NCBI RefSeq assembly: GCF_000723185.1 | Contig: NZ_CBTY010000011.1 | Coordinates: 39,403 to 103,402, forward strand | Source of the DNA: Candidatus Nitrosotenuis uzonensis | GTDB lineage: Archaea > Thermoproteota > Nitrososphaeria > Nitrososphaerales > Nitrosopumilaceae | Reading direction: 5' to 3' | DNA: 64,000 nt | Part shown: positions 1-64,000 of the stretch, piece after piece | Layout of the letters: each line of letters begins with the position of its first letter | Position numbering within the stretch: position 1 is the stretch's first letter | The notes under the pieces: generated by a model | What the model was told of the DNA's origin: nothing | Seen by the model: the letters and a program-made list of their open reading frames with translations, nothing else | Database searches by the model: none | Program-made: the position numbers and the translations under genes

Positions 1-27
1 TAGTACGCACCATTACCAGATCTTAAC

Positions 28-1425
28 TTGTCCGAATTTGACTCGCTTCTCTCAAAATTACTCGAGCAAAGGCCCGAGCTATCCAGATCCGACGTGGAAA
101 AACTGATCGCCCAGAAAAAGGAAAAGATAGGGGCCGGCTACCTTACCGATCAGGGCGCATTATTTCTGGTTGCATCAGATCTGGGTCTTGTCATCTCAGA
201 GCCCGTAAAGACAGAAATCGGAATAAAGGATCTTTACTCAGGTGCCAAAGAGGTCACCTTACAGACTAGAGTTCTTAACGTCTCACCAAAAAAACAATTC
301 TCAAGAAAGGACGGCTCTCAGTTCATGTTGCGAAACATGACCGTATATGATAATGATTCGTCTGTCACGGTAAAGCTGTGGGATGAGAAGGCCAACCTTC
401 CAGAGCTGGCAGACATCAAGCCGGGCGATCTCATAAAGATAATCAAGGCGTATGTGAAATCCGATCTTAATGGAGAGCCGACAGTCAATGTTGGCTCTGG
501 TTCTTCCATAGAGCGCACCATGGAGGAAAGCGCCATTCCCTCGCTAGAATCGCTCACAAGGGATGTAAGCGATGTCAGGGACGGGGAGAAAAATCTCATC
601 GTTTCCGGAATTATTGACGGCAGTATATCTTACTCGCAGTTCACAAACATGCGTGGCAACCAAGGAAGCGCACTGCGCATGAGGCTGAAAGGAAAGGACG
701 GGCGATCAACTAGAGTCGTCCTGTGGAACAAGATCGAATCTGACATTCCTAAAGTAATCCCCCCGTCGGCCAAGGTAAGATTGCTTGGAGTCAAGACTCG
801 AATGAATCAGCAAGAGCTTGAAATCCATGGAAGCGAGTCCACCATAATAGAGATAGACTCCAGTCAGCAGATTGAACCGGTTGTATTTCGAATCATATCA
901 TCACTGAAAAATGAGAGCGGCCAGAGAATTATTCTTGGAGTTGACAAGGAAAGACGACTCTTGAATATAGTAGATACTGCAAACATCACCTCGTCATTTT
1001 CTCCAGGTGAGATCGTAGAGTGCATGCCATCAAAACTGTACGGTAGCAACATTACAATCGACTCTGACTCTTTTGTAAGAAAAGTGGATGCAGAAAACAT
1101 TCCGCAGCCATCAGAGCTTAGGACAAAGATTGCAGATGTCAGACCAGACAATAATTATTATTGTGTGGAGGCAATTATACTCAAACCCCCAGAAAGGCGC
1201 AACATCCAGACAAAGTCAGGTGAGACAATAACCCTCTCTGAGATGTACATTGAAGATGACACTGCCCAGATATGGGTAAAGGGGTGGAGAAACCAGGCAA
1301 GACTTCTTGATGGATGCTCCATTGGAGAGATAGTTGCAATATCAGGTGTGATTGGAAAGCCAGGGCTTGAAGGCAGAACAGAGCTCTCTCTTACGCAGTT
1401 TTCCTCCATACAGAAAAAGAACTAG
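28..1425 (+). CDS. Replication protein A-like single-stranded DNA-binding protein, 465 aa
   Basis: Coats single-stranded DNA in replication, recombination and repair. The N-terminal ~55 residues form the small helical domain usual before the OB-folds of archaeal RPA. Three OB-fold regions follow at roughly residues 70-160, 190-280 and 370-460; the first and last contain the sheet-rich stretch ending in 'KLWDEKA' or 'WVKGWRN'. No zinc finger is visible. The start is fixed: an in-frame TAG lies at positions 1-3 and TTG at 28 is the only start codon between it and the conserved N-terminus. The 3' end overlaps the convergent helicase gene by 4 nt. The family assignment is firm; which RPA paralogue this is cannot be told. 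Confidence 0.9.
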   Translation: MSEFDSLLSKLLEQRPELSRSDVEKLIAQKKEKIGAGYLTDQGALFLVASDLGLVISEPVKTEIGIKDLYSGAKEVTLQTRVLNVSPKKQFSRKDGSQFMLRNMTVYDNDSSVTVKLWDEKANLPELADIKPGDLIKIIKAYVKSDLNGEPTVNVGSGSSIERTMEESAIPSLESLTRDVSDVRDGEKNLIVSGIIDGSISYSQFTNMRGNQGSALRMRLKGKDGRSTRVVLWNKIESDIPKVIPPSAKVRLLGVKTRMNQQELEIHGSESTIIEIDSSQQIEPVVFRIISSLKNESGQRIILGVDKERRLLNIVDTANITSSFSPGEIVECMPSKLYGSNITIDSDSFVRKVDAENIPQPSELRTKIADVRPDNNYYCVEAIILKPPERRNIQTKSGETITLSEMYIEDDTAQIWVKGWRNQARLLDGCSIGEIVAISGVIGKPGLEGRTELSLTQFSSIQKKN

Positions 1426-4169
1426 TCCCAGAATCCCCTAGTAGTAACATAGAGCCTTTCTGCTTCGTATATCTGCCTGTAAAGATTCTCCTCGTCCACC
1501 ATGTTCTTAAGTATCCTCGATGCCGTGTCCGCACCCACGCCATACCCTGAGAGCACAACAAGGGCCGTCTTGCCAAAGTTTGCCAAAAGTGAAGCAACCT
1601 TCCAAGCCCTTGAAAACCTATGGTTTTCTTCTGCGGTGATCTTTTTTCCTGCAGCCTTTTTTTGAATTATCTTGGCAAGTTCATAATCAGAGTAATATGT
1701 GCTTGTGATTTGTCTTGCCTTGCAATACGGGCATACCGGAATCCGCTCGATCTCGCCTGTGTGTATCACTTTTTCCCATCTGCCGCACCTTGCACACACG
1801 AGTCTGTGGGTTGTTTTAAACAGCCTATTCTTTACAAGATCAAGCAGTCCCTTGTCGATGTTTGTAGGTGATGAATAATATTTTGCAGTGTGGTCCAGTA
1901 TGGGCTCGGCAAGCTTTGAGAATTTTGATACATCAAGCCAGTGTATTCTTATCTGGCCGGCCCTTATATCATCAAGAGTTTTTTTGGTTGCCTCAATATC
2001 ATATTTGTCGTGAAATAGTTCCCTGAGTGCTTCTCTTACAAGGGGTGTCTTTGCGTATCTATCAAAGAGAAATCTCGCGGATTTTTTTTCATACACTGCG
2101 CCGCGGCCGACGACTCCGAACTTTTTTGCTACATTCCATGTTCTCCAGCTTACATTGTGTGTTCCGTTAAGAGAAGCCGATACAATCTCGTACAGATTGT
2201 AATTGTCGGCCAGTATTTGTCTTACCTGGTTTTCAGTTACACGCCCCTTTGATGATATTACTATTCTGTATGCATCGGATCTTGATTCGACCTGAAATCC
2301 CGTGTTAGATGATAGCATAGATGATAGTACCAGCGCAAGTGTGGCATTGATTTTTGTTCCAAAGCACGCGTGCAATACTATGATGCCCTGGCCTTTTTGC
2401 GATTCGGCAACAATGTTTTTTTCATCAGGGATTATAGGCATGTCAAGCTGCACAATCACGTTATCGGGCAGATTGAGTGTGCCCGATTTGATCTTGGTTC
2501 TAAAGTGGCCGACTTTTGAGGCAGTTTTATAGTCGACTGGTATGTTCTCGCCTTCCCAGTATGGAACAGTGGTGCCGCCTGCACGTATAGGCTCCACGTT
2601 TACCTTCTGCGCTGATTCATCCACGTTTATTATTTTCCACTGCATTCCCCTAAGTACAAAGATGTTCCCGGGCTCGCCATGATCTCCAACAAATCTCTGG
2701 TCTAGGCTACCGATTATCTTTTTTGTAATCGTATCAAAGACTTTGAATTTTAGTATGTCCGGAATGGTTGAGAGATTCTCAAAGTAATATCTGTAGCACT
2801 TGGAGGACTTTCTAAAAGACATCTTTTCCCTATCAAAGGAAACAAGAAAGTTGGAATCAAGAAGATCCAGAACATCTGCCAGATCCTCAAGCGTGATGTT
2901 GCGAAACATGTAAGAGTTTTTTATAATATCAAGTGCAAAATCAACTGTGACTTCCCCCATCTGCATTACAATTCCTACTAGGTGGTGCGCCAGAACATCA
3001 AGTGAGCCGTCGTGAATCTTCTGCTCCTCAATTGATCCCTGCCTGATTCTTTCCAGTATGGCAGTGGTCTCAAGCTCATCATCTACATTGTTTGTGATGA
3101 TCAGCCCTTTTGCAGATGAGTGTTTGTTATGTTTGCTTCTTCCTATTCTTTGCATGAATTTTGAGACTTGGCGCGGCGATCCATAGTGCATTACAAGCTC
3201 AACTGATCCTATGTCAAGGCCTAGCTCAAGCGATGACGTGCACACTACGAGTCTTGACTTGCCAGACTTGAGGTTTTGCTCCGTCTCTTCGCGCACCTGT
3301 TGTGATAGTGAGCCGTGGTGCAACTCTACAGATATTGGCGATTTTTCACGCAAGATGGAAGCAAGGAACTCTGCCTCCCCCCTAGTGTTTGTAAACAAGA
3401 GTACAGGCGAGTCAAGATTTAGCTTGACAAGATAATCTATTATAAAGTCAGCAACCTCGTTTATTGTCCCGTTTATGTGCTTGATTTGAACATCATACTT
3501 TCTTATTGTGTTGTCACGGATTATCTGGCATTTCCGTTTTGTGCCCACAAGGAATTTTGCTGCATCGCTTGGATTGCCCACAGTTGCGGAAAGTCCTATT
3601 CGCGTCATGGGAAGTTTTGTATTAAGCTGGAGACGCTCAAGGCTCACGGACAGTTGAGCTCCTCTCTCATTTGAGAGCAGATCGTGTATTTCATCGATTA
3701 TTATCCATTCAAGCTCCGATAGCGCCTCTAGCATTTTTTGCTGCGTTAAGAGTATGACAAGTGTTTCCGGTGTGGTGATAAGCACATCGGGTGGATTTTC
3801 TGTTATCTTTTTTCTTGCGTACTGCGAGGTATCACCGTGTCGTATCTCGATGGTAAGACCTTCGGCCTCGGCATACTTGATCACTCTCTGGAATACATCT
3901 CGATTAAGCGCCCTTAACGGCGTCACATAAAGAGCCTTTATTCTACCGGCTTTTCTTGTTGGGGAAACGGATGCGAATGCAGGAATTACAGAGCATTCAG
4001 TTTTTCCAGAACCGGTTGGTGCAATTATCAGCGAATCTTTCTTTTGTATGATTTGAGGAATTGCCCTTTTTTGAATCTCTGTTAGCTGTGTAAAACCAAG
4101 GGAGGAAAATTTGGCAATTATTGAATCAAGTTGTCTGTTGTGCGTCTTTTCGTGATTTGGCTCGCTCAT
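1422..4169 (-). CDS. Lhr-type superfamily 2 ATP-dependent helicase, 915 aa
   Basis: A DEAD/DEAH helicase of the Lhr (large helicase-related) group, which acts on forked or hybrid nucleic acid in repair or RNA metabolism. Visible motifs are the Walker A 'APTGSGKTE', the Walker B 'DEIHD', motif III 'SATVGN' and motif VI 'QRIGRSKH'. After the Lhr core there is a C-terminal zinc ribbon (C792, C795, C813, C816) and then a helix-hairpin-helix-like segment around residues 871-889. That tail separates it from plain Lhr-core proteins and suggests extra DNA contact (inference). It is convergent with the RPA gene (4-nt overlap), and its start lies inside the end of the small membrane-protein ORF upstream. 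Cellular role within the family is uncertain. Confidence 0.9.
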   Translation of the reverse strand: MSEPNHEKTHNRQLDSIIAKFSSLGFTQLTEIQKRAIPQIIQKKDSLIIAPTGSGKTECSVIPAFASVSPTRKAGRIKALYVTPLRALNRDVFQRVIKYAEAEGLTIEIRHGDTSQYARKKITENPPDVLITTPETLVILLTQQKMLEALSELEWIIIDEIHDLLSNERGAQLSVSLERLQLNTKLPMTRIGLSATVGNPSDAAKFLVGTKRKCQIIRDNTIRKYDVQIKHINGTINEVADFIIDYLVKLNLDSPVLLFTNTRGEAEFLASILREKSPISVELHHGSLSQQVREETEQNLKSGKSRLVVCTSSLELGLDIGSVELVMHYGSPRQVSKFMQRIGRSKHNKHSSAKGLIITNNVDDELETTAILERIRQGSIEEQKIHDGSLDVLAHHLVGIVMQMGEVTVDFALDIIKNSYMFRNITLEDLADVLDLLDSNFLVSFDREKMSFRKSSKCYRYYFENLSTIPDILKFKVFDTITKKIIGSLDQRFVGDHGEPGNIFVLRGMQWKIINVDESAQKVNVEPIRAGGTTVPYWEGENIPVDYKTASKVGHFRTKIKSGTLNLPDNVIVQLDMPIIPDEKNIVAESQKGQGIIVLHACFGTKINATLALVLSSMLSSNTGFQVESRSDAYRIVISSKGRVTENQVRQILADNYNLYEIVSASLNGTHNVSWRTWNVAKKFGVVGRGAVYEKKSARFLFDRYAKTPLVREALRELFHDKYDIEATKKTLDDIRAGQIRIHWLDVSKFSKLAEPILDHTAKYYSSPTNIDKGLLDLVKNRLFKTTHRLVCARCGRWEKVIHTGEIERIPVCPYCKARQITSTYYSDYELAKIIQKKAAGKKITAEENHRFSRAWKVASLLANFGKTALVVLSGYGVGADTASRILKNMVDEENLYRQIYEAERLYVTTRGFWD

Positions 4170-4245
4170 AGACCATTATTCCAATGACTCCTATTGCAAA
4201 CAAAACTACAGTTATGATTGGTATGGAGTCGAATATTCCTGCCAT
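4126..4245 (-). CDS. Possible 39-aa single-pass membrane protein
   Basis: ATG at 4245 opens a 39-codon frame beginning MAGIFDSIPI. It has one hydrophobic segment (about residues 8-25) followed by a basic, polar tail, so N-out/C-in by the positive-inside rule. It ends in TGA at 4126 and overlaps the first 44 nt of the Lhr-type helicase gene in another frame, which would couple the two translationally. It lies between the RadB-like gene and the helicase on the same strand. No family was recognised. The clean start, single membrane span and basic tail favour a real product, but an ORF this short can arise by chance. Confidence 0.45.
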   Translation of the reverse strand: MAGIFDSIPIITVVLFAIGVIGIMVYERAKSRKDAQQTT

Positions 4246-4277
4246 GTCCAGTATGATTGCTGGCTAAGTTAAATAGC

Positions 4278-4928
4278 TTAAGTTGCTTCCACCAAGCCTT
4301 CCTTTACTATTTTGTAAGAGAATTGTCGCTTTGACGAGTTTGAGGTTACCACCCCCTCATATGTAGAGTCTTTTTTTGAGAGCTTTATCTTTACGTGCGT
4401 GAAGATGCTGATTACAGAATCCATATTTTCCTTTTCGGCCTGATCAATCTTTCTTACCATGTTCACTGTTATTATCGGAATTTTTTTTGTCATGGCAGCT
4501 CTTGTAAGCTCTCTCATGTGCTTGGCAAACTGTGTAGTTTTTTCCAGTATTTGCTCTTCCTTGGAATATTCAAATGAGAATAGGTCAGTTATGTTATCTA
4601 TAACTACAAGCGAGAAATTACTTGAGTATATTTCAGATACGGCGTCCATCTGCTCTCTGGTGTTAGTCGGCCTCGCTACAGTTATCCTATCAAGGTATGA
4701 CTGCTCTAAATTTCTTGCCGCCAAGAGCTCCACTAGACGCTCCGGTCTGAAATCCCCTGTCGTATCAATGTAGAATATCTTTCCTCCTTCGGCTAGTGAT
4801 TCTGCAACTATCTGTAGCACAAGCTGTGTCTTTCCGGTTCCACCTGCTCCGAAAATATCAGTGATAAGACCGTTTCTTATCCCTCCCCCCAAAATATCAT
4901 CCAGTTTTTTAATTCCGGTTCTAATCAT
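4278..4928 (-). CDS. RecA/RadA-superfamily ATPase, RadB-like, 216 aa
   Basis: A small RecA-fold ATPase: Walker A 'GAGGTGKTQ' near residues 27-35 and Walker B 'LVVIDNIT' near residue 110. It opens with 'GIKKLDDILGGGI', the standard start of RadA/RadB/KaiC ATPase cores. At 216 aa it lacks the N-terminal helix-hairpin-helix domain of RadA, which fits the RadB-type recombinase paralogues that assist RadA in homologous recombination. A solitary KaiC-like ATPase is the main alternative. It is divergent from the LSm gene, with about 90 bp of shared promoter DNA, and lies upstream of the helicase gene. Confidence 0.8.
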   Translation of the reverse strand: MIRTGIKKLDDILGGGIRNGLITDIFGAGGTGKTQLVLQIVAESLAEGGKIFYIDTTGDFRPERLVELLAARNLEQSYLDRITVARPTNTREQMDAVSEIYSSNFSLVVIDNITDLFSFEYSKEEQILEKTTQFAKHMRELTRAAMTKKIPIITVNMVRKIDQAEKENMDSVISIFTHVKIKLSKKDSTYEGVVTSNSSKRQFSYKIVKEGLVEAT

Positions 4929-4990
4929 TCTTGGATCATCTCAGAGAGGTTGAAAAAATAAACAGATCTGCCCCTATTTTCACAATAGGC

Positions 4991-5002
4991 AAAGCTTTTA
5001 TT
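4991..5002 (+). promoter_or_regulatory. TATA-like box of the LSm-metK unit
   Basis: The run AAAGCTTTTATT is centred about 23-26 nt before the LSm ATG. That spacing fits an archaeal TATA box with transcription starting at or just before the start codon (leaderless). The call rests on composition and distance only. Confidence 0.45.
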
Positions 5003-5019
5003 CTGGTTACCAAGCTAGC

Positions 5020-5280
5020 ATGACAAGAGAACATCCATTGTCACAAACAAGCGTAAAAAAACCATTGACAACATTGCAAAAGAATACGAAAAAGAAAGTC
5101 ACGGTTAGACTAAAGAATGAAGTAGAGTACAAAGGCAAAATGGATAATGTCGATTCTTACATGAATTTGATCATGACCGATGCAGAAGAGCTTCATGACG
5201 GTAAAATTATTGCAAATTACGGCAGGGTCATAGTTAGAGGAAATAACGTACTATTCATCAGACTCGAAAACGAACTGTAG
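5020..5280 (+). CDS. LSm/Sm-like archaeal protein, 86 aa
   Basis: An Sm-fold RNA-binding protein that assembles into rings binding U-rich RNA, with presumed roles in tRNA and small-RNA handling. The Sm1 motif covers about residues 27-57 (KVTVRLKNEVEYKGKM onward) and the Sm2 motif contains 'VIVRGNNV', the typical nucleotide-pocket sequence. A lysine-rich N-terminal extension of about 25 residues precedes the fold. metK begins 12 nt downstream on the same strand, so the two are probably co-transcribed. Confidence 0.93.
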   Translation: MTREHPLSQTSVKKPLTTLQKNTKKKVTVRLKNEVEYKGKMDNVDSYMNLIMTDAEELHDGKIIANYGRVIVRGNNVLFIRLENEL

Positions 5281-5292
5281 GCGTTTATTTCC

Positions 5293-6450
5293 ATGGGTAG
5301 GAGTTTTCTTTTCACTTCGGAATCGGTAACAGAAGGCCATCCCGATAAGATCTGCGATAAGATTTCCGATGCCTTACTTGATGAATTTCTAAGGCAGGAT
5401 CCAGATTCTCGCGTTGCAGTAGAGACAATGACCACCACGGGAATTGTGGTTGTGGCAGGCGAAGTGACAACAAAAGCAAAATTCGACATACAGGATGTGG
5501 TAAGAAAGACTATCAAGGAGATCGGCTACGACAGGCCAGAATACGGATTTGATGCTGATTCGTGCAGTGTTCTGGTTTCAATACATGCGCAAAGTCCGGA
5601 CATATCTCAGGGAGTCACGGCTACTCAGAACAAGGATCAGGGTGCAGGCGACCAGGGTCTGATGTTCGGATATGCAGTTAACGAGACAGACGAGCTCATG
5701 CCGCTGCCTATACTCATAGCTCACAAGCTTACAAGACGATTATCAGAGGCAAGAAAAAGCAAGGAGCTGCCGTGGGTCAGGCCAGATGGCAAATCCCAAG
5801 TTACAGTAGAGTATGAGGATGGAAAACCAAAGAAAATTGAGACCATAGTAATTTCAACCCAGCATTCTCCGGATATTGAGAATTCCCAGATACGCAGCCA
5901 GATAATTGAGAAGGTAATAAAGCCAGTGTGTGGAAAATGGTGGAATGATAATATCAAAATTCACGTAAACCCCACAGGCAGGTTCGTCATAGGCGGACCC
6001 CCTGGTGACTCGGGGCTTACAGGAAGGAAAATCATAGTGGACACTTATGGCGGGGCAGGCAGACATGGCGGGGGAGCATTTTCAGGAAAAGACCCTTCAA
6101 AGGTAGACAGATCTGCATGCTACATGTGCAGGTATATTGCAAAAAATATCGTGGCAGGAGGACTAGCAGAAAAGTGTGAGGTCCAAGTAGCATACGCAAT
6201 AGGTGTGGCAGATCCGGTATCCCTTATGGTAAACACGTTTGGAACATCAAAGATTCCAGAAGAAGACATTGAGAATCTAGTAAGAAAGCATTTTGATATG
6301 AGACCAGCTGCCATAATATCCCAACTTGACCTGAAAAGACCCATCTACAAGGACACCGCAGCGTTTGGGCATTTTGGAAGGACAGATGTTTCATTTCCTT
6401 GGGAAAAAACTGACAAGGCGGATATTCTCAGAAAGGCAGCAGGGCTATAG
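5293..6450 (+). CDS. metK: S-adenosylmethionine synthetase of bacterial/eukaryotic type, 385 aa
   Basis: Makes S-adenosylmethionine from ATP and methionine. The sequence carries the hallmarks of the bacterial/eukaryotic family: '[11 protein letters not shown]' at the N-terminus, '[10 protein letters not shown]' in the middle, the P-loop-like '[13 protein letters not shown]' and '[16 protein letters not shown]'. Most archaea instead carry the unrelated-looking archaeal MAT family, so this copy implies an old acquisition from bacteria (inference). Length is normal and nothing appears truncated. It is 12 nt after the LSm gene, and its stop overlaps the convergent epimerase by 6 nt. It would supply the methyl donor for the cobalamin methyltransferases nearby. 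Confidence 0.95.
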
Positions 6451-7290
6451 AACCGGCGCGTGTATCTTAAATCCGCACAGCCTTTCTAGCTTTTCATAGT
6501 TGCCGGTATAGTCACCGACAAGTATGTTAAGGTCATCAAGCCCGTAGGCGGCAGCAGAGGGTCTGTTTAGTGCATCGTAATACGCCTTTTCCAGACTGAT
6601 TTTTTTTACTTTCACACCCTTATTTTTTGCAAATCTGTTTGCAAAGCTTGCGAAGGTGACTGTCTTTGGCCCGACAAGATCCACTATTTTGTTTGAGAGT
6701 TTTTTGTTGATGACGCATTCCAGTATGATTTTTGACACATCAACTACCGATATTGGTTGCAGCCTGTACGAGCCAGTACCAGGAATTATTATTGCGCCAT
6801 GACTTGCCTGCCTTGCTAGATTTTTAGTGAGCGGATCATCCTTTCCGACAATATAGGATGCCCTGAGTATGGTGTAATCAAGTCCGGATCTGATGATTTG
6901 CCGCTCTGCCCTAAACTTTGAGATAAAATATCCAAATGTAGTGCTTGGGTGAACTCCCAACCCGCTTATGTAAACAATCTTTTTTATTTTGGATTTTTTG
7001 CAAAGAGATATCATATTGTTTGTAATATCGACGTTCACAAGATCATAATCTGAGCTTGCTGTCTGCACGCCTGTTCCTATCAGATGTATTAGGGCTGTAC
7101 ATCCTTTTAGTTTGCCTGCAAGGTTTTTTTCCACAAGGTTGGAAAAAACTATTCTTTTTTCCAGACGGAACTGTTTGTGTTTCTTTCGTGCCAGAGTGGT
7201 TACCGGAATTTTCTTCTCAGATAGAAATCTGCGAAGGTTTCTTCCCACAAATCCGTTTGAGCCGCTTACTGCTATTCTGATTTGTTCCAC
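6445..7290 (-). CDS. NAD(P)-dependent epimerase/NmrA-like short-chain protein, 281 aa
   Basis: An extended SDR-type Rossmann protein. The N-terminus has '[10 protein letters not shown]', the glycine-rich NAD(P)-binding loop, and '[10 protein letters not shown]' occupies the position of the catalytic Tyr region, where the usual YxxxK appears altered ('FGYFISK'). The pattern resembles the NDUFA9/NmrA-like atypical SDRs that act as nucleotide-bound chaperones or regulators rather than sugar epimerases (family knowledge). It is divergent from the J-protein gene across 53 bp of AT-rich DNA and convergent with metK. The substrate cannot be predicted. Confidence 0.8.
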
Positions 7291-7343
7291 TTTGTTTGAA
7301 TGTAAAGATATAATTTTAAATGTATTAAATACAAATCTGCGCT

Positions 7344-7784
7344 GTGAATTCCGCTCATTGTTACGGCGTTCTTGGACTGGAAAAAGACGCCACCTTCAAG
7401 GAGATAAAGCAGGCATACAGGCAGCTATCCCTCAAATACCATCCAGATAGAAACAGGGACAGAGACGCAGACAGAAAGTTCAGAGAGATAACAGAGGCAT
7501 ACCAGACACTCAGAATAGAGCAAAAAAAGGAAAACACCAAACACAAAGACGCCGAGGTTGCGCACGCTCAATTTTGGAAGTATTATGATAAAGAGACTGC
7601 AAAGGAGGTAAAGGTAGGCTACGGCGCCTACCGTGAGGAGCTGAGGCGGAATTTCGGAGTAAATGTCGACCAATACGAAGATCGTCCGGAAAGACCTGTA
7701 TCGCACAAGACTACCCACATGCTGCTTTACGGCGGCTTGGGCGCAATAGCATTGTGGATAATCATATCAGAGATTCTCAAATAA
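7344..7784 (+). CDS. J-domain protein with C-terminal membrane anchor, 146 aa
   Basis: The first ~65 residues are a J domain with the Hsp70-stimulating HPD motif ('KYHPDRN', about residues 32-38). There is no Gly/Phe region or zinc finger, so this is a class III J protein. The last ~20 residues ([20 protein letters not shown]) are one hydrophobic span, which makes it a tail-anchored protein with the J domain in the cytoplasm. It probably recruits DnaK to the membrane (inference). The start is GTG. The AT-rich stretch at 7313-7331 lies just upstream and would serve both divergent genes. Confidence 0.88.
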
Positions 7785-7822
7785 CTGATAAGGTTATTAC
7801 ACAAAATACGTAACTCAGTATC

Positions 7823-8917
7823 GTGAGCGAGGTAGAAAAGCCGCGGCATAAACTTCGAACAGGGTTTACCACGGGCTCGTGCGCCACCGCTGCTGCCAAG
7901 GCAGGTGTGCTTGCAATAATCAATCAAAAAAAAATCGATGCCGCAGAAATCTTACTCCCAAAAGGAAATAGACTGACACTTAACATATCAAAATGCGAAT
8001 TTGACATGAAATCTGCAAGATGTTCTGTAATAAAGGACGGAGGTGATGACCCTGATGTGACCCATGGCGCGGAGATCATCTCCGAAGTTTACATAACAGA
8101 TAAGAAAAATCAGATAGAGATCGACGGGGGTGAGGGTGTTGGAAGAGTTACCAAGCCTGGGCTCGGACTGGAAATAGGTACCGCAGCCATAAACCCGACT
8201 CCAAAAAAGATGATCATAGAGAATCTCATTGAAACAGGAAAGAAGATTCTTCAGACAAATGGAATCAAAGTTATAATCACAGTCCCAAATGGCAAGGAAC
8301 TGGCACAAAAAACGGACAATCCAAGACTTGGCATACTGGGTGGAATATCCATACTTGGAACTACTGGAATAGTAATCCCGTATTCAACTGCGTCGTTTGC
8401 GGCCGCAATCAGGCAGAGTCTTGATGTCACATTGGCAATGAATGGAGATACGGTAGTTCTCACCACGGGTGGAAGAAGCGAAGAGTTCTCAAAGAAGATT
8501 ATAGAGCTGCCAGACCACTGCTTTGTTCAGATGGGCGATTTTGCAGGATACACCATACAGCAGTGTGCAAAAAAAGGAATCAAAAAGGCATATGTGGCAG
8601 GTTTTGTCGGCAAGCTGGCAAAGATCGCTACAGGAGTCAAGCAGACTCATGTAAAGGGCTCCAAGGTAGACATGGAATTTCTCTCAATGCTAGCACGAAA
8701 ATGCGGAGCTAGCGAGCAGACCATACAGAAGATAAGGGCTGCGAACACGGCAAGGCATGTTCAGGAAATAATCATGGAGGACAAAGTTGAGGGATTTTTT
8801 TCTGCCATCTGCTCTGAAGTCTATAGGCATATGAGGGCTCATTCTGACAATTCGGTTGAGCTTGAGGTGATCTTGTTTGACTTTGATGGTGTGGCACTAG
8901 CCAGATACCCCCAGTAA
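7823..8917 (+). CDS. cbiD: Cobalt-precorrin-5B C1-methyltransferase CbiD, 364 aa
   Basis: Methylates C1 of the corrin ring with S-adenosylmethionine in the anaerobic (early cobalt) cobalamin pathway. Diagnostic segments are 'GFTTGSCATAAAKA' near the start, 'DGGDDPDVTHGA', 'GGEGVGRVTKPGL' and 'GDFAGYTI'. Length matches the family. The start is GTG at 7823, with an AT-rich element about 28 nt upstream. It is the first gene of the cbiD-cbiG-cbiX-cbiC run. Confidence 0.95.
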   Translation: MSEVEKPRHKLRTGFTTGSCATAAAKAGVLAIINQKKIDAAEILLPKGNRLTLNISKCEFDMKSARCSVIKDGGDDPDVTHGAEIISEVYITDKKNQIEIDGGEGVGRVTKPGLGLEIGTAAINPTPKKMIIENLIETGKKILQTNGIKVIITVPNGKELAQKTDNPRLGILGGISILGTTGIVIPYSTASFAAAIRQSLDVTLAMNGDTVVLTTGGRSEEFSKKIIELPDHCFVQMGDFAGYTIQQCAKKGIKKAYVAGFVGKLAKIATGVKQTHVKGSKVDMEFLSMLARKCGASEQTIQKIRAANTARHVQEIIMEDKVEGFFSAICSEVYRHMRAHSDNSVELEVILFDFDGVALARYPQ

Positions 8918-8949
8918 TGTATAATATTTGAGAACAAGGCGCAGTATAC

Positions 8950-10002
8950 ATGGAAAAGGCGGCCATTCTTGCAATCACTAAAAATGGCATAAAAATTGCA
9001 TCCTCCATAAGACAACATTTTCCAGACTGGGAGATATTTGCACCATCTAAATTCAGAGACACAACAGATGCGACATGGTATGATGTACAGACGGGGGCAA
9101 AGATCATCGAGTTGTTCTCAAAGTATGATGCCATCGTGTGCATTTTCTCTCTTGGTGCAGTGATAAGACTTGTCGCACCGCTACTAAAAGACAAGAGAAC
9201 GGATCCTGCAGTGATCGTAATTGATGATAAGGCAAGTTTTGTCATTTCTGCCCTTTCAGGACACCTTGGAGGGGCAAATGAGCTTGCCCAACAGATCGCA
9301 GACAAGCTTGGAGCCACGCCAGTAATCACTACTGCAGCAGATGTTAACAAGACAATTGCCGTGGATTTGATAGGCAGAGAATTCGGCTGGAAAATAGATG
9401 ATGATTCCAATGTTACTAGAATAAGCGCATTTATGGTAAATGAGGAAAAAATTGGAATCTATCAGGATTGCGGAGAGAGAAACTGGTGGAATGGCCAGAT
9501 ACCAAAGAATGTCATCATGTATGATGATTTTGCAAGTCTTGGCAATTCAGGATGCAAGGGATTTTTGCTCATATCAGACAAGATTCTAGATGGAAATGTA
9601 CTTGCAGATGCTGTAGTATACAGACCAAAAACGCTGGTTGCCGGAATCGGCTTGCACACAAATACTACAAAAGAAAAGATACTAGAATGCCTGCGCGTAT
9701 GTTTTGGGCAGCACAATATAAGCCTCAAGTCACTTGCATGCCTTTCTTCGTTAAAAAAACCCCAGGAAGTAGTTGGATTAAGAGAGGCCGCAGTCGAGCT
9801 TGATGTTCCAGTTGTTTACTTTGACAGAGACGAGCTTGCCAAGATAAGCATACCAAATCCGTCCCAGATGGTTCAGGCATATGAGGGTACTCCGAGTGTT
9901 TCAGAGGCTGCTGCACTCAAAGCCTCACAAGGCGAGCTCATAGTTGAAAAACAGAAATTTCCTCCAGATCTTACAATAGCGGTGGCACGAATCAGAAAAT
10001 GA
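8950..10002 (+). CDS. cbiG: Cobalt-precorrin-5A hydrolase CbiG, 350 aa
   Basis: Opens the delta-lactone of cobalt-precorrin-5A, releasing acetaldehyde. The N-terminal and middle parts contain 'CIFSLGAVIRLVAPLL' and 'SGHLGGANELA'. The C-terminal domain has 'LVAGIG' and 'GTPSVSEAAAL', as in stand-alone CbiG. It is not fused to CbiH as in some archaea. A TATA-like TGTATAATATT at 8919-8929 lies about 25 nt before the ATG, so cbiG may have its own promoter in addition to read-through from cbiD. The stop overlaps the next start by 4 nt. Confidence 0.93.
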   Translation: MEKAAILAITKNGIKIASSIRQHFPDWEIFAPSKFRDTTDATWYDVQTGAKIIELFSKYDAIVCIFSLGAVIRLVAPLLKDKRTDPAVIVIDDKASFVISALSGHLGGANELAQQIADKLGATPVITTAADVNKTIAVDLIGREFGWKIDDDSNVTRISAFMVNEEKIGIYQDCGERNWWNGQIPKNVIMYDDFASLGNSGCKGFLLISDKILDGNVLADAVVYRPKTLVAGIGLHTNTTKEKILECLRVCFGQHNISLKSLACLSSLKKPQEVVGLREAAVELDVPVVYFDRDELAKISIPNPSQMVQAYEGTPSVSEAAALKASQGELIVEKQKFPPDLTIAVARIRK

Positions 10003-10751
10003 AGCGCGGATTGCTGATAATAGACAGGGGAAGCAAGGAAGACGAGGTAAAGACAGAGCTTTCCACAATATGCAGCAAGGTAATGGAAAGGGGCAACTAT
10101 GCGTTTGCAGACTATTGTTTTTTGGAGGTAGTCCCGCCGTTCATCAAAGACGGGATCCAAAAATGCCTCAAGGCTGACATAGACTCACTTACTATAGTTC
10201 CATATTTTCTGTATCCTGGCAAGAAGGTAAAGATGGCAGTAAATGAGGCAATAAAGTTTCAAGCTGGAACGTCAGTAAAAATGACGTTCACAAAGCCTAT
10301 GAGCATGCATCCGGCAATGACGGAAATTGTAGAATCCAAGATACAATTGGCGCTAAAAAAGGGAGGAATTGATCTTCCAGACAGCAAGATAGATGTTCTG
10401 ATAATAGGGCACGGGAGCAAGGATCCGAACGCAAGAATCTCAATACAGTACGTTGCCGACAGTCTGCGTGCAAGATACAAAAGTGTTGATTATTGTTTCC
10501 TTGAGATCGAAGAGCCCACTATTCCGCAAGGCATAGAAAAATGCGATAAGAACAAACCAGAAGCTCTTGCAATAGTGTTTTATTTTTTGCACGAAGGCGC
10601 ACACGTAAAGCGCGATATCTATGGAGATCTCAGTCCGGCACTGGAAAAGTCCCAGATTAAAAAATACGTAATCACAGAGCACATAGGCACGGACGAAAAG
10701 ATGATTGATTTTATAATCACGCGCGCAAGGGAGGTCGAAGATGCAGACTAG
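9999..10751 (+). CDS. cbiX: Two-domain sirohydrochlorin cobaltochelatase (CbiX-type), 250 aa, N-half active site lost
   Basis: Inserts cobalt into sirohydrochlorin, the entry step of anaerobic cobalamin synthesis. The protein is a tandem duplication of the CbiX fold (about residues 1-120 and 130-250). The C-terminal half keeps both metal-binding histidines, H138 in 'GHGSKDP' and H202 in 'LHEGAHV'. In the N-terminal half the matching positions are R10 ('DRGS') and K76 ('PGKKV'), so that half looks catalytically dead. The ATG overlaps the end of cbiG by 4 nt, and the gene overlaps cbiC by 11 nt, a tight operon. A sirohydrochlorin ferrochelatase role is an alternative for the same fold, but the neighbours favour cobalt. 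Confidence 0.88.
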   Translation: MKRGLLIIDRGSKEDEVKTELSTICSKVMERGNYAFADYCFLEVVPPFIKDGIQKCLKADIDSLTIVPYFLYPGKKVKMAVNEAIKFQAGTSVKMTFTKPMSMHPAMTEIVESKIQLALKKGGIDLPDSKIDVLIIGHGSKDPNARISIQYVADSLRARYKSVDYCFLEIEEPTIPQGIEKCDKNKPEALAIVFYFLHEGAHVKRDIYGDLSPALEKSQIKKYVITEHIGTDEKMIDFIITRAREVEDAD

Positions 10752-11376
10752 GAAGGGACAGTCAATAGAAGATCAGAGCATGGAGATAATAGAGCAAGAA
10801 ATAGGAGATCATCCTTATTCTGGCTTTGAGTGGCAAGTAGTCAGACGCATAATCCACTCAACGGCAGATTTTGATTTTGCAAGACAGAACCGCATAATAT
10901 TTCACAAAGATGCAATAAAAAACGGACTTGGTGCACTAAGAGAGGGGAAAAACATCATAGTTGACGTCAACGGAATAATTGGCCTTTTGAACAAGCAGAA
11001 CTTGGCAGACTATAAGAACAATGTAATTTGCGATATATCAAACCCTCAGGTAGTAAAAGAGGCAACAAAACTCAACAAGACACGCGCACAGACTGCCATG
11101 AGGATGCGTGCCGACGAGATGAATGACGGTATTGTCGTCATAGGAAATGCCCCTACTGCACTATTGGAAGTCATCCAGATGATTAAAGAAGGAATTACAA
11201 AACCAAAGCTTGTTGTCGGCATCCCAGTAGGATTTGTGTGTGCCGCAGAGTCAAAAGAAGACCTTCAAAAAATTGACATACCATACATTACAAATAAGGG
11301 AAGGAAAGGAGGCAGCCCATGCGCTGCGGCAATAATTAACGCACTCTACAAGATAGTGCGTGAATCATCTTCTTGA
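10741..11376 (+). CDS. cbiC: Cobalt-precorrin-8 methylmutase CbiC, 211 aa
   Basis: Moves the methyl group from C11 to C12 to give cobyrinate. Family signatures are 'RRIIHSTADFDF' with the catalytic His region, the mid-protein 'GNAPTALLEV', and 'VGIPVGFVCAAESKE' near the C-terminus. Length is standard. It starts within the last 11 nt of cbiX, and its end overlaps the convergent cbiA by 12 nt. Confidence 0.95.
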   Translation: MQTRKGQSIEDQSMEIIEQEIGDHPYSGFEWQVVRRIIHSTADFDFARQNRIIFHKDAIKNGLGALREGKNIIVDVNGIIGLLNKQNLADYKNNVICDISNPQVVKEATKLNKTRAQTAMRMRADEMNDGIVVIGNAPTALLEVIQMIKEGITKPKLVVGIPVGFVCAAESKEDLQKIDIPYITNKGRKGGSPCAAAIINALYKIVRESSS

Positions 11377-12729
11377 ATATTTTATGCAGTGTTTGACAAA
11401 GTTGCTTGCATGTCTGCTCCGAGCAAAGTAAAGATGCATGTATGATGCAAGCGTGTTGTATTCGATTAGCCCATCTTTTTTGTTTTTTATTCCAGTCCCT
11501 ATAGTCATCTTGTAAGCAAATTTAGCATCCTTTGGAATCGATTTTAGCTCAGAGTAATGGAATTCATGGCCGAAGAATTGCGATGATTTTGTTGCAACAA
11601 CGCAGTCCGAGATTGCAGTTCCACTGGTATAGTTGAGCACCATCTTCTTTTCCATGCTTGTCTGTGCATCAAACAGTCCGACCATCTGAAACTTTTTCTT
11701 CTCATAGTCAATTGATTTGGTAAGGTACATCAAACCTCCACATTCACCATATATGGGCATCGAGTCCTCTGCAAGCTCCCTGATTGATTTTTTCATCATT
11801 TGGTTTCTTGCCAGAGGCTGACCCAGTACCTCTGGGAAGCCTCCCCCTATGTACAGCCCAGAACACGGCGGAGGTCTGGCATCAGATATAGGGCTAAAAA
11901 ACTCTATTTTTGCTCCATGTCTTTTTAGTGCATCAAAGTTGTCGTAATAGTAGAAATTGAACGATTTGTCAAGTGCCACGGCGATAGTTATCTGTGGCTT
12001 TTTGTCTTTGGTTTCCTTTTGGTATGCAAGCATTGGTGCCTTGCTTGCAATCAAGGCGATGCTGTCCACATCTATGAATTTGGAGATCTCGCACGACATT
12101 TTGCTTATCTTTTGTCTTATTTCGGTCTGCTCCGTTGCCGGAATCAGACCCAGATGCCTTGATTCCAGTGAAAGAGACTGGTTTTTTGGTATACAGCCAA
12201 GAATAGGAATTTTAAGCGTGGCAAGCGCCTCGCGGCACATCATCTCGTGCTTTTTGCTGCCAATCTTGTTGAGAATAAACCCTGCAATTCTGGAATTTCT
12301 GTGAAATTTTGTATAACCAAGTGCGGTTGCTGCAATGGAGCGCGCAGTCCTACTTGCATCAAGAACCAGAATTGATGGAGCCTGCAGGATGGATGCGACA
12401 TGATGTGTGCTTGAAAAATCGGATGCCCCAGAAAAGCCGTCATAATATCCCATGACTCCCTCTATTATGGAGATATCCGATGTGGAGTTTTTCACAAAGC
12501 TTCTCATCACTGCTTCATCGCCCATTATCCAGGAATCAAGATTCCTTGCAGCATTACCAGCGGCTGCTGAAAGATATGATGGGTCAATATAGTCTGGCCC
12601 AACCTTGAAAGGCTGAACAGAATATCCCCTTTTCCTTAATGCGTGTATAATCGAGCATGTAATCGAGGTTTTGCCTACACCACTGGTGGCTCCTCCCACT
12701 ACAAGTCTTGGAACATTCAGTTTTCCCAC
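11365..12729 (-). CDS. cbiA: Cobyrinate a,c-diamide synthase CbiA/CobB, about 454 aa
   Basis: ATP-dependent glutamine amidotransferase that amidates the a and c side chains of cobyrinate. The N-terminal dethiobiotin-synthetase-like domain has the P-loop 'GGATSGVGKTS', and the C-terminal class I GATase has the nucleophile motif 'YGECGGLMYL' and a catalytic His near 'FFGHEFHYS'. The open frame continues upstream to 12909, but the extra 60 residues show no family similarity and would run into cobO. GTG at 12729 (MGKLNVPRLVVGG) gives a normal N-terminus and is preferred. It is divergent from cobO with about 45 bp between the two starts. Confidence 0.93.
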   Translation of the reverse strand: MGKLNVPRLVVGGATSGVGKTSITCSIIHALRKRGYSVQPFKVGPDYIDPSYLSAAAGNAARNLDSWIMGDEAVMRSFVKNSTSDISIIEGVMGYYDGFSGASDFSSTHHVASILQAPSILVLDASRTARSIAATALGYTKFHRNSRIAGFILNKIGSKKHEMMCREALATLKIPILGCIPKNQSLSLESRHLGLIPATEQTEIRQKISKMSCEISKFIDVDSIALIASKAPMLAYQKETKDKKPQITIAVALDKSFNFYYYDNFDALKRHGAKIEFFSPISDARPPPCSGLYIGGGFPEVLGQPLARNQMMKKSIRELAEDSMPIYGECGGLMYLTKSIDYEKKKFQMVGLFDAQTSMEKKMVLNYTSGTAISDCVVATKSSQFFGHEFHYSELKSIPKDAKFAYKMTIGTGIKNKKDGLIEYNTLASYMHLYFARSRHASNFVKHCIKYSRR

Positions 12730-12774
12730 ATTTTGCAAACAGGAATCAACTATACCAATCTTTTTACTCTTGGG

Positions 12775-13326
12775 ATGCAAATTCCACGTATGGGAGACGA
12801 TAACGGTCTTGTAATAGTATACACAGGAAAGGGAAAGGGCAAGACCACAGCGGCTCTTGGAGTTGCCTTCAGGGCAACTGGCCACGGTATGAGAACATGC
12901 ATGATCCAATTCATCAAGGGATCATGGCATTATGGCGAGATGAGTTCATCAAAAAGACTGGAACCCGAGTTTGAGCTTACTGCAGTAGGCAAGGGCTTTG
13001 TTGGTATTATGGATGACAGCTCGCCAAAAGAGGATCATGAAAAAATCGCAAAGGAGGCAATCAGAATAAGCAAGGAAAAGATTCTCTGCGGAAAATACGA
13101 CATTGTGATCTTGGATGAGATAAACTATGCAGTCAATCTTGGACTGGTCTCAGTAGATGATGTCATGGATTTGATAAGAAACAAACCCAAGAATTTGAGC
13201 CTAGTTCTGACCGGCAACCACGCACGAGATGAGCTCATAGATGCTGCAGACCTGGTCACAGAGATGAGGGAAGTAAAGCATCCATTCCAGCGTGGAATCC
13301 GCGCAAAGAAAGGCATAGACTATTGA
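12775..13326 (+). CDS. cobO: Cob(I)yrinic acid a,c-diamide adenosyltransferase CobO/BtuR, about 183 aa
   Basis: Transfers the 5'-deoxyadenosyl group of ATP to reduced corrinoid cobalt. The Walker A 'YTGKGKGKTTAALG' and later 'MIQFIKG', 'DIVILDEIN' and 'LTGNHA' are the family's conserved blocks. ATG at 12775 (or ATG 12790) is chosen because the open frame further upstream would read back through the start of cbiA and shows no similarity. The divergent arrangement with cbiA puts the adenosylation and amidation steps under one short shared promoter region. Confidence 0.93.
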   Translation: MQIPRMGDDNGLVIVYTGKGKGKTTAALGVAFRATGHGMRTCMIQFIKGSWHYGEMSSSKRLEPEFELTAVGKGFVGIMDDSSPKEDHEKIAKEAIRISKEKILCGKYDIVILDEINYAVNLGLVSVDDVMDLIRNKPKNLSLVLTGNHARDELIDAADLVTEMREVKHPFQRGIRAKKGIDY

Positions 13327-13381
13327 GTACAAATCAGAAACCTGCAGGGTAGCATTAAATTATGTCCTAAAAGCCAGTGTT

Positions 13382-14185
13382 TTGTTGGCAACAGAGGCCC
13401 AAGAATTACCAGAAATCGGCGAGATCGTAGTAGCCACGATAACAAAGCTCACAGATCACGGTGCATATGTCAGCCTTGATGAATATGGTGGACTGCAGGG
13501 ATTCTTGCATGTATCTGAGATTGCGCCAGGCTGGGTTCGCTCCGTCAGCAAGTTTGTCAGAGAGGGAGAGAAAAAAGTACTTCTTGTCAAGAAGGTAAAC
13601 CCGAACAGATCTGAGATAGACCTGTCACTAAAACAGGTCTCAAAAGAGCAGCAAAAGAAAAAGTTACTAGAGGTAAAGAGAATCGAGAAAGGCCAGACGC
13701 TTATGCAGGCAGTTAAGGATTCTGCTGGCATCTCTGATAAGGAAGTAGAGAAAATCGAAGATGCAGTATTTACAAAATATAATTTCGTTTACGATATGTT
13801 TTTGGATGTAGTCACAAAAGGAATATCTGCAATCGAGGAGCTAAAGCTACCAAAGAAGGTGTTATCTGCAATCGAGGAGGCAAGCTCTAAGATAAAACCA
13901 CCGTCAGTTGAGATAAGGGGAATCTGCGAGATTACATGCAACCGCTCAAACGGCATTGAGGTCATCAAAAACGCCATCCTGGAGGCCATTGCAGGACAAG
14001 AGTCCACCATAAACGTCACATATATTGGAGCCCCAAAATACAGGCTGAGCGTAAAGGGGCAGGACTTTAAGACTGCAGAAAGGACACTAAAGCCAATTCT
14101 GGAGAAAATACAAAAAGCAATAGAGAAAAACAACGGAACGTTCAGCTTTACAAGGGAAGAATCCAAGAAGACTAGAGAGAGTTAG
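13382..14185 (+). CDS. Translation initiation factor aIF2 subunit alpha, 267 aa
   Basis: The alpha subunit of the heterotrimer that brings Met-tRNAi to the ribosome. It has the N-terminal S1 OB-fold ('GEIVVATITKLTDHGAYVSL'), then a helical domain, then the C-terminal alpha-beta domain that contacts the gamma subunit. It starts at a pair of TTG codons (13382/13385). An AT-rich box near 13353-13363 fits a leaderless start. Nop10 follows after 2 nt, the classical archaeal aIF2 alpha-Nop10 pairing. The gamma subunit is at 17929-19191. Confidence 0.95.
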   Translation: MLATEAQELPEIGEIVVATITKLTDHGAYVSLDEYGGLQGFLHVSEIAPGWVRSVSKFVREGEKKVLLVKKVNPNRSEIDLSLKQVSKEQQKKKLLEVKRIEKGQTLMQAVKDSAGISDKEVEKIEDAVFTKYNFVYDMFLDVVTKGISAIEELKLPKKVLSAIEEASSKIKPPSVEIRGICEITCNRSNGIEVIKNAILEAIAGQESTINVTYIGAPKYRLSVKGQDFKTAERTLKPILEKIQKAIEKNNGTFSFTREESKKTRES

Positions 14186-14187
14186 CC

Positions 14188-14352
14188 TTGAAATTCCAGA
14201 TGCGCAAGTGTCCCCAGTGCAAAAGATACACTCTGAAGGACGACTGTGAAAAATGTAATGCCAAGACAGTTACAGTGCACCCTGCAAAGTATTCTCCTGA
14301 CGATAAATATGCACGTTATCGCATAATGGACAAATTCAAGGAATCTAGTTAA
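14188..14352 (+). CDS. H/ACA RNP protein Nop10, 54 aa
   Basis: A small zinc-binding component of the H/ACA pseudouridylation particle. The frame starts at TTG 14188 (ATG 14200 is a possible alternative) and includes 'RKCPQCKRYTL', 'CEKCNAKT' and then 'HPAKYSPDDKYARYR', which is diagnostic of Nop10. The two CxxC pairs form the zinc ribbon. It sits 2 nt after aIF2 alpha and overlaps the convergent oligosaccharyltransferase gene by 8 nt. Confidence 0.93.
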   Translation: MKFQMRKCPQCKRYTLKDDCEKCNAKTVTVHPAKYSPDDKYARYRIMDKFKESS

Positions 14353-17008
14353 CTCGTATTGAGATTATTCTTGCGCTTTCAGTGTCCATAGGCTGATCCT
14401 TGGGGTTAGTCTGAAGGGCCGCAATCTTGTCCACAACATCTTTGCCTTCTATTACTTCGCCGAACACTGTGTACTTGCCATCAAGCCATGGTGCGTCGCC
14501 AACCATTATGAAGAATTGAGATCCGGCGCTGTTAATGTCAGAGCCGCGCGCCATAGATACTATGTACTTTGTGTGCTTTATGTTACTTAGCTCCGCATTT
14601 ATAGAGTATCCTGGTCCTCCCGTACCCCAAGTCTGTGGCGGTTCTGACTTTGTGTTAGGATCTCCTCCCTGAATCATGAAATCGGCTATTATCCTATGGA
14701 ATAGTGTTCCATCATAAAAGTTCGAGTTTGCAAGCTTTACAAAGTTTGCAACTGTGTTTGGAGCCACATCAGGCTTTAACGCTATTACTATATTGCCATG
14801 GGGCGTTGAAATTGTGGCAGTCTGTGTTTTGAGTTCAGATGTTTTTTCAGGCTCGCCTTGTTGTTGTGTGGTGGGAGGCACATGATTATCTGGAACGTAA
14901 TTCTTGTTTACTTCATAAATCAGAACGCCATTGATGGGCCCAGAATTACTTCGTAAAAAGCTACTTGAAATGTATGCTAATTTGAACGGTCCTGTTGAAT
15001 CTTCTGGAAATTTTATATCATCAGAATAAACTGGCGTAAAACCTGGGAGATACGAATCAGCTTGTCTTTGGTTTGGAATGTCAACGTATGCAAGTGTTGT
15101 GAACGGTATTAGCCTGCCTAGCAATGTTTCGTTCCAGAATTCAGGCGTAGCACTAAGACCGTCACTGTATAGGTATCTTGTCTCATCGTATCCTCCAATT
15201 CGCATAAACCACTGTTTTTTACTTTCATCGCCTCCCCCTTGTACAAGGAAAAGCGGTGGCTCTTCGTTGTTTATGCGCTGGGCTGCAACATAAATCAGAA
15301 TGTAATCTGCATCCATCTGTTGTAAAAGATTCCAAGCTTCATCAGGTGAGCTTAAAAGTATTCTTGCTAGTTGTTGTATTCTCTCCGTACTCAAAGTTGC
15401 ATTGTCGGCAAGAGATGTTCTTTCCCCCAACGTGGTAATCCAGTAACCATAGTCCCACCAAGCAGCAATCACAGCATCTTTAGGAGTATTATTTTTAATC
15501 CAATTCATTGCGTCAAGCCAATCGGTTGTGGCAACATTGTAATTGCTTCCACCATTTAGAATTGTAGGTGGAGCTTTTGCACCGCTAACCCAGTTGGTTC
15601 CAACAGGTATCATTAGTGGCATAATAAGCAAGATCGTGATTATCACTGAATATGATATTTTGAGTGTTTTGGGATGGCCACGTATTATTTTTTTATTTTG
15701 CTGTCTTTCCGGTCTAAACATTTCTTTTGTAAGTATTGCTAGTCCTACAGAACTGAGTATTATAAGACCCAATGATGAAAAAAGCTCCAGTCTTACAAAT
15801 GCAGAGCTTATGTAGGCGCCCAGTAAGCCAAAGATCAATGCAAATGCATGGACGTCTCGTCTTTGATTATCTACATTTAGAATATTCCTAAAGATAAGCC
15901 AAGACCCAATTCCTCCAAAAATCATAATCACTGAATGGAACAAAAATGATTGGAATATTGATGTGGTAGCATGTTCTGCCACAGAGTCAACTAATGGATC
16001 AATTGTTGTTAAAAACGGATTTACAGCATTCAGATATCTGAAGCTTGGCATATTAAGAACCCCGGATGAGAGTATTGCAATTCCTGCAATAATTATGGCA
16101 ATCAGAAGTAAAGCAGAGTTTCGATTTTGTTTCTGCGGATTAAGTTTTTGAATGAATGAACACGCCACAACAAAAGCGGTGGACCCTATAAGTATGAGTC
16201 CGTTTGGCTTTGTAAATAGATCCAGTCCAGGTCTTTCAAATGGCATAGTTGCAATTACTGTACCTAGCAGAAAAAGAGGCATCGCCCATGCGAGGAATTT
16301 GCCATCCTTTCTTAGAAATGGAAGTGTCATTATGTACATGCCTATTGGCAATAAAAGAAACTCGCTGCCTCCCCAAGCGGAGAAAGAAAATCCAAGGAAT
16401 ATTCCTCCTCCAATTAGCTTTACTGCAGCTATACGCTTTGATGTGGATTTGAGGCCGCTAAGAAAAAGATACAATGCCAAAAGACCATAAAACAGTCCTA
16501 ATGGTTCGGATTTGAACCATCCAATCGTGCCTCTTGTAATTACAGGTAGGGATACTGAGTAGAGCAGTGCCGCAAAGAGACCCGCTGTTGTTCCACCTAT
16601 TACTCTGACCAGCGCAAATATGATTATAGCTGTAAGCGAGCCAAATACAACCGGAAAAACTATTGTAAATCCATACAGATCCGAGCCTCCTGCAAATATC
16701 TGATAAGTGATGGCTGCTGTGATGTGCAACATGACTTGAGAAGTAGCAGAGATATCTCTCCCTACTGGATACCAGCTCATGTCATCATGCCATGTAGAAT
16801 ATTCTGCAAGGCCGTTCTCTACGATGAATTTGGTTGCCCTATAGTTGAAGAACGGATCAAACTCGTTTAGCTGGAATCCATAATCTGCTGCTTGCGACCT
16901 TATCATGGCAGATATGCTAAATGAGAGAGAAAGTACGCCTATTATCAACAGATGATGTAGTGAGAACTCGAAATTTCCTATCTTGAATAGGGTTTTGTTA
17001 GAAAGCAA
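14345..17008 (-). CDS. aglB: AglB/STT3 oligosaccharyltransferase fused to a C-terminal cyclophilin domain, 887 aa
   Basis: The catalytic enzyme of archaeal N-glycosylation, moving a lipid-linked glycan to Asn. It has an N-terminal multi-span membrane domain to about residue 470. Catalytic acidic motifs are 'EFDPFFNYR' (D51) and 'WHDD' (73-76), and the 'SVAE' loop is at 342-345. The sequon-reading WWDYGYW is at 517-523. After a linker rich in Pro, Gln and Thr, residues about 730-887 are a complete cyclophilin peptidyl-prolyl isomerase. Its active-site positions are intact (R772 in 'FHRII', F777, Q780, Q831/F833 in 'SQFFI', W841). Because the STT3 C-terminus lies outside the cytoplasm, the isomerase would work on the extracytoplasmic face. 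The open frame is unbroken across the junction. Confidence 0.93.
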   Translation of the reverse strand: MLSNKTLFKIGNFEFSLHHLLIIGVLSLSFSISAMIRSQAADYGFQLNEFDPFFNYRATKFIVENGLAEYSTWHDDMSWYPVGRDISATSQVMLHITAAITYQIFAGGSDLYGFTIVFPVVFGSLTAIIIFALVRVIGGTTAGLFAALLYSVSLPVITRGTIGWFKSEPLGLFYGLLALYLFLSGLKSTSKRIAAVKLIGGGIFLGFSFSAWGGSEFLLLPIGMYIMTLPFLRKDGKFLAWAMPLFLLGTVIATMPFERPGLDLFTKPNGLILIGSTAFVVACSFIQKLNPQKQNRNSALLLIAIIIAGIAILSSGVLNMPSFRYLNAVNPFLTTIDPLVDSVAEHATTSIFQSFLFHSVIMIFGGIGSWLIFRNILNVDNQRRDVHAFALIFGLLGAYISSAFVRLELFSSLGLIILSSVGLAILTKEMFRPERQQNKKIIRGHPKTLKISYSVIITILLIMPLMIPVGTNWVSGAKAPPTILNGGSNYNVATTDWLDAMNWIKNNTPKDAVIAAWWDYGYWITTLGERTSLADNATLSTERIQQLARILLSSPDEAWNLLQQMDADYILIYVAAQRINNEEPPLFLVQGGGDESKKQWFMRIGGYDETRYLYSDGLSATPEFWNETLLGRLIPFTTLAYVDIPNQRQADSYLPGFTPVYSDDIKFPEDSTGPFKLAYISSSFLRSNSGPINGVLIYEVNKNYVPDNHVPPTTQQQGEPEKTSELKTQTATISTPHGNIVIALKPDVAPNTVANFVKLANSNFYDGTLFHRIIADFMIQGGDPNTKSEPPQTWGTGGPGYSINAELSNIKHTKYIVSMARGSDINSAGSQFFIMVGDAPWLDGKYTVFGEVIEGKDVVDKIAALQTNPKDQPMDTESARIISIRVN

Positions 17009-17121
17009 TTGATTCTATCCTCGAATATGCGCTTATTACTCTTTTGGGCTTGCGCCTTGCATCAGAATACAAATCATGGCAGAAAAATTTAACTTTGGGA
17101 GCATACATTCGTGCATATAAC

Positions 17122-17568
17122 TTGATTTTACAAAGCCCTGCATTTGAGGATGGAAAAGAAATCCCAAAAAAATACGGATACAAAAACGGTAATGCCAGTC
17201 CACCCCTCAAGATAAGGGACGTTCCAGAAGGAACAAAATCACTTGTTCTTATAATGGACGATCCTGATGCAATGGGCGCAGTAGGCAAATTATGGGTTCA
17301 CTGGATAGTCTGGAACATCGATCCAAACACTGCAGATATAGCAGAATCTACAGTTCCAAGTGGCGCAGTACTTGGGATGACAGACTTTGGCCAGATAGGA
17401 TATGGCGGGCCTGCACCACCTGACAAAAGGCACACATACATCTTCAAATTATACGCACTGAATTCTAGGTTATCTCTTCCAAGTGGAGCTACAAAAAAGC
17501 AAGTTGAGGAAGCGATGCAAAATCACATCATTGCGCAAACTTCACTATGTGGGACGTTTGCACCATAG
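17122..17568 (+). CDS. YbhB/PEBP (Raf-kinase-inhibitor-like) protein, about 148 aa
   Basis: A phosphatidylethanolamine-binding-protein fold with unknown ligand in prokaryotes. Conserved blocks are 'SPAFEDGKEIPKKYG', 'SLVLIMDDPDA', 'WVHWIVWNI' and 'YGGPAPPDKRHTY', which carry the anion-pocket Asp, His and Pro residues. The open frame extends back to 17044, but the family's N-terminus matches the TTG at 17122, and an AT-rich box at about 17088-17098 lies 25 nt before it. It is divergent from the aglB fusion gene. Confidence 0.88.
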   Translation: MILQSPAFEDGKEIPKKYGYKNGNASPPLKIRDVPEGTKSLVLIMDDPDAMGAVGKLWVHWIVWNIDPNTADIAESTVPSGAVLGMTDFGQIGYGGPAPPDKRHTYIFKLYALNSRLSLPSGATKKQVEEAMQNHIIAQTSLCGTFAP

Positions 17569-17570
17569 AA

Positions 17571-17936
17571 TTACTCTAGGACTATCTTGTTATTTGAGAT
17601 AGAGATCACCGAGCCTCCAGATTTTTTTAATTTTGATTTGAGCTCCTTGTCCATCGTGGCCACTATGCCACCATGCTTTTTTATATATGAGACAAATTCC
17701 GCATCCGCAAATCTTCCGCCAAGCTTGACTGTCTTGAATGTCTTTATGTAGGAGAGCGTAGCTTCTGCGGCCGATTTTTTTTCCTGATTTTGTGCAAGCT
17801 TGGCCAGCTCTGCAAGTACCGTGTCAGGCACTACAAACTGAATGCTGCCTATCTCAGCATCAATTGATGATAGGTTCTTTATTCTGTTATTAGCTAGATG
17901 AATTAGAAAGCTGGTATCGCATATTACCTCAACCAA
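17571..17936 (-). CDS. PIN-domain RNase, Fcf1/Utp24-like, about 121 aa
   Basis: A PIN-fold nuclease. Acidic active-site positions are seen in 'VICDTSFL', 'DTVLAELAKL' and 'TMDKEL'. The archaeal COG1412 group with this gene order next to aIF2 gamma is linked to rRNA processing, so an 18S/16S-maturation type role is likely. The preferred start is TTG at 17936, overlapping the aIF2 gamma stop; GTG at 17948 is an alternative. The open frame continues to 18005, but those residues lie inside aIF2 gamma. It is translationally coupled to aIF2 gamma. Confidence 0.8.
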   Translation of the reverse strand: MVEVICDTSFLIHLANNRIKNLSSIDAEIGSIQFVVPDTVLAELAKLAQNQEKKSAAEATLSYIKTFKTVKLGGRFADAEFVSYIKKHGGIVATMDKELKSKLKKSGGSVISISNNKIVLE

Positions 17937-19191
17937 CTGTGCCTGCACCAATGAGTCTCCATCTGTCTTCGATTTTTCTGCTGATTGCCACGTTGCTGTT
18001 ATCAAAGAGGCATACCGGTCTTTTGAACTGGACCTCGATTTTCTCTGCCTTTACCTTGCTAACCTTGGCAAGAACTGGTGCGGTGCCAATGTTAAGGCGT
18101 AGTGATTCCCCTGCCTGTATTGGTGTTACCTTGATGTCATTTACAGTTCCAACCGCAGAATCAAACAGATTTACCTCAAGCCTTGCCTCAGACGAGTTGT
18201 CAGGTAAGGTTCCCGGCTTGCCTATTACAGAGCCTACTAGCGAATCACTGCGCGTCATGGAAGGGTCCAGTTTTGTTCCTATTGCAACTAGGCCGCCCGG
18301 CTTTACCGAGTCGACTATTCCTGCCGCAGTTCCAAGCGAAACAATCTCAGTTATGATTGGCTCGTAGCTGTTCTTTTTAGGATTTACAATTCCTGGTTTG
18401 ATTTCAACTTCCTCGCCGACTGAGAACAGTCCCTGTGTGAGGCTTCCCCCTATGACACCACCCTTGATTTCCTTGATTCTGGTGCCAGGCTTGTTAACGT
18501 CAAACGATCTTAGGACATGCATTACCGGCTCTTTTGACTCTATTCTTTTTGGCGTCGGTATTGTATCCTCTATTGCTCCAATGAGGGCATCTATGTTCAG
18601 GCGGGACTGCGCTGAAATTGGAATGATTGGAGATTTTGCGGCCTTGGTTCCCTTGACAAACTTGACAATATCAGAATAGTTTGCAGTTGCCTCCTTGTAT
18701 GATATTAAATCCACCTTGTTTTGGACTATTACTATCTGCTGTATACCAAGTATCTGTAATGCCAGAAGGTGCTCCTTTGTTTGCGGCTGCGGTACTTTTT
18801 GGTTTGCCGCAACAAGAAGCATTGCTCCGTCCATCAATGCCGCACCGGAAAGCATGTTTGCCATCAGGCTTTCGTGACCAGGGCTGTCAACGAAGCTTAC
18901 TACTCGCGATAGTTCGCTTTCTGCGCCGCAGTTGGGGCATTTTGGCGTTGTCGAATATCCAAGAGGAGGCTCGCAGTTCTTGCACTTGTAGAATGCGGCA
19001 TCAGAATAACCCACTCGAATAGTGATTCCCCGTTTTAGCTCCTGGCTGTGAATGCTGGTCCATGTACCTGTAAGAGCCTGAATAAGTGTGGTCTTGCCGT
19101 GGTCTACATGACCTGCAGTGCCGATGTTCACGCATGGTTGGTATCCGTATTTTTTTACATACCAGTCAGGAAGTGTGTCGCGCCAGTGCAT
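17929..19191 (-). CDS. Translation initiation factor aIF2 subunit gamma, 420 aa
   Basis: The GTPase core of aIF2 that binds Met-tRNAi. G motifs are G1 'GHVDHGKTT' (27-35), G3 'VDSPGHE' and G4 'QNKVD'. A zinc knuckle with two CxxC pairs ('CKNC' and 'CPNC') sits within the G domain, followed by two beta-barrel domains. Length is typical. The gene lies between S6e upstream (about 30 nt) and the PIN gene downstream, the usual archaeal translation/ribosome-biogenesis group. Confidence 0.96.
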   Translation of the reverse strand: MHWRDTLPDWYVKKYGYQPCVNIGTAGHVDHGKTTLIQALTGTWTSIHSQELKRGITIRVGYSDAAFYKCKNCEPPLGYSTTPKCPNCGAESELSRVVSFVDSPGHESLMANMLSGAALMDGAMLLVAANQKVPQPQTKEHLLALQILGIQQIVIVQNKVDLISYKEATANYSDIVKFVKGTKAAKSPIIPISAQSRLNIDALIGAIEDTIPTPKRIESKEPVMHVLRSFDVNKPGTRIKEIKGGVIGGSLTQGLFSVGEEVEIKPGIVNPKKNSYEPIITEIVSLGTAAGIVDSVKPGGLVAIGTKLDPSMTRSDSLVGSVIGKPGTLPDNSSEARLEVNLFDSAVGTVNDIKVTPIQAGESLRLNIGTAPVLAKVSKVKAEKIEVQFKRPVCLFDNSNVAISRKIEDRWRLIGAGTVG

Positions 19192-19222
19192 TAGTAATCT
19201 GCAAAAATGCTGTTATGTTAAT

Positions 19223-19606
19223 CTATGCCTTTTTTTCTTCTTCTTTTGGAGCTTGCTCTATTTTGAGCTCGCCATCATATGCACAGTTTATCTGGTAGAT
19301 TTCTTCTGAGATGGTGTTTCCGCGTATAAGTCGCCTTCTTCGCTCTCCCTTCTCGACATTCTTGAGCCCCACTCCCTTTGAGAGCAAAACGGGCTTTCTT
19401 GCAGAGCCATAGATATCGTCCCTCATCGGGATGCCAGATTTGTCACTGCCGCCAGTGATCTTGAGCTTTCCTGCAAGGCCCACTATGGCAGCATCAATCT
19501 CGTTGCCTATGTGCAGGCCGACAAGTACGTTTGCTTCTTTGTCTTTTAGCTCCTTTGATTGGGATTTTCCTTTCTTGTCCGATACTGTGAGCTTAAAGTT
19601 AGCCAA
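19223..19606 (-). CDS. Small-subunit ribosomal protein S6e, about 127 aa
   Basis: Matches archaeal S6e: '[12 protein letters not shown]' start, '[13 protein letters not shown]', '[23 protein letters not shown]' region and the 'QINC' segment. The start is placed at TTG 19606. The family N-terminus begins there, and an AT-rich box (19631-19640 on the complementary strand) is 25-34 nt upstream, giving a leaderless message. An earlier start codon at 19630 would sit on that box. Confidence 0.94.
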
Positions 19607-19630
19607 GTATTGCTCAAAAAATCTGAGCAA

Positions 19631-19660
19631 CTAATTAACCTTTGGAGGAAAATTTTTAGT
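19631..19660. promoter_or_regulatory. Divergent AT-rich promoter boxes of S6e and the 40-aa zinc protein
   Basis: GGTTAATTAG (minus strand, 19631-19640) precedes the S6e start by 25-34 nt. AATTTTTAGT (plus strand, 19651-19660) precedes the zinc-protein ATG at 19684 by 24-33 nt. The back-to-back arrangement supports both start choices. The call rests on spacing and composition only. Confidence 0.4.
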
Positions 19661-19683
19661 TTCATTCGGGTTATTTTATACGG

Positions 19684-19806
19684 ATGAAAGAGGAGATCGT
19701 TTGTCCAAGGTGCAATAATAAGATGACAGACATGCAGGCATGCCACATGATTTGTAATAACTGTGGTGCCCACCTTGATTGCTCTGACAAGGGATCCTTT
19801 TGGTAA
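19684..19806 (+). CDS. Small Cys-rich zinc-ribbon protein, 40 aa
   Basis: ATG at 19684 opens a frame starting MKEEIVCPRCNNK, with a second cluster 'ICNNCGAHLDC'. The pairs C7/C10 and C24/C27 form a zinc ribbon, with C20, H21, H30 and C33 as further ligand candidates. Residues around the ribbon are acidic and polar, so a free-standing adaptor or nucleic-acid-associated protein is possible. No named family was recognised. An AT-rich box lies at the right distance upstream. Confidence 0.65.
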   Translation: MKEEIVCPRCNNKMTDMQACHMICNNCGAHLDCSDKGSFW

Positions 19807-19808
19807 TA

Positions 19809-19982
19809 TCAGAATCCCGGTCTTTTTGGGATATAGTCAGCTGCCATGTTTAGCGCCTTGTCCTTCATTATCTCAAGATATCTTTCATAGTCTGCCTCAA
19901 AGCTGCAGTGTGGACACTTGATGTATTCCATATTATCGTCTACTGTTGCCGGTCTTTCACATTCAGGGCACTTGGCATCCAT
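19809..19982 (-). CDS. Small zinc-ribbon protein with helical tail, 57 aa
   Basis: The frame starts MDAKCPECERP and contains 'IKCPHCSFEADYERYL'. The two CxxC pairs (C5/C8 and C23/C26) make a zinc ribbon. A C-terminal amphipathic helix follows, ending in 'YIPKRPGF'. It converges on the 40-aa zinc protein, the two stops being only 2 nt apart. Its promoter region lies in the inverted repeat at 20003-20042. Function unknown. Confidence 0.65.
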   Translation of the reverse strand: MDAKCPECERPATVDDNMEYIKCPHCSFEADYERYLEIMKDKALNMAADYIPKRPGF

Positions 19983-20002
19983 GATATGCTATAGATTTGA
20001 AA

Positions 20003-20042
20003 TTATTTACACTTATCCAAAAATCGGATTTGTGTAAAATAA
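20003..20042. promoter_or_regulatory. Imperfect inverted repeat over a probable TATA box
   Basis: TTATTTACAC (20003-20012) is complementary to GTGTAAAATAA (20032-20042) with one extra A, and an inner ATCC/GGAT pair (20015-20018/20026-20029) adds to it. The left arm falls about 20-30 nt upstream of the 57-aa zinc-protein start, where its TATA box should be. A repressor operator is one reading; an RNA hairpin is another. Confidence 0.35.
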
Positions 20043-20066
20043 GCTATTACGCCAAGTCAATTACTA

Positions 20067-20078
20067 GAAATATCTAAA
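20067..20078 (+). promoter_or_regulatory. TATA-like box of tRNA-Gly
   Basis: GAAATATCTAAA is centred about 23-25 nt before the tRNA 5' end, the standard archaeal distance. No other coding start lies nearby on this strand. Confidence 0.5.
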
Positions 20079-20095
20079 AAACCACCGTAATGTGA

Positions 20096-20169
20096 GCGGA
20101 GTTAGTCCAGCCTGGCAGGACGTCAGCTTCCCAAGCTGAAGGTCGCGGGTTCAATTCCCGCACTCCGCA
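20096..20169 (+). tRNA. tRNA-Gly, anticodon CCC
   Basis: It folds as a full cloverleaf. The 7-bp acceptor stem is GCGGAGT (20096-20102) with ACTCCGC (20162-20168), discriminator A20169. The anticodon arm is TCAGC-TTCCCAA-GCTGA, so the anticodon is CCC (reads GGG). The T arm is GCGGG-TTCAATT-CCCGC. No intron is present and CCA is not encoded. The gene ends 2 nt from the stop of the convergent C39-like/TPR gene. Confidence 0.96.
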
Positions 20170-20171
20170 CT

Positions 20172-21113
20172 CTATAGCTCTTTTATTGCCTGCATTATAC
20201 TTTCTTTGTCTTTTGCATTTGGCATGTGTTTTAGATAGCTCTCAAAGTCTTCTTTTGCTTCTTTTTTCTTGTTCTGCTCCAGTCTTGTTATGCCTCGATT
20301 CTTGTAGATAGGTCCAAATCTTGTCGGGTTTATCTTGATTGCCTTGGTATAGTAAGAGTCGGCCTTGTCGTATTGTTTTGTCTTCAAATAATAGTTTCCC
20401 AGTCCCCGGTATGCAAGGTAACATGAATTGTTGTGTTTTATGCTCTGCTCGTAATACTGTACGCATTCTTGCATGTTCTTCTCATTGTATATTCCGCCAA
20501 GCAGGCACAATGCAGTGGAGTTGGAGCCGTCAATTGTGATTGCCTCCCTGAGAGTCTTTATTGCCTCTTCCTTTCTGTTTTGCAAGTTGAGTTTCTCTGA
20601 TACAAAACAGAGTCTGTTTGATTTTTCCTTCGATTTATTTTCAGTCTTTATTTTAGATATTATATCGGATGGTGCCAAGAGTATCATAAGCCTTCCATCT
20701 TCTTCCCACAGCTTGTCAAACTGTTTTTCAGGTATTACTCCTATCTGGTCAGGTTGAGGCATATAGTGTATGATTGATTTTTCCTTTTCATCATACCCAG
20801 ATATGACCGATGCATGCTGGACAGTCTCAAACAGCCCAGGTAGTATTACTATTGGAGGTACGCCCATATCGATTACCTTTTTGAGCTCAGAGAGTGTGGA
20901 ATGCAGTATGAGGCTGCCAAGGCCGTGTCTTTCGGCAAGTTCTATTCCTTCAATTAATATGCTGCCGTGCATGTTCGGATATTTTTTTGCTATCTCTTTT
21001 GCTTCTGCAATAGGCAGGTTTACGTTCCAGTATTGCGATACCGCGCTTACCGCAAGCGGCAGACAGATGTTTTCCTCTGCGACTGCAGGAAGTAAAAGCT
21101 CGTGCTCGCTCAT
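20172..21113 (-). CDS. Peptidase C39-like domain followed by TPR repeats, 313 aa
   Basis: The N-terminal ~150 residues resemble a papain-fold C39-like domain. C17 sits in 'ENICLPLAVSAV' (where the family has CGPA), H100 in 'QHASVISGYD' and D122 follows in 'MPQPD', so Cys-His-Asp are all present. From about residue 175 to the end are three to four tetratricopeptide repeats ('AYRGLGNYYLKTKQYDKA', 'KINPTRF'). No signal peptide is visible, so it is cytoplasmic. A proteolytic or transglutaminase-like activity on a TPR-bound partner is possible but not shown. It lies next to a glutamine amidotransferase on the same strand. Confidence 0.75.
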   Translation of the reverse strand: MSEHELLLPAVAEENICLPLAVSAVSQYWNVNLPIAEAKEIAKKYPNMHGSILIEGIELAERHGLGSLILHSTLSELKKVIDMGVPPIVILPGLFETVQHASVISGYDEKEKSIIHYMPQPDQIGVIPEKQFDKLWEEDGRLMILLAPSDIISKIKTENKSKEKSNRLCFVSEKLNLQNRKEEAIKTLREAITIDGSNSTALCLLGGIYNEKNMQECVQYYEQSIKHNNSCYLAYRGLGNYYLKTKQYDKADSYYTKAIKINPTRFGPIYKNRGITRLEQNKKKEAKEDFESYLKHMPNAKDKESIMQAIKEL

Positions 21114-21126
21114 GATCTGAGACGCC

Positions 21127-21702
21127 TCATTTTGTATTAAAACTGATCAGGGATGCAAAGTTTTCGATTATTTTGAGCCCATCATCAGTCATTTCAGGAT
21201 GGAACTGCGTTCCGAATATTTCAGAGTCTTTGTACTGTATGAGTTCATATCTGCAGTTTGCAGACTCGCCAAGGTGAACAAGATGCTTGCCAAGCTGCGA
21301 TATCTCGTAGCTGTGGCTCTGGTACACGTTTATCATTCCACTACACAGCGGATTTTCCCGTATGGTCTTAATCGTGCCAGGTCCCTTTTGTACGGCATTC
21401 ATTTTCCTTATAGTTCCACCTACTGTCAAAGCTAGGATCTCTGCGCCATAACATATGCCAAGTAGCGGTTTTTTCTCATATATGGAATGATTTATCAGCT
21501 TTGAGTTTATCGCGTTCATCTGCTGGTTGTTTGTACGTCTTCCAGAGAGTATGAACGAGTTGAACTTTGCAAAGTCGTCTTCGTATAACCTGTCGAACGG
21601 AACAAGCTGAAACTTTATTTTCTTTAGTGCAAGGAATTCCGCAATATTACCCGTAAAGACCGAGCCGTTGTCAACTAGCAGTAGCACGCATATGTTCAGC
21701 AA
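21127..21702 (-). CDS. Class I glutamine amidotransferase, 191 aa
   Basis: A stand-alone GATase1 domain of the GuaA/TrpG type. The nucleophile is C84 in 'LLGICYGAE' and the catalytic dyad is H168/E170 in 'QFHPEM'. It resembles the separate glutaminase subunit of archaeal GMP synthase, but no synthase partner is in the window, and TrpG- or PabA-like use cannot be excluded. The start is TTG at 21702, with GTG seven codons... an in-frame GTG at codon 6 as the alternative. The gene precedes the C39-like/TPR gene by 13 nt, so they probably share a transcript. Confidence 0.82.
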   Translation of the reverse strand: MLNICVLLLVDNGSVFTGNIAEFLALKKIKFQLVPFDRLYEDDFAKFNSFILSGRRTNNQQMNAINSKLINHSIYEKKPLLGICYGAEILALTVGGTIRKMNAVQKGPGTIKTIRENPLCSGMINVYQSHSYEISQLGKHLVHLGESANCRYELIQYKDSEIFGTQFHPEMTDDGLKIIENFASLISFNTK

Positions 21703-21773
21703 GAACTTCTTTTATTTGTGAGCATAAAGTGTGGCTTCAAGCTTTTATAGAGCGAACAATAAATTGGAAACGT

Positions 21774-22415
21774 TTGAAATCACTTGCTTTGCTGCTAATA
21801 ATGATAGGTATTGTAGGAGTCAATGTAGCTGATGCGGATCTTGTTGTTCTTGGCAAGGGCAAAGCCCCCATCTATGTTTCCGACAAAAATACGAATCATT
21901 TTGATTTTAACAATGATGGTCTAATAGACTATTACGTAAAGGCTCACTATACTGGGAATTCCAAGCAGACTCTCAAGGTAGACTATAAGATACAAGATGA
22001 GTGTGTCGATGGCAACACCTATGAGGCGGCCAAGATGAAGCTGGGCTTTACAAGTAGGGATTTTTTCTTTTTTGATAGGACGTGGTTTACCAATCTGGTT
22101 GCATGGAATCCATGGTTCAAAGCAGCATCAAATGACGATAACAAGAGAATCGATCTAGTGTCTCTTCCAAAGGGGGCCCTGCCCATAGACTTTCCAGAAA
22201 GCGGTGATGATGTCTTGGCAGGTACAGGTAAGAAAGGATCATTTACTCACACAAGCACCATAAAAGAGCTTGATGGTCAGCCTGGCTGGGAAGGTACCAT
22301 ATTCTTTAGCGGTCCGGCAGGTGAGTACTTTATGTGGACAGTACACCCAGCAGACGGAACGGAAGGGTGCGATACACTTTCGGCGTTTGGAATACCCATC
22401 ATAATAGAGCCGTAA
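21774..22415 (+). CDS. Secreted protein of unknown function, about 213 aa
   Basis: A signal peptide (MKSLALLLIMIGIVGVNVADA) precedes an extracytoplasmic domain. The domain has a calcium-type loop, 'DFNNDGLIDYY', then a beta-rich body with three cysteines. The open frame begins at GTG 21729, but CTTTTATA at 21742-21749 is a good TATA box 25-30 nt before TTG 21774. That start also leaves a clean signal peptide, so it is preferred. It converges on the UPF0182 gene. No family was recognised. Confidence 0.7.
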   Translation: MKSLALLLIMIGIVGVNVADADLVVLGKGKAPIYVSDKNTNHFDFNNDGLIDYYVKAHYTGNSKQTLKVDYKIQDECVDGNTYEAAKMKLGFTSRDFFFFDRTWFTNLVAWNPWFKAASNDDNKRIDLVSLPKGALPIDFPESGDDVLAGTGKKGSFTHTSTIKELDGQPGWEGTIFFSGPAGEYFMWTVHPADGTEGCDTLSAFGIPIIIEP

Positions 22416-22430
22416 CTACAGGCGCTCGTT

Positions 22431-25283
22431 TTACTTGCCGACATCGATTGTGATATAGTGCAATTCAGGTATTCCATCTACTGTCTTGATGACGCCCAAG
22501 TTTATTGCCTCCTCATCTTGCCACAAGAGTACTCGTTTGGTACCTGCAGTGACATGTTCTGAGATGAACTTGTTTAGAAGCTCGTTTGTCGTATCCATGT
22601 CCGCCCTGCTAAACAGTGACACGTCTCCTTCCTTGAACGAGAGCGGCACCTGCAGTGATGTCGGCGTGACAATCTCCAATCCACGCTCCTCAAATATTGT
22701 ACGGACGGTTTTTATTCTCTCATCCTTGTTGAATCCTACTTCGGCTTGCTGCGATGATGGTGATACAACTCCTGCCAGCTCACGCAGATAGGTCTCAAAT
22801 GCCTCCTGCGGCGTATTGCCAAGGCCTACATAGTATTCACCGTTAAATGCAGCGCCCACTGCTGCTATAGTCCCAAGCTGGGCTACGACGCCTCCGCCAG
22901 AGCCTGCAGTGTATACTGGAATAAAGTAAACATCGTGCTGGCCTACCTGATACAGTATGTTATCGCCTATTCTCGGAGTTCGAAGTAGTGTCTTTAGTTG
23001 CGCAAACTCGCTGTCCTTGTCAAGCGCTTCCCTTACAGCTGTTGGGCCAATCAGTTTTGTAGCTGAATCCCTTGGTACCTCGTAGAACTGCATATTGCCA
23101 AATGTGGCCAGATCGTTCTCAACTATCATGTATCCTGAGAGGTTTCTTCCCTGTCCTCCCCTTTGCTCAAGCGACAGTAACCCAAGGAACTTGACGCTAT
23201 CAAATCCCGGAGGTTTGGCGTTGATATAGTATGCTTCCAGATTGGTTGGAATGACGTAGAATTCGCTTGCCTGAATGAACTTTTCAGTGTCTGTGACATG
23301 ATAGATGTTGAACATTTCCGTCTTCCATGTGAAGAGCTCTTGCGGGTATCTTAGCTGATCAGAGAGCCAAGCCGGCATCGGATGGAACTTGTCTCCATAT
23401 TGACTCTCTATTATGTTTGCAAAATAATCATCGCCGTACTTGATCAGGGTGATGTCTCCATGATACGTGTCAATCAAAGCAAATCCAATCAGTCGTAGGT
23501 ACGGGTTGCCCATTGACCAGGGAACGGCATGTGTGTCAAACCCGACTATTAGCGGCATGAGCCAGTAAGTGTTCTGGCCATCAGTTACGGGGAAAAAGTC
23601 AAGCTGCTGGCCGAATAAATTATACAGGAAATACGGATACAGGGTGCTCATTCTAGAGTATACATCCTTGTACCTCATTACGTGAACAGAATCTGCTGGA
23701 AATGAAAGAAGGAAGTTTGGCTCAAAGACATAGCTTGTGGGTGGTGATACTGTGATACCTCCCCTTCCGGCGTAAAACGCGTTGTTAAGCTCTGCACTTA
23801 CATCCCCACGATTTGTAGGGTATGCAGACCAGTTGTCCGCAAACAGGCCTCCTTCACCATAGTAGATTGTTCTCTGGGAGAAGAGCCTGCTGCTTTCCAC
23901 CGATTGACCTGTGGTTGCATCAAGGGTAAGGAATCCATTTGGAACGTGAGTGTATACTAGATGCTCGTTGTACCATCTGTTCTCAAGGCTTACCGTAGGC
24001 GGGAGCACAGGCTTCATGGAAGCAGTCCAGTACAGTGTGTTGTTAAATCTGAGTATGTCATTGTCCTCAAAGTCAAGGTACGGAATAAGTCCTATCTCCG
24101 GCTTCATCTTGGCAAACGCTGCCTCCCAGTCCCAGATTCTAACAGAATTGAGCACGTCGTTATTTTGCGATATGTAACTTCGTATGTTGTTTGGCGATAC
24201 GGATGTCAGCTTGACATCGTTTGTGGTGATCTTGATTTTGTCAAGCTCGCCAAGGTAGCGGTTGACATCTATTTGCTGCTTTGTGTACGGGCCAAGGAAC
24301 TCTATTTTTCTGGCATCGGCAATACTGTTATTGACTGCCATGATAGAGCCAGCAATGATTGCAATTGCAATTAATGCAAACACGCGTACATAGATGTCTC
24401 GCTTAATTGGATGCGTTAGCACCTTGGACCTGAATTTATCAAATATTGAAAATGCGATCAGTACAAAACCTGCTGCCAGAGTACCTCCTATTGCATACTT
24501 GGTGTTGTAGTCAATCTGTGGGGTAAAGAACATGTTAATGCCTGCCCAGACTATGCCTATTCCTATCACTCCTTCTATAGTGGAGACATAGTTGAGGAAT
24601 TTGGGCTTGCCCTGCATCGAGTCAGATATGTAAGAGGTGATCACCTTCACTATTGAGTGCAGGCCGACATAGATTGCAAGCCTTACGCCGATTACTGCAA
24701 GTATTGGAGGAATAAGGATTGTCAGCGCAGGTATGAGCGGTATGACTGCATCTGTGGCATTGATTGTTTGTGGTGTTACAAACGGCAGTGTAAATATCTG
24801 CGGCAGGTTTTCCACTCCAAGATCGTTGCCGTCCATAAGATACGCGATTGCAAGTCCGAACATAATGTTCACAAAGAATACGCCAAAGAGGAAGATCTTT
24901 GTTATCTGCCATATTACAAATTGGGGAACGCTTAACCTATAATCACGAAAATTGGAAATGTTTCTTGATACCGGATCATGTGTGGTTCTGTTCAGGAATG
25001 TGATGGCCACATGCACGGCATACCAGAATATCGAGGAGCGGTTTTTGACATCCACGTTTATGAGTGCTATTGCAGAGAGGACAAGTGCTGAGATTATGGA
25101 ATAGTGAAGCGGTTTTGTGAACTGCTCGCCGAACTCGGCCATGTTCATGGCCAGTATGACGCCTTGGTTGCCGACTATAACAAGCACTATTATGCCTATT
25201 GCGGCAATTATTCCAAGTCGTATGTATCTACCTGCGTCTGGCTGCGGCGCGTTAGATTCGGTCGATGAGCTATACAAAATCAA
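22431..25283 (-). CDS. UPF0182 family integral membrane protein, 950 aa
   Basis: About seven membrane spans lie in the first ~320 residues, then a long extracytoplasmic domain. Segments such as 'SVRIWDWEAAF', 'ENRWYNEHLVYTHVPNGF' and 'RTIYYGEGG' match the UPF0182 (COG1615) family of bacteria and some archaea, whose function is unknown. The start is TTG at 25283, with a Shine-Dalgarno AAGGAG (complement of 25289-25294) at good spacing, which is notable among many leaderless neighbours. No catalytic motif is evident. Confidence 0.88.
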   Translation of the reverse strand: MILYSSSTESNAPQPDAGRYIRLGIIAAIGIIVLVIVGNQGVILAMNMAEFGEQFTKPLHYSIISALVLSAIALINVDVKNRSSIFWYAVHVAITFLNRTTHDPVSRNISNFRDYRLSVPQFVIWQITKIFLFGVFFVNIMFGLAIAYLMDGNDLGVENLPQIFTLPFVTPQTINATDAVIPLIPALTILIPPILAVIGVRLAIYVGLHSIVKVITSYISDSMQGKPKFLNYVSTIEGVIGIGIVWAGINMFFTPQIDYNTKYAIGGTLAAGFVLIAFSIFDKFRSKVLTHPIKRDIYVRVFALIAIAIIAGSIMAVNNSIADARKIEFLGPYTKQQIDVNRYLGELDKIKITTNDVKLTSVSPNNIRSYISQNNDVLNSVRIWDWEAAFAKMKPEIGLIPYLDFEDNDILRFNNTLYWTASMKPVLPPTVSLENRWYNEHLVYTHVPNGFLTLDATTGQSVESSRLFSQRTIYYGEGGLFADNWSAYPTNRGDVSAELNNAFYAGRGGITVSPPTSYVFEPNFLLSFPADSVHVMRYKDVYSRMSTLYPYFLYNLFGQQLDFFPVTDGQNTYWLMPLIVGFDTHAVPWSMGNPYLRLIGFALIDTYHGDITLIKYGDDYFANIIESQYGDKFHPMPAWLSDQLRYPQELFTWKTEMFNIYHVTDTEKFIQASEFYVIPTNLEAYYINAKPPGFDSVKFLGLLSLEQRGGQGRNLSGYMIVENDLATFGNMQFYEVPRDSATKLIGPTAVREALDKDSEFAQLKTLLRTPRIGDNILYQVGQHDVYFIPVYTAGSGGGVVAQLGTIAAVGAAFNGEYYVGLGNTPQEAFETYLRELAGVVSPSSQQAEVGFNKDERIKTVRTIFEERGLEIVTPTSLQVPLSFKEGDVSLFSRADMDTTNELLNKFISEHVTAGTKRVLLWQDEEAINLGVIKTVDGIPELHYITIDVGK

Positions 25284-25354
25284 AGTAGCTCCTTTGTGGA
25301 CAAATTAATGTCTTAGCCTCCATAATGCTCAGTTTTTGGTGTGTTGGGCATGTT

Positions 25355-26476
25355 TTATGATAATGTAGCATACCCCTTGCAGAGCATATAGACTGCGGCG
25401 TACTTTGGTATCTCTACCCGATCTTTTTTGTATGGGCCGAATTTTTTGTTTTTAAGCTTAAATGTCACCGGGCAGGACGCGGTGACTGCCACCGCATCCC
25501 CGTCTATCAGACAGGCATCGACGCCAGGGTTGAATTTTGCAATATCAGAGCATGCCATCTTTGTGAGGCCGCTTTTGCTGTTTATAGTGCCGCCCAACCG
25601 GAATATCCTGTGAACATCAATAGTCACGTTTGGGTCTATCTGGACTCCGATCGATTTTTGTAGTGCATCGATTCTCTTTTTTAATGCAAGGTATCCTTCC
25701 GAGATAAGCTGCTTTGATACCTTGGCCCTGTTTGATTTTGAGCCAAATAATTCCTTTGCCATTCTTCCCGGCCATCCCTTCTCGTCAAGGTCCGGGAATT
25801 TTGATTTTGTAAAGTCGGATGCCTTGGCGCCGAATGTTTCTGGCATTACACCCTTGAACATGATATAGTCGACAAGGTCCGATCGCTCCCTTGATTCGAG
25901 TTTTTCATACTCGGAGTTTGTAACGTATATGTGGAACCCTTCATTGCCCGAAAAATAAATGGCAATATCGTCCTTTTTTATTCCAAGATCGGTAACAAGA
26001 ATTGCTATCAGTTTTCTTACCTCGTTCTTTGCAGCTGAAATGCAGTCAGTGCATAGAACTGATGTCTTTTCATGTTTTGTAGAGTTGCATGCTGGGCATT
26101 GCGGTTCTGCAAGAAATACGTTTTTGCAGTCAGTGCAGATCTTGCATGTGTGTCCAGTCCTGCAGGGCAGATTGAGGTCTTTGGCATCGATATCAAAGAT
26201 GAGATCAGCTCCCTGCCAGTCCTTTTCTGCCATAGGCAGGTTCGGAAACGAGTATCTTGCATTTGAGCAATAAACATCAGACGGAATGTTTGTCATGAGC
26301 ATCAAGTGCAGCTCCTTGTCCGACTTTAGCGAGATGTGCCTGTTCATGCCAGAGTTGAATTTCTGGTATCCGAACTCGCGCATCTGCGGATTTGGCGGCG
26401 TGCGAATCAGATCAAAATGCTCAAAATAATATTTCTTGAATGACTCTTCAAGGAATTTTGCGTCTTTTTCATGCAT
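25355..26476 (-). CDS. priS: DNA primase small (catalytic) subunit PriS, 373 aa
   Basis: Synthesises RNA/DNA primers. The metal-binding aspartates are D95 and D97 in 'IFDIDAKD', and the nucleotide-binding motif appears as 'SGNEGFHIYV' (family SGRRGxH-like). A cysteine-rich zinc knuckle (about residues 106-145, CxxC pairs) is inserted after the first catalytic motif. The C-terminus has 'HRIFRLGGTINSKSG', with the conserved His and Arg. It overlaps priL by 8 nt, so the two subunits are made from one message. Confidence 0.94.
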   Translation of the reverse strand: MHEKDAKFLEESFKKYYFEHFDLIRTPPNPQMREFGYQKFNSGMNRHISLKSDKELHLMLMTNIPSDVYCSNARYSFPNLPMAEKDWQGADLIFDIDAKDLNLPCRTGHTCKICTDCKNVFLAEPQCPACNSTKHEKTSVLCTDCISAAKNEVRKLIAILVTDLGIKKDDIAIYFSGNEGFHIYVTNSEYEKLESRERSDLVDYIMFKGVMPETFGAKASDFTKSKFPDLDEKGWPGRMAKELFGSKSNRAKVSKQLISEGYLALKKRIDALQKSIGVQIDPNVTIDVHRIFRLGGTINSKSGLTKMACSDIAKFNPGVDACLIDGDAVAVTASCPVTFKLKNKKFGPYKKDRVEIPKYAAVYMLCKGYATLS

Positions 26477-27575
26477 TTACTTTCTTCCTGCCAAACTGTA
26501 GCGGGTTGATTATATTGTTGCATTCTGGTATTGCAAAGCAAAGGTTCTCGCTTCTGAGCTTCTCGCATGATGGACACGCGTATTTGGTGCCACTTCCAAA
26601 GTTACCTGCAAGATGTTTTAGCTGGTATAGAGTTATTTTTTCGTTATAATCAGGTGCATTCTTGAATAGTGGGGCGATCTCTTCTATACTCTGACCCTTG
26701 TTAAGAAGATACGTTGCAAGCATGAACCTGCCTGAGTGGGGAAGGTTCTCTCCCTTGTTCATTATCTCCATTGCATGCTTTATGCAAGGCGGATATTCCG
26801 TTGTCTCGACTATCTGGACGTTGAACTTTTTTGCTAGTAACAAGAGCTGTTCTACTGGTTGTCTGAATGATTCGGCAACATCAGGTATGCTGGAAGAGCG
26901 GATCTTTGAGCTTATAAAATTGTCAAGCTCTTTTCTGATCAGCCTGACAGTCTCATGAGCGGTAAGAAACACGCTACCATTGTCTACCAGCCTGTTTACC
27001 AGTTTCCACTCTTGCTCGTGAAAATGTACTGCATGCTTTAGATAATCTGAGGCCGGAATTACAAAATAGTCGCTGTTTTTTGTGATATTCATAGAGAAAA
27101 GCTCACGGATTATTTTTATTGCAAGCTCGCTTGTCTTGTTTGCAGAATCGTTAAGATCTCGCTCAAGGAATCTTTCTGCTCGCCTTGCTTCCGCAAGAGA
27201 GAATCTTTTGATCAGGGTGTTCATTCCGCTTTGTTTGAGCAGAACGACTGCGATAAGAAATGAAAATACTTCCATGTCAAGGTTTTTTATGCTAAAATCT
27301 GAATTGAATATCTTCCCGTCTGCTGCCGTCTCGATTCTTCTTACGGCAAGGTCCACTATTGGCTGCAAATCCTCGTCCTTGGCAAACTGCTCCAGTGTAA
27401 AACCTTTCTCTCTAAGATAGTTACCAGCTTCAGTCAAAAACGGGTATCTGGCAATCTCTTCTCTTCCCAGTATTAGCACAGAGTTAATCACGTCGATTGC
27501 CATTAAAAATCTGAGGTCTTGCTGCCAGTTGCCTCCAAATGGGTGTCGGTTTAAATTATTCAAAAATATCTGCAA
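26469..27575 (-). CDS. priL: DNA primase large subunit PriL, about 368 aa
   Basis: The non-catalytic subunit that helps initiate primers. Four conserved cysteines for the iron-sulfur cluster are seen in 'YPPCIKHAM', 'KYACPSC', 'SENLCFA' and 'PECNNI'. An alpha-helical N-terminal domain covers roughly residues 1-220. The open frame runs to 27596 but would overlap the divergent nfo start, so TTG 27575 (or 27563) is preferred. It is immediately upstream of priS. Confidence 0.9.
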   Translation of the reverse strand: MQIFLNNLNRHPFGGNWQQDLRFLMAIDVINSVLILGREEIARYPFLTEAGNYLREKGFTLEQFAKDEDLQPIVDLAVRRIETAADGKIFNSDFSIKNLDMEVFSFLIAVVLLKQSGMNTLIKRFSLAEARRAERFLERDLNDSANKTSELAIKIIRELFSMNITKNSDYFVIPASDYLKHAVHFHEQEWKLVNRLVDNGSVFLTAHETVRLIRKELDNFISSKIRSSSIPDVAESFRQPVEQLLLLAKKFNVQIVETTEYPPCIKHAMEIMNKGENLPHSGRFMLATYLLNKGQSIEEIAPLFKNAPDYNEKITLYQLKHLAGNFGSGTKYACPSCEKLRSENLCFAIPECNNIINPLQFGRKKVNA

Positions 27576-27578
27576 GGT

Positions 27579-28418
27579 ATGCGCGTAGGCGTCCACGTTT
27601 CTATCTCAGGCTCAATTTCCGCTGCAGTTGATAACGCAATAGAAAGAGACTGCTCTGCGTTTCAGATTTTCACGCGCAGCCCACGTATGTGGACTGCAAA
27701 AGACATACCTGAGAAGGACGCCAAGGAGTTCAAGGAAAAACTTGCCTCAAGTAAGATCGACGTTGATGCCACCGTTGTGCATATGCCATATCTGCCGAAT
27801 CTGGCATCGCCCAATGCAGCAACTCATGCCAAATCGGTTCAGGTTCTGGTAAAGGAAGTCGAAAGATGCGGCAAGCTTGGGATTCCATACCTTGTAGCTC
27901 ATCTTGGCAGTCATATGGGAGAGGGGGAGCAGAAGGGGATAAAGCAACTTGCGGATGCCTTTACAAAGGCTGCAAGTGTGAAAAACGACGTAACAATACT
28001 GCTTGAGAATACCGCAGGACAGAAAAACTCTGTTGGCTCTGACTTTGATCAGTGGGGTGAAATACTCTCCCAGATAAAACCAAAGAACAGGTTCGGTGTC
28101 TGCTTTGATACCTGCCATGCGTTTGCATACGGATATGATTTGAGGACGGAAAAAGATGTTGCAGAGACATTCAAAAAATTTGATACCAGTGTGGGATTTG
28201 ATAATTTGAAGATACTCCACCTCAATGACTCAAAGGGCGAGCTTGGCTCAAATCTTGACAGGCACGAGCACATAGGACTTGGAAAGATAGGTGAGAAAGG
28301 CATGGCTGCAGTCATAAAGCTGGCTAACAAGAGAAACATTCCCATTATACTTGAGACTCCCATAGACAATACGCGAGATGATTTTGGTAATTTAAAGAAA
28401 GTAAAGGAGCTCGCATAG
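27579..28418 (+). CDS. nfo: Endonuclease IV (AP endonuclease), 279 aa
   Basis: Cleaves 5' of abasic sites in base-excision repair. TIM-barrel signatures are 'GVHVSISGSI' at the N-terminus, 'YLVAHLGSHMG', 'ILLENTAGQ', 'GVCFDTCHAFAYGYD' and 'LHLNDSKG' with 'DRHEHIGLG', which supply the His, Glu and Asp ligands of the three-zinc site. It is full length. It is divergent from priL with only a few bases between start codons, so the promoters overlap the coding starts. Confidence 0.95.
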   Translation: MRVGVHVSISGSISAAVDNAIERDCSAFQIFTRSPRMWTAKDIPEKDAKEFKEKLASSKIDVDATVVHMPYLPNLASPNAATHAKSVQVLVKEVERCGKLGIPYLVAHLGSHMGEGEQKGIKQLADAFTKAASVKNDVTILLENTAGQKNSVGSDFDQWGEILSQIKPKNRFGVCFDTCHAFAYGYDLRTEKDVAETFKKFDTSVGFDNLKILHLNDSKGELGSNLDRHEHIGLGKIGEKGMAAVIKLANKRNIPIILETPIDNTRDDFGNLKKVKELA

Positions 28419-28454
28419 CTTGAAATTTATTTTTCTATACATGGTGAGACAGCA

Positions 28455-29912
28455 TTGAACTATGAAGAGGTAATGAAGCTTGCACTGGAGCGAGGATTTT
28501 ACTTTCCAAGCTGCGAGATCTATTCTGATGCACAGGCAGGATTCTGGGAGTATGGTCCGTCCGGCGTGAGTATGAAGACAAAATTCATCGAGTTGTGGAG
28601 GCGTGAGCTTGTAAGGCGTGATGCCATGCTGGAAATTGACGGCTCGCAGATAATGTCAAAGTCTGTCTTTGAGGCATCTGGTCATCTGGCAAGCTTTGCT
28701 GACCCGATAATAAAATGTAAAGTTTGCGGCCTTAACTTTAGAGCTGATAAGCTGATATTTGATATTACAAAAACAGAGATTCCAGAATCTGCCGATCTAG
28801 CAGATTTTGATAGGGCAGTCTCTGAGAAGAATATCCGATGTCCAAAATGCAAAGGCGAATTTGAAAAGGCGCGCAAATTCAACATGATGTTCAAGGTGGA
28901 AATAGGTCCAGAGGCAGAAGCTGCATATCTGAGGCCGGAGACGTGTCAGTCGATCTTTGTTGATTTTCCAAGGCTGTTCAAGACCATGAGGGGCAAGCTG
29001 CCCCTTGGAATTGCCCAAATAGGAAAAAGCTTTAGAAATGAGATCTCGCCTCGTCAGAGTCTGTTAAGGCTGCGAGAGTTTTATCAGGCAGAAATTGAGG
29101 TCTTTTGCAATCCGAACAAACTAGACAAACTTGAGAGATTTTCCGAGATAGAAAACACCACAATCAGAGTATGGATTGATGATGAGCTAAAAGCGATGAG
29201 CTGCAAACAGGCTGTAGACAGTGGTGTTCTGCCAAACAAGTTTGTAGCATATTATCTTGGGCTTTTAACAGAGTTTTATGAAAAGACAGGCATCGATATG
29301 ACAAAAAGTAGATTCAGAAAGCTTGGCGAAAAAGAAAAGGCATTCTATGCTACTGTGGCATTTGATTTTGAAGTGCAGACTACGATAGGCTGGCTTGAGC
29401 TGGTGGCGTGTAACTATAGATCCGATTATGATCTGACCAGTCATGCAAACAAGAGTAGGGAAAAATTTGAGGTCTTAGATGATGAGCAAAAGGTTCTTCC
29501 TCATGTATTTGAGATATCCATGGGCATAGACAGAAGTCTGTATACAATATTGGAGCATAGTCTACGTGATGAGAAGGAAAATGAAAGAATTGTGCTTTCG
29601 ATAAAGCCATATCTTGCACCCGTACATGTTGGAGTATTATCCTTGGTCAAAAAGGACGGCCTCAAGGAGAAAACCGATGAGATTTACATGAAGATAAAGC
29701 GAAGATATGATGCCTTTTTGGATCATTCCGGCGCAATTGGGCGAAGATACAGAAGGCTTGATGAGATAGGTGCTCCGTTTGCAATTACAATAGACCACCA
29801 GACACTGCAGGATGATACCGTCACACTGAGAAAACGCGATTCAATGCAGCAAGATCGGATAAAAATACAGGATCTTGATACTGTGCTATTAAAAGAGACT
29901 GCCTTTCCTTAG
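28455..29912 (+). CDS. glyS: Glycyl-tRNA synthetase, archaeal/eukaryotic alpha2 type, 485 aa
   Basis: A class II synthetase charging tRNA-Gly. Motif 2 is 'IGKSFRNEISPRQ' and motif 3 lies near 'EISMGIDRSLYTIL'; the N-terminal 'SCEIYSDAQAGFWEYGPSG' is typical. A zinc-ribbon-like insert has 'CKVCGLNF' and 'CPKCKGEF'. The C-terminal anticodon-binding domain begins near residue 385. The start is TTG at 28455. The stop overlaps the convergent giant secreted-protein gene by 4 nt. Its cognate tRNA-Gly(CCC) is 8 kb upstream. Confidence 0.95.
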   Translation: MNYEEVMKLALERGFYFPSCEIYSDAQAGFWEYGPSGVSMKTKFIELWRRELVRRDAMLEIDGSQIMSKSVFEASGHLASFADPIIKCKVCGLNFRADKLIFDITKTEIPESADLADFDRAVSEKNIRCPKCKGEFEKARKFNMMFKVEIGPEAEAAYLRPETCQSIFVDFPRLFKTMRGKLPLGIAQIGKSFRNEISPRQSLLRLREFYQAEIEVFCNPNKLDKLERFSEIENTTIRVWIDDELKAMSCKQAVDSGVLPNKFVAYYLGLLTEFYEKTGIDMTKSRFRKLGEKEKAFYATVAFDFEVQTTIGWLELVACNYRSDYDLTSHANKSREKFEVLDDEQKVLPHVFEISMGIDRSLYTILEHSLRDEKENERIVLSIKPYLAPVHVGVLSLVKKDGLKEKTDEIYMKIKRRYDAFLDHSGAIGRRYRRLDEIGAPFAITIDHQTLQDDTVTLRKRDSMQQDRIKIQDLDTVLLKETAFP

Positions 29913-32900
29913 CTTATTCCAAACGATGTGTCGATTCTAAAGTTAGAGTCTACTGTCTGGCGCTCTGCAAAGAATATGTCTATTTGATAATCCTTGCCAG
30001 TAACCAATCCCATTGATTTGAGCTGGTTCGAAGTCACAGTAGCTGAGCTTTTTGGGTGTACACCGCCAAGATCGATTACAAGCTTTTTGTCTATGAACAC
30101 CCACACATCATCATCTCCAGTAAACTTGAACATCTGACCATCTGAGAACCTGAATGTGGAGTGAAGCTCTAGTGTAAAATGATAGTTGTGAGTCCGCCCC
30201 TCGTTTCCGAACAATTCCCCATCAATTGGGAAAAAGCCGGAACTACCAGAATCGAAGGTGTAAATGCTAGGATCAGATGATTGTGTTAGTGTGAGTGTGA
30301 AAGGTTTTGCAGAATTAACCTTTGATACGTCGTTGTACCATTGCTCAAAGTTCTTTTTTCCGTTGGTAGATATTGTATCTTTATTGAAGGCTGGCTTGCC
30401 GTCAGAGCCTAGAGTAGTTTTTACTATTCCGGGCTCTACTGCGTTGCATATTCCACCAGCGCATCCCTGCTCCATATCAGGGTGAGCGGCCTTAAAGTCG
30501 CGAATTGTTCCAGTTAGCGTAACCGTGGTTGGGGCAGGTCCGGGTGGAATTATAACAGTATTGGGATCTCCTCTTTCACAGTTAAGTATGGTATTATTGC
30601 CGCTATGACCCCTGCATTCATCGATTCCGTTGCCTCCGTCAATTAGGTCATCGCCGTTGTTGCCAAAGATTTTATCATTGCCATCTTCTCCGTACATAAA
30701 GTCGTCGTCGTTGTTTCCGTATAGCTCATCATCTCCAGCTCCGCCATAAATCGTATCGATTCCGTTGTTGCCATTTATTCTATCGTTGCCATCGCCTCCA
30801 TAAATGCAGTCATTGCCGTTGAGTCCTTCTATTTTGTCATCGCCTCCAAGGCCGAATATGAGATCGTTTCCTTGCGTTCCACGTATGTTCTCACCCCTGT
30901 TCGTACCATGGATCACCTTATCATATGCTGACTCTGGGAGGCCACAGAATAATGGCGTTGGAGATTCAGACTTTATTGTAACCACTGCAGTGTCTGTAAG
31001 TCCGGCTCCGTTGGATGCCTCATATGTAAGATAATCAATTCCAACAAAGCCGGTATTTGGAGTGTATGTTATTGTTGTACCTGAAATTGTTGCAACGCCG
31101 TTAGAAGGCTGCCTCACTATTTGTATGGAGGAGGCTGATACATCGTTTGCAAGCACGTTAATTGTTACTGGGATTGCTGTGGTTGATGCCAAGTCATCTA
31201 CTGCATCTACTACCTTACATTGCTGTGCTGGGACTGGTATGAATTCGATGTTGGTTGAAATTCCCAGATTAGACTGGACTGTATGTCTTTCTGCAAAGAA
31301 CAGTGCAAAATCGTATGTCTGGCCAGCGGTCAGTCCTAATGTATCCAGATTTATTGTTCCGGTTCTTGGTGGTTGGACCCCGCCCTGATCAAGTGCTAGT
31401 TTACCATCTATGAATATCCAGATATCATCATCTCCTGTTATGGTTATTGTCTGACCTGGCTGGTAGACAAATTGTGCATATATTTGGTATGTAAAGTGGT
31501 AGTTGTGCGGATTTCCTTCATTTCCGAAAAGCTGACCGTCAATCGGGAAAAATGAATTATTACTGTATACAAACTTGCTTGGATCTGCCTCGGATGGAAC
31601 CAGAGTGATATCATATGCGGTGCAGTCATTGACTGTGCTTACGTGGTTGTACCACTGGTTAAAATTGACAATTCCTGTGGTGGTTATTGTAGCTGGGTTG
31701 CCGTTGTAGATTGGCTCACTGTCAGCTCCGATGAGATTTTTTACTATTCCATCATCATCAGAAATCACATATTCGAAATCCGGATGTGATTTCTTAAAGT
31801 CTCTAATTATTCCAGATAATGTGACCTCAGTTGGTGCAGGTTTTACAAAAGTAGTCACTGTTGATACATTATTGCTAGGGTTTTCATCAGTTGTTTGTGG
31901 TGTTCCAATAAACACTTCTGCACTGTTTGTGTGGTCTCCTGTTGCGGTGCGCTCAATTGATACTCTGATCGATTTTGTTTGTGTGGAAGCCGGTCCCATA
32001 TCACCATAGCTACAAACTACGAGTCCTCCTGCATCAAGCTGACAATCCGGATCCGATAAATGATCAATAGTGTTATCAAGGAATACAAAATCATCAGGAA
32101 GCTCATCTTGTACAAATACGCCGACAGCTGTTGCTGGACCCATGTTAGTTACTGTAAGGTTGTATGTCATGATGCTTCCTGCTACAACCGTTGCAGAGCC
32201 GGTTTTTGTTAGCGATATGTCTGTTTCCGATATTACATCAATTGGATCGGAGGTAGCGTTGTTGTTAGATGGGTCAGAGTCGGAGGAGGTCGTAGTGACG
32301 CTTGCGGTGTTTGTTATTGTTCCTAACGCATTAGAATTTACTGTACCATTAATAGTTACTACATGCACCCCAGCAGGCGGTATCGAGTCGGGTATAACGC
32401 AGGTTATTTTGTGAGTTTGAGAATCATAGGTACATTCCGGAGAAGAGCCAAGTATGCTAAATGTAACTTCAACTGGGAGATTATCGGTTATTATTACGTT
32501 ATCGGCATCAGATATTCCATTATTAGTAACTGTGATTTCGTATTGTATAGAATCTTGTCCTGCAGTTACCACGGTAACATCAGATTGTTTTTCTAACAAA
32601 AGATCAGATTCTTTTATCACTGTAGTTGATGTACTGTCTGTTTGTGTTGTTGCACAATTATCGCATGTAACGCTCATGGTATTTGTAAATGGATTTTGTG
32701 CATTAGCACCAACTGTCACGGTATATTTTATTTGAATAGAATTGTTGTTGTTAATTGTATATGGACCGCAGATTAGCTTGGCTGAAGTATCAGGGTTGTG
32801 TTCAACCTGACAAACATTTGGCGCCGGCTGGGACGTTATCTGTACGTCAACAGTTCCAATTGGCAACATATCGGTTATGGTTACGCCATGAGCGTTCGAA

Positions 32901-34411
32901 GTTCCTACCGCAGAGTTGTCTAGTATAATTGTGTAATCAATTGAACCATCTCCGGCAACAACAGAACTGGGAGTTGATGTTTTAGAGATGGTAGAAAATA
33001 CGATTGCAGGATTGATGTCTACTTTGACGGAATGGGTTGCAAATGTATCTGCGTTGCTGACAGTCGCAGTATTTACGGCCTCACCACTGGCTCCAGGTCT
33101 TACCTGTCCTTCAAGCTCAACTATGATGTAATCGCCAGCATCAAGTGTGCCAAATCCTGTGCAGTCAACACGGAATTGATCACCGACTCTGACACACGTA
33201 CCAGCGGCAGTAGATGTTCCTGCACTCACATCAAACACAGTAGAAGTATATGATAGATTGCCATCTACCAGAACGGATTCGATTTGGGCATTTCCTGTCT
33301 TTGGAAAGTCGTCACGAATTGTTATTCCAGATGTCGGTTCGTTACCGCTATTGGTTGCTGTAATTGTGTAAAGTACTCCGTCTCCAGGCAATACCGATGT
33401 TACATTCGCGGTTTTTATGATTGTAAATAAGGCATCCGGTGGAGATGTAGTCAAAGTCATTATTGCAAGGCCTGAGGGAAGCTCCAAGAATCCAGACGAT
33501 ACATCCACAGGAGAAGGAGATACACTAGATAAATCTAGTCTGTATATTTTGCCCACGTCAACATCGGTGTTTGTTGGTTGGTCACTTACGTAGAGATCAC
33601 TGCCTATAGGATCAACCACTAGAGCGTATGGAAGTGATAGCTTGCCTGAAGAGTTGTCTGAAAATTCTGAAGTAGTATCTGATACGGTATCAATTTTGAG
33701 GACACCCGGGCCAAAACCGAACGTGCCTGCTACATATACATTAGTGCCATGAACTGCAATTCCCCATGAATTGACAAGTGATACTCCTAATGCACCCTCG
33801 TATACTAGTACTGCAGTATAGTCAGGCGATGGTGAGCTTGACAGATCTATCAGATATATTTCGCCGTCTGCCGCACCTGCATCAAATATGTATAGTTTGT
33901 TATCAGTAATGGTCATGTCACGTATTTCAGAAAACTCGTGATCGATTGGTACAAGCGTTGGTGTTGCTGGTAGCGTACCAGAAGGGTCTACGCTGTAAAT
34001 TAGATTATCAGAGTCTGCTACATAGAGAATGCCATTGCCATCTACCGCAATACCTACAAGAAATTCAAATTCATCACTGGTTACGCTTATTACGTTACTG
34101 GCCGGCGGTGCTGGATCTGGCTGTCCTGCTGTATCAAGATTAATTTTAGAAATTCTTGTAGAGTCTGCTACATATACAGAGCCTCCAAATGCTGCTATTC
34201 GTTCTGCAAACTTGATAGTGCCAGTATTATCTATTGGGGCTGTGTGTCCAGTATTCGGATTTACAAGATATGTCATGCCAGTGCCAAATCCACCGCCTGA
34301 TGAATCAATAACAACCACGCGCAAGTCTGAGGATGGAATTGCCAAAGCTTGATGAGCACCAAAAATTGTCGCTACAAGTCCAAAAATCAGCAGAATTGAC
34401 GCATTTCTCAT
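29909..34411 (-). CDS. Giant secreted adhesin-like protein: beta-propeller, four DUF11, two fibro-slime domains, RTX repeats; 1500 aa
   Basis: A signal peptide (MRNASILLIFGLVATIFG...) leads a modular extracellular protein. Residues ~28-320 are NHL/SMP-30-like propeller repeats ('GIAVDGNGILYVADSDN'). Residues ~324-855 are four DUF11-type Ig-like repeats ('YTITATNSGNEPTSG', 'YEITVTNNGISDADN' and so on). A fibro-slime (PA14-related) domain is at ~860-1064 ('ITGDDDIWIFIDGKLAL'), then a cadherin-like 'VLANDV' module at ~1067-1147. About eight RTX nonapeptides (GGDGND type, ~1160-1284) follow, then a second fibro-slime domain (~1294-1500; 'FTGDDDVWVFIDKKLVI'). No C-terminal anchor is seen. Calcium-dependent folding outside the cell and a carbohydrate- or surface-binding role are inferred from the modules. 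Confidence 0.88.
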   Translation of the reverse strand: MRNASILLIFGLVATIFGAHQALAIPSSDLRVVVIDSSGGGFGTGMTYLVNPNTGHTAPIDNTGTIKFAERIAAFGGSVYVADSTRISKINLDTAGQPDPAPPASNVISVTSDEFEFLVGIAVDGNGILYVADSDNLIYSVDPSGTLPATPTLVPIDHEFSEIRDMTITDNKLYIFDAGAADGEIYLIDLSSSPSPDYTAVLVYEGALGVSLVNSWGIAVHGTNVYVAGTFGFGPGVLKIDTVSDTTSEFSDNSSGKLSLPYALVVDPIGSDLYVSDQPTNTDVDVGKIYRLDLSSVSPSPVDVSSGFLELPSGLAIMTLTTSPPDALFTIIKTANVTSVLPGDGVLYTITATNSGNEPTSGITIRDDFPKTGNAQIESVLVDGNLSYTSTVFDVSAGTSTAAGTCVRVGDQFRVDCTGFGTLDAGDYIIVELEGQVRPGASGEAVNTATVSNADTFATHSVKVDINPAIVFSTISKTSTPSSVVAGDGSIDYTIILDNSAVGTSNAHGVTITDMLPIGTVDVQITSQPAPNVCQVEHNPDTSAKLICGPYTINNNNSIQIKYTVTVGANAQNPFTNTMSVTCDNCATTQTDSTSTTVIKESDLLLEKQSDVTVVTAGQDSIQYEITVTNNGISDADNVIITDNLPVEVTFSILGSSPECTYDSQTHKITCVIPDSIPPAGVHVVTINGTVNSNALGTITNTASVTTTSSDSDPSNNNATSDPIDVISETDISLTKTGSATVVAGSIMTYNLTVTNMGPATAVGVFVQDELPDDFVFLDNTIDHLSDPDCQLDAGGLVVCSYGDMGPASTQTKSIRVSIERTATGDHTNSAEVFIGTPQTTDENPSNNVSTVTTFVKPAPTEVTLSGIIRDFKKSHPDFEYVISDDDGIVKNLIGADSEPIYNGNPATITTTGIVNFNQWYNHVSTVNDCTAYDITLVPSEADPSKFVYSNNSFFPIDGQLFGNEGNPHNYHFTYQIYAQFVYQPGQTITITGDDDIWIFIDGKLALDQGGVQPPRTGTINLDTLGLTAGQTYDFALFFAERHTVQSNLGISTNIEFIPVPAQQCKVVDAVDDLASTTAIPVTINVLANDVSASSIQIVRQPSNGVATISGTTITYTPNTGFVGIDYLTYEASNGAGLTDTAVVTIKSESPTPLFCGLPESAYDKVIHGTNRGENIRGTQGNDLIFGLGGDDKIEGLNGNDCIYGGDGNDRINGNNGIDTIYGGAGDDELYGNNDDDFMYGEDGNDKIFGNNGDDLIDGGNGIDECRGHSGNNTILNCERGDPNTVIIPPGPAPTTVTLTGTIRDFKAAHPDMEQGCAGGICNAVEPGIVKTTLGSDGKPAFNKDTISTNGKKNFEQWYNDVSKVNSAKPFTLTLTQSSDPSIYTFDSGSSGFFPIDGELFGNEGRTHNYHFTLELHSTFRFSDGQMFKFTGDDDVWVFIDKKLVIDLGGVHPKSSATVTSNQLKSMGLVTGKDYQIDIFFAERQTVDSNFRIDTSFGIS

Positions 34412-34578
34412 CAGGTATCACCTGTGGTTTTTGTTATTTAATGTAAGCATAGACATACCAGTTTTGGAAATGCCATAGCCTTGTTCCAGCCTCATTGAAG
34501 ACTCTGTTTTCCCATTTTATTTATGAAAAGTGGAACTTTTGGCAAAAATCAGGTTCCATAGTGGCAAAATGGTGCGAT
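34412..34578. promoter_or_regulatory. Region between the giant genes: ribosome site and possible promoter
   Basis: On the minus strand AGGTGAT (complement of 34417-34423) lies 5 nt before the 1500-aa protein's ATG, a strong Shine-Dalgarno match. CATTAAATAAC (complement of 34434-34444) could be its TATA box. An inverted repeat TGGAAC/GTTCCA (34531-34536/34553-34558) just after the upstream giant gene's stop may be an RNA 3'-end hairpin. No coding frame is supported here. Confidence 0.4.
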
Positions 34579-37500
34579 CTATTCTGATGTCATAGTAAGG
34601 AGTTTTGTGTATGTTGCTCTGTATTTTGCCTTTACCTGTATATCCTCCGTTGCGTGTGCCTCTGGTACTAGTCCTCCATCTGATTCAAGCGTGATACTCC
34701 AGTTGCCAACTATTGGGTCAATTGATGTGATTGAGAATCTCTCAAGTGGATTGTCCTGACCAGAGTATCTTATTCTGTAGACTTGTCCCTCAAGCTCAAC
34801 GCTCACAGAATTGCCTCTGTTTCCTGCGGTGGATCCGTTGACCATGCAGGAATCTGATTGACCTATGACGCATGTACCATCGGGTGATACTACCCTATAA
34901 TGTAATGATGGATTGACATCAGATGAGTATAGCAAACCCACTCTTGCAACCATCTCACCTGCTGCCACCACAGAGTTTACCAGTACTGGTTCTGATATGG
35001 AATATGTTCTTGTCTCTTGGAATGTTCTTAGTGTTGCTTGGGCGGTTTCGATTGTCATATCATACAGGTTAATTTGGGCTTTAACCGAATATTCTGATTC
35101 TGCTTGTGTGTTAGGTACCTTCCATTCTAGATTAACTACGGATTGTCCGTTGTTGAAGAGTTGCTCTGGTGAAGTGTAGACAATCTTGCCATCGATTACC
35201 AAAGACACTGAGCCGAACAATGGCTTTTCACTCTTGTTGAATATGTATGCTGTAGGCTTGTAGGTGGTTCCCTGTGCCTTGCTTGGGGTTGTATCAAGCT
35301 CTATTCTTGCATCAAGGTCATATGTAGGCTTGACACCAAGGAAGTATCTGTCCGAGGTCTGTATCTTTTGTTCCTCGTTTATTACATGAATCCAGTATAT
35401 GATGGCTGGGGCCTGCAGGAATGAAGACGGTATTTCAGCTGATGCAATGTATGTATTTGTGATGTTTTGTAGAGGTACCACGTTCATTCTTACTGCTGCA
35501 TAGTCAGTATAGTTGTCTCCTGCGGTGATAACCCTTAGCTCTGCCCTTTGGATTGTTGTGGGGCTATCAAGTATTGAGCTGAATTTGATCTTGGCATCAT
35601 GTTCCACATACTGGTTTACTTCGTATGCACTGACGGGCTTGCTGCCGCCTACTTGGAACTTGATGTCAAATATGTTCGGTCTGCCTGCCTCTACAGTTGG
35701 CTCTGAGATCATCTCCTTGTCAAGGTCTCTCATCGGATTAACAATGATGGTTTCTCTGCATTGGTAGATGTTTGCCAGATATGAGGCCGATACTGCGGTC
35801 CTTCCTTCTGCCTGCTCTGCTGTGACTATGAAGAAGTTCAGATTCGGGTCAAGTGGCGCTTCATAGACATACCTGCTTATCTGCAATATCTTGTTGGCCT
35901 CAAGATATGGCTGCTCTCTTGCAAGTGTTGCAGTGTAGACTTCTTTTTGTGGTGTTCTTATCTTTACGGCTGGCGCTGGCGCTTCTGTTCCGTGTACTCC
36001 TATAATTATTCTTGCCATGTTGGTATCACAGACATCGTATGTGATTTGGTATATGATGATAGGCTGGATCAGCCTTCCTCCAAATCCTTGTCCGGTGGTT
36101 CCAGCCGTTCCAACAGCACCTCCACCACCGGAGCTTCCACCACCGCTGCCAGTGCTTCCGCCTGGAGTGCCTGGTGAGCCTCCAGGACCACTTGGGCCGG
36201 TGGTTCCACTTGATGGTGCAGATAGACTGAATCTGCTAAAGTGATCTACGGTCAGGTCGAGCTCACATGTGTTTGTGTTGATTGATACTGCATTACCTAC
36301 TTGGATTCCCTGCGTCTTCCATGTATTGGATGTAGTATCGAACATGTATCCTGTCAACACTGGACATCCATTAGCATCAGATGCAAGTGAGCTAGATTTT
36401 GCCACTTGTACTTTGAGTACTGGCTTTGTTTTGTGGTTGGCTGTCTGCGACCAGTCGTATCCTATTCCATCTTCTGCATGACGATATTTTACCTCAACAA
36501 ACAGCCTGACATTGTTAGATATTCCGTTTGTTCCTACTGCGGACGGTACTGTTGGAGCACTCTCTATTACTAACCAGTCACCAGGCGCTGCAGTTGGGAT
36601 TACGCCATCTTTTGATTGTACGCTGAGCTGTTTGAGTCCTCCCCATGAAGGCATAAGATCTGTTTCCACGGGTAAGATCATTGTCTGTCCTGGAATTATT
36701 TTGTTCATGGGTGGTGTCATGACAAACTGTGGGGATGTTCCAGACGGAGCTGTAACTATGCTCGGGATAACAGAAGTTATCTCTGGAGATTCTGGGACCG
36801 AGTAATTCTGTATTCCTATTGTATTTTGTATGGTCTTGCCTGAAGATAGTGATGAAAATGATATGCTCAGCTTTACGGATGCTTGTTTTGTTATTGCACT
36901 GTTAAGCAATGTTGTGGCATCTTTTCCTACGGATATTATTGGTGGTAGATCTTGCACTTTGTCAATTACATGTGTAGATGTTCCGTTCACGATGGTTGCA
37001 GAATAGGTACTGGTCCATTTGTCATAGACAGTACTATTCAGTGATGGTGCCGTAGTGATCACAGTTGGTGCAATTGTTGATAGAGGAGTGGATTGTGGAG
37101 ACACTCTGAACACTGCAGTTCCGTTTATCTGGGTTCTGTGTACTTCATGTATGGTACTATTGCCCAATACGTTGTATGTGGACGGAATTACGGTCATGGT
37201 AAAGTTGTATGTACCAAATGGAACAAGATCAAATGTGACTCGTCCTGGAATGCTGTCGTTGTCATTTGATACGTTATCTACTATTAGTAACGGTGTATTT
37301 CCTCCTGTTGGGTTTGGATAGACAGTATAGGATGCACCCGGAACTAGATTATTAGATAGATCTCGTGCTTCTATCTTTGCTCCTCCCTTGAATAAGATGG
37401 TATCACTCATACCCAATCTTTCACGTAATGATTTTGTCAGAACTGCAAGTTGCTGCTGATCGTCAGGCACATCAAATACACCTAATCGTTCGCTGAGTAA

Positions 37501-40500
37501 CTTGACATTATTAGCAGTGCGTGCAGCGTTGTCTGTCATTCCTAGATTTTCTGTCAGTGACTTGGTGACGGTCTTGGCTGTGTTGTCAGTGATTCCCAGG
37601 GATTCGGTGAGGCTCTTTGATGCGGTCTTGGCTGTGTTGTCAGTGATTCCAAGGGATTCTGTGAGTGACTGTGTTCTGGTTGCTGCGGCAAATACGGTAT
37701 CTTTCATTCCGAGGGACTCTGTGAGTGACTGGAATTGTGTAATAGATGTAGCTACGGTGTCAGTGATTCCAAGGGATTCTGTGAGTGACTGTGTTCTGGT
37801 TGCTGCGGCAAATACGGTATCTTTCATTCCGAGGGACTCTGTGAGTGACTGTGTTCTGGTTGGAGTAGTTATCACGTCTGAAATACCAAGTTTTTCAGTA
37901 CGGAAGATTGTAGAAGTTTTGATGATAGTATCCGTAATGCCTAGTTTTTCATTTAATGAAACAGAGAAGGTTTTTGACGGTTTTATTGGCCACTGTACCA
38001 CTTGGAATCGGTAATTTTGAGTATTGGCACTATCAGAAGTAATAAGAACAACATTATTTGTGGAAGTTAAATTGAATGCTATATGTCCAACTGGAAAGCC
38101 GGTTCCAGTTCCTGAACTACGTGTATTTTCTCCCATGATAGATGTTGTGCTCAAGCTTCTAACAGTACTTATTGAAATGTTCTGAGTAAATTCTTCAGAG
38201 CCAGCTCCGCTTCTAGTACCACTTTTGTGTTGAACAATCATTGCATCTGGTCCGGTTTGGCTGTTTGATACCACCCAAGCAACTCCTGTTATGGAGCTGG
38301 CAGGTGATGCAGTATCCTCCAAATCAAATGTAATTTGGTTAGTTGCACTAAAGTATACTTCTGATCCTGCCTCATCAAGACCAGTCGACGTGATTGCAGA
38401 TCTGTGTTGATATTGGAAGAATGCTCGTTCTATGGAACCGACATCAGATATGCTAACTGTTTGAGCGCTTGTTGCAGTATATCCATGTTGTATTCTTTGT
38501 ACAGACCAATTACTGCCAGTGAACTCTACTATTGCGTAGCTGAGGGGGTTTGCGTTGCTATTAGAAATCCCTCTTGTAAATCTGGCAGTATCAGAAGCTG
38601 CGAGCCATTCTGCAGTGTTTAGTGATGAAGACCACCTGGTTGAACCAGCATGAACGCTGCTTTGTCCTGTAATGAAAACAAAGATGTCATTATCATCTAC
38701 TACTCCAGATACGGTTGGTGTATCTACCGTGAGTCCGGAAGCACTGTGTGTGACAGTACCCACTTGTCGTACTTTTATGGCGTTTGCACTTGTTGGGCTT
38801 CCCTGATAATCAACTATTTGCCAGCATATTCGATCATCATTTGTAGTACCTGCTCTTGTGAACGTAATAGAACCTCCTGCAAAGTCAGGATCACTAATGT
38901 AAGCAGTTACTCTGTCTGCGTTTTGTGTTCCACCCCCAGATGTTCTACCGATTCCTTGCTGTCTTGTGTCAACGATTCTTACAAATGCCTCTCCTTGCGG
39001 GTCGGTATAATCAGTTCCTGCAAATAACGTCTTGGATGTACTTCCGTTGCTTATGATTGTACATCCATTCTGCGTGTTAAACTCAATTCCTGGGAACTTT
39101 TGTGTTGTAATTGCACTGTTAAATCCTAATTTTTCTGTCAAAAATATATTCCTAGTAATTTTAATTGCATCCCTAATTCCGAGTTTTTCCAAAAGTGATA
39201 CAGAATGAGCTTTACCTGCTACCAATGAATCGGTAAGACCTAACCTTTCTGTAAGATGTAAATCGGTAACCTGTCTTGTCAGTCCAACATTAGCATCAAG
39301 TATTCCAAGTCTTTCGTTGAGATTGATTGTTGTTTTCTTTACAGTGATTGTGTCTTGTATGCCCAGTCTTTCGTTAGCGGTTTGGATTTTAGTTGAGATA
39401 ACGGTTTTAGTGATTCCCAGGTTCTCTGTGAGTGTTTTTATCAGATGCTTGTTTACAAGTAATAAGTCACGCATTCCAAGCTTGTCTGAGAATTGTTTGC
39501 TTATGTTCTTGGTAAATGAGATAGAATCCTTAATTCCCAGTTTTTCTGATAGTTTTGCCTTAAAGTTGTAGGTTACTGTCATTGTAATTGCACTGAATAA
39601 TGATCCACGTTCGGATGGGTTTACTGTTGGTCTTACCTCATCATCTAATTTCCATCCCAACGCAAACCATGTCTGACCATTATCGATTGCAGTCTGCAGA
39701 TTATTGTCAGCGCCTGAGCCGAGATCTATGGGTCCTCCCGATGTTGCTGCACATACTATGCCAGTGGCATATTGTGTGCCATTTCCAATATCATCCCATA
39801 GAATTTGTGCATCTGGTTCTGGAGATGATTGTGTTCCACCAAGTGTATGCGAGGTAGGTCGTATTTCAATTGCCCGTACTTCACAAGTTCTTGTGGATGC
39901 AAATGATGCTGTTGTAAATGAAGTTTTGACGTCAGTGATTACAGCTCTACTGTCAATTGAGCTGATATTGTATTCTACCGCAGTTCTGTAACATCCGTTA
40001 GCGTTGTTGGTTCTTGTAATGGAAGCCCTTGACTGTGATGGTTGGGATACTGTTGCAGGAGTTTTGCATACTGGGTTTCCATTTGTAGTTGTACCCGGAG
40101 CCTGCACTTGAACGAATGTACCACTACTGAATACTACTGTTGGATCTAAAAACGCAGTCTCACCATTTTGCAATGGTTGTGCGATTTCTAGGAATTCCAC
40201 CGTGGTTTTCAGCTTTCCATTTCTGTTTTCAAGATTTATGTTCGAGAATTCCTTGGATGCCTTGGAAAAATCAAATGCGAGTGATGCCTTGCCGGTCTTT
40301 TTAAATTCAATGGTTTCGGTTACCATATCAGGTTTTTTCTTGCTTAGTTTTTCATTCTGTCTTAGTTCTTTTACCTCAGAGTTTGACATGTCGTTGAGGA
40401 GTTTCTTTAATTGCTTTCTTGCCTTGTCTGCAAACTTTTGTGCAATTTCTGGCTTTGATGTTATTATTTCATCACCAAGATCTGCCTCATCTGATTCTAT

Positions 40501-43500
40501 GTTCTCAAGTTCATTGACAAATCCGTACTTTGTGTTTGTCTTCTCTGGATTTTTGTTAGTATAATACAGGAAGGATTCAAGTGGTTGGTCGACTTTTTTG
40601 CCATATGTGGTGATAAATGTACCATCTTTGTTCTCTCTTATTGCATTAATGAAGAATCCAGTGGAATTGGAGAATACTTGAATGTTGCAGGAATTTTTGT
40701 TGATTTGCGATTCTATCCATTGGTTAGAGCCTGCCTGAGCCTCCATTAGTTTCCAGTATTTCTTTCCTATTGCAAGCTGTGAGTTTGCATCAATCTTTCC
40801 TTTTTCGTAAATACGAACTGAACAGTCTGCCTTGTCAAATACGAATGGAATTTGCATAGAATCATAGATTATTTCATTTGGAGTTTCTGTCACTATGTGC
40901 TCTACGTATTTGTTTGTTGAAGGATCTAGTATCCATTCTGGGAGACCGAATGTGATCTGTCCTGTTCCATTTTCATATTCAACCTTATAGTAATCCTTTC
41001 CCCTTTCCTCAAAGATTATGCTGTCAGCTGTTATTTGTGGAGATAATTTTTGAATGCTTAAGCTATCTGCAATTCCAAACATTTCATCGTAAATTGTATT
41101 ATTTGAAGGCAGTACGTTTTTGACCAATTCTATGGAATCTGAAAGACCCAAATAGTTACTGGAAGATATGCTTGGTTCGGTAGTTGAAGTTAAGCCAATA
41201 ACATTTTCCATGCCAAGGTTTTCATTAAGCGATATGTTTGAGAGTTCGTTTATGATCGACGTATTATCTGTAGACTCTGTAATTTGTAGTGATTCAGATA
41301 TAATTTGCGTGTAATTTGTCGGTGTCGTTACTTTTGGAATCAGAGTCAGTGTTACAATATCAGTAAATGAGAGTATGTTTTCGGTGAATAAGGGCAACTG
41401 TTTTGATTCATTTTTTATTTCTGATAGATACAGTTGCTTAATTTCCTCACTAGATAGAGAGCGGTTGTAAATTATTGCATTCTCAATTATTCCAGAGAAT
41501 TTGTTGGACATGTATAACTCCCCTTTTCTTGTGTACATGTAAGCGCCGATTATGATATCACTGTCAGTGTTTGCCATTTCCGCAGGAGCTACATCCAGTT
41601 TACCATTTGACATTGAAAACGAGCTGGAGAGTATCTTGCTTGCTTGCAATTCACCATTAACATAAAGGAATATTCTTGTTCCATTTACAACAGCTGCAAT
41701 ATGAGATGGATTTTCTATTTTGCTTGTACCATACACATCAGTCCATCTTATACCGTCAAATACTGAAAATACTGCAGTACGTTTAGGATCGATAACATTG
41801 TTTATCGACAATGAAAATGATCTTTCCATTGATACAATAGTAAATTCATCAGAGAATTGGTTGTATATTGGATCAACCCATGCAGATATTGTGATCTGGT
41901 TTGTCTGATTTAATGTAGGTAGCGATACAAATTGTGTCATGTTAGTGTTAAGCGTGCCATTGATGTTGGTTTGATTGAGCAAGTTGATTGGGTCTAGCTC
42001 GATTTTCTCGATGTTCGGAACGATCACGAGTTTTGATAATATGGAGGGAAGCGTCTTGCTGTATATCTTGAGGATCTGGTCAGGTGTTAGATAGCTATCA
42101 TAAATTTCGACATAGTCAAGACTTCCAGAAAATATACCCTCAGAATTGTCAACCTTTCTTCCATCCAATGCTGCACCTATTGCAACATCAGAGTCTGTAC
42201 TAGATACGCTTGGAGTCACTTTTTGTACTGTTCCAGTAGAATCGACAGTAAGTGATTGTGTTGTCTTTTTTGTATTAGACAGAGTTCCGTTTACATAAAT
42301 TGAGATATTTGTACCGTTAAATGTTGCTGCAATATGTGTCCAGTTCTGACCAATTTCCGAATTTGTCTGTATTTGGTGCCATTTTATGCCGTCAAATACA
42401 GAGAAAATTGCTTTATGCTGAGGATATAAAATATTATTAAGGGTTAATTCGAATGTTTTCTCTTTTGATATTATAGTGAATTTTGATGTATCTGATGAAT
42501 AATCCGGCTTGAGCCAGGCAGCAACGGCAATGTTTGATGTATGGTTTGTGTTGTTTCCAGCGTATTTGATAAAACCGCCTTCAAGAACGATTCCAGTCTG
42601 ATTTATTGCAACTTGGCCAAATAGCTGTGAGCCAATTTCAGTAGAGTTTGAGCCCCATGATCTGGTAGCATCCGGTACTATCACTGTACCTAGTGATTTG
42701 TCCGGAGTTGACTCTATCATAGATAGGTCTTCGGTTAGCTCCTTGAGGGTGGTCGAGTTGGATGTGGGGGTGACAGTATTGGTTGGAAGGGGGGTATTTC
42801 CAGTGATTTGAAGGGTCTCGGTTAGCTCCTTGAGGGTGGTCGAGTTGGATGTGGGGGTGACAGTATTGGTTGGAAGGGGGGTATTTGCTTCTGTGGCATT
42901 GGCAGTAGTAATTGAGTCCGTAGTATTGACTGGAAGTAGAAAAACAGGTTCATTAATGGAATCTACTGCTTCCGTTAGATTGGCTTCAGGTATAATCAAT
43001 GTCGTTTCATTTTGTTCATCCACATCCATTGGAGTAAGAGATTGTCTTTCTAGTAAGGCAGGCTCAGTTGTTATTTCATGGTTAGTATCTGTTGTTGCTT
43101 CGTCAACAATTAATTCATCCATGGCTTCAGCATATGCTTCAGGCCAGTACGCCCTCGAGATTGAAACTGGTGTTATAACAGCTGATGATGAAAGGATAAT
43201 TATGAAAATTAATGATAAAACCTTTTTATAATTTTGAATTTTGGTGTTTGGATTTTCAGATCTTACGATAATATAAAATGCAGAAATAGCAAAAACGAGT
43301 AGTAATGATTGGGATTGCCGCTCTATCGAGTCAGTAACATATTGTGTTGGTTGTACAAAGTTTTCAAATTGCAATATTTGTGAAACAGTATTTGTATCAA
43401 ATCCATGATCATAGAAAAATTGTTGTTGTATCTTGAATAATTGTTTGTCATGTTGATGGTTTTGTTCAACATCAAACATATCAAACTGATCACTAGACAA

Positions 43501-43941
43501 CCCTCCTATGGGATCAGTGGGTGGGGATACAGCTGTATTAGTGGATAAGATACTCCAAATATTATCAAATTCTAACTTTCGCTGATTGAAAATTCTTTCA
43601 AGTACTGCATGGACTGGATTGTACTTCAACAGAGAAATTGGATTATTCGAACCGTCGCCATTAGAAAACATCATTTTCTCTGATATGTCTAATCTGGTTG
43701 TATGATCAACTGTCGGTCTTTTTGTTAGAACTAGTGATATCTCTTGGTTAGCAAATTGTGTTTTCATTTCATCAATGCTGACTTTGTAATGTTTTGTAAG
43801 TATTGTATCAGATTTGCCATCATCAAAAATGATCGGTTGTTCCGATGTTTTTGGTAGAGTAGCATTACTATTAGATGATACAAACGATGAGATTATCAAA
43901 ATGGCAATTAATGATAATGAAATGATTTTTGCACTTTTCAA
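34579..43941 (-). CDS. Giant surface protein: membrane segments, two LamG domains, arrays of LGxxD repeats, Gly-rich hinge; 3120 aa
   Basis: An N-terminal signal-like helix (residues ~4-20) is followed by two more hydrophobic stretches at ~213-226 and ~236-250, the second looking like another signal peptide ('IFIIILSSSAV'). A Thr/Asn-rich spacer holds two identical 23-aa copies. Two LamG jellyroll domains follow at ~447-627 and ~650-837, each with 'FSVFDGI' and 'IAA..NGT..YVNG'. A mixed domain covers ~977-1275. Short repeats of the form S-L-[TS]-E-x-L-G-[IM]-x-D form two arrays (~1460-1607 and ~1994-2187) around a beta-rich domain. A Gly/Ser hinge (~2580-2605) leads to C-terminal Ig-like domains. 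Many NxT/NxS sequons suit the AglB encoded nearby. The start is TTG 43941 with GAGGT upstream. Role in adhesion or cell coat is inferred. Confidence 0.85.
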   Translation of the reverse strand: MKSAKIISLSLIAILIISSFVSSNSNATLPKTSEQPIIFDDGKSDTILTKHYKVSIDEMKTQFANQEISLVLTKRPTVDHTTRLDISEKMMFSNGDGSNNPISLLKYNPVHAVLERIFNQRKLEFDNIWSILSTNTAVSPPTDPIGGLSSDQFDMFDVEQNHQHDKQLFKIQQQFFYDHGFDTNTVSQILQFENFVQPTQYVTDSIERQSQSLLLVFAISAFYIIVRSENPNTKIQNYKKVLSLIFIIILSSSAVITPVSISRAYWPEAYAEAMDELIVDEATTDTNHEITTEPALLERQSLTPMDVDEQNETTLIIPEANLTEAVDSINEPVFLLPVNTTDSITTANATEANTPLPTNTVTPTSNSTTLKELTETLQITGNTPLPTNTVTPTSNSTTLKELTEDLSMIESTPDKSLGTVIVPDATRSWGSNSTEIGSQLFGQVAINQTGIVLEGGFIKYAGNNTNHTSNIAVAAWLKPDYSSDTSKFTIISKEKTFELTLNNILYPQHKAIFSVFDGIKWHQIQTNSEIGQNWTHIAATFNGTNISIYVNGTLSNTKKTTQSLTVDSTGTVQKVTPSVSSTDSDVAIGAALDGRKVDNSEGIFSGSLDYVEIYDSYLTPDQILKIYSKTLPSILSKLVIVPNIEKIELDPINLLNQTNINGTLNTNMTQFVSLPTLNQTNQITISAWVDPIYNQFSDEFTIVSMERSFSLSINNVIDPKRTAVFSVFDGIRWTDVYGTSKIENPSHIAAVVNGTRIFLYVNGELQASKILSSSFSMSNGKLDVAPAEMANTDSDIIIGAYMYTRKGELYMSNKFSGIIENAIIYNRSLSSEEIKQLYLSEIKNESKQLPLFTENILSFTDIVTLTLIPKVTTPTNYTQIISESLQITESTDNTSIINELSNISLNENLGMENVIGLTSTTEPSISSSNYLGLSDSIELVKNVLPSNNTIYDEMFGIADSLSIQKLSPQITADSIIFEERGKDYYKVEYENGTGQITFGLPEWILDPSTNKYVEHIVTETPNEIIYDSMQIPFVFDKADCSVRIYEKGKIDANSQLAIGKKYWKLMEAQAGSNQWIESQINKNSCNIQVFSNSTGFFINAIRENKDGTFITTYGKKVDQPLESFLYYTNKNPEKTNTKYGFVNELENIESDEADLGDEIITSKPEIAQKFADKARKQLKKLLNDMSNSEVKELRQNEKLSKKKPDMVTETIEFKKTGKASLAFDFSKASKEFSNINLENRNGKLKTTVEFLEIAQPLQNGETAFLDPTVVFSSGTFVQVQAPGTTTNGNPVCKTPATVSQPSQSRASITRTNNANGCYRTAVEYNISSIDSRAVITDVKTSFTTASFASTRTCEVRAIEIRPTSHTLGGTQSSPEPDAQILWDDIGNGTQYATGIVCAATSGGPIDLGSGADNNLQTAIDNGQTWFALGWKLDDEVRPTVNPSERGSLFSAITMTVTYNFKAKLSEKLGIKDSISFTKNISKQFSDKLGMRDLLLVNKHLIKTLTENLGITKTVISTKIQTANERLGIQDTITVKKTTINLNERLGILDANVGLTRQVTDLHLTERLGLTDSLVAGKAHSVSLLEKLGIRDAIKITRNIFLTEKLGFNSAITTQKFPGIEFNTQNGCTIISNGSTSKTLFAGTDYTDPQGEAFVRIVDTRQQGIGRTSGGGTQNADRVTAYISDPDFAGGSITFTRAGTTNDDRICWQIVDYQGSPTSANAIKVRQVGTVTHSASGLTVDTPTVSGVVDDNDIFVFITGQSSVHAGSTRWSSSLNTAEWLAASDTARFTRGISNSNANPLSYAIVEFTGSNWSVQRIQHGYTATSAQTVSISDVGSIERAFFQYQHRSAITSTGLDEAGSEVYFSATNQITFDLEDTASPASSITGVAWVVSNSQTGPDAMIVQHKSGTRSGAGSEEFTQNISISTVRSLSTTSIMGENTRSSGTGTGFPVGHIAFNLTSTNNVVLITSDSANTQNYRFQVVQWPIKPSKTFSVSLNEKLGITDTIIKTSTIFRTEKLGISDVITTPTRTQSLTESLGMKDTVFAAATRTQSLTESLGITDTVATSITQFQSLTESLGMKDTVFAAATRTQSLTESLGITDNTAKTASKSLTESLGITDNTAKTVTKSLTENLGMTDNAARTANNVKLLSERLGVFDVPDDQQQLAVLTKSLRERLGMSDTILFKGGAKIEARDLSNNLVPGASYTVYPNPTGGNTPLLIVDNVSNDNDSIPGRVTFDLVPFGTYNFTMTVIPSTYNVLGNSTIHEVHRTQINGTAVFRVSPQSTPLSTIAPTVITTAPSLNSTVYDKWTSTYSATIVNGTSTHVIDKVQDLPPIISVGKDATTLLNSAITKQASVKLSISFSSLSSGKTIQNTIGIQNYSVPESPEITSVIPSIVTAPSGTSPQFVMTPPMNKIIPGQTMILPVETDLMPSWGGLKQLSVQSKDGVIPTAAPGDWLVIESAPTVPSAVGTNGISNNVRLFVEVKYRHAEDGIGYDWSQTANHKTKPVLKVQVAKSSSLASDANGCPVLTGYMFDTTSNTWKTQGIQVGNAVSINTNTCELDLTVDHFSRFSLSAPSSGTTGPSGPGGSPGTPGGSTGSGGGSSGGGGAVGTAGTTGQGFGGRLIQPIIIYQITYDVCDTNMARIIIGVHGTEAPAPAVKIRTPQKEVYTATLAREQPYLEANKILQISRYVYEAPLDPNLNFFIVTAEQAEGRTAVSASYLANIYQCRETIIVNPMRDLDKEMISEPTVEAGRPNIFDIKFQVGGSKPVSAYEVNQYVEHDAKIKFSSILDSPTTIQRAELRVITAGDNYTDYAAVRMNVVPLQNITNTYIASAEIPSSFLQAPAIIYWIHVINEEQKIQTSDRYFLGVKPTYDLDARIELDTTPSKAQGTTYKPTAYIFNKSEKPLFGSVSLVIDGKIVYTSPEQLFNNGQSVVNLEWKVPNTQAESEYSVKAQINLYDMTIETAQATLRTFQETRTYSISEPVLVNSVVAAGEMVARVGLLYSSDVNPSLHYRVVSPDGTCVIGQSDSCMVNGSTAGNRGNSVSVELEGQVYRIRYSGQDNPLERFSITSIDPIVGNWSITLESDGGLVPEAHATEDIQVKAKYRATYTKLLTMTSE
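37638..37851 (-). repeat. 94-bp direct repeats within the 3120-aa gene
   Basis: Positions 37638-37731 and 37758-37851 read as the same 94-bp sequence, 120 bp apart. They encode the S-L-T-E-S-L-G-I/M-x-D units of the second repeat array. Neighbouring units are related but diverged, so this pair is a recent duplication or gene-conversion tract. Confidence 0.85.
42731..42886 (-). repeat. 69-bp direct repeats within the 3120-aa gene
   Basis: Positions 42731-42799 and 42818-42886 are identical 69-bp tracts with an 87-bp period. They encode two copies of the Thr/Asn/Pro-rich segment NTPLPTNTVTPTSNS followed by TTLKELTE, just before the first LamG domain. Identity at synonymous positions indicates a recent event. 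Confidence 0.88.
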
Positions 43942-43942
43942 A

Positions 43943-44068
43943 CTAGTTACCTCGTGATGATTTAATCAGAATCATTAGACTGCGCCGATCGATTGAGTCG
44001 CTTGCAATTCCAACTTTAGCAGTATCAGCTATACCAGTTAGAAAATTAGCGATCTTATTTTCAGACAT
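43943..44068 (-). CDS. Possible 41-aa leader ORF upstream of the giant gene
   Basis: ATG at 44068 starts a frame MSENKIANFLTGIADTAKVG, ending in TAG at 43943, one base before the giant gene's TTG. ACTTATTCG (complement of 44094-44102) sits about 26-34 nt upstream and could be a TATA box, making this the first ORF on a leaderless transcript. GAGGT within its end is the ribosome site of the giant gene, so reinitiation or coupling is possible. It has no recognised family and no cysteine or membrane span. Confidence 0.4.
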   Translation of the reverse strand: MSENKIANFLTGIADTAKVGIASDSIDRRSLMILIKSSRGN

Positions 44069-44224
44069 TATTGAATTAATTTAATGAAAAAAATCGAATA
44101 AGTCATGAGGAATTTTTGGGTGAAAACGCATGCCGCCATGGCAAATTACAGTTTTCATGATGCCAGATTGGATTACTGCTATTTTGTTCAAAATTACAAA
44201 TTTTGTGATCACAGTATCAGAAAT
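44069..44224. other. AT-rich intergenic DNA with a small inverted repeat
   Basis: No coding frame is supported. CAAAATT (44189-44195) and AATTTTG (44199-44205) form a 7-bp inverted repeat just downstream of the MurI-like stop on the minus strand, a possible transcript-end structure. The upstream part holds the candidate promoter of the 41-aa ORF. Confidence 0.35.
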
Positions 44225-44998
44225 TCAATCTAGATCAAGATCATGTACAGTTTCTTTTATTCCAATTAATTCCAAATTTTTTTGAAATCTAATTGAATTT
44301 GCTGAGCTAAATATTTTCAGAGTATTTTTTGGAGACGGAAAAAATGACTTATGACTTGTAATTTGTTTTGCTACATCATCAGCAGGATCAAGAAATATTA
44401 CATTTGGAAATAATTGTTGCATATATGAAAGCAAAAATGGCAGATGTGTGCTGGATAATGTAGCAACATCAATATCATTTGCAATAAACTCTTGTTTTAA
44501 AACTGAAACGATTTTATCATTACACAATTTTACATCATGAATAAATTTTCCAGATTCAACCAGATCAACAAGAGAGCTTGTATTAATTATTGTAATTTTT
44601 ATTTGATTGGACATATTGTTTTTGATATAATTATTCAATTCCAAACTTTGTGAAATTGATTTTGTAACAAGAATTGCGATTGAATTTGTTTTTGTAATAG
44701 TTTGCGCAATTTGTATGGGCGGTAGTACACCTATCAGTGTGTCATCATCTTCAAATAATTTTCTAAACAATAAAGATGGAGTGTTAGAGCCGACAACAAT
44801 AAGATCGGGTTTGAATTTTTTACGCAAGTACGATATGTTGCTTTTTATTATCGTTTCAAGCTTTTTTGGAGATTTCATACCATATGGATAATTTTTCTGA
44901 TCAGCAAAATAGATGATATCGGACTTGGTATGTTTTTGAATCGATTTTATTATTGATAGAGAACCAAAACCAGAATCAAATACAACTATTTTTCCCAT
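44225..44998 (-). CDS. Glutamate/aspartate racemase-family protein with both catalytic cysteines replaced by serine, 257 aa
   Basis: The full length aligns with glutamate racemase (MurI). Family landmarks are 'VVFDSGFGSLSI' (6-17), 'YFADQKNYPYG' (30-40), 'LVDLVESGKF' and 'STHLPFLL'. In MurI the two catalytic thiols sit in CNT and CTH; here they are S71 ('GSNTPS') and S183 ('SSTHLP'). The only Cys left is C159, away from the site. Classical racemisation is therefore unlikely, although substrate-binding loops persist. Archaea of this group have no murein, so another ligand or a regulatory role is inferred. It is divergent from cdvB across a palindrome-rich spacer. Base composition is clearly more AT-rich than the cobalamin genes. 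Confidence 0.85.
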   Translation of the reverse strand: MGKIVVFDSGFGSLSIIKSIQKHTKSDIIYFADQKNYPYGMKSPKKLETIIKSNISYLRKKFKPDLIVVGSNTPSLLFRKLFEDDDTLIGVLPPIQIAQTITKTNSIAILVTKSISQSLELNNYIKNNMSNQIKITIINTSSLVDLVESGKFIHDVKLCNDKIVSVLKQEFIANDIDVATLSSTHLPFLLSYMQQLFPNVIFLDPADDVAKQITSHKSFFPSPKNTLKIFSSANSIRFQKNLELIGIKETVHDLDLD

Positions 44999-45047
44999 GT
45001 AGTTATTGCATAGTATTTCAATTTACATCTTGTCAGCTAAATTTACT

Positions 45048-45101
45048 CAACTGTTGATTATAATCAACTACAGCAATTAAGAATTAAATTCTAAACAGTT
45101 G
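45048..45101. promoter_or_regulatory. Nested palindromes in the murI-like/cdvB divergent promoter
   Basis: GTTGATTATAATCAAC (45053-45068) is a perfect 16-bp palindrome. AGAATT-A-AATTCT (45080-45092) is a second one. CAACTGTT (45048-45055) and AACAGTTG (45094-45101) form an outer inverted pair enclosing both. The second palindrome covers the place expected for the cdvB TATA box (about 45075-45087), and the first lies just upstream, so operator sites for a dimeric regulator are plausible. Confidence 0.5.
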
Positions 45102-45104
45102 CGC

Positions 45105-45755
45105 ATGACCAGCTTCGAGAAGAATTGGGCACGTCAAGATACTGCAAGCATATCAGAGAAACTTCGAGACTCTGTTAAGCCGCAAGGAGCATTGAAACCA
45201 AGAATTCAGACTGCAGTCAACAAACTGCAACTGCAAATTTCAAAAATGGATTCAATGCTAAACAAGCTGCACGAACGTGACGCTCAACTTTTTAAACGAA
45301 TCGTAGCTGCAATGCAACACCACGACACAAGCGCAAGCAGAGTGTTGTCAAACGAACTAGCTGAAATACGCAAAGTAACAAAAATGCTAAGCAATGCAAG
45401 AATGGCATTAGAACAAGTACAACTACGTTTGACTACAATTCACGACTTGGGCGATGCAATGGTTGCAATCGGTCCAGCAATGTCCACCATGAAGGGACTA
45501 AGATCATCACTTGGCCGATTTATGCCAGAAGCAGATGCAGAACTAAATGCAATGACACAAACCCTAGGCGGTTTGATGATGGATTCACTTGCGGGGGACG
45601 CCTTCAGCATGGATTCAGAAATATCAAACGAGGAGACAGACAGGATATTGCAGGAAGCATCAGCGGTTGCAGAACAGCAAATTGGGGAAAGATTCCCATC
45701 CGTACCCTCTCCATCAGGACTTTCGTCCCAATCAAGTTCCACAACTTACGAATAA
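45105..45755 (+). CDS. cdvB: ESCRT-III (CdvB/Snf7) family cell-division protein, 216 aa
   Basis: A basic N-terminal helix bundle ('KPRIQTAVNKLQLQISKMD...LHERD') leads into long helices typical of ESCRT-III, with 'MRMTSFEKNW' at the start. The acidic C-terminal part ends in a proline motif 'RFPSVPSPSG' (about residues 196-205) resembling the MIM2 motif that binds the MIT domain of the CdvC/Vps4 ATPase. ESCRT-III polymers constrict the membrane at division. Thaumarchaeal genomes carry several CdvB paralogues, and which one this is cannot be told. cdvA and cdvC are not in the window. ATG 45105 is preferred over TTG 45099. It may be under the palindromic promoter upstream. Confidence 0.9.
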   Translation: MTSFEKNWARQDTASISEKLRDSVKPQGALKPRIQTAVNKLQLQISKMDSMLNKLHERDAQLFKRIVAAMQHHDTSASRVLSNELAEIRKVTKMLSNARMALEQVQLRLTTIHDLGDAMVAIGPAMSTMKGLRSSLGRFMPEADAELNAMTQTLGGLMMDSLAGDAFSMDSEISNEETDRILQEASAVAEQQIGERFPSVPSPSGLSSQSSSTTYE

Positions 45756-46008
45756 AGAACTTGAAAGACGAAAGATTCTTTTTGTTTTATTAAAATGAAT
45801 GATTGGTTATAATTCAAGTTTCTATGAAGCGTTATTACAATAATCTATAGCAGATTCGTATGCAATAATACAAAAAATTCGCAAATAATGGTTAGCTGTG
45901 TCGGAATAGTACCAGATAATAGAAATTGGTATTAGTTATTCCCACATTATATGCATAATTGGATGCAATCCATTGAATTAGTGATTTTTACTCGTAATGT
46001 ACTAATGA
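45756..46008. other. Convergent intergenic region, no gene seen
   Basis: This is AT-rich DNA between two gene ends. A T-rich tract (TTCTTTTTGTTTTATT, about 45775-45790) follows the cdvB stop and could end its transcript. A small hairpin TGGAT-GCA-ATCCA lies at 45961-45973, and TACCA/TGGTA arms lie slightly upstream. No open frame with coding character was found. Confidence 0.4.
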
Positions 46009-46671
46009 TTATTTGGCCAAAAGTGCCCTTACATCAAGAAAGATCTTGTTCCATTGACTCCAAATTAACTTGCCTGTTTGGGTATTCTGTCTACTCGGGT
46101 GATAACTTGCAACAATCACAATACCGTTATGGAAAAACCTGTGGCCATGAGAAAAGTTTTGGTACTTGACACCACATAAGCGTTTTACTGCATCAAATGC
46201 AATTTTGCCAAGACAAACTATCACTTTAACATCTTGTAACAAGGCCAACTCCTGCTTTAGATAATCGGCACAGGTCATAATTTCATTCCTAGTAGGCTTG
46301 TTGTCAGGAGGCGCACATCGTACTGCTGCCGTAATATACGCATCAATGAGAGTAAATCCATCGTTTTTATTCTGACTTGTAGGTTTGTTTGCAAATCCAT
46401 TATCAAACAAAACCTTTGCAAGCCAATCGCCAGAACTGTCTCCTGTAAACATTCTACCTGTCCTATTACCCCCATGTGCAGCTGGTGCCAGACCCACGAT
46501 CAGTAACTTTGCATTAGGATCTCCAAAGCTGGGTAGTGGTTTGCCCCAGTATTTGTCATCATAAAATCGCTTTACTTTATTTTTAGCTACTGACTTTATG
46601 TAAGAGTGTAATCGAGTACATTTTTTACATTTAACCACTTTGTCGTTTAGTTTTTCAAGTGATCGTTCCAT
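46009..46671 (-). CDS. Uracil-DNA glycosylase, family 5 (UDGb), 220 aa
   Basis: Removes uracil and other deaminated bases. The active-site block 'GLAPAAHGGNRTGRMFTGD' is the family 5 form, which lacks the usual polar catalytic residue of families 1 and 4. The minor-groove motif is 'SYHPSRQNT'. Four iron-sulfur cysteines are suggested by 'CKKCTRL' near the N-terminus, 'RCAPP' and 'RLCGVKY'. It fits the repair genes nfo and nth elsewhere in the window. It is separated by 1 nt from the upstream envelope-protein gene. Confidence 0.93.
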   Translation of the reverse strand: MERSLEKLNDKVVKCKKCTRLHSYIKSVAKNKVKRFYDDKYWGKPLPSFGDPNAKLLIVGLAPAAHGGNRTGRMFTGDSSGDWLAKVLFDNGFANKPTSQNKNDGFTLIDAYITAAVRCAPPDNKPTRNEIMTCADYLKQELALLQDVKVIVCLGKIAFDAVKRLCGVKYQNFSHGHRFFHNGIVIVASYHPSRQNTQTGKLIWSQWNKIFLDVRALLAK

Positions 46672-46672
46672 T

Positions 46673-47434
46673 TCAGGTATGGTTGAACAATCCAGTTCTT
46701 GATAAGAGTATTATCACACTAACTGAAGCCAGTAATGCAAGAAATGGCAGATGAAATTCCGGCAGTGACTTGTCTGGAGAGTAGATGGTTCCCCATTGTG
46801 CAGGTACAGGTACCATGGGGTTTTGCGGTGTAAATTCAGTCACATTAGGAGGATATGTGAACAATTTCTGTGAGTTTTCATCATATACTGCGAAATAAAA
46901 TCCGTATTCATTACTGCGTCCGATCAAACTTGTTGGTATTTTAAACTCGTATCCAGGGTGTGGTATACTTGAATACCTGTCATTCTCATCTGAAACCGTG
47001 CTTATAGATTCCAATCCTTCAGGACGCGAGATCTCTACGAATATTTGTTCTAAATCACCTTGGAAAACTGTGGAGTTTGAATCCAAGATAGCCACAATAC
47101 AATAGTCATCACGGTCAAGAAATTGTGTTTTGTCATTGTTTGAATCAAAGCATACAACTGCCTTGTCTTTTCCCTTGTCAAGTGTAAAGTCAGTCAGCAT
47201 GTCGATAAACATATAGACAAAATCGCCCTGATGTGCGGTACGAAGTACGGCTTGGTGTTCATCTGGATAATTATAGGTGTTAAGACTTGATTGTTTCCAT
47301 TCCGTTTCAAACGACCACTTTCCATCAAAGTGGACATCCTCCATTGTGCCAGAATACGTGATCGGTATTGCCTCAAAAGAATCATCTGCCATGGCGGCAA
47401 ACAACACTAAGGCTAAAAATAACACCTCCAGCAT
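46673..47434 (-). CDS. Membrane-anchored surface protein with CBM9/DOMON-like domain, 253 aa
   Basis: A short signal peptide (MLEVLFLALVLFAAMADDS) precedes a beta-rich domain of about 170 residues starting 'GTMEDVHFDGKWSFETEW'. That pattern resembles the CBM9-like/DOMON folds that bind sugar or heme. A Pro-rich stretch leads to a single C-terminal membrane span (about residues 228-247) and a short basic tail. It is thus displayed outside and anchored at its C-terminus. The ligand is unknown. It is followed at once by the UDG gene on the same strand. Confidence 0.7.
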   Translation of the reverse strand: MLEVLFLALVLFAAMADDSFEAIPITYSGTMEDVHFDGKWSFETEWKQSSLNTYNYPDEHQAVLRTAHQGDFVYMFIDMLTDFTLDKGKDKAVVCFDSNNDKTQFLDRDDYCIVAILDSNSTVFQGDLEQIFVEISRPEGLESISTVSDENDRYSSIPHPGYEFKIPTSLIGRSNEYGFYFAVYDENSQKLFTYPPNVTEFTPQNPMVPVPAQWGTIYSPDKSLPEFHLPFLALLASVSVIILLSRTGLFNHT

Positions 47435-47543
47435 AAATCAGGTCACGGATTTAAAAATAAAAGAGTTATCCAGTCTTACCGGATCTATGAGCACGTATAA
47501 TTGCCATTTTGGAGCTTTTTGTCTAAAAAAAATTCCACCATTT

Positions 47544-47550
47544 CTATATA
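47544..47550 (+). promoter_or_regulatory. TATA box of the tail-fibre-like secreted protein
   Basis: CTATATA lies 23-29 nt before the ATG at 47573, the best TATA match in this part of the window. Transcription would begin within a few bases of the start codon. Confidence 0.55.
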
Positions 47551-47572
47551 CTTGTACCCGAACTGGTAGTTA

Positions 47573-48235
47573 ATGAAATTGAGTACAACGACACTAGTCC
47601 TTGGAGTTGCACTAGCGGTTGTAGCCGGCCTTTTTAGTTCTACTATTTTTGGTATAACCGGAATTAAAAGCGACGCACAAACCAGTACGACTGCCACAGG
47701 TCTAATTACAGGACATGTAGTCACGACATTGACAGACTCTGATGGTAACATCAAAGCATATAGACAATCAGACAACCTAATTGTAAACAACGGTGAGAAC
47801 TGTGTTTCAAAAATGTTGTTTGGTGCTAGTGGTGGAAGTAGCACTGGTACCAACGTTTGCACAGGTGCAATAACTGAAGGATTCAGATACATTGCAATTG
47901 GCAACAGCTCTGCAACAGTTGCCAGTGATAATACTGGGCTTGGAGCAGAATTGACTGCAAGCGGGCTTGGAATTAAATATAGCACCATCACTTGGACTAA
48001 CTCAACAGGTTCCGGTTCAGGCACCACCGCACAGGCTGTGATGGCGGCTACATTTACAAATAGTGGACCAACACAAGCCGTAACAGAGTCAGGACTGTTC
48101 AACGGTACAAACGCCTCCACAAACGGCATGTTTGCAAGACAGACATTCTCTAGCATCAGCATGAATAACGGTGACTCATTGACTGTCCAGTGGACTATCA
48201 ATGTAGGTGGAACCGCTAACGCACTGACACCATAG
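47573..48235 (+). CDS. Secreted protein with phage-tail-fibre-like C-terminal domain, 220 aa
   Basis: An N-terminal hydrophobic segment (TLVLGVALAVVAGLFSSTIF) acts as a signal or anchor. The mature part is rich in Thr, Ser, Asn and Gly. Its last ~100 residues, with 'VTESGLFNGTNAS..MFARQTFSSISMNNGDSLTVQWTI', recall the C-terminal pattern of tail proteins from viruses and phages ('EAGLF...MLAR..F...L.I.W.I'). No pilin prepilin-peptidase motif is evident. It may be a surface filament or a domesticated viral module (inference). It is divergent from the CBM9-like gene and converges on cbiF. Confidence 0.65.
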   Translation: MKLSTTTLVLGVALAVVAGLFSSTIFGITGIKSDAQTSTTATGLITGHVVTTLTDSDGNIKAYRQSDNLIVNNGENCVSKMLFGASGGSSTGTNVCTGAITEGFRYIAIGNSSATVASDNTGLGAELTASGLGIKYSTITWTNSTGSGSGTTAQAVMAATFTNSGPTQAVTESGLFNGTNASTNGMFARQTFSSISMNNGDSLTVQWTINVGGTANALTP

Positions 48236-48260
48236 TCCTAAAAACTCTTTCTTCTTCTTT

Positions 48261-49037
48261 TTATTTTAAATTCTGCCTAGCCTTTGCCTTTCTGTATCCA
48301 TGACTGAACGACTTGTCATATAGTTTTGAATACTCGTATGACTTTGGTTGTATCACATCGCCGATAATCACAATTGCTGTGCGTGTTATCTTTTCTGCCC
48401 AGACCTTCTTTACAATATCAGATAACGTTCCAGTAATTACTTTCTGGTCAGGCCAGCTTGCCCTGTACACTACAGCTGTTGGTGTGGATAGCGCGTATCC
48501 GCCCTTGACTGCCTCCCTTACTATATCAGATAACAGGTGCACGCTCAGATAGAATATCATGGTGGACTTGTGCTTTGCAAGCTCGCTTATCTGCTCCTGC
48601 CTTGGAACCTTGGTGCGCTTTTCTGCCCTTGTGATGATTATTGTCTGCGTTATGCCAGGCAGCGTAAGCTGTAAGCCCAAGGCAGCAGATGATGCAAGAA
48701 ACGATGTAACCCCAGGGACCACCTCAAACTCTATTCCCTCCTTTTGCAGACTGTCTGTCTGCTCCCTGATTGCCCCGTAAATGGCAGGATCCCCGTCGTG
48801 CAATCGTACAACTGTTTTGCCCCTTTTCGCATTCTTGCTCAAAATATCAAATATCTCCTCTCTTATCAGGCCTGACGCATCATGCATTTTTGCCTTTTTG
48901 CACATCCCAAGTATCTTCTCAGGTATCAAAGATCCCGAATACACCACAACGTCGGCCTTTTGCAGTAGCTTTTTTGCTTTGACTGTTATCAAATCCGGAT
49001 CGCCAGGCCCGCAACCCACAAAGTAGACTTTATGCAC
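48261..49037 (-). CDS. cbiF: Cobalt-precorrin-4 C11-methyltransferase CbiF, 258 aa
   Basis: An SAM-dependent methyltransferase of the tetrapyrrole family. Conserved blocks are 'VYFVGCGPGDPDLITVKA', 'VVRLHDGDPAIYGAI', 'VVPGVTSFLASSAALG' and 'LPGITQTIIITRA', typical of CbiF/CobM. It overlaps cbiL by 8 nt and is the last gene of the cbiT-cbiL-cbiF cluster. Confidence 0.94.
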   Translation of the reverse strand: MHKVYFVGCGPGDPDLITVKAKKLLQKADVVVYSGSLIPEKILGMCKKAKMHDASGLIREEIFDILSKNAKRGKTVVRLHDGDPAIYGAIREQTDSLQKEGIEFEVVPGVTSFLASSAALGLQLTLPGITQTIIITRAEKRTKVPRQEQISELAKHKSTMIFYLSVHLLSDIVREAVKGGYALSTPTAVVYRASWPDQKVITGTLSDIVKKVWAEKITRTAIVIIGDVIQPKSYEYSKLYDKSFSHGYRKAKARQNLK

Positions 49038-49743
49038 GTTTTACCACCATTATAGAAAAATACTTTGTAGTCAACGTGCTCTCATTGACATCTCCAAGCC
49101 TCATCTTCCTTACAATCTCGTTTGGGGTTCCAAGGTCCTGCCCTATTGCAAATATCGAATCATCTGAAAACCCAGATTCTTTTAGCAGCTTGATTACCTG
49201 ATCAAAATACCTTCCATCCTTGAGAAATATCATAGTATCGCAGTTCTTTGCCGTTTCCTTGACACGTGACAGATCATAGCATGATGGTATCACTGCCATG
49301 GTCTCCGCCCCCTCCGCCAGGCTTATCCCAACCTTTGATGCAAACGTAAACATCGAGACTATACCCGGAATGACTGAGATCTTTATCTGCGGAAACTTTA
49401 GCTGCAGTTCGCGGTGCAGATAGATCCACGTGCTGTAAAGATATGGATCTCCAACAGTAAGATAGACGACTTTTTTTCCTTCAAGAACCTTGTTTGCAAG
49501 AATCTGTGTGTTCTTCTCCCAGGTGCTCTCCAGCGTGTCCTTGTCCTTTACCATAGGGAACACCAGATTGACTATCTCATGATTTCCAATCAGTGATTCC
49601 ACCACAGATAGCGCTATGCTAGGCTTGCCTTCCTTTGCCGTCGGGCACGCGATGACCTCGGCCGACTGGATTGCCTTGACTGCCTTGACCGTTAAAAGTT
49701 CCGGATCCCCCGGACCGCAACCCACACAGACAAGCTCGTGCAT
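49030..49743 (-). CDS. cbiL: Cobalt-precorrin-2 C20-methyltransferase CbiL, 237 aa
   Basis: A tetrapyrrole methyltransferase fold. 'LVCVGCGPGDPELLTVKA', 'VVYLTVGDPYLYSTW' and 'VIPGIVSMFTFASKVG' match CbiL/CobI, which adds the C20 methyl group. Length fits. cbiF follows with an 8-nt overlap; cbiT precedes it by 34 nt. Confidence 0.93.
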   Translation of the reverse strand: MHELVCVGCGPGDPELLTVKAVKAIQSAEVIACPTAKEGKPSIALSVVESLIGNHEIVNLVFPMVKDKDTLESTWEKNTQILANKVLEGKKVVYLTVGDPYLYSTWIYLHRELQLKFPQIKISVIPGIVSMFTFASKVGISLAEGAETMAVIPSCYDLSRVKETAKNCDTMIFLKDGRYFDQVIKLLKESGFSDDSIFAIGQDLGTPNEIVRKMRLGDVNESTLTTKYFSIMVVKRA

Positions 49744-49777
49744 GCTCTAGACCAATTTTTTCCTAGATAAAAGTGCA

Positions 49778-50365
49778 TTATTTTGTGGCAGATATTATCG
49801 TGACCGGGTTCCTTGCCAGCATCATAGTTCCAGTGGACGTTTTTTTGCTTTTTGATATCGTAACCTGTGTTATGTCAATTTCTGAAAAGCCAAGACCTTG
49901 CACCACATTTAGCACTGCATAAAGCGTCTCTATCAGAATCACGCCAATCACAATCCTTGATTTTGGCTTTAGTTTCTCGTAGCACATCCTAACTATCTCT
50001 TCAGTGTCACCTCCAGTACCGCCTACAAAAATTGCATCAGCTGGAGGCAGCTCTGCTATCTTTTGTTTGGCATCAGAGAGTATCACATCAACATTTGAAA
50101 TTCCAAACTTTGCAAGATTTTTCTTTGTCAGCTCCACTGCTTTTGGATCCACATCTATCGCATACACCCTGCCATCCCTTCCTACCTGCAGCGCAGCTTC
50201 AACCGTTATCGAGCCGCTGCCGCAGCCTATATCGTATACAATGTACCCCCCAGACAGTCTTGCCTTGCTTATCTGTAGTGACCTTGGCTCCTCCTTTGTT
50301 ATTGGAACCTCCTCTGTTCTCTCAAAGTATTCATCAGGTATGCCTGGCGTTCTGTATTCCCACAT
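49778..50365 (-). CDS. cbiT: Cobalt-precorrin-6B C15-methyltransferase (decarboxylating) CbiT, 195 aa
   Basis: A class I Rossmann methyltransferase. 'IPDEYFERTEEVPITKEEPR' near the start is the CbiT signature, followed by the SAM loop 'VYDIGCGSGSITVEAA' and 'AIFVGGTGG'. The partner C5-methyltransferase CbiE is not fused and is not in the window. It starts 3 nt after the EMC6-like gene. Confidence 0.93.
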   Translation of the reverse strand: MWEYRTPGIPDEYFERTEEVPITKEEPRSLQISKARLSGGYIVYDIGCGSGSITVEAALQVGRDGRVYAIDVDPKAVELTKKNLAKFGISNVDVILSDAKQKIAELPPADAIFVGGTGGDTEEIVRMCYEKLKPKSRIVIGVILIETLYAVLNVVQGLGFSEIDITQVTISKSKKTSTGTMMLARNPVTIISATK

Positions 50366-50368
50366 GCC

Positions 50369-50782
50369 CTAGATCGGCTTTATCGGACCCATTGTAACGT
50401 CCGGGTGGTGCACCAGAGTATAGGTAATAATCCACATAAACAGATAGATGAACACAAAGCTGCCAATTCCTGTTGTGACTATCTTTTTCCTATCGGAAGG
50501 AGGCAGTCCTATCTTCATCCCCTTGCCGACTATAGCAGACGCAATAAAGACTATAATCATGAATGCAATGGAAGCCCATCTCCTCTCCTCCCCCTCAATG
50601 GACTCGAACAAAAACGTGGCAATTATTCCGCCTATAGCTGCCATGCCTATTCTAATCCAGAACAGTCTGTCAAGAAGCTTCTTGCGCCTCTCTGACTCAT
50701 CCATGTTGTCCGGCGCTTCAGTCTTTGGCGCCTCGTCCTTTGGCTCATCCGGATTGGCCTTTTTCTTTGGATGCTTGGTCAA
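50369..50782 (-). CDS. Three-span membrane protein, EMC6-like, 137 aa
   Basis: A charged cytoplasmic N-terminus of about 38 residues (Lys/Pro/Glu-rich) precedes three membrane helices at roughly 40-60, 68-90 and 103-127. The third, 'TTGIGSFVFIYLFMWIITYTLVHH', and the loop before it closely resemble the end of EMC6, the conserved subunit of the ER membrane protein complex ('GGLFTYVLFWTFLYGMVH' in the human protein, from memory). EMC6 relatives occur in archaea. It heads a four-gene run with cbiT, cbiL and cbiF, though no functional tie is obvious. The generic alternative is an unknown small membrane protein. Confidence 0.6.
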   Translation of the reverse strand: MTKHPKKKANPDEPKDEAPKTEAPDNMDESERRKKLLDRLFWIRIGMAAIGGIIATFLFESIEGEERRWASIAFMIIVFIASAIVGKGMKIGLPPSDRKKIVTTGIGSFVFIYLFMWIITYTLVHHPDVTMGPIKPI

Positions 50783-50809
50783 TGAAATTTCTACGGTGAC
50801 TCAAAGCCA

Positions 50810-50862
50810 TCCAGTTTAAAGTCTTTGGTCGAACCTGCATCATTAAGAGTATATTTGCAGCT
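50810..50862. promoter_or_regulatory. Divergent promoter region of rqcH and the EMC6-like unit
   Basis: AGAGTATATTTGC (about 50848-50860) lies 18-30 nt before the rqcH ATG. On the other strand, the AT-rich run at about 50815-50824 (CTTTAAACT) precedes the EMC6-like start by 30-40 nt. Both calls rest on spacing only. Confidence 0.4.
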
Positions 50863-50877
50863 TTATGCAAGATCAGC

Positions 50878-52797
50878 ATGGCGCTGGCTGGAATTGAGCT
50901 CACCTTTCTTGTAAAAGAAATAGCACGAGCCGCTGACGGATATTATGTAAATAACATTTACGCAATAAATCGCAACAGCATTCTCTTCAAGCTCCACCAT
51001 CCGGAAAAGCCAGACATATTCTTGGTGCTCTCAACTATCGGTATGTGGCTTACCGGCATCAAAATAGACCAAATAGAGGAAAACCGCATGATAAAGCGCC
51101 TGCGCGATGACCTGCTAAGAATGAAGATAACAAAAATAGAGCAGATAGGCGTGGAGCGGATCGCATACATAACGTTCTCAGGTTTTGACAAAGAATTTGT
51201 GCTTATCTGCGAATTTTTCGGCGACGGAAACTTACTGCTCTGCGATAGCAATCTGAAAATTCTTGCCCTGCTCCATTCCATCGAGGTAAGACACCGTGAG
51301 CTCAAAGTCGGCATGACATATGCCCCCCCTCCCCAGATGGGCCTTAACATATTTGATATAAACGAGAAGAATTTTGATGAGGCAAGATCAGTTACAACAC
51401 CGATAGCTAGGTGGCTTGGCAGAACCTTCGGCCTGCCTGCAAAGTACGCCGAACAGATACTAAATCTTGCAAAAATTAATCTGGAAACACCTGCAGATCA
51501 TCTAACACATGATGACATAAAACAGATCGTCCAGGTGGCAAGCACCCTGACAAAAAGAATTGTCAGTGGCCAGCACGAGCCTGCAATACTCAAAACTGAG
51601 AAAGGACTTGATGTATACCCAGTAAAGCCTGATGGTGCGCAAGATACGGAAAACGTCCCGACCTTCATGGAAGGACTTGATAGGGTTTTATCAAAGACAC
51701 TGCTTGAGCAGGGCAAAAAAGCTCAGAGTACCGAGATTGACAAAAAAATATCAGAGCTGCAAAGTGTAATAGACGAGCAGGACAGGGCAGTCCAGCAGGT
51801 GAAGGAAAAATCCGAGTCAATAGCCAAGGTGGCAAAGGCACTTTTTGCACTAAGCTCGCAAGGCGTAATCTCAATAGCAGATCCCCGCTCTATTGAGACC
51901 CTCAAGTCACAAAACGCCGAGATCATCAAGGAAAAAGGAATAACATATGTAAAGATAAACAGTGAAAAAGTGCAGATAAAGGAGAACTCTTCCATACCGG
52001 CAATAGCCTCACTCCTTTACGATGAATCAAAAAAGCAGGCATCTGCAATTCAATACATACTCAACCTAAGGGAGAAAAACCAAATAGCAATAGAAAAGCT
52101 CAGAAAACAATCAGTTACAGCAAAGGATTCCATCTCATATACACAAATGCAAAAGAAGAGCTGGTTTGAGCGGTACCGCTGGTTCTTCACATCCGATGAC
52201 CTCCTTGCAATAGGCGGCCGCGACTCCTCGTCAAACTCGGCCATTATAAGAAAGCATCTTGCCAAGTCAGACAAGGTGTTCCATGCAGAAGTGTTTGGCT
52301 CGCCATTTTTCATTTTAAAGGACGTGCCAGAGCAGATCCCATTTGACTCTCTAAATGAAGTGGCCCATGCCACTGTATGCTTTAGCAGGGCATGGAGGGA
52401 GGCAATGTACGGAATGAGTGCCTACTGGATAAACCCAGAGCAGGTAAAAAAGGCAGCACCAAGCGGGCAGTTCCTCGCAAAAGGATCCTTTGTGCTGGAA
52501 GGGCAAAAAAATTTCGTAAAGATCTCAGATCTTGTGCTTGCAATCGGAATCATGAAAAAAGACAACCGCCATATGATAACGTGCGGTCCGCCAGAACCAA
52601 TAAAGAAAAACTGCATCTGCTTTGCTATAATCAAACCCGGAGGATCCGATATGCCGGACGTTGCAAAAAAGCTCCGGTCTGATTTTATCAAACTGGAAGA
52701 AGATATTGCAAAAAACTTTACCGTCGACGACTATGTTCGCGTTTTGCCCGCAGGCCAGAGCCATATAACAGAGGTTGTCCATTCCAAAGTTGACTGA
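50878..52797 (+). CDS. rqcH: RqcH/NEMF-family ribosome quality-control protein (NFACT), 639 aa
   Basis: Binds stalled 50S-nascent chain-tRNA complexes and, in relatives, adds C-terminal Ala tails. The order is NFACT-N (about 1-140), a helix-hairpin-helix region, a coiled coil (~270-420) and NFACT-R with 'RYRWFFTSDDLLAIGGRD' (~430-447). The tail-extension motif that reads Asp-Arg in well-studied homologues is E93-R94 here ('IGVERIAYITF'), a conservative change. There is no zinc knuckle. The gene overlaps the following Mut7-C gene by 23 nt, a likely operon with RNA-linked functions. Confidence 0.92.
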   Translation: MALAGIELTFLVKEIARAADGYYVNNIYAINRNSILFKLHHPEKPDIFLVLSTIGMWLTGIKIDQIEENRMIKRLRDDLLRMKITKIEQIGVERIAYITFSGFDKEFVLICEFFGDGNLLLCDSNLKILALLHSIEVRHRELKVGMTYAPPPQMGLNIFDINEKNFDEARSVTTPIARWLGRTFGLPAKYAEQILNLAKINLETPADHLTHDDIKQIVQVASTLTKRIVSGQHEPAILKTEKGLDVYPVKPDGAQDTENVPTFMEGLDRVLSKTLLEQGKKAQSTEIDKKISELQSVIDEQDRAVQQVKEKSESIAKVAKALFALSSQGVISIADPRSIETLKSQNAEIIKEKGITYVKINSEKVQIKENSSIPAIASLLYDESKKQASAIQYILNLREKNQIAIEKLRKQSVTAKDSISYTQMQKKSWFERYRWFFTSDDLLAIGGRDSSSNSAIIRKHLAKSDKVFHAEVFGSPFFILKDVPEQIPFDSLNEVAHATVCFSRAWREAMYGMSAYWINPEQVKKAAPSGQFLAKGSFVLEGQKNFVKISDLVLAIGIMKKDNRHMITCGPPEPIKKNCICFAIIKPGGSDMPDVAKKLRSDFIKLEEDIAKNFTVDDYVRVLPAGQSHITEVVHSKVD

Positions 52798-53263
52798 GTT
52801 TGTTGCAGACGCAATGCTTGGAACGCTGGCAAAGAAATTAAGGATTTTGGGCTTTGACTGCAAGTACTTTGCGTCAATAAATGATGAGGAGATTGCCGCT
52901 CTTGCAAAAGCCGACTCTCGCACAATTATTACAAAAGACAAGCTGCTTGCGCAAAAATGCAAAAAGCAGGATATCAGAGTAATCTACCTTGAATCACATT
53001 CTGAAAAGGAACATCTAATCAAGATAGCAAGAGTGTGTAATCTAAGATACGCCGTAGACGCATCAAATGCGCGCTGCACATCATGTAATGGTTGCCTTAA
53101 AAAAGCAGACAGGTCCATCATAACCTTGATGCCTCAGCTCACCCATATCAGTCAGTTCTGGCAGTGTCTTGACTGCAAGCATATCTACTGGGAGGGAAGT
53201 CATATTAGAAACTTGAAGAAATTCATAAGTGAAGTCAATGTCGAATTACAAAATAAGCGATGA
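52775..53263 (+). CDS. Mut7-C RNase domain protein, 162 aa
   Basis: A PIN-like Mut7-C nuclease domain: 'FVADAMLGTLAKKLRILGFD' at the N-terminus and 'RTIITKDKLLAQKC', carrying the acidic active-site residues. A C-terminal zinc ribbon follows ('CTSCNG', then 'CLDCKHIYWEGSH'). It starts at TTG 52775 inside rqcH; TTG 52790 is a second option. Its end overlaps the AMMECR1 gene. Linkage to rqcH suggests RNA turnover at stalled ribosomes (inference). Confidence 0.88.
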   Translation: MSIPKLTEFVADAMLGTLAKKLRILGFDCKYFASINDEEIAALAKADSRTIITKDKLLAQKCKKQDIRVIYLESHSEKEHLIKIARVCNLRYAVDASNARCTSCNGCLKKADRSIITLMPQLTHISQFWQCLDCKHIYWEGSHIRNLKKFISEVNVELQNKR

Positions 53264-53840
53264 GGACGGCGTCAGTCTTGTCAGAGCTGCAAGAAGTATA
53301 GTTACCGAATTTGTCAAGAGCGGCCGCAAAATCAAACTGGACGAAAATGAAAGAAAGCGATTCTCCTTTGAATGTGGAATATTTGTCACACTTGAAAAAG
53401 AATCTGATCTGAGAGGCTGCATAGGCTTTCCACTGCCCCGCAGGCTTGATACTGCGCTTCCAGAGGCTGCCATAGCTGCTGCAACAAATGATCCCAGATT
53501 CCCCCCAGTCACGGTTGATGAGCTTGACAAGATAACATTTGAGGTAACAGTACTCACGCCACCAGTTGAGCTCAAAGTCGAGCCATCCCAGATACCATCA
53601 TCAATCAAAGTAGGCAGGGACGGCCTCATAGTAAAGCAGGGACCATACTCCGGCCTGCTGCTGCCCCAAGTGCCGGTCGAATATGGCTGGAACGAACAAG
53701 AGTTTCTAGCTCATACGTGCCAGAAGGCAGGCCTGCCGCAAGACTGCTGGAAGAAAGAAGACACCAGGGTGTTCTCGTTTGAAGGAATAATATTCAGAGA
53801 GAGCAGTCCAAACGGCCAGGTAGTAAGGCACTTTCTATAA
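53238..53840 (+). CDS. AMMECR1-domain protein, about 200 aa
   Basis: Carries the AMMECR1 hallmark 'LRGCIGFPLP' (about residues 58-67), with the family's 'DPRFPPVTVDEL', 'VGRDGLIVKQG' and 'LLLPQVPVEYGW'. A redox or regulatory role has been proposed for the family, but the biochemical function is unknown. ATG 53238 is preferred; GTG 53229 is an in-frame alternative. It overlaps the Mut7-C gene by 26 nt upstream and the convergent AcnX small-subunit gene by 6 nt. Confidence 0.92.
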   Translation: MSNYKISDEDGVSLVRAARSIVTEFVKSGRKIKLDENERKRFSFECGIFVTLEKESDLRGCIGFPLPRRLDTALPEAAIAAATNDPRFPPVTVDELDKITFEVTVLTPPVELKVEPSQIPSSIKVGRDGLIVKQGPYSGLLLPQVPVEYGWNEQEFLAHTCQKAGLPQDCWKKEDTRVFSFEGIIFRESSPNGQVVRHFL

Positions 53841-54203
53841 CATGTCAGTGTCAATGCTAAGCTGCTGGCCGCTTTGCAGCCTTTCGTATTCTTGCTCTGA
53901 TGCAATTACCAGCGGAATGTTGGCAAGCGCGCATCCTGAGGCCACCGTGATGTCTGCCTTTTTGCACACCATCGCGTACGGCGCAGAGCCGCTTGACTTT
54001 AACGAGTATATCGTGTACGCCCCAACACTGCTGCCAACCCCATGAGGAAATACAAGGATGCAGTTCTTGACTGACCTTCCAACTAGATCGTGCTTGTCAT
54101 CAGATATGATGCCCGATTTTTTGTCAACGGAGCCAAGAAAGTTAATCGGCGTGTTTGTCTTCAGAATGCTGCCGCTGGCCTTACCCCTCACTATCACCTT
54201 CAT
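53835..54203 (-). CDS. Aconitase X (phosphomevalonate dehydratase) small subunit, DUF126, 122 aa
   Basis: A swivelling-domain subunit of AcnX. 'RGKASGSILKTNTPINFLGSVD' and 'VFPHGVGSSVGAYTIY' are DUF126 signatures. In archaea it pairs with DUF521 to dehydrate (R)-5-phosphomevalonate to trans-anhydromevalonate phosphate in the archaeal isoprenoid pathway. It overlaps the large-subunit gene by 4 nt, upstream on the same strand. Confidence 0.93.
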   Translation of the reverse strand: MKVIVRGKASGSILKTNTPINFLGSVDKKSGIISDDKHDLVGRSVKNCILVFPHGVGSSVGAYTIYSLKSSGSAPYAMVCKKADITVASGCALANIPLVIASEQEYERLQSGQQLSIDTDML

Positions 54204-55351
54204 TTTGTCTCATCTCGTATTATGTGTGATAGCGGTTTTAGATTCACATCAACTCCCGTCGAGTTCTTCAGATAGTATGCACCTTTGATGCTGTTTGTAG
54301 TCACAGAGTCTATCTGGCTTTTGTCTACAAGCGGCGTCAAGCACGTGCAGCAGTCAGAGAGAATCTCGCATCCTGCCCTCTCTATCTCGTTTGTGTATCC
54401 AAGCTTTCTTGCCTGCTCTTGTACAGCTCTTGGACAGAACACCATGCACCTTTTCTTAAACGAGCGTCCCTTGAGCATCACTGAAAGATCCTCCATCTCT
54501 CCAAGGCCCAGCTGTGGGCTGCCCAGTGTCACTATATCACCCCTGTCTGCAGTGTTTAGCTCATCAAAGACATTCTGCATTTCTTTTTTGTCAAAATCTA
54601 TCTTCTCCGAACCAGGAGTATCCTCCAAAAAGAACTTGCCGCATCGTCCTGATGTTCCCATGCCGCCGCACAGGGATTTGCAGCTCCGCCTATCAAGGTT
54701 TTTGACTCCAGATATTGAAACTGAATTGTCTGCAACCTTGCCTGCAAAGTAGCCTAACATTCCCATGGTCATCTCGTTTGGCTCGTCAACTTTCATTCTT
54801 ATTGTAAGGTTGGGCTTGTCATTCTTTCTAAGATCCGAATACGGGCTCTTGCCTGTCAGGGCGCTTGCCAGAGCCGAGAACGCTGATTCTTTGTTGGTCC
54901 TCAGGCCGCTAACAGAGTTTGCATAAATTGCAGCGTTACTTTCCGCAAACGATACCTGTGTTCCGTTCTGAGGAATGTCAAATATCTCGTACGGTATACA
55001 GGAAAACGAAGGAACCACGCCCATCCTTTCATACGATTCCTTGATGCTCTTCTGTTTTTGTATGAACTCGTCTGAAAGGTTATAGTTTGATACCTTTTCA
55101 AAATCAAATCCCATCGGGTTCACCGTGGTCATCACCTTTACTCTGGCGTTCTGCGATAGCTTTGAGAGAAACTCTTGGCCTGCATCGCCGATGGTGTTAT
55201 AGTTTACGCCAGAGAGGTGCGCCCACTTGATCGGCACGAGTCTTTCTGCATTTGTTGCCTCTCCTATTGCCACCAGGATCCTGTATGCAGTCTCCATGGT
55301 CTCCCCATATTCGCCCTTTAGCGCAAGCTCCTCTTCTCGTGTAAGCTCCAC
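54200..55351 (-). CDS. Aconitase X (phosphomevalonate dehydratase) large subunit, DUF521, 383 aa
   Basis: The catalytic subunit of AcnX. It starts 'ELTREEELALKGEYGETM'. Iron-sulfur ligands are likely C299-region cysteines in 'CMVFCPRAV' and the later 'DCCTCLTPLVD', with 'SPQLGLGEM' between. Together with the small subunit it would make trans-anhydromevalonate 5-phosphate, a step that replaces the classical mevalonate kinase branch in many archaea. It is divergent from nth. Confidence 0.92.
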   Translation of the reverse strand: MELTREEELALKGEYGETMETAYRILVAIGEATNAERLVPIKWAHLSGVNYNTIGDAGQEFLSKLSQNARVKVMTTVNPMGFDFEKVSNYNLSDEFIQKQKSIKESYERMGVVPSFSCIPYEIFDIPQNGTQVSFAESNAAIYANSVSGLRTNKESAFSALASALTGKSPYSDLRKNDKPNLTIRMKVDEPNEMTMGMLGYFAGKVADNSVSISGVKNLDRRSCKSLCGGMGTSGRCGKFFLEDTPGSEKIDFDKKEMQNVFDELNTADRGDIVTLGSPQLGLGEMEDLSVMLKGRSFKKRCMVFCPRAVQEQARKLGYTNEIERAGCEILSDCCTCLTPLVDKSQIDSVTTNSIKGAYYLKNSTGVDVNLKPLSHIIRDETK

Positions 55352-55434
55352 GGTATGATCTTGGCCAATGCCGTATAATACTTAATTGGAATTTTCCAAG
55401 TTTAATTATTATTGAATGCCTTGCATGTAGAAAT

Positions 55435-56085
55435 ATGGAAAAGATCCTGCGCGGCATGATGGAGACAATGAACTCAGTCAGGCCGCCCCGCATGACTGCG
55501 TTGCGCCAGCTGCATGATGTTGAGAACGGCCGACCCTTTGCAATCCTTATTGGAACCATACTGTCCGCAAGGACAAAGGATGAGAACACCACAAAGGTTG
55601 TCAGGGATCTGTTTTTGCACTACAAGACAGTCGACGAGCTTGCATCTGCCAAGATAAGAGATGTTGAAAAGATAATCAGGTCAATCGGGTTCTACCATGT
55701 AAAGGCAAAAAGGATAATCGATGTTGCAAAGATAATCAAGTCCCAGTACAACGGCAAGGTACCTGAAGATATGGACGAGCTCATCACGCTGCCCGGAGTT
55801 GGAAGAAAGACTGCAAACTGCGTCCTAGTTTACGCGTTTGAAAAGCCTGCCATACCAGTAGACATCCACGTGCACCGCATCTCAAACAGGCTAGGCCTTG
55901 TCAGCACAAAGACGCCAGAAGAGACCGAGCTTGCCCTGATGGAAAAAATACCAAAAAAATACTGGCTTGAGATTAACGATACATTTGTCATGTACGGCCA
56001 GAACATCTGCAAGCCTGTATCGCCGATGTGTGATGTGTGCAAGATAAAAAAGCTCTGCAAATATTATTCTACGAGCGCTTCTTGA
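55435..56085 (+). CDS. nth: Endonuclease III (DNA glycosylase/AP lyase), 216 aa
   Basis: Removes oxidised pyrimidines. It has the helix-hairpin-helix 'LPGVGRKTAN' with catalytic K125, the aspartate D143 in 'PVDIHVHR', and four iron-sulfur cysteines C192, C199, C202 and C208 in the exact C-x6-C-x2-C-x5-C spacing. It is full length. The 3' end overlaps the convergent secreted-protein gene by 17 nt. Confidence 0.95.
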   Translation: MEKILRGMMETMNSVRPPRMTALRQLHDVENGRPFAILIGTILSARTKDENTTKVVRDLFLHYKTVDELASAKIRDVEKIIRSIGFYHVKAKRIIDVAKIIKSQYNGKVPEDMDELITLPGVGRKTANCVLVYAFEKPAIPVDIHVHRISNRLGLVSTKTPEETELALMEKIPKKYWLEINDTFVMYGQNICKPVSPMCDVCKIKKLCKYYSTSAS

Positions 56086-56737
56086 TCAGCAATAATATGC
56101 CGATGAGGGCCCCGACGGCCCCGCTCACAATGAACGGATAGTAGTGGAACGGGTTCTTTGATACGTCGCCTGACATTATGTCTATTGTGAACGTGCCAGA
56201 GTTTATTGCAGGCGGATCTGACCTTTCGTCCATCCCATATACTGCATATCCGCCGACTGCAAACTCGTTCAAGTCCACGTTGCTGACAACTATCCTCTTT
56301 CCGTTGCTGATGGTAATCCCAGGCGAATCACCATGGGCCGCAATTATCTTAGAGTCAGGAGACCATCCATTGACGTCAACTTTGGTAGCAGGTATGTACC
56401 CTATGTCAGGAAGGTTGAAGGCTGCCCAGAACCTGCGCTCAGGCGGGCTTCCCATGCCTATGTCGATGTATTTTTCATGATCGTTTGCATCATAGAGCCT
56501 TAGCACTGCATTTCCTTTTGGGTTTGCGTAAAGCAGGTTGTTCTGTATGGTCACCTGCCAGTTGCCATGGTGCGACTTTTCAAAGCTCTTGAACTCTGCG
56601 TCGGCCCTCACCCTGTTAAAGTCCTGCGCCGGAATCTGTATTTCCTGTAGCGTCAAGGTAGGGTTGGCAAACTCTTGCGCATATACTGGCGCCACAGACA
56701 ATGCAAAGAACAAGGCAGCGACGATCAGAATATTCAT
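56069..56737 (-). CDS. Secreted or anchored protein of unknown function, 222 aa
   Basis: A signal peptide (MNILIVAALFFALSVAPVYA) precedes a ~165-residue beta-rich domain without cysteines. A C-terminal membrane helix ('FIVSGAVGALIGILLLI') ends in KKRS, giving a type I surface protein. Terms such as 'NGWSPDSKIIAAHGDSPGI' recall dehydrogenase- or cupredoxin-associated accessory domains, but no family is firm. It starts 3 nt after the sat stop on the same strand and may share its transcript. Confidence 0.6.
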   Translation of the reverse strand: MNILIVAALFFALSVAPVYAQEFANPTLTLQEIQIPAQDFNRVRADAEFKSFEKSHHGNWQVTIQNNLLYANPKGNAVLRLYDANDHEKYIDIGMGSPPERRFWAAFNLPDIGYIPATKVDVNGWSPDSKIIAAHGDSPGITISNGKRIVVSNVDLNEFAVGGYAVYGMDERSDPPAINSGTFTIDIMSGDVSKNPFHYYPFIVSGAVGALIGILLLIKKRS

Positions 56738-56740
56738 TTT

Positions 56741-57883
56741 TTAATCCACAAACGGTTTTTTGTGGCCCATTATTACCTTTGAGACCTCAGGTCGCAGGAT
56801 GAACTCTGATGGGGCCTGGCCTTCCTCTATCATCGAGCGCAGCTTGGTTCCGCTTATCTGCTCGTGGAATTCCGGACTGTGCGGACATGCGCGCTCGTTT
56901 GTAAATGTGAGACATTTTTTGCAATAGTAAAACGCCGGAAAGAATATCGGCTTTATCTCAAGGTCGGTAAAGTCAGAGAATATCTCCTGCGCGGCAAACG
57001 GGGAATAGTACTTGCCCACACCTGCATGATCCCTTCCTATTATGATGTGCGTGCACCCGTAGTTCTGCCTCATGATTGCATGGTGTATTGCCTCTTTGGG
57101 CCCTGCATACCTCATCTCTGTGTGCAGTGTGGCAAGGACGCATCTGTTCTTTGGATAATAGTGCTCTATCATTGCAAGGTACGATTCCAGTATGACATCG
57201 TCTGCAAAGTCGCCTGACTTTTTCTTTCCAATCAGTGGGTTTACAAACACGCCATCGTGTGTGGTAAGCGATGTCTTTTGCAACATTTCGTGCGCCACGT
57301 GAGGAGGATTCCTTGTCTGGAATGCCACTATGGTTTTCCATCCGGCATCAGAGAATGCCTTTCTTGTCTGCTCGGGGTTCATCCTGTACTTTCTTATCGG
57401 GTCATCCTTGGGCCTTGTAATGTAATCTATCTTGCCGCCAACCAGATAATCGCTCATCGAAAACGTCTTTGCAACCCCGGGGTGGTTCTGGTCCGTCGTC
57501 CCATACACTGCCTGCGCCGTTGCCTGCTTGTCAAATGTGTACACTTGCTCCACGTGGAGCAAGGCAAACTGGCCTCCCTGCTTTGTCTTTAATGCGACAT
57601 CGCCTGCCTGCCTCATCTTCTCTGCTGTCTCCTTGTCAACGTCAAGCACTATTGGAACGGTCCACGGAAGATCGTTTCCAAGCCTTCCCCTTCTTATGAC
57701 GCTCTCATAGTCGTCCTGGAGCAAAAACCCCTCCAGCGGGCTGAATATCCCGTCTGCAATATTTTCAACATCGTTTGCAAGATCATCGGAGACCGTAATC
57801 GAGTACGCCCCGCTTGCATCCTTGTTTGAGATTCTGCTAATCAGCCTGCCGCCATGAGGCCTGATAGCGCCCTGTGAGCTCAT
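56741..57883 (-). CDS. sat: Sulfate adenylyltransferase, about 380 aa
   Basis: Activates sulfate to adenylyl sulfate. Signature motifs are '[12 protein letters not shown]' and '[10 protein letters not shown]'. A cysteine/His cluster near the C-terminus ('[15 protein letters not shown]') binds zinc in this family. The open frame begins at 57943, but ATG 57883 overlaps the cysH stop in the classic ATGA fashion and gives a normal N-terminus, so it is chosen. It is co-translated with cysH as the assimilatory sulfate pathway; a sulfite reductase is not in the window. Confidence 0.95.
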
Positions 57884-58602
57884 CTTGCCGTGTGGTCCAT
57901 GTGAAGACCACATTCCTTGTGTTGATCGGATTCCCACCACCATCGCCCGGCCCTCAGATCCTCACCAGGCTTTATTGGGCGCGTGCACGGCTCGCAGCCG
58001 ATGCTTGTGTATCCTTTGTCCAGCAGCTTGTTGTACGGGATGTTCTTTGATTTGATGTAATCAAGTACCTGCTCCCATGTCCACTCTATAATCGGGTTTA
58101 CTTTGATAATTCCTCCGTGCATTCTGTCTATTTCGACCATCGATGCCTTGGACCTATTTTCGTTTTGGTCTCGCCTCAGGCCGGTAATCCATGCATCAAG
58201 TGTTCCAAGAATCTTGTTTAGTGGGTGCACCTTACGTATCTCGCAGCACAGCTTTCTGTTCTCCACGCTCTCATAGAACAGGTTTATGCCCTTGGTTCTT
58301 ACCATCTGCTCGACCTGTTGAGTATTAGGGAACATCACCTCGAATTTTATTCCGTATCTTTTGCTCAGGCTGTCCATCACATCGTATGTCTCCTGATTGA
58401 GCCTGCCCGTGTCCAGTGTGAAAAATCTTGCCTTGGGGTTGATCTTAATTATCATGTCGGTAACAACAGAGTCCTCTGCTCCAAAGCTTGACGCCTTGGC
58501 TATCTTTTCGCCAAAAGTATCATACGCCCACTTTAAGGCGTCCTCGGGTGTCTTTAGCTTGGAATTTATCTGATCTACCTGCTCTTGCGTAAATCTTGGC
58601 AC
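57880..58602 (-). CDS. cysH: Adenylyl-sulfate reductase (thioredoxin-type) CysH, 240 aa
   Basis: Reduces APS to sulfite. The PP-loop-like '[11 protein letters not shown]' binds the nucleotide. The 4Fe-4S ligands C119-C120 and C203/C206 are present, which marks the APS-specific rather than the PAPS type. The catalytic C231 is in 'KECGLH'. It is translationally coupled to sat and divergent from the ThiI-like gene. Confidence 0.94.
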
Positions 58603-58692
58603 GATCGTCTTGGTCGTAATTTGTCATATAATCATTTGTAGCCCTTGGGCATAATCGCTGAAATTTTAAACAGCTGCAGTCAAGGAGAACAG

Positions 58693-59808
58693 ATGAGTGA
58701 GAACGCGTTCGTGGTTGTTTTTCCCTCAGTTTTTGCAAAAAGCAAACAAAGCAATCTTATGTCAAGCGTAAGGAAAGTTCTGCGCATTCAGGGCCAGCGC
58801 TTTGGCAGAATATCAAGGGATGAGGAGCTTGTGATCATAGAGGCAAACGATCCAGTATTTGCCTCCTCTGCTGTCAACTTGCTTTTTGGAATCTCGCGCG
58901 TGTGCATAGCAAGGAGGGTGGAGAACAAGTATGATACCGTGGTCTCCTCCATCGCAAAGATAGGAGCAAGCCTGCTGCTACAGGGTGAGCAGTTCCACGT
59001 CAAGGTGGAAGGCCGCGCACCAGGATACATTCCAAAGGATGTGGAGATAGCTGCAACTTCTGCGCTCATAGAAAGCTCGCACAAATCAGGCTGCAGGCCC
59101 GGCACCGAGGAAAAGCACGACAAGCAGATCTACTGTTATCTTACAAAAAAGAATGCTTACATTGCGATTTTTTCCGACGGGGGCCACGGTGGAGTGCCGT
59201 ACAACTGGCAGGATCAAAAAATAGTATGCTGCATATACGATGAGCTCTCTGCAGTCTCGTGCCTTGAGGCAATCAAGCAGGGATTTGATGTCAGGATAAT
59301 TGTTTGTTACAACGACTCTAATCTACTAGATATTGTTAGGATGCTAAACAGGATACTCCCACGAACAGTATCATCTCAAGTGGATATCGAGTTCTTTACT
59401 ATTCCAAAAGGTCAGGGGGCAAAATCAGTCCTGCATAGGGCCAAGATTGCAACTTGGGTTTTGTGTAGTGTTGCAATGGAGCAGAAAATATCCAGGGTTG
59501 GATTGGCACTGTCCCCTCTGGTATACCCTGTATGGTTCATAGACGAGAATGCAGATATCATAATAAAATCAAAGCTGACACCGTGGCCGGTTCTTGCAGG
59601 ACTTGATGAGCAGATAATCAGAACCGCAAAGGAAATAGGCTTGGGCAAGTACCTGCACAAAATAGAAAAGCTCGGAGCATACAACTTTTCCAAGGAAAAA
59701 TTTGACGTATCCAGAATCGTAAAGGAATCACTTGGAACTAGGCAAAAGATTACCGTGAATGTGGGGCCCAACAATGTACATGAAATACTGGACCTGCTCA
59801 AGCATTGA
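58693..59808 (+). CDS. THUMP/ThiI-like protein with decayed PP-loop, about 371 aa
   Basis: The N-terminal ferredoxin-like and THUMP region ('FGRISRDEELVII', 'GISRVCIARRVENKYD', 'VKVEGRAPGYIPKD') follows ThiI, the tRNA 4-thiouridine synthase. In the third domain the ATP loop SGGFDS of ThiI is replaced by 'IYDELSAVS', and the later 'GEALGQVSSQT' region by 'LALSPLVYPVWF', so ATP-pyrophosphatase activity is not expected. No rhodanese domain is present. The start is ATG 58693 with Shine-Dalgarno AAGGAG at 58682-58687; the frame upstream lacks similarity. A tRNA-binding, non-catalytic role is inferred. Confidence 0.75.
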   Translation: MSENAFVVVFPSVFAKSKQSNLMSSVRKVLRIQGQRFGRISRDEELVIIEANDPVFASSAVNLLFGISRVCIARRVENKYDTVVSSIAKIGASLLLQGEQFHVKVEGRAPGYIPKDVEIAATSALIESSHKSGCRPGTEEKHDKQIYCYLTKKNAYIAIFSDGGHGGVPYNWQDQKIVCCIYDELSAVSCLEAIKQGFDVRIIVCYNDSNLLDIVRMLNRILPRTVSSQVDIEFFTIPKGQGAKSVLHRAKIATWVLCSVAMEQKISRVGLALSPLVYPVWFIDENADIIIKSKLTPWPVLAGLDEQIIRTAKEIGLGKYLHKIEKLGAYNFSKEKFDVSRIVKESLGTRQKITVNVGPNNVHEILDLLKH

Positions 59809-59840
59809 GAATTTATGCGAGCACATTTTGATGTGAATTT

Positions 59841-61073
59841 GTGAAAAAGATAGGCCAGTTCATCTATTCGTGGGGAAATGGGCACTATTCCAGAATGATG
59901 AGATTTGATGAGGAGCTTGCAGAGCTTCTCACGGACGCTGAAATTCACTATTCCAGCAAGGACGAGATTTACCAAAAGCTGTTAAAGCGGTTTCCCCAGA
60001 AAAGGCAGCATATACACCAAATGCTCATGCCTACGCCTATTGATGGCAGATACGGTCCGAGTGTTTTTCTTTCCATGCTGAACTTTCTTTTGCCTGTGAG
60101 AGGCAATCCCCCGCTTGTCTCCCAGGTAAGCAATTACCTCAAAAAAGAAGCTGCGCTTTTTGACTCGGTAGGATTTGATCTTGTAGTAAACGATGGCGAT
60201 ATGGGTCCTAACATACTTGCGCGCAATCGCGGTGTAAAATCCATCTTTATCACAAACCAGTTCAGGCCTCGCCTCTGGAAGTCGCATTTTTTCTTCTATC
60301 CGGGAATGCTCTTTATCTCAAAGCAGATTGCAAAGGCAACAAAGATAGTGGTGGCAGACTCGCCTCCGCCATACACCATATGCGAGTACAACCTCAACTT
60401 TCCAAAATCTGTCAGTGAAAAGGTGGTATATGCAGGCCACTTTGCAAAAAACGCAAGACACGTTCCCTTGCCAGAGTCTGACTTTGAGAGGCTGATAAGG
60501 GGCGTAGAGTTTGGCTACTGGATGAGAACTGGCAACAAGTCTACAAACGAGGTGACCGGCAAAAAGTACGAGCGCGTGTTTGCCTCAGATCAAATGAAAA
60601 ATGAAAGGCGAGTTATCTCGCATGCAACTGCCGACCCGTCAATTGATAGGGTGATTGGAAGGGACGGCAGAGTATATTCTATTTCCGAGGCGCTTGACAA
60701 AAAGGTCGACTGGCTCCAAATTGACGTCGGGTTTCTCACAGAGCAGCAAAAGGAGGCAACACTTGAAGGCTGCCAGTATGCGGTGGTAAACGGCTCGCAC
60801 ACAGTGATGGGCGAGATAATAGGCCTGAAAGGAAAGCCGATCATCGGAATTCCAGTATATGATGAGCAGGGAAATCAGATACAGTGGGCCCAAGAGCGCA
60901 GACTGGGCATAGGCGCAAAAAACACAAAGCAGGTCATTTCGGCCATAATGCACCTAAAGGACAGACGTGAGGATTTTGAGCAGGCAATTGCAGATTTCAG
61001 AAAGGGCTTTGTAGCAGAAGGGGCAAAGAACGCAGCAAAGATCGCAGTGGAAATGCTAGAGGACAAAAGATAA
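59841..61073 (+). CDS. Glycosyltransferase, GT28/MurG-like (MJ1255-type), 410 aa
   Basis: A GT-B-fold sugar transferase. It opens with 'YSWGNGHYSRMMRF', the donor-side Gly-rich loop of this archaeal group, and ends with a C-terminal domain having 'CQYAVVNGSHTVMGEIIGLKGKPIIGIPV', where the sugar-nucleotide donor binds in MurG/GT28. About 100 residues between the two halves include a charged insertion ('ATADPSIDRVIGRDGRVYSI'). The donor and acceptor are unknown; protein or lipid glycosylation for the envelope is plausible beside aglB (inference). The start is GTG. Confidence 0.75.
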   Translation: MKKIGQFIYSWGNGHYSRMMRFDEELAELLTDAEIHYSSKDEIYQKLLKRFPQKRQHIHQMLMPTPIDGRYGPSVFLSMLNFLLPVRGNPPLVSQVSNYLKKEAALFDSVGFDLVVNDGDMGPNILARNRGVKSIFITNQFRPRLWKSHFFFYPGMLFISKQIAKATKIVVADSPPPYTICEYNLNFPKSVSEKVVYAGHFAKNARHVPLPESDFERLIRGVEFGYWMRTGNKSTNEVTGKKYERVFASDQMKNERRVISHATADPSIDRVIGRDGRVYSISEALDKKVDWLQIDVGFLTEQQKEATLEGCQYAVVNGSHTVMGEIIGLKGKPIIGIPVYDEQGNQIQWAQERRLGIGAKNTKQVISAIMHLKDRREDFEQAIADFRKGFVAEGAKNAAKIAVEMLEDKR

Positions 61074-61080
61074 TAGGTTT

Positions 61081-61165
61081 TTTCGGTCAACACAGAGAAT
61101 CTGGTGCGCGGTATTTCGATGGGCGAACGGACCGAAAGGGATGACGAGATAAGCCGCGCACCAGA
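61081..61165 (+). ncRNA. Candidate structured RNA: H-type pseudoknot
   Basis: TCTGGTGCGCGG (61100-61111) pairs perfectly with CCGCGCACCAGA (61154-61165), 12 bp. It is extended by a further 7-bp stem (61112-61118 with 61145-61151, one G-U) after a 2-nt AG bulge. The 26-nt loop contains GACCGAAA (61130-61137), fully complementary to TTTCGGTC (61081-61088) just outside the hairpin, so a pseudoknot can form. It lies between the glycosyltransferase stop (61073) and the next promoter (about 61194). No known RNA class was recognised. The strand is assumed from the neighbours. Confidence 0.5.
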
Positions 61166-61192
61166 GGAATCGATCATAGTCCCATTGGGAAC

Positions 61193-61201
61193 GCTTTTAT
61201 G
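61193..61201 (+). promoter_or_regulatory. TATA-like box of the zinc-protein pair
   Basis: GCTTTTATG ends about 23 nt before the TTG start at 61224, the usual archaeal spacing. It separates the structured RNA upstream from the two small genes downstream. Confidence 0.45.
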
Positions 61202-61223
61202 GAAAAATCTTTGACGCAAACCA

Positions 61224-61508
61224 TTGGTAAATTGCCCAGAATGTGTTGCAAAAGAGCGTAAGGCAGCCTATGAACGCCACATAGCAAGCGGAAGTCAAGA
61301 GAGCGTCCAGAAGGTCCTAGAAGAAATAGAGATCCCAATGAAATTTGATCCTGTAACAAAGCACTTTATCTGCAAACGGTGCGGCCTTTATGCCACAAGG
61401 GAGCAGGTAAACGACATAAGAGACAAGATAAACCGCAGGGACCAGACAAGGGAGGATAAGCATTATGACTATCTTGACTGGTGGCAAAAAAGCAAAAAAG
61501 ACAAGTAG
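61224..61508 (+). CDS. Small zinc-finger protein of unknown function, 94 aa
   Basis: It starts MVNCPECVAKERK; the first CxxC (C4/C7) and a second 'ICKRCGLYAT' (about residues 49-52) form a split zinc ribbon around a helical, basic insert. The C-terminus is strongly charged (DKINRRDQTREDK) and ends 'WWQKSKKDK'. This looks like a DNA- or RNA-associated small protein. The next gene starts 13 nt later, so the two probably form an operon. No family recognised. Confidence 0.75.
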   Translation: MVNCPECVAKERKAAYERHIASGSQESVQKVLEEIEIPMKFDPVTKHFICKRCGLYATREQVNDIRDKINRRDQTREDKHYDYLDWWQKSKKDK

Positions 61509-61521
61509 GCAGTGACGCTTT

Positions 61522-61917
61522 ATGGTAAAAAAGAAGGATGACATTCCAGACTGGGTATTAGACGAGATAAAAAATGCCAAGTTCGAAAAACCCGAATCTC
61601 TCACAAGGACCGGCTACATCCTCGAAGTCTATGATTCTGATAAAAAAATAGATGCACAGCTGTACGAGCAGGTCGAGGACGGCCGCCACATAATCACCAT
61701 GGATTTGCCAAAAAACATCAAGCCGGAGGAATGCCAGAGGGGCATAGTTTACGAGTTTACATTTAACCAGCTAAAGGCGCCACTCTCAAAAAAAACAGTC
61801 GAGTTTCTCAAAAAGGAAAAGGAAATTGAAATCTCTGCCATATACCAGTTCGACCTGCAAAAGATGGAAGCACTCGATGTTGCCTCAGATGATGCCGGGG
61901 CAGACAGTGAGGAATAG
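61522..61917 (+). CDS. Conserved-looking protein of unknown function, 131 aa
   Basis: A soluble, acidic protein starting MVKKKDDIPDWVLDEIKNAKF. It is predicted to be mixed alpha/beta with a central 'HIITMDLPKNIKPEECQRG' and an OB-like beta pattern ('YEFTFNQL', 'ISAIYQFDL'). It ends in an acidic tail (DDAGADSEE). It has no signal or membrane span. The close spacing after the 94-aa zinc protein suggests joint function. It abuts the convergent SDR stop with no gap. No family recognised. Confidence 0.7.
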   Translation: MVKKKDDIPDWVLDEIKNAKFEKPESLTRTGYILEVYDSDKKIDAQLYEQVEDGRHIITMDLPKNIKPEECQRGIVYEFTFNQLKAPLSKKTVEFLKKEKEIEISAIYQFDLQKMEALDVASDDAGADSEE

Positions 61918-62742
61918 CTATTCTCTCATCTGCCTTTTGAATGCGCTTCCAACTAGAGGGTTTATCAGATATGGAAACGTGTGTTTTGCCCAGACAGCGC
62001 CGCGCACTATACCTGGAACTATGATTTCAAACCGTGACGAGTTGGCAGCTGCCACCACCGCCTTTGCAACAGTATTTGCGGAAAGTGCAGTTGAGGATTT
62101 TGGCATCGACTTGAATGACGGGTTGTCAAAGAACTCTGTCTTTACCATTATTGGGCTGACGACCGTTATTCTAACGCCAGTACCCTTTAGCTCGTGCCAG
62201 AGCCCTTCTGAGAAGCCCAGCATTGCGAACTTGGATGCGCAATAAGATGCGATTCCGGGCAGACCAAAGCTTGCTGCAACAGAGGCCACGTTCACTATGT
62301 GTCCCGATTTTAGCTCAAGCATCTTTGGCAGGAAATTTTTGGTGCAATAGACCATGCCAAGATAGTTTGTTGCCATCTGGGATTCAATTTCTTCTATTGT
62401 GAGCTTGGATACAGAGCCCCATATTGCAAAGCCTGCATTGTTCACAAGTATGTCAACTCTGCCGAATTCGTCAAGTGTGCGCGTACGCATTTTTTCTACC
62501 TGCTCTTTTTGCGAGATATCGCACTGGTAGACAAGTATTTTTGTGTTGTATTTTTTGAGCTGGCTTGCAAGCTCTTCCAGCTTTTCCTTCCTTCTTGCTA
62601 CAAGAATAACATTGGCGCCTCTTTTTGCAAATTCGATGCACGATGATTTTCCGATACCGCTTGAGGCTCCGGTGACAAGCACTATCTTATTTTGAAATGA
62701 CACAGTGCTCAAAGTATCACCCAAAGATAAGTTGGTTTCCAT
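61918..62742 (-). CDS. Short-chain dehydrogenase/reductase, 274 aa
   Basis: A classical SDR: cofactor loop 'TGASSGIGKS', 'NNAGFAIWG', catalytic Ser in 'VASVAASFG', and the YxxxK pair in 'YCASKFAML'. 'VARRKEKLEE' after the second strand suggests NADP preference. The C-terminal region is hydrophobic ('VWAKHTFPYLINPLVG'), hinting at membrane association as in 3-ketodihydrosphingosine-type or fatty-acyl reductases. The substrate is not predictable. It lies 6 nt downstream of the WWSEG-repeat protein stop on the same strand. Confidence 0.9.
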   Translation of the reverse strand: METNLSLGDTLSTVSFQNKIVLVTGASSGIGKSSCIEFAKRGANVILVARRKEKLEELASQLKKYNTKILVYQCDISQKEQVEKMRTRTLDEFGRVDILVNNAGFAIWGSVSKLTIEEIESQMATNYLGMVYCTKNFLPKMLELKSGHIVNVASVAASFGLPGIASYCASKFAMLGFSEGLWHELKGTGVRITVVSPIMVKTEFFDNPSFKSMPKSSTALSANTVAKAVVAAANSSRFEIIVPGIVRGAVWAKHTFPYLINPLVGSAFKRQMRE

Positions 62743-62748
62743 ATTTTC

Positions 62749-63399
62749 TCAGAGTCGGATTATTCCCTTTTCCACCATGTATTTTATGCCGCTCACAAAG
62801 TCAGAATCAGGTATTCTGCCTTCCGACCACCACTTGGCGCTGTTTTTTATCCAGCCTGGAATCTGACTTGGGCCGGTCTCCTGTTGAGCTGTCTTTGAGA
62901 CCACAATGATGTTGTTTTTTATCAGGTATTGTATTCCCTGAACAAAATCGCTATCAGAGATCGCTCCCTCAGACCACCACTTGGCGCTGTTTTTTATCCA
63001 GCCTGGAACCATTGCATCTTGCAGATTTACTGACAGTGTCTGGCTTTGGTAGGTGCATATCTGCCTGTGAACCTCAAGGCAGTGTGATGTGATTACTATG
63101 TCGTATCTTCCTGGCTCAAGATCTCTTGTTTCGAACTCGAACGTAAAGTTCCCAGTATCATCGCTTGGAAAAGACCTCTCAGCTAGCACGCCCACAGGGC
63201 CTGTCACTTTGAAGTTGAGAAGAACGTCTGCTGTAGGTATCTCGTTATAGTTTACCCAGCCGCGGATAGCTACCTTTTCACCAATTATGTACTCGGTTTT
63301 TGGCTCCACCACCACTGGCTTTGATATATGGGTGGCACTTGCCGGAATCGACGCAAATGCAAACGCCATTAGTAATGCAAAGACCACCGTCTTTTTCAT
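62749..63399 (-). CDS. Secreted protein with Ig-like domain and two WWSEG repeats, about 216 aa
   Basis: A signal peptide (MKKTVVFALLMAFAFASIPA) is followed by a macroglobulin/Ig-like domain ('YIIGEKVAIRGWVNYNEI...NFTFEFETRDLEPGRYDIVI'). Two ~40-residue repeats end it, each 'PGWIKNSAKWWSEG' then 'DSDFV.GI.Y....II'. This repeat is common in secreted thaumarchaeal proteins (recalled, not searched) and probably mediates attachment to the cell surface. The open frame extends to 63546, but ATG 63399 gives a clean signal peptide and avoids the next gene. Confidence 0.85.
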   Translation of the reverse strand: MKKTVVFALLMAFAFASIPASATHISKPVVVEPKTEYIIGEKVAIRGWVNYNEIPTADVLLNFKVTGPVGVLAERSFPSDDTGNFTFEFETRDLEPGRYDIVITSHCLEVHRQICTYQSQTLSVNLQDAMVPGWIKNSAKWWSEGAISDSDFVQGIQYLIKNNIIVVSKTAQQETGPSQIPGWIKNSAKWWSEGRIPDSDFVSGIKYMVEKGIIRL

Positions 63400-63437
63400 G
63401 AAAATGTTTGAATGAAACAGCCAAAAAGTTTTGCGCT

Positions 63438-64000
63438 CTATTCGACTTTCTGGTATTTTCTTAGCGCCATCTTCATCAAAAGAAACCATGCAATAGGAAT
63501 AGGCAGCTGGTATGTAGCAATGCGCCATGCAATAATCGTGTTCCATTCAACGCTGTTCTCTGGAAGCTCTAGCTTGAATTCTGCAAGGTGGTTCAGGTAC
63601 GCCCACACGCCAAACTCGGTAAGTCCGGAACCTCCTACCGTGATAGGCAGGTTCCCTATTGCATTGCCTGCCATCACAGCCAGTATCGAATCAATGGCAG
63701 AAACCGTGTTTTCAGTTCCCGACGATATCAGCATGAACGAGATGCCAAACACAAGCCAGGATGCAAGCGATAGTGCAAATGAAATGGCAAAGGCTCTTTT
63801 TGCATCCTTTGAGCGAAAGTTCTCCCTGCTCATAGTGCAGATATCATCCATCCACTGGTTTGTTTTCTGTATGTACTGCTGTCCCTTTTCCTTTCTTATC
63901 CGCACTGCAAGATTGGCAAAGATCTCAGGCACCTGGTATGTTTTCTTGCCGGTGCTAAAGAACAGTCCTGCCCAGAGACTTACAATCGGAATAGACGTGC
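63438..64000 (-). CDS. Flippase-like/UPF0104 membrane protein, 5' end beyond the window
   Basis: At least 187 residues are visible and the frame stays open to the window edge, so the N-terminus is missing. Several membrane helices surround 'GNLPITVGGSGLTEFGVWAYL', the Pro-Gly-Gly-x-Gly-x-x-Glu motif of the lysylphosphatidylglycerol-synthase transmembrane/UPF0104 family (AglD-related in archaea). Such proteins are thought to move or modify lipid-linked substrates. It would fit envelope glycosylation genes here (inference). Confidence 0.78.
   Translation of the reverse strand, partial: TSIPIVSLWAGLFFSTGKKTYQVPEIFANLAVRIRKEKGQQYIQKTNQWMDDICTMSRENFRSKDAKRAFAISFALSLASWLVFGISFMLISSGTENTVSAIDSILAVMAGNAIGNLPITVGGSGLTEFGVWAYLNHLAEFKLELPENSVEWNTIIAWRIATYQLPIPIAWFLLMKMALRKYQKVE

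Follow-up and report, generated by a model that had tools for sequence, protein, structure and literature searches.

An oligosaccharyltransferase of the AglB/STT3 family and a complete cyclophilin are joined in one chain by a gene of the window analyzed here, a 64,000-nucleotide stretch of the Candidatus Nitrosotenuis uzonensis genome (1.64 Mb, 99.7% complete), whose class is that of the ammonia-oxidising archaea. We think it reasonably probable that this AglB-cyclophilin is a bifunctional membrane enzyme that co-localises glycan transfer and proline isomerisation on surface proteins, an explanation supported by the single frame, the complete domains, their fold, the conserved catalytic residues, and an old fusion kept under selection. 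Both parts are members of known families, and their combination is apparently undescribed. A preliminary description of this DNA had reported an unbroken 887-codon frame at 14345-17008; a frame check bears this out and adds the strand, which that account had not given: the gene lies on the minus strand, and the plus strand of the same interval is full of stops and closed. The start position is common to the orthologues (alignment A1). The features of the gene are these:

14345..17008, minus strand: aglB-cyclophilin fusion gene, a single open frame of 887 codons plus stop, with a TTG start
14894..17008, minus strand: AglB/STT3 part, residues 1-705 (Pfam STT3, human STT3A match, AlphaFold, Foldseek)
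16856..16858, minus strand: D51, first catalytic acidic residue of the STT3 family, in the first outer loop; invariant in 33 rows
15974..15985, minus strand: SVAE, residues 342-345, STT3-family outer-loop motif; S342 and E345 invariant in 33 rows
15440..15460, minus strand: WWDYGYW, residues 517-523, sequon-recognition motif; invariant in 33 rows
14828..14887, minus strand: flexible linker, residues 708-727, pLDDT under 50
14357..14815, minus strand: cyclophilin domain, residues 732-884 (Pfam PF00160 Pro_isomerase, AlphaFold, Foldseek)
14693..14695, minus strand: R772, equivalent of the CypA catalytic R55; present in 44/44 fused copies

The Pfam STT3 profile matches residues 46-281 with E=1.5e-24 (87.7 bits against a curated cut-off of 24.5), and the three motifs lie where the preliminary description had placed them, so that its complete AglB/STT3 stands. 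The best solved relative is human STT3A (E=1.4e-60, residues 21-610), and Foldseek returns STT3A, yeast Stt3, and A. fulgidus AglB as fold matches. Enzymes of the STT3/AglB family transfer a lipid-linked glycan to N-X-S/T, and by this family relationship the fused AglB part would do the same. The protein scores 105.9 bits against the archaeosortase-associated STT3 family of NCBIfam (TIGR04154), which requires 450, and falls outside it. We also observed that residues 1-705 are nearer to eukaryotic STT3 than to the solved archaeal AglB in both sequence and fold score.

The AlphaFold model (33-row alignment; mean pLDDT 80, pTM 0.66) lays out 13 long predicted membrane helices between residues 17 and 466, an outer C-terminal globular domain, the linker, and the cyclophilin, which is confidently modelled over most of its length. 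Past residue 480, no segment has the hydrophobicity of a membrane helix. D51, SVAE, and the C-terminal domain are carried by the loops after helices 1, 9, and 13, which are all odd-numbered and thus place D51, SVAE, and the C-terminus on one side of the membrane; that side is the outer one in every studied STT3. On this predicted topology the cyclophilin would face outside, next to the transfer domain, as had been proposed at the outset.

Among relatives the linker varies from 9 to 85 aa and is rich in S, T, N, and P; a tether of such length and variability does not imply that the two active sites dock in any fixed way. The longest linkers, those of Nitrosocosmicus-like genomes (63-85 aa), are dense in N-X-S/T sites (e.g., L058, L061, and L208), which in L208 form near-identical tandem units. 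In 80 linkers, whose rows are related, there are 115 sequons as compared with 82 (sd 6) in composition-matched shuffles; the window protein's own linker has zero. In the Nitrosocosmicus-like lineage, AglB may glycosylate its own tether.

The cyclophilin domain covers positions 3-157 of the 159-position Pro_isomerase profile (E=6.7e-49; 166.6 bits against a cut-off of 21.7), which confirms that the domain is full. For residues 716-887 the best solved relatives are cyclophilins, with Foldseek TM scores of 0.8-0.9 by target length. Cyclophilins of proven activity share R55, F60, Q63, and F113, and the window protein supplies this set as R772, F777, Q780, and F833. The initial claim that catalytic and pocket residues all match human CypA holds for the six residues then named (R772, F777, Q780, Q831, F833, and W841) but not for the pocket as a whole, in which N102 is replaced by R and H126 by Y. 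Across the fused copies, R55, H54, Q111, and L122 are kept in 44/44, Q63 and F60 in 43/44 each, and F113 in 42/44 (Y in two); position 102 is R or H, and the H126 position is Y throughout. The tryptophan at position 121 that marks the cyclosporin-sensitive type is found in the window protein as W841, but in only 17 of the 44 fused copies, 20 others having F and the rest another residue. Pairwise omega for the cyclophilin part is 0.02-0.12 over the nine pairs that gave a usable estimate, plus a tenth, highly diverged pair, and in most of them it does not exceed that of the STT3 part. Both domains are under purifying selection, which is strong on the cyclophilin part; because of this selection and the catalytic arginine kept in 44/44 copies, the fused cyclophilin is, as judged from sequence, very probably an active isomerase.

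We searched 400 genomes of the class for the fusion. The same single-frame join occurs in 13 congeneric genomes besides this one, including the one-contig genomes G003, G025, and G082, and the search extends it to further families: within the host family it is found in genera g4, g5, g8, g10, g11 (one of two), and g18-g22, and outside it in f5, in genus g31 of f2, and in the majority of f3 genera. Both domains lie in one frame in 36/80 named records, the fused ones including Nitrosotenuis, Nitrosotalea, Nitrososphaera, Nitrosocosmicus, and Nitrososphaeraceae, and the unfused ones including Nitrosopolaris together with Nitrosopumilus, Nitrosarchaeum, Nitrosopelagicus, and Cenarchaeum. The AglBs of these last four genera have an orthologous STT3 part (42-60% identical) but end near residue 705 with no cyclophilin in frame. 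Judging by record names and general knowledge of the genera, most soil and freshwater ammonia-oxidising archaea appear to be fused and marine ones unfused. Beyond the class, none of the 41 cyclophilin-matching genomes from the rest of the phylum has the fusion; their cyclophilin frames, of 100-646 aa, are too short for it. Separately, eight genomes, mostly over 90% complete, lack any match to the STT3 family (G066, G076, G079, G098, and G163 of f2 g23; G123, G146, and G289 of f1 g15), and are ammonia-oxidiser relatives apparently without AglB.

The preliminary description had raised the concern that a linker frameshift, an assembly error, or a chimera of reads had fused two genes. This explanation is vanishingly improbable, because the same join recurs in the 13 relatives of the same genus and in dozens of independent assemblies, complete one-contig genomes among them (one a single contig of 2,527,938 bases), and because purifying selection spans both parts. 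Moreover, the errors that we did see run the opposite way, with a break inside the domain in G346 and a frameshift in MAG TA_20. Chance is likewise excluded by the selection on both domains and by orthologues, 44-76% identical, that run full-length in a single frame in dozens of independent genomes.

A tree of the STT3 part (73 rows, with the cyclophilin left off) places all 45 fused rows in one clade (SH-aLRT 100), which also takes in 12 unfused rows and 3 undecided ones, whereas all outgroups (f4 and f6-f14) are unfused. The fused/unfused label changes 7 times on this tree, compared with 20.7 times when shuffled, and at least 3 of the 7 changes are forced by well-supported branches. Because the two earliest branches within the clade (f2 g31 with f5; f3) are fused, the simplest reading would be one gain followed by up to six losses, and the unfused AglBs of Nitrosopumilus, Nitrosarchaeum, Nitrosopelagicus, and Cenarchaeum are nested in the tree as such losses. 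In a tree of the cyclophilin domain, the 34 fused copies from f1 form one clade (100/98), those of f3 a separate clade (92/88), and the f2/f5 pair sits elsewhere, beside standalone cyclophilins, giving 4 changes. This splitting would suit several independent fusions, but AU tests do not reject a single clade of fused domains (p 0.38 and 0.48) and the STT3 tree gathers every fused row into one; a single origin, although not proven, is the history that we prefer.

The repeated loss of the domain could also mean that the fusion is neutral, a lost stop codon having joined two active proteins with unrelated functions. We consider this improbable, since the fusion, its isomerase site intact, has persisted in two families from the time of their shared ancestor; in addition, the nearest standalone cyclophilin gene lies elsewhere in the host genome rather than beside the aglB fusion, and read-through from a neighbor is not seen today. 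The genes around the fusion are housekeeping genes:

13382-14185: aIF2 alpha
17044-17568: PEBP-like protein
17571-18005: PIN-domain protein
17929-19191: aIF2 gamma

None of the neighbors tested is a glycan-assembly gene. Elsewhere in the window, two very large adjoining genes on the minus strand (34579-43941 and 29909-34411) encode proteins of 3120 and 1500 aa with laminin-G-like, DUF11, PA14, and RTX-type repeats; these are probably giant surface proteins and are possible substrates of AglB.

The losses acquire a further meaning from a second cyclophilin of the Nitrosopumilaceae, a separate protein of ~500 aa that combines a signal-like N-terminus with a cyclophilin and a PsbP-like domain. 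Essentially all of the ~21 Nitrosopumilaceae genomes examined without the fused domain encode an orthologue of it, and no genome examined lacks both proteins, a few incomplete ones being ambiguous. Conversely, the 24 fused genomes without the separate cyclophilin all belong to g4, g8, g18, and g21, while many genomes of g1, g5, g10, and g20 keep both. The host genome also encodes the separate form (L003:1228-2970, C11:150 kb; ~550 aa, with a signal-like start and the PsbP-like domain). At its C-terminus is a GGGCLIATAAYG-type segment, which many other proteins encoded by these genomes also carry; this segment may serve for sorting to, or anchoring at, the surface.

This loss pattern agrees with a requirement for one or more surface cyclophilins, which either protein could satisfy, and it bears on the possibility that AglB is only an anchor for a general extracytoplasmic proline isomerase that has no effect on glycan transfer. 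In favor of such an anchor are the near-universal separate cyclophilin of the unfused genomes, the want of any examined genome without both, and a secreted-looking protein of 470-484 aa with a C-terminal cyclophilin in the Nitrosocosmicus-like genus g24 (L083:78-1529 and L084), which in the domain tree nests inside the clade of the same genus's AglB-fused domains, as if it had arisen as a copy of the AglB domain or undergone homogenisation with it; the domain would then also work off AglB. Yet AglB, and not any other membrane protein, has stayed the fusion partner since the base of the clade, genomes of g1, g5, g10, and g20 often keep both proteins, and the association between the absence of one cyclophilin and the presence of the other is weak, given few independent events and a gain of the separate protein in a single clade. 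We therefore hold the anchor-only explanation to be possible though rather doubtful.

In the bifunctional enzyme that we favor, the AglB part would move a lipid-linked glycan onto N-X-S/T sites of proteins, such as the S-layer protein and multicopper oxidases, as they emerge on the outer side of the membrane; the tethered cyclophilin would isomerise the prolines of these same chains, and glycan transfer and folding would thereby occur at one place. That the two parts share substrates and act together is what we infer. Co-localisation comes in two versions, one in which the isomerase aids glycan transfer and another in which AglB merely stations the isomerase, and the evidence does not discriminate between them; the near-universal separate cyclophilin of the unfused genomes speaks for AglB as carrier roughly as strongly as for a strict tie to glycan transfer. 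Against tight coupling, the cyclophilin domain was dropped several times while AglB was kept, and among Nitrosopumilaceae it is absent only where a separate secreted-looking cyclophilin is encoded. More tentatively, and with considerable doubt, we suggest that the outer-face cyclophilin acts on the chain during glycosylation by AglB, such that proline isomers near sequons set their occupancy.

The known targets come from Nitrososphaera viennensis, which is N-glycosylated, has a single aglB (NSAF about 0.03-0.04), and modifies its S-layer protein and two multicopper oxidases (PMC12153357). If the aglB of N. viennensis is the fused form, the fusion protein has already been detected by proteomics. 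The preliminary description had spoken of heavily glycosylated surface proteins, a claim at odds with this one measured relative, in which glycosylation is sparse, with only five S-layer sites observed, one per 239.8 residues (PMC12153357). In Nitrosopumilus piranensis no N-glycosylation was found (PMC12153357). The AglB of Nitrosopumilus has no cyclophilin domain, and the contrast between N. viennensis and N. piranensis, a single species pair, establishes nothing firm.

If the coupled machine is real, no earlier oligosaccharyltransferase is known in which the same polypeptide includes a folding catalyst, and it would be ancestral to most ammonia-oxidising archaea. The fused soil and freshwater lineages and the unfused marine ones form a natural experiment on the long-standing question of whether N-glycosylation and folding are coupled outside eukaryotes. 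How the surface layer is made also bears on nitrification, as these ammonia oxidisers are globally important and this layer is thought to concentrate ammonium. A literature search found no description of an AglB-cyclophilin fusion, in keeping with the first impression that it was new, although subscription papers may hold a prior mention. A survey of archaeal cyclophilins saw some multi-domain forms and then dropped them (122 to 106); in these the isomerase is at the N-terminus, and AglB is unmentioned (PMC8530231).

Taken by its parts, the fusion protein shares with A. fulgidus AglB (3waj/5gmy/7e9s) the fold, D51, the SVAE-type and WWDYG motifs, 13 helices, and the outer C-terminal domain; it differs in its cyclophilin, which the A. 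fulgidus enzyme lacks, and in an STT3 part nearer to human STT3A and yeast Stt3 by Foldseek E-value. With CypA, PPIL1, and PpiA it has in common a complete domain, the catalytic R, F, and Q, and a hydrophobic pocket, from which it departs by N102R, H126Y, and the joining to a membrane glycosyltransferase. A related archaeon, Nitrosopumilus maritimus, also has an isomerase at its cell surface, the membrane-associated parvulin NmPin, proposed to fold S-layer proteins (PMC4922055); NmPin is of another family and is unlinked to AglB. The nearest functional parallel is FKBP11, an FKBP-type protein located at human OST-A secretory translocons, where, as would be the case here, a prolyl-isomerase fold lies on the outer or lumenal side next to STT3 (PMC12804085). 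The parallel is positional only, because the FKBP11 active site is buried there and its authors argue against isomerase action (PMC12804085). FKBP11 further differs in belonging to another isomerase family and in being a separate subunit recruited non-covalently. In eukaryotes, folding helpers join the oligosaccharyltransferase as separate subunits, whereas this archaeal lineage carries one on the oligosaccharyltransferase itself.
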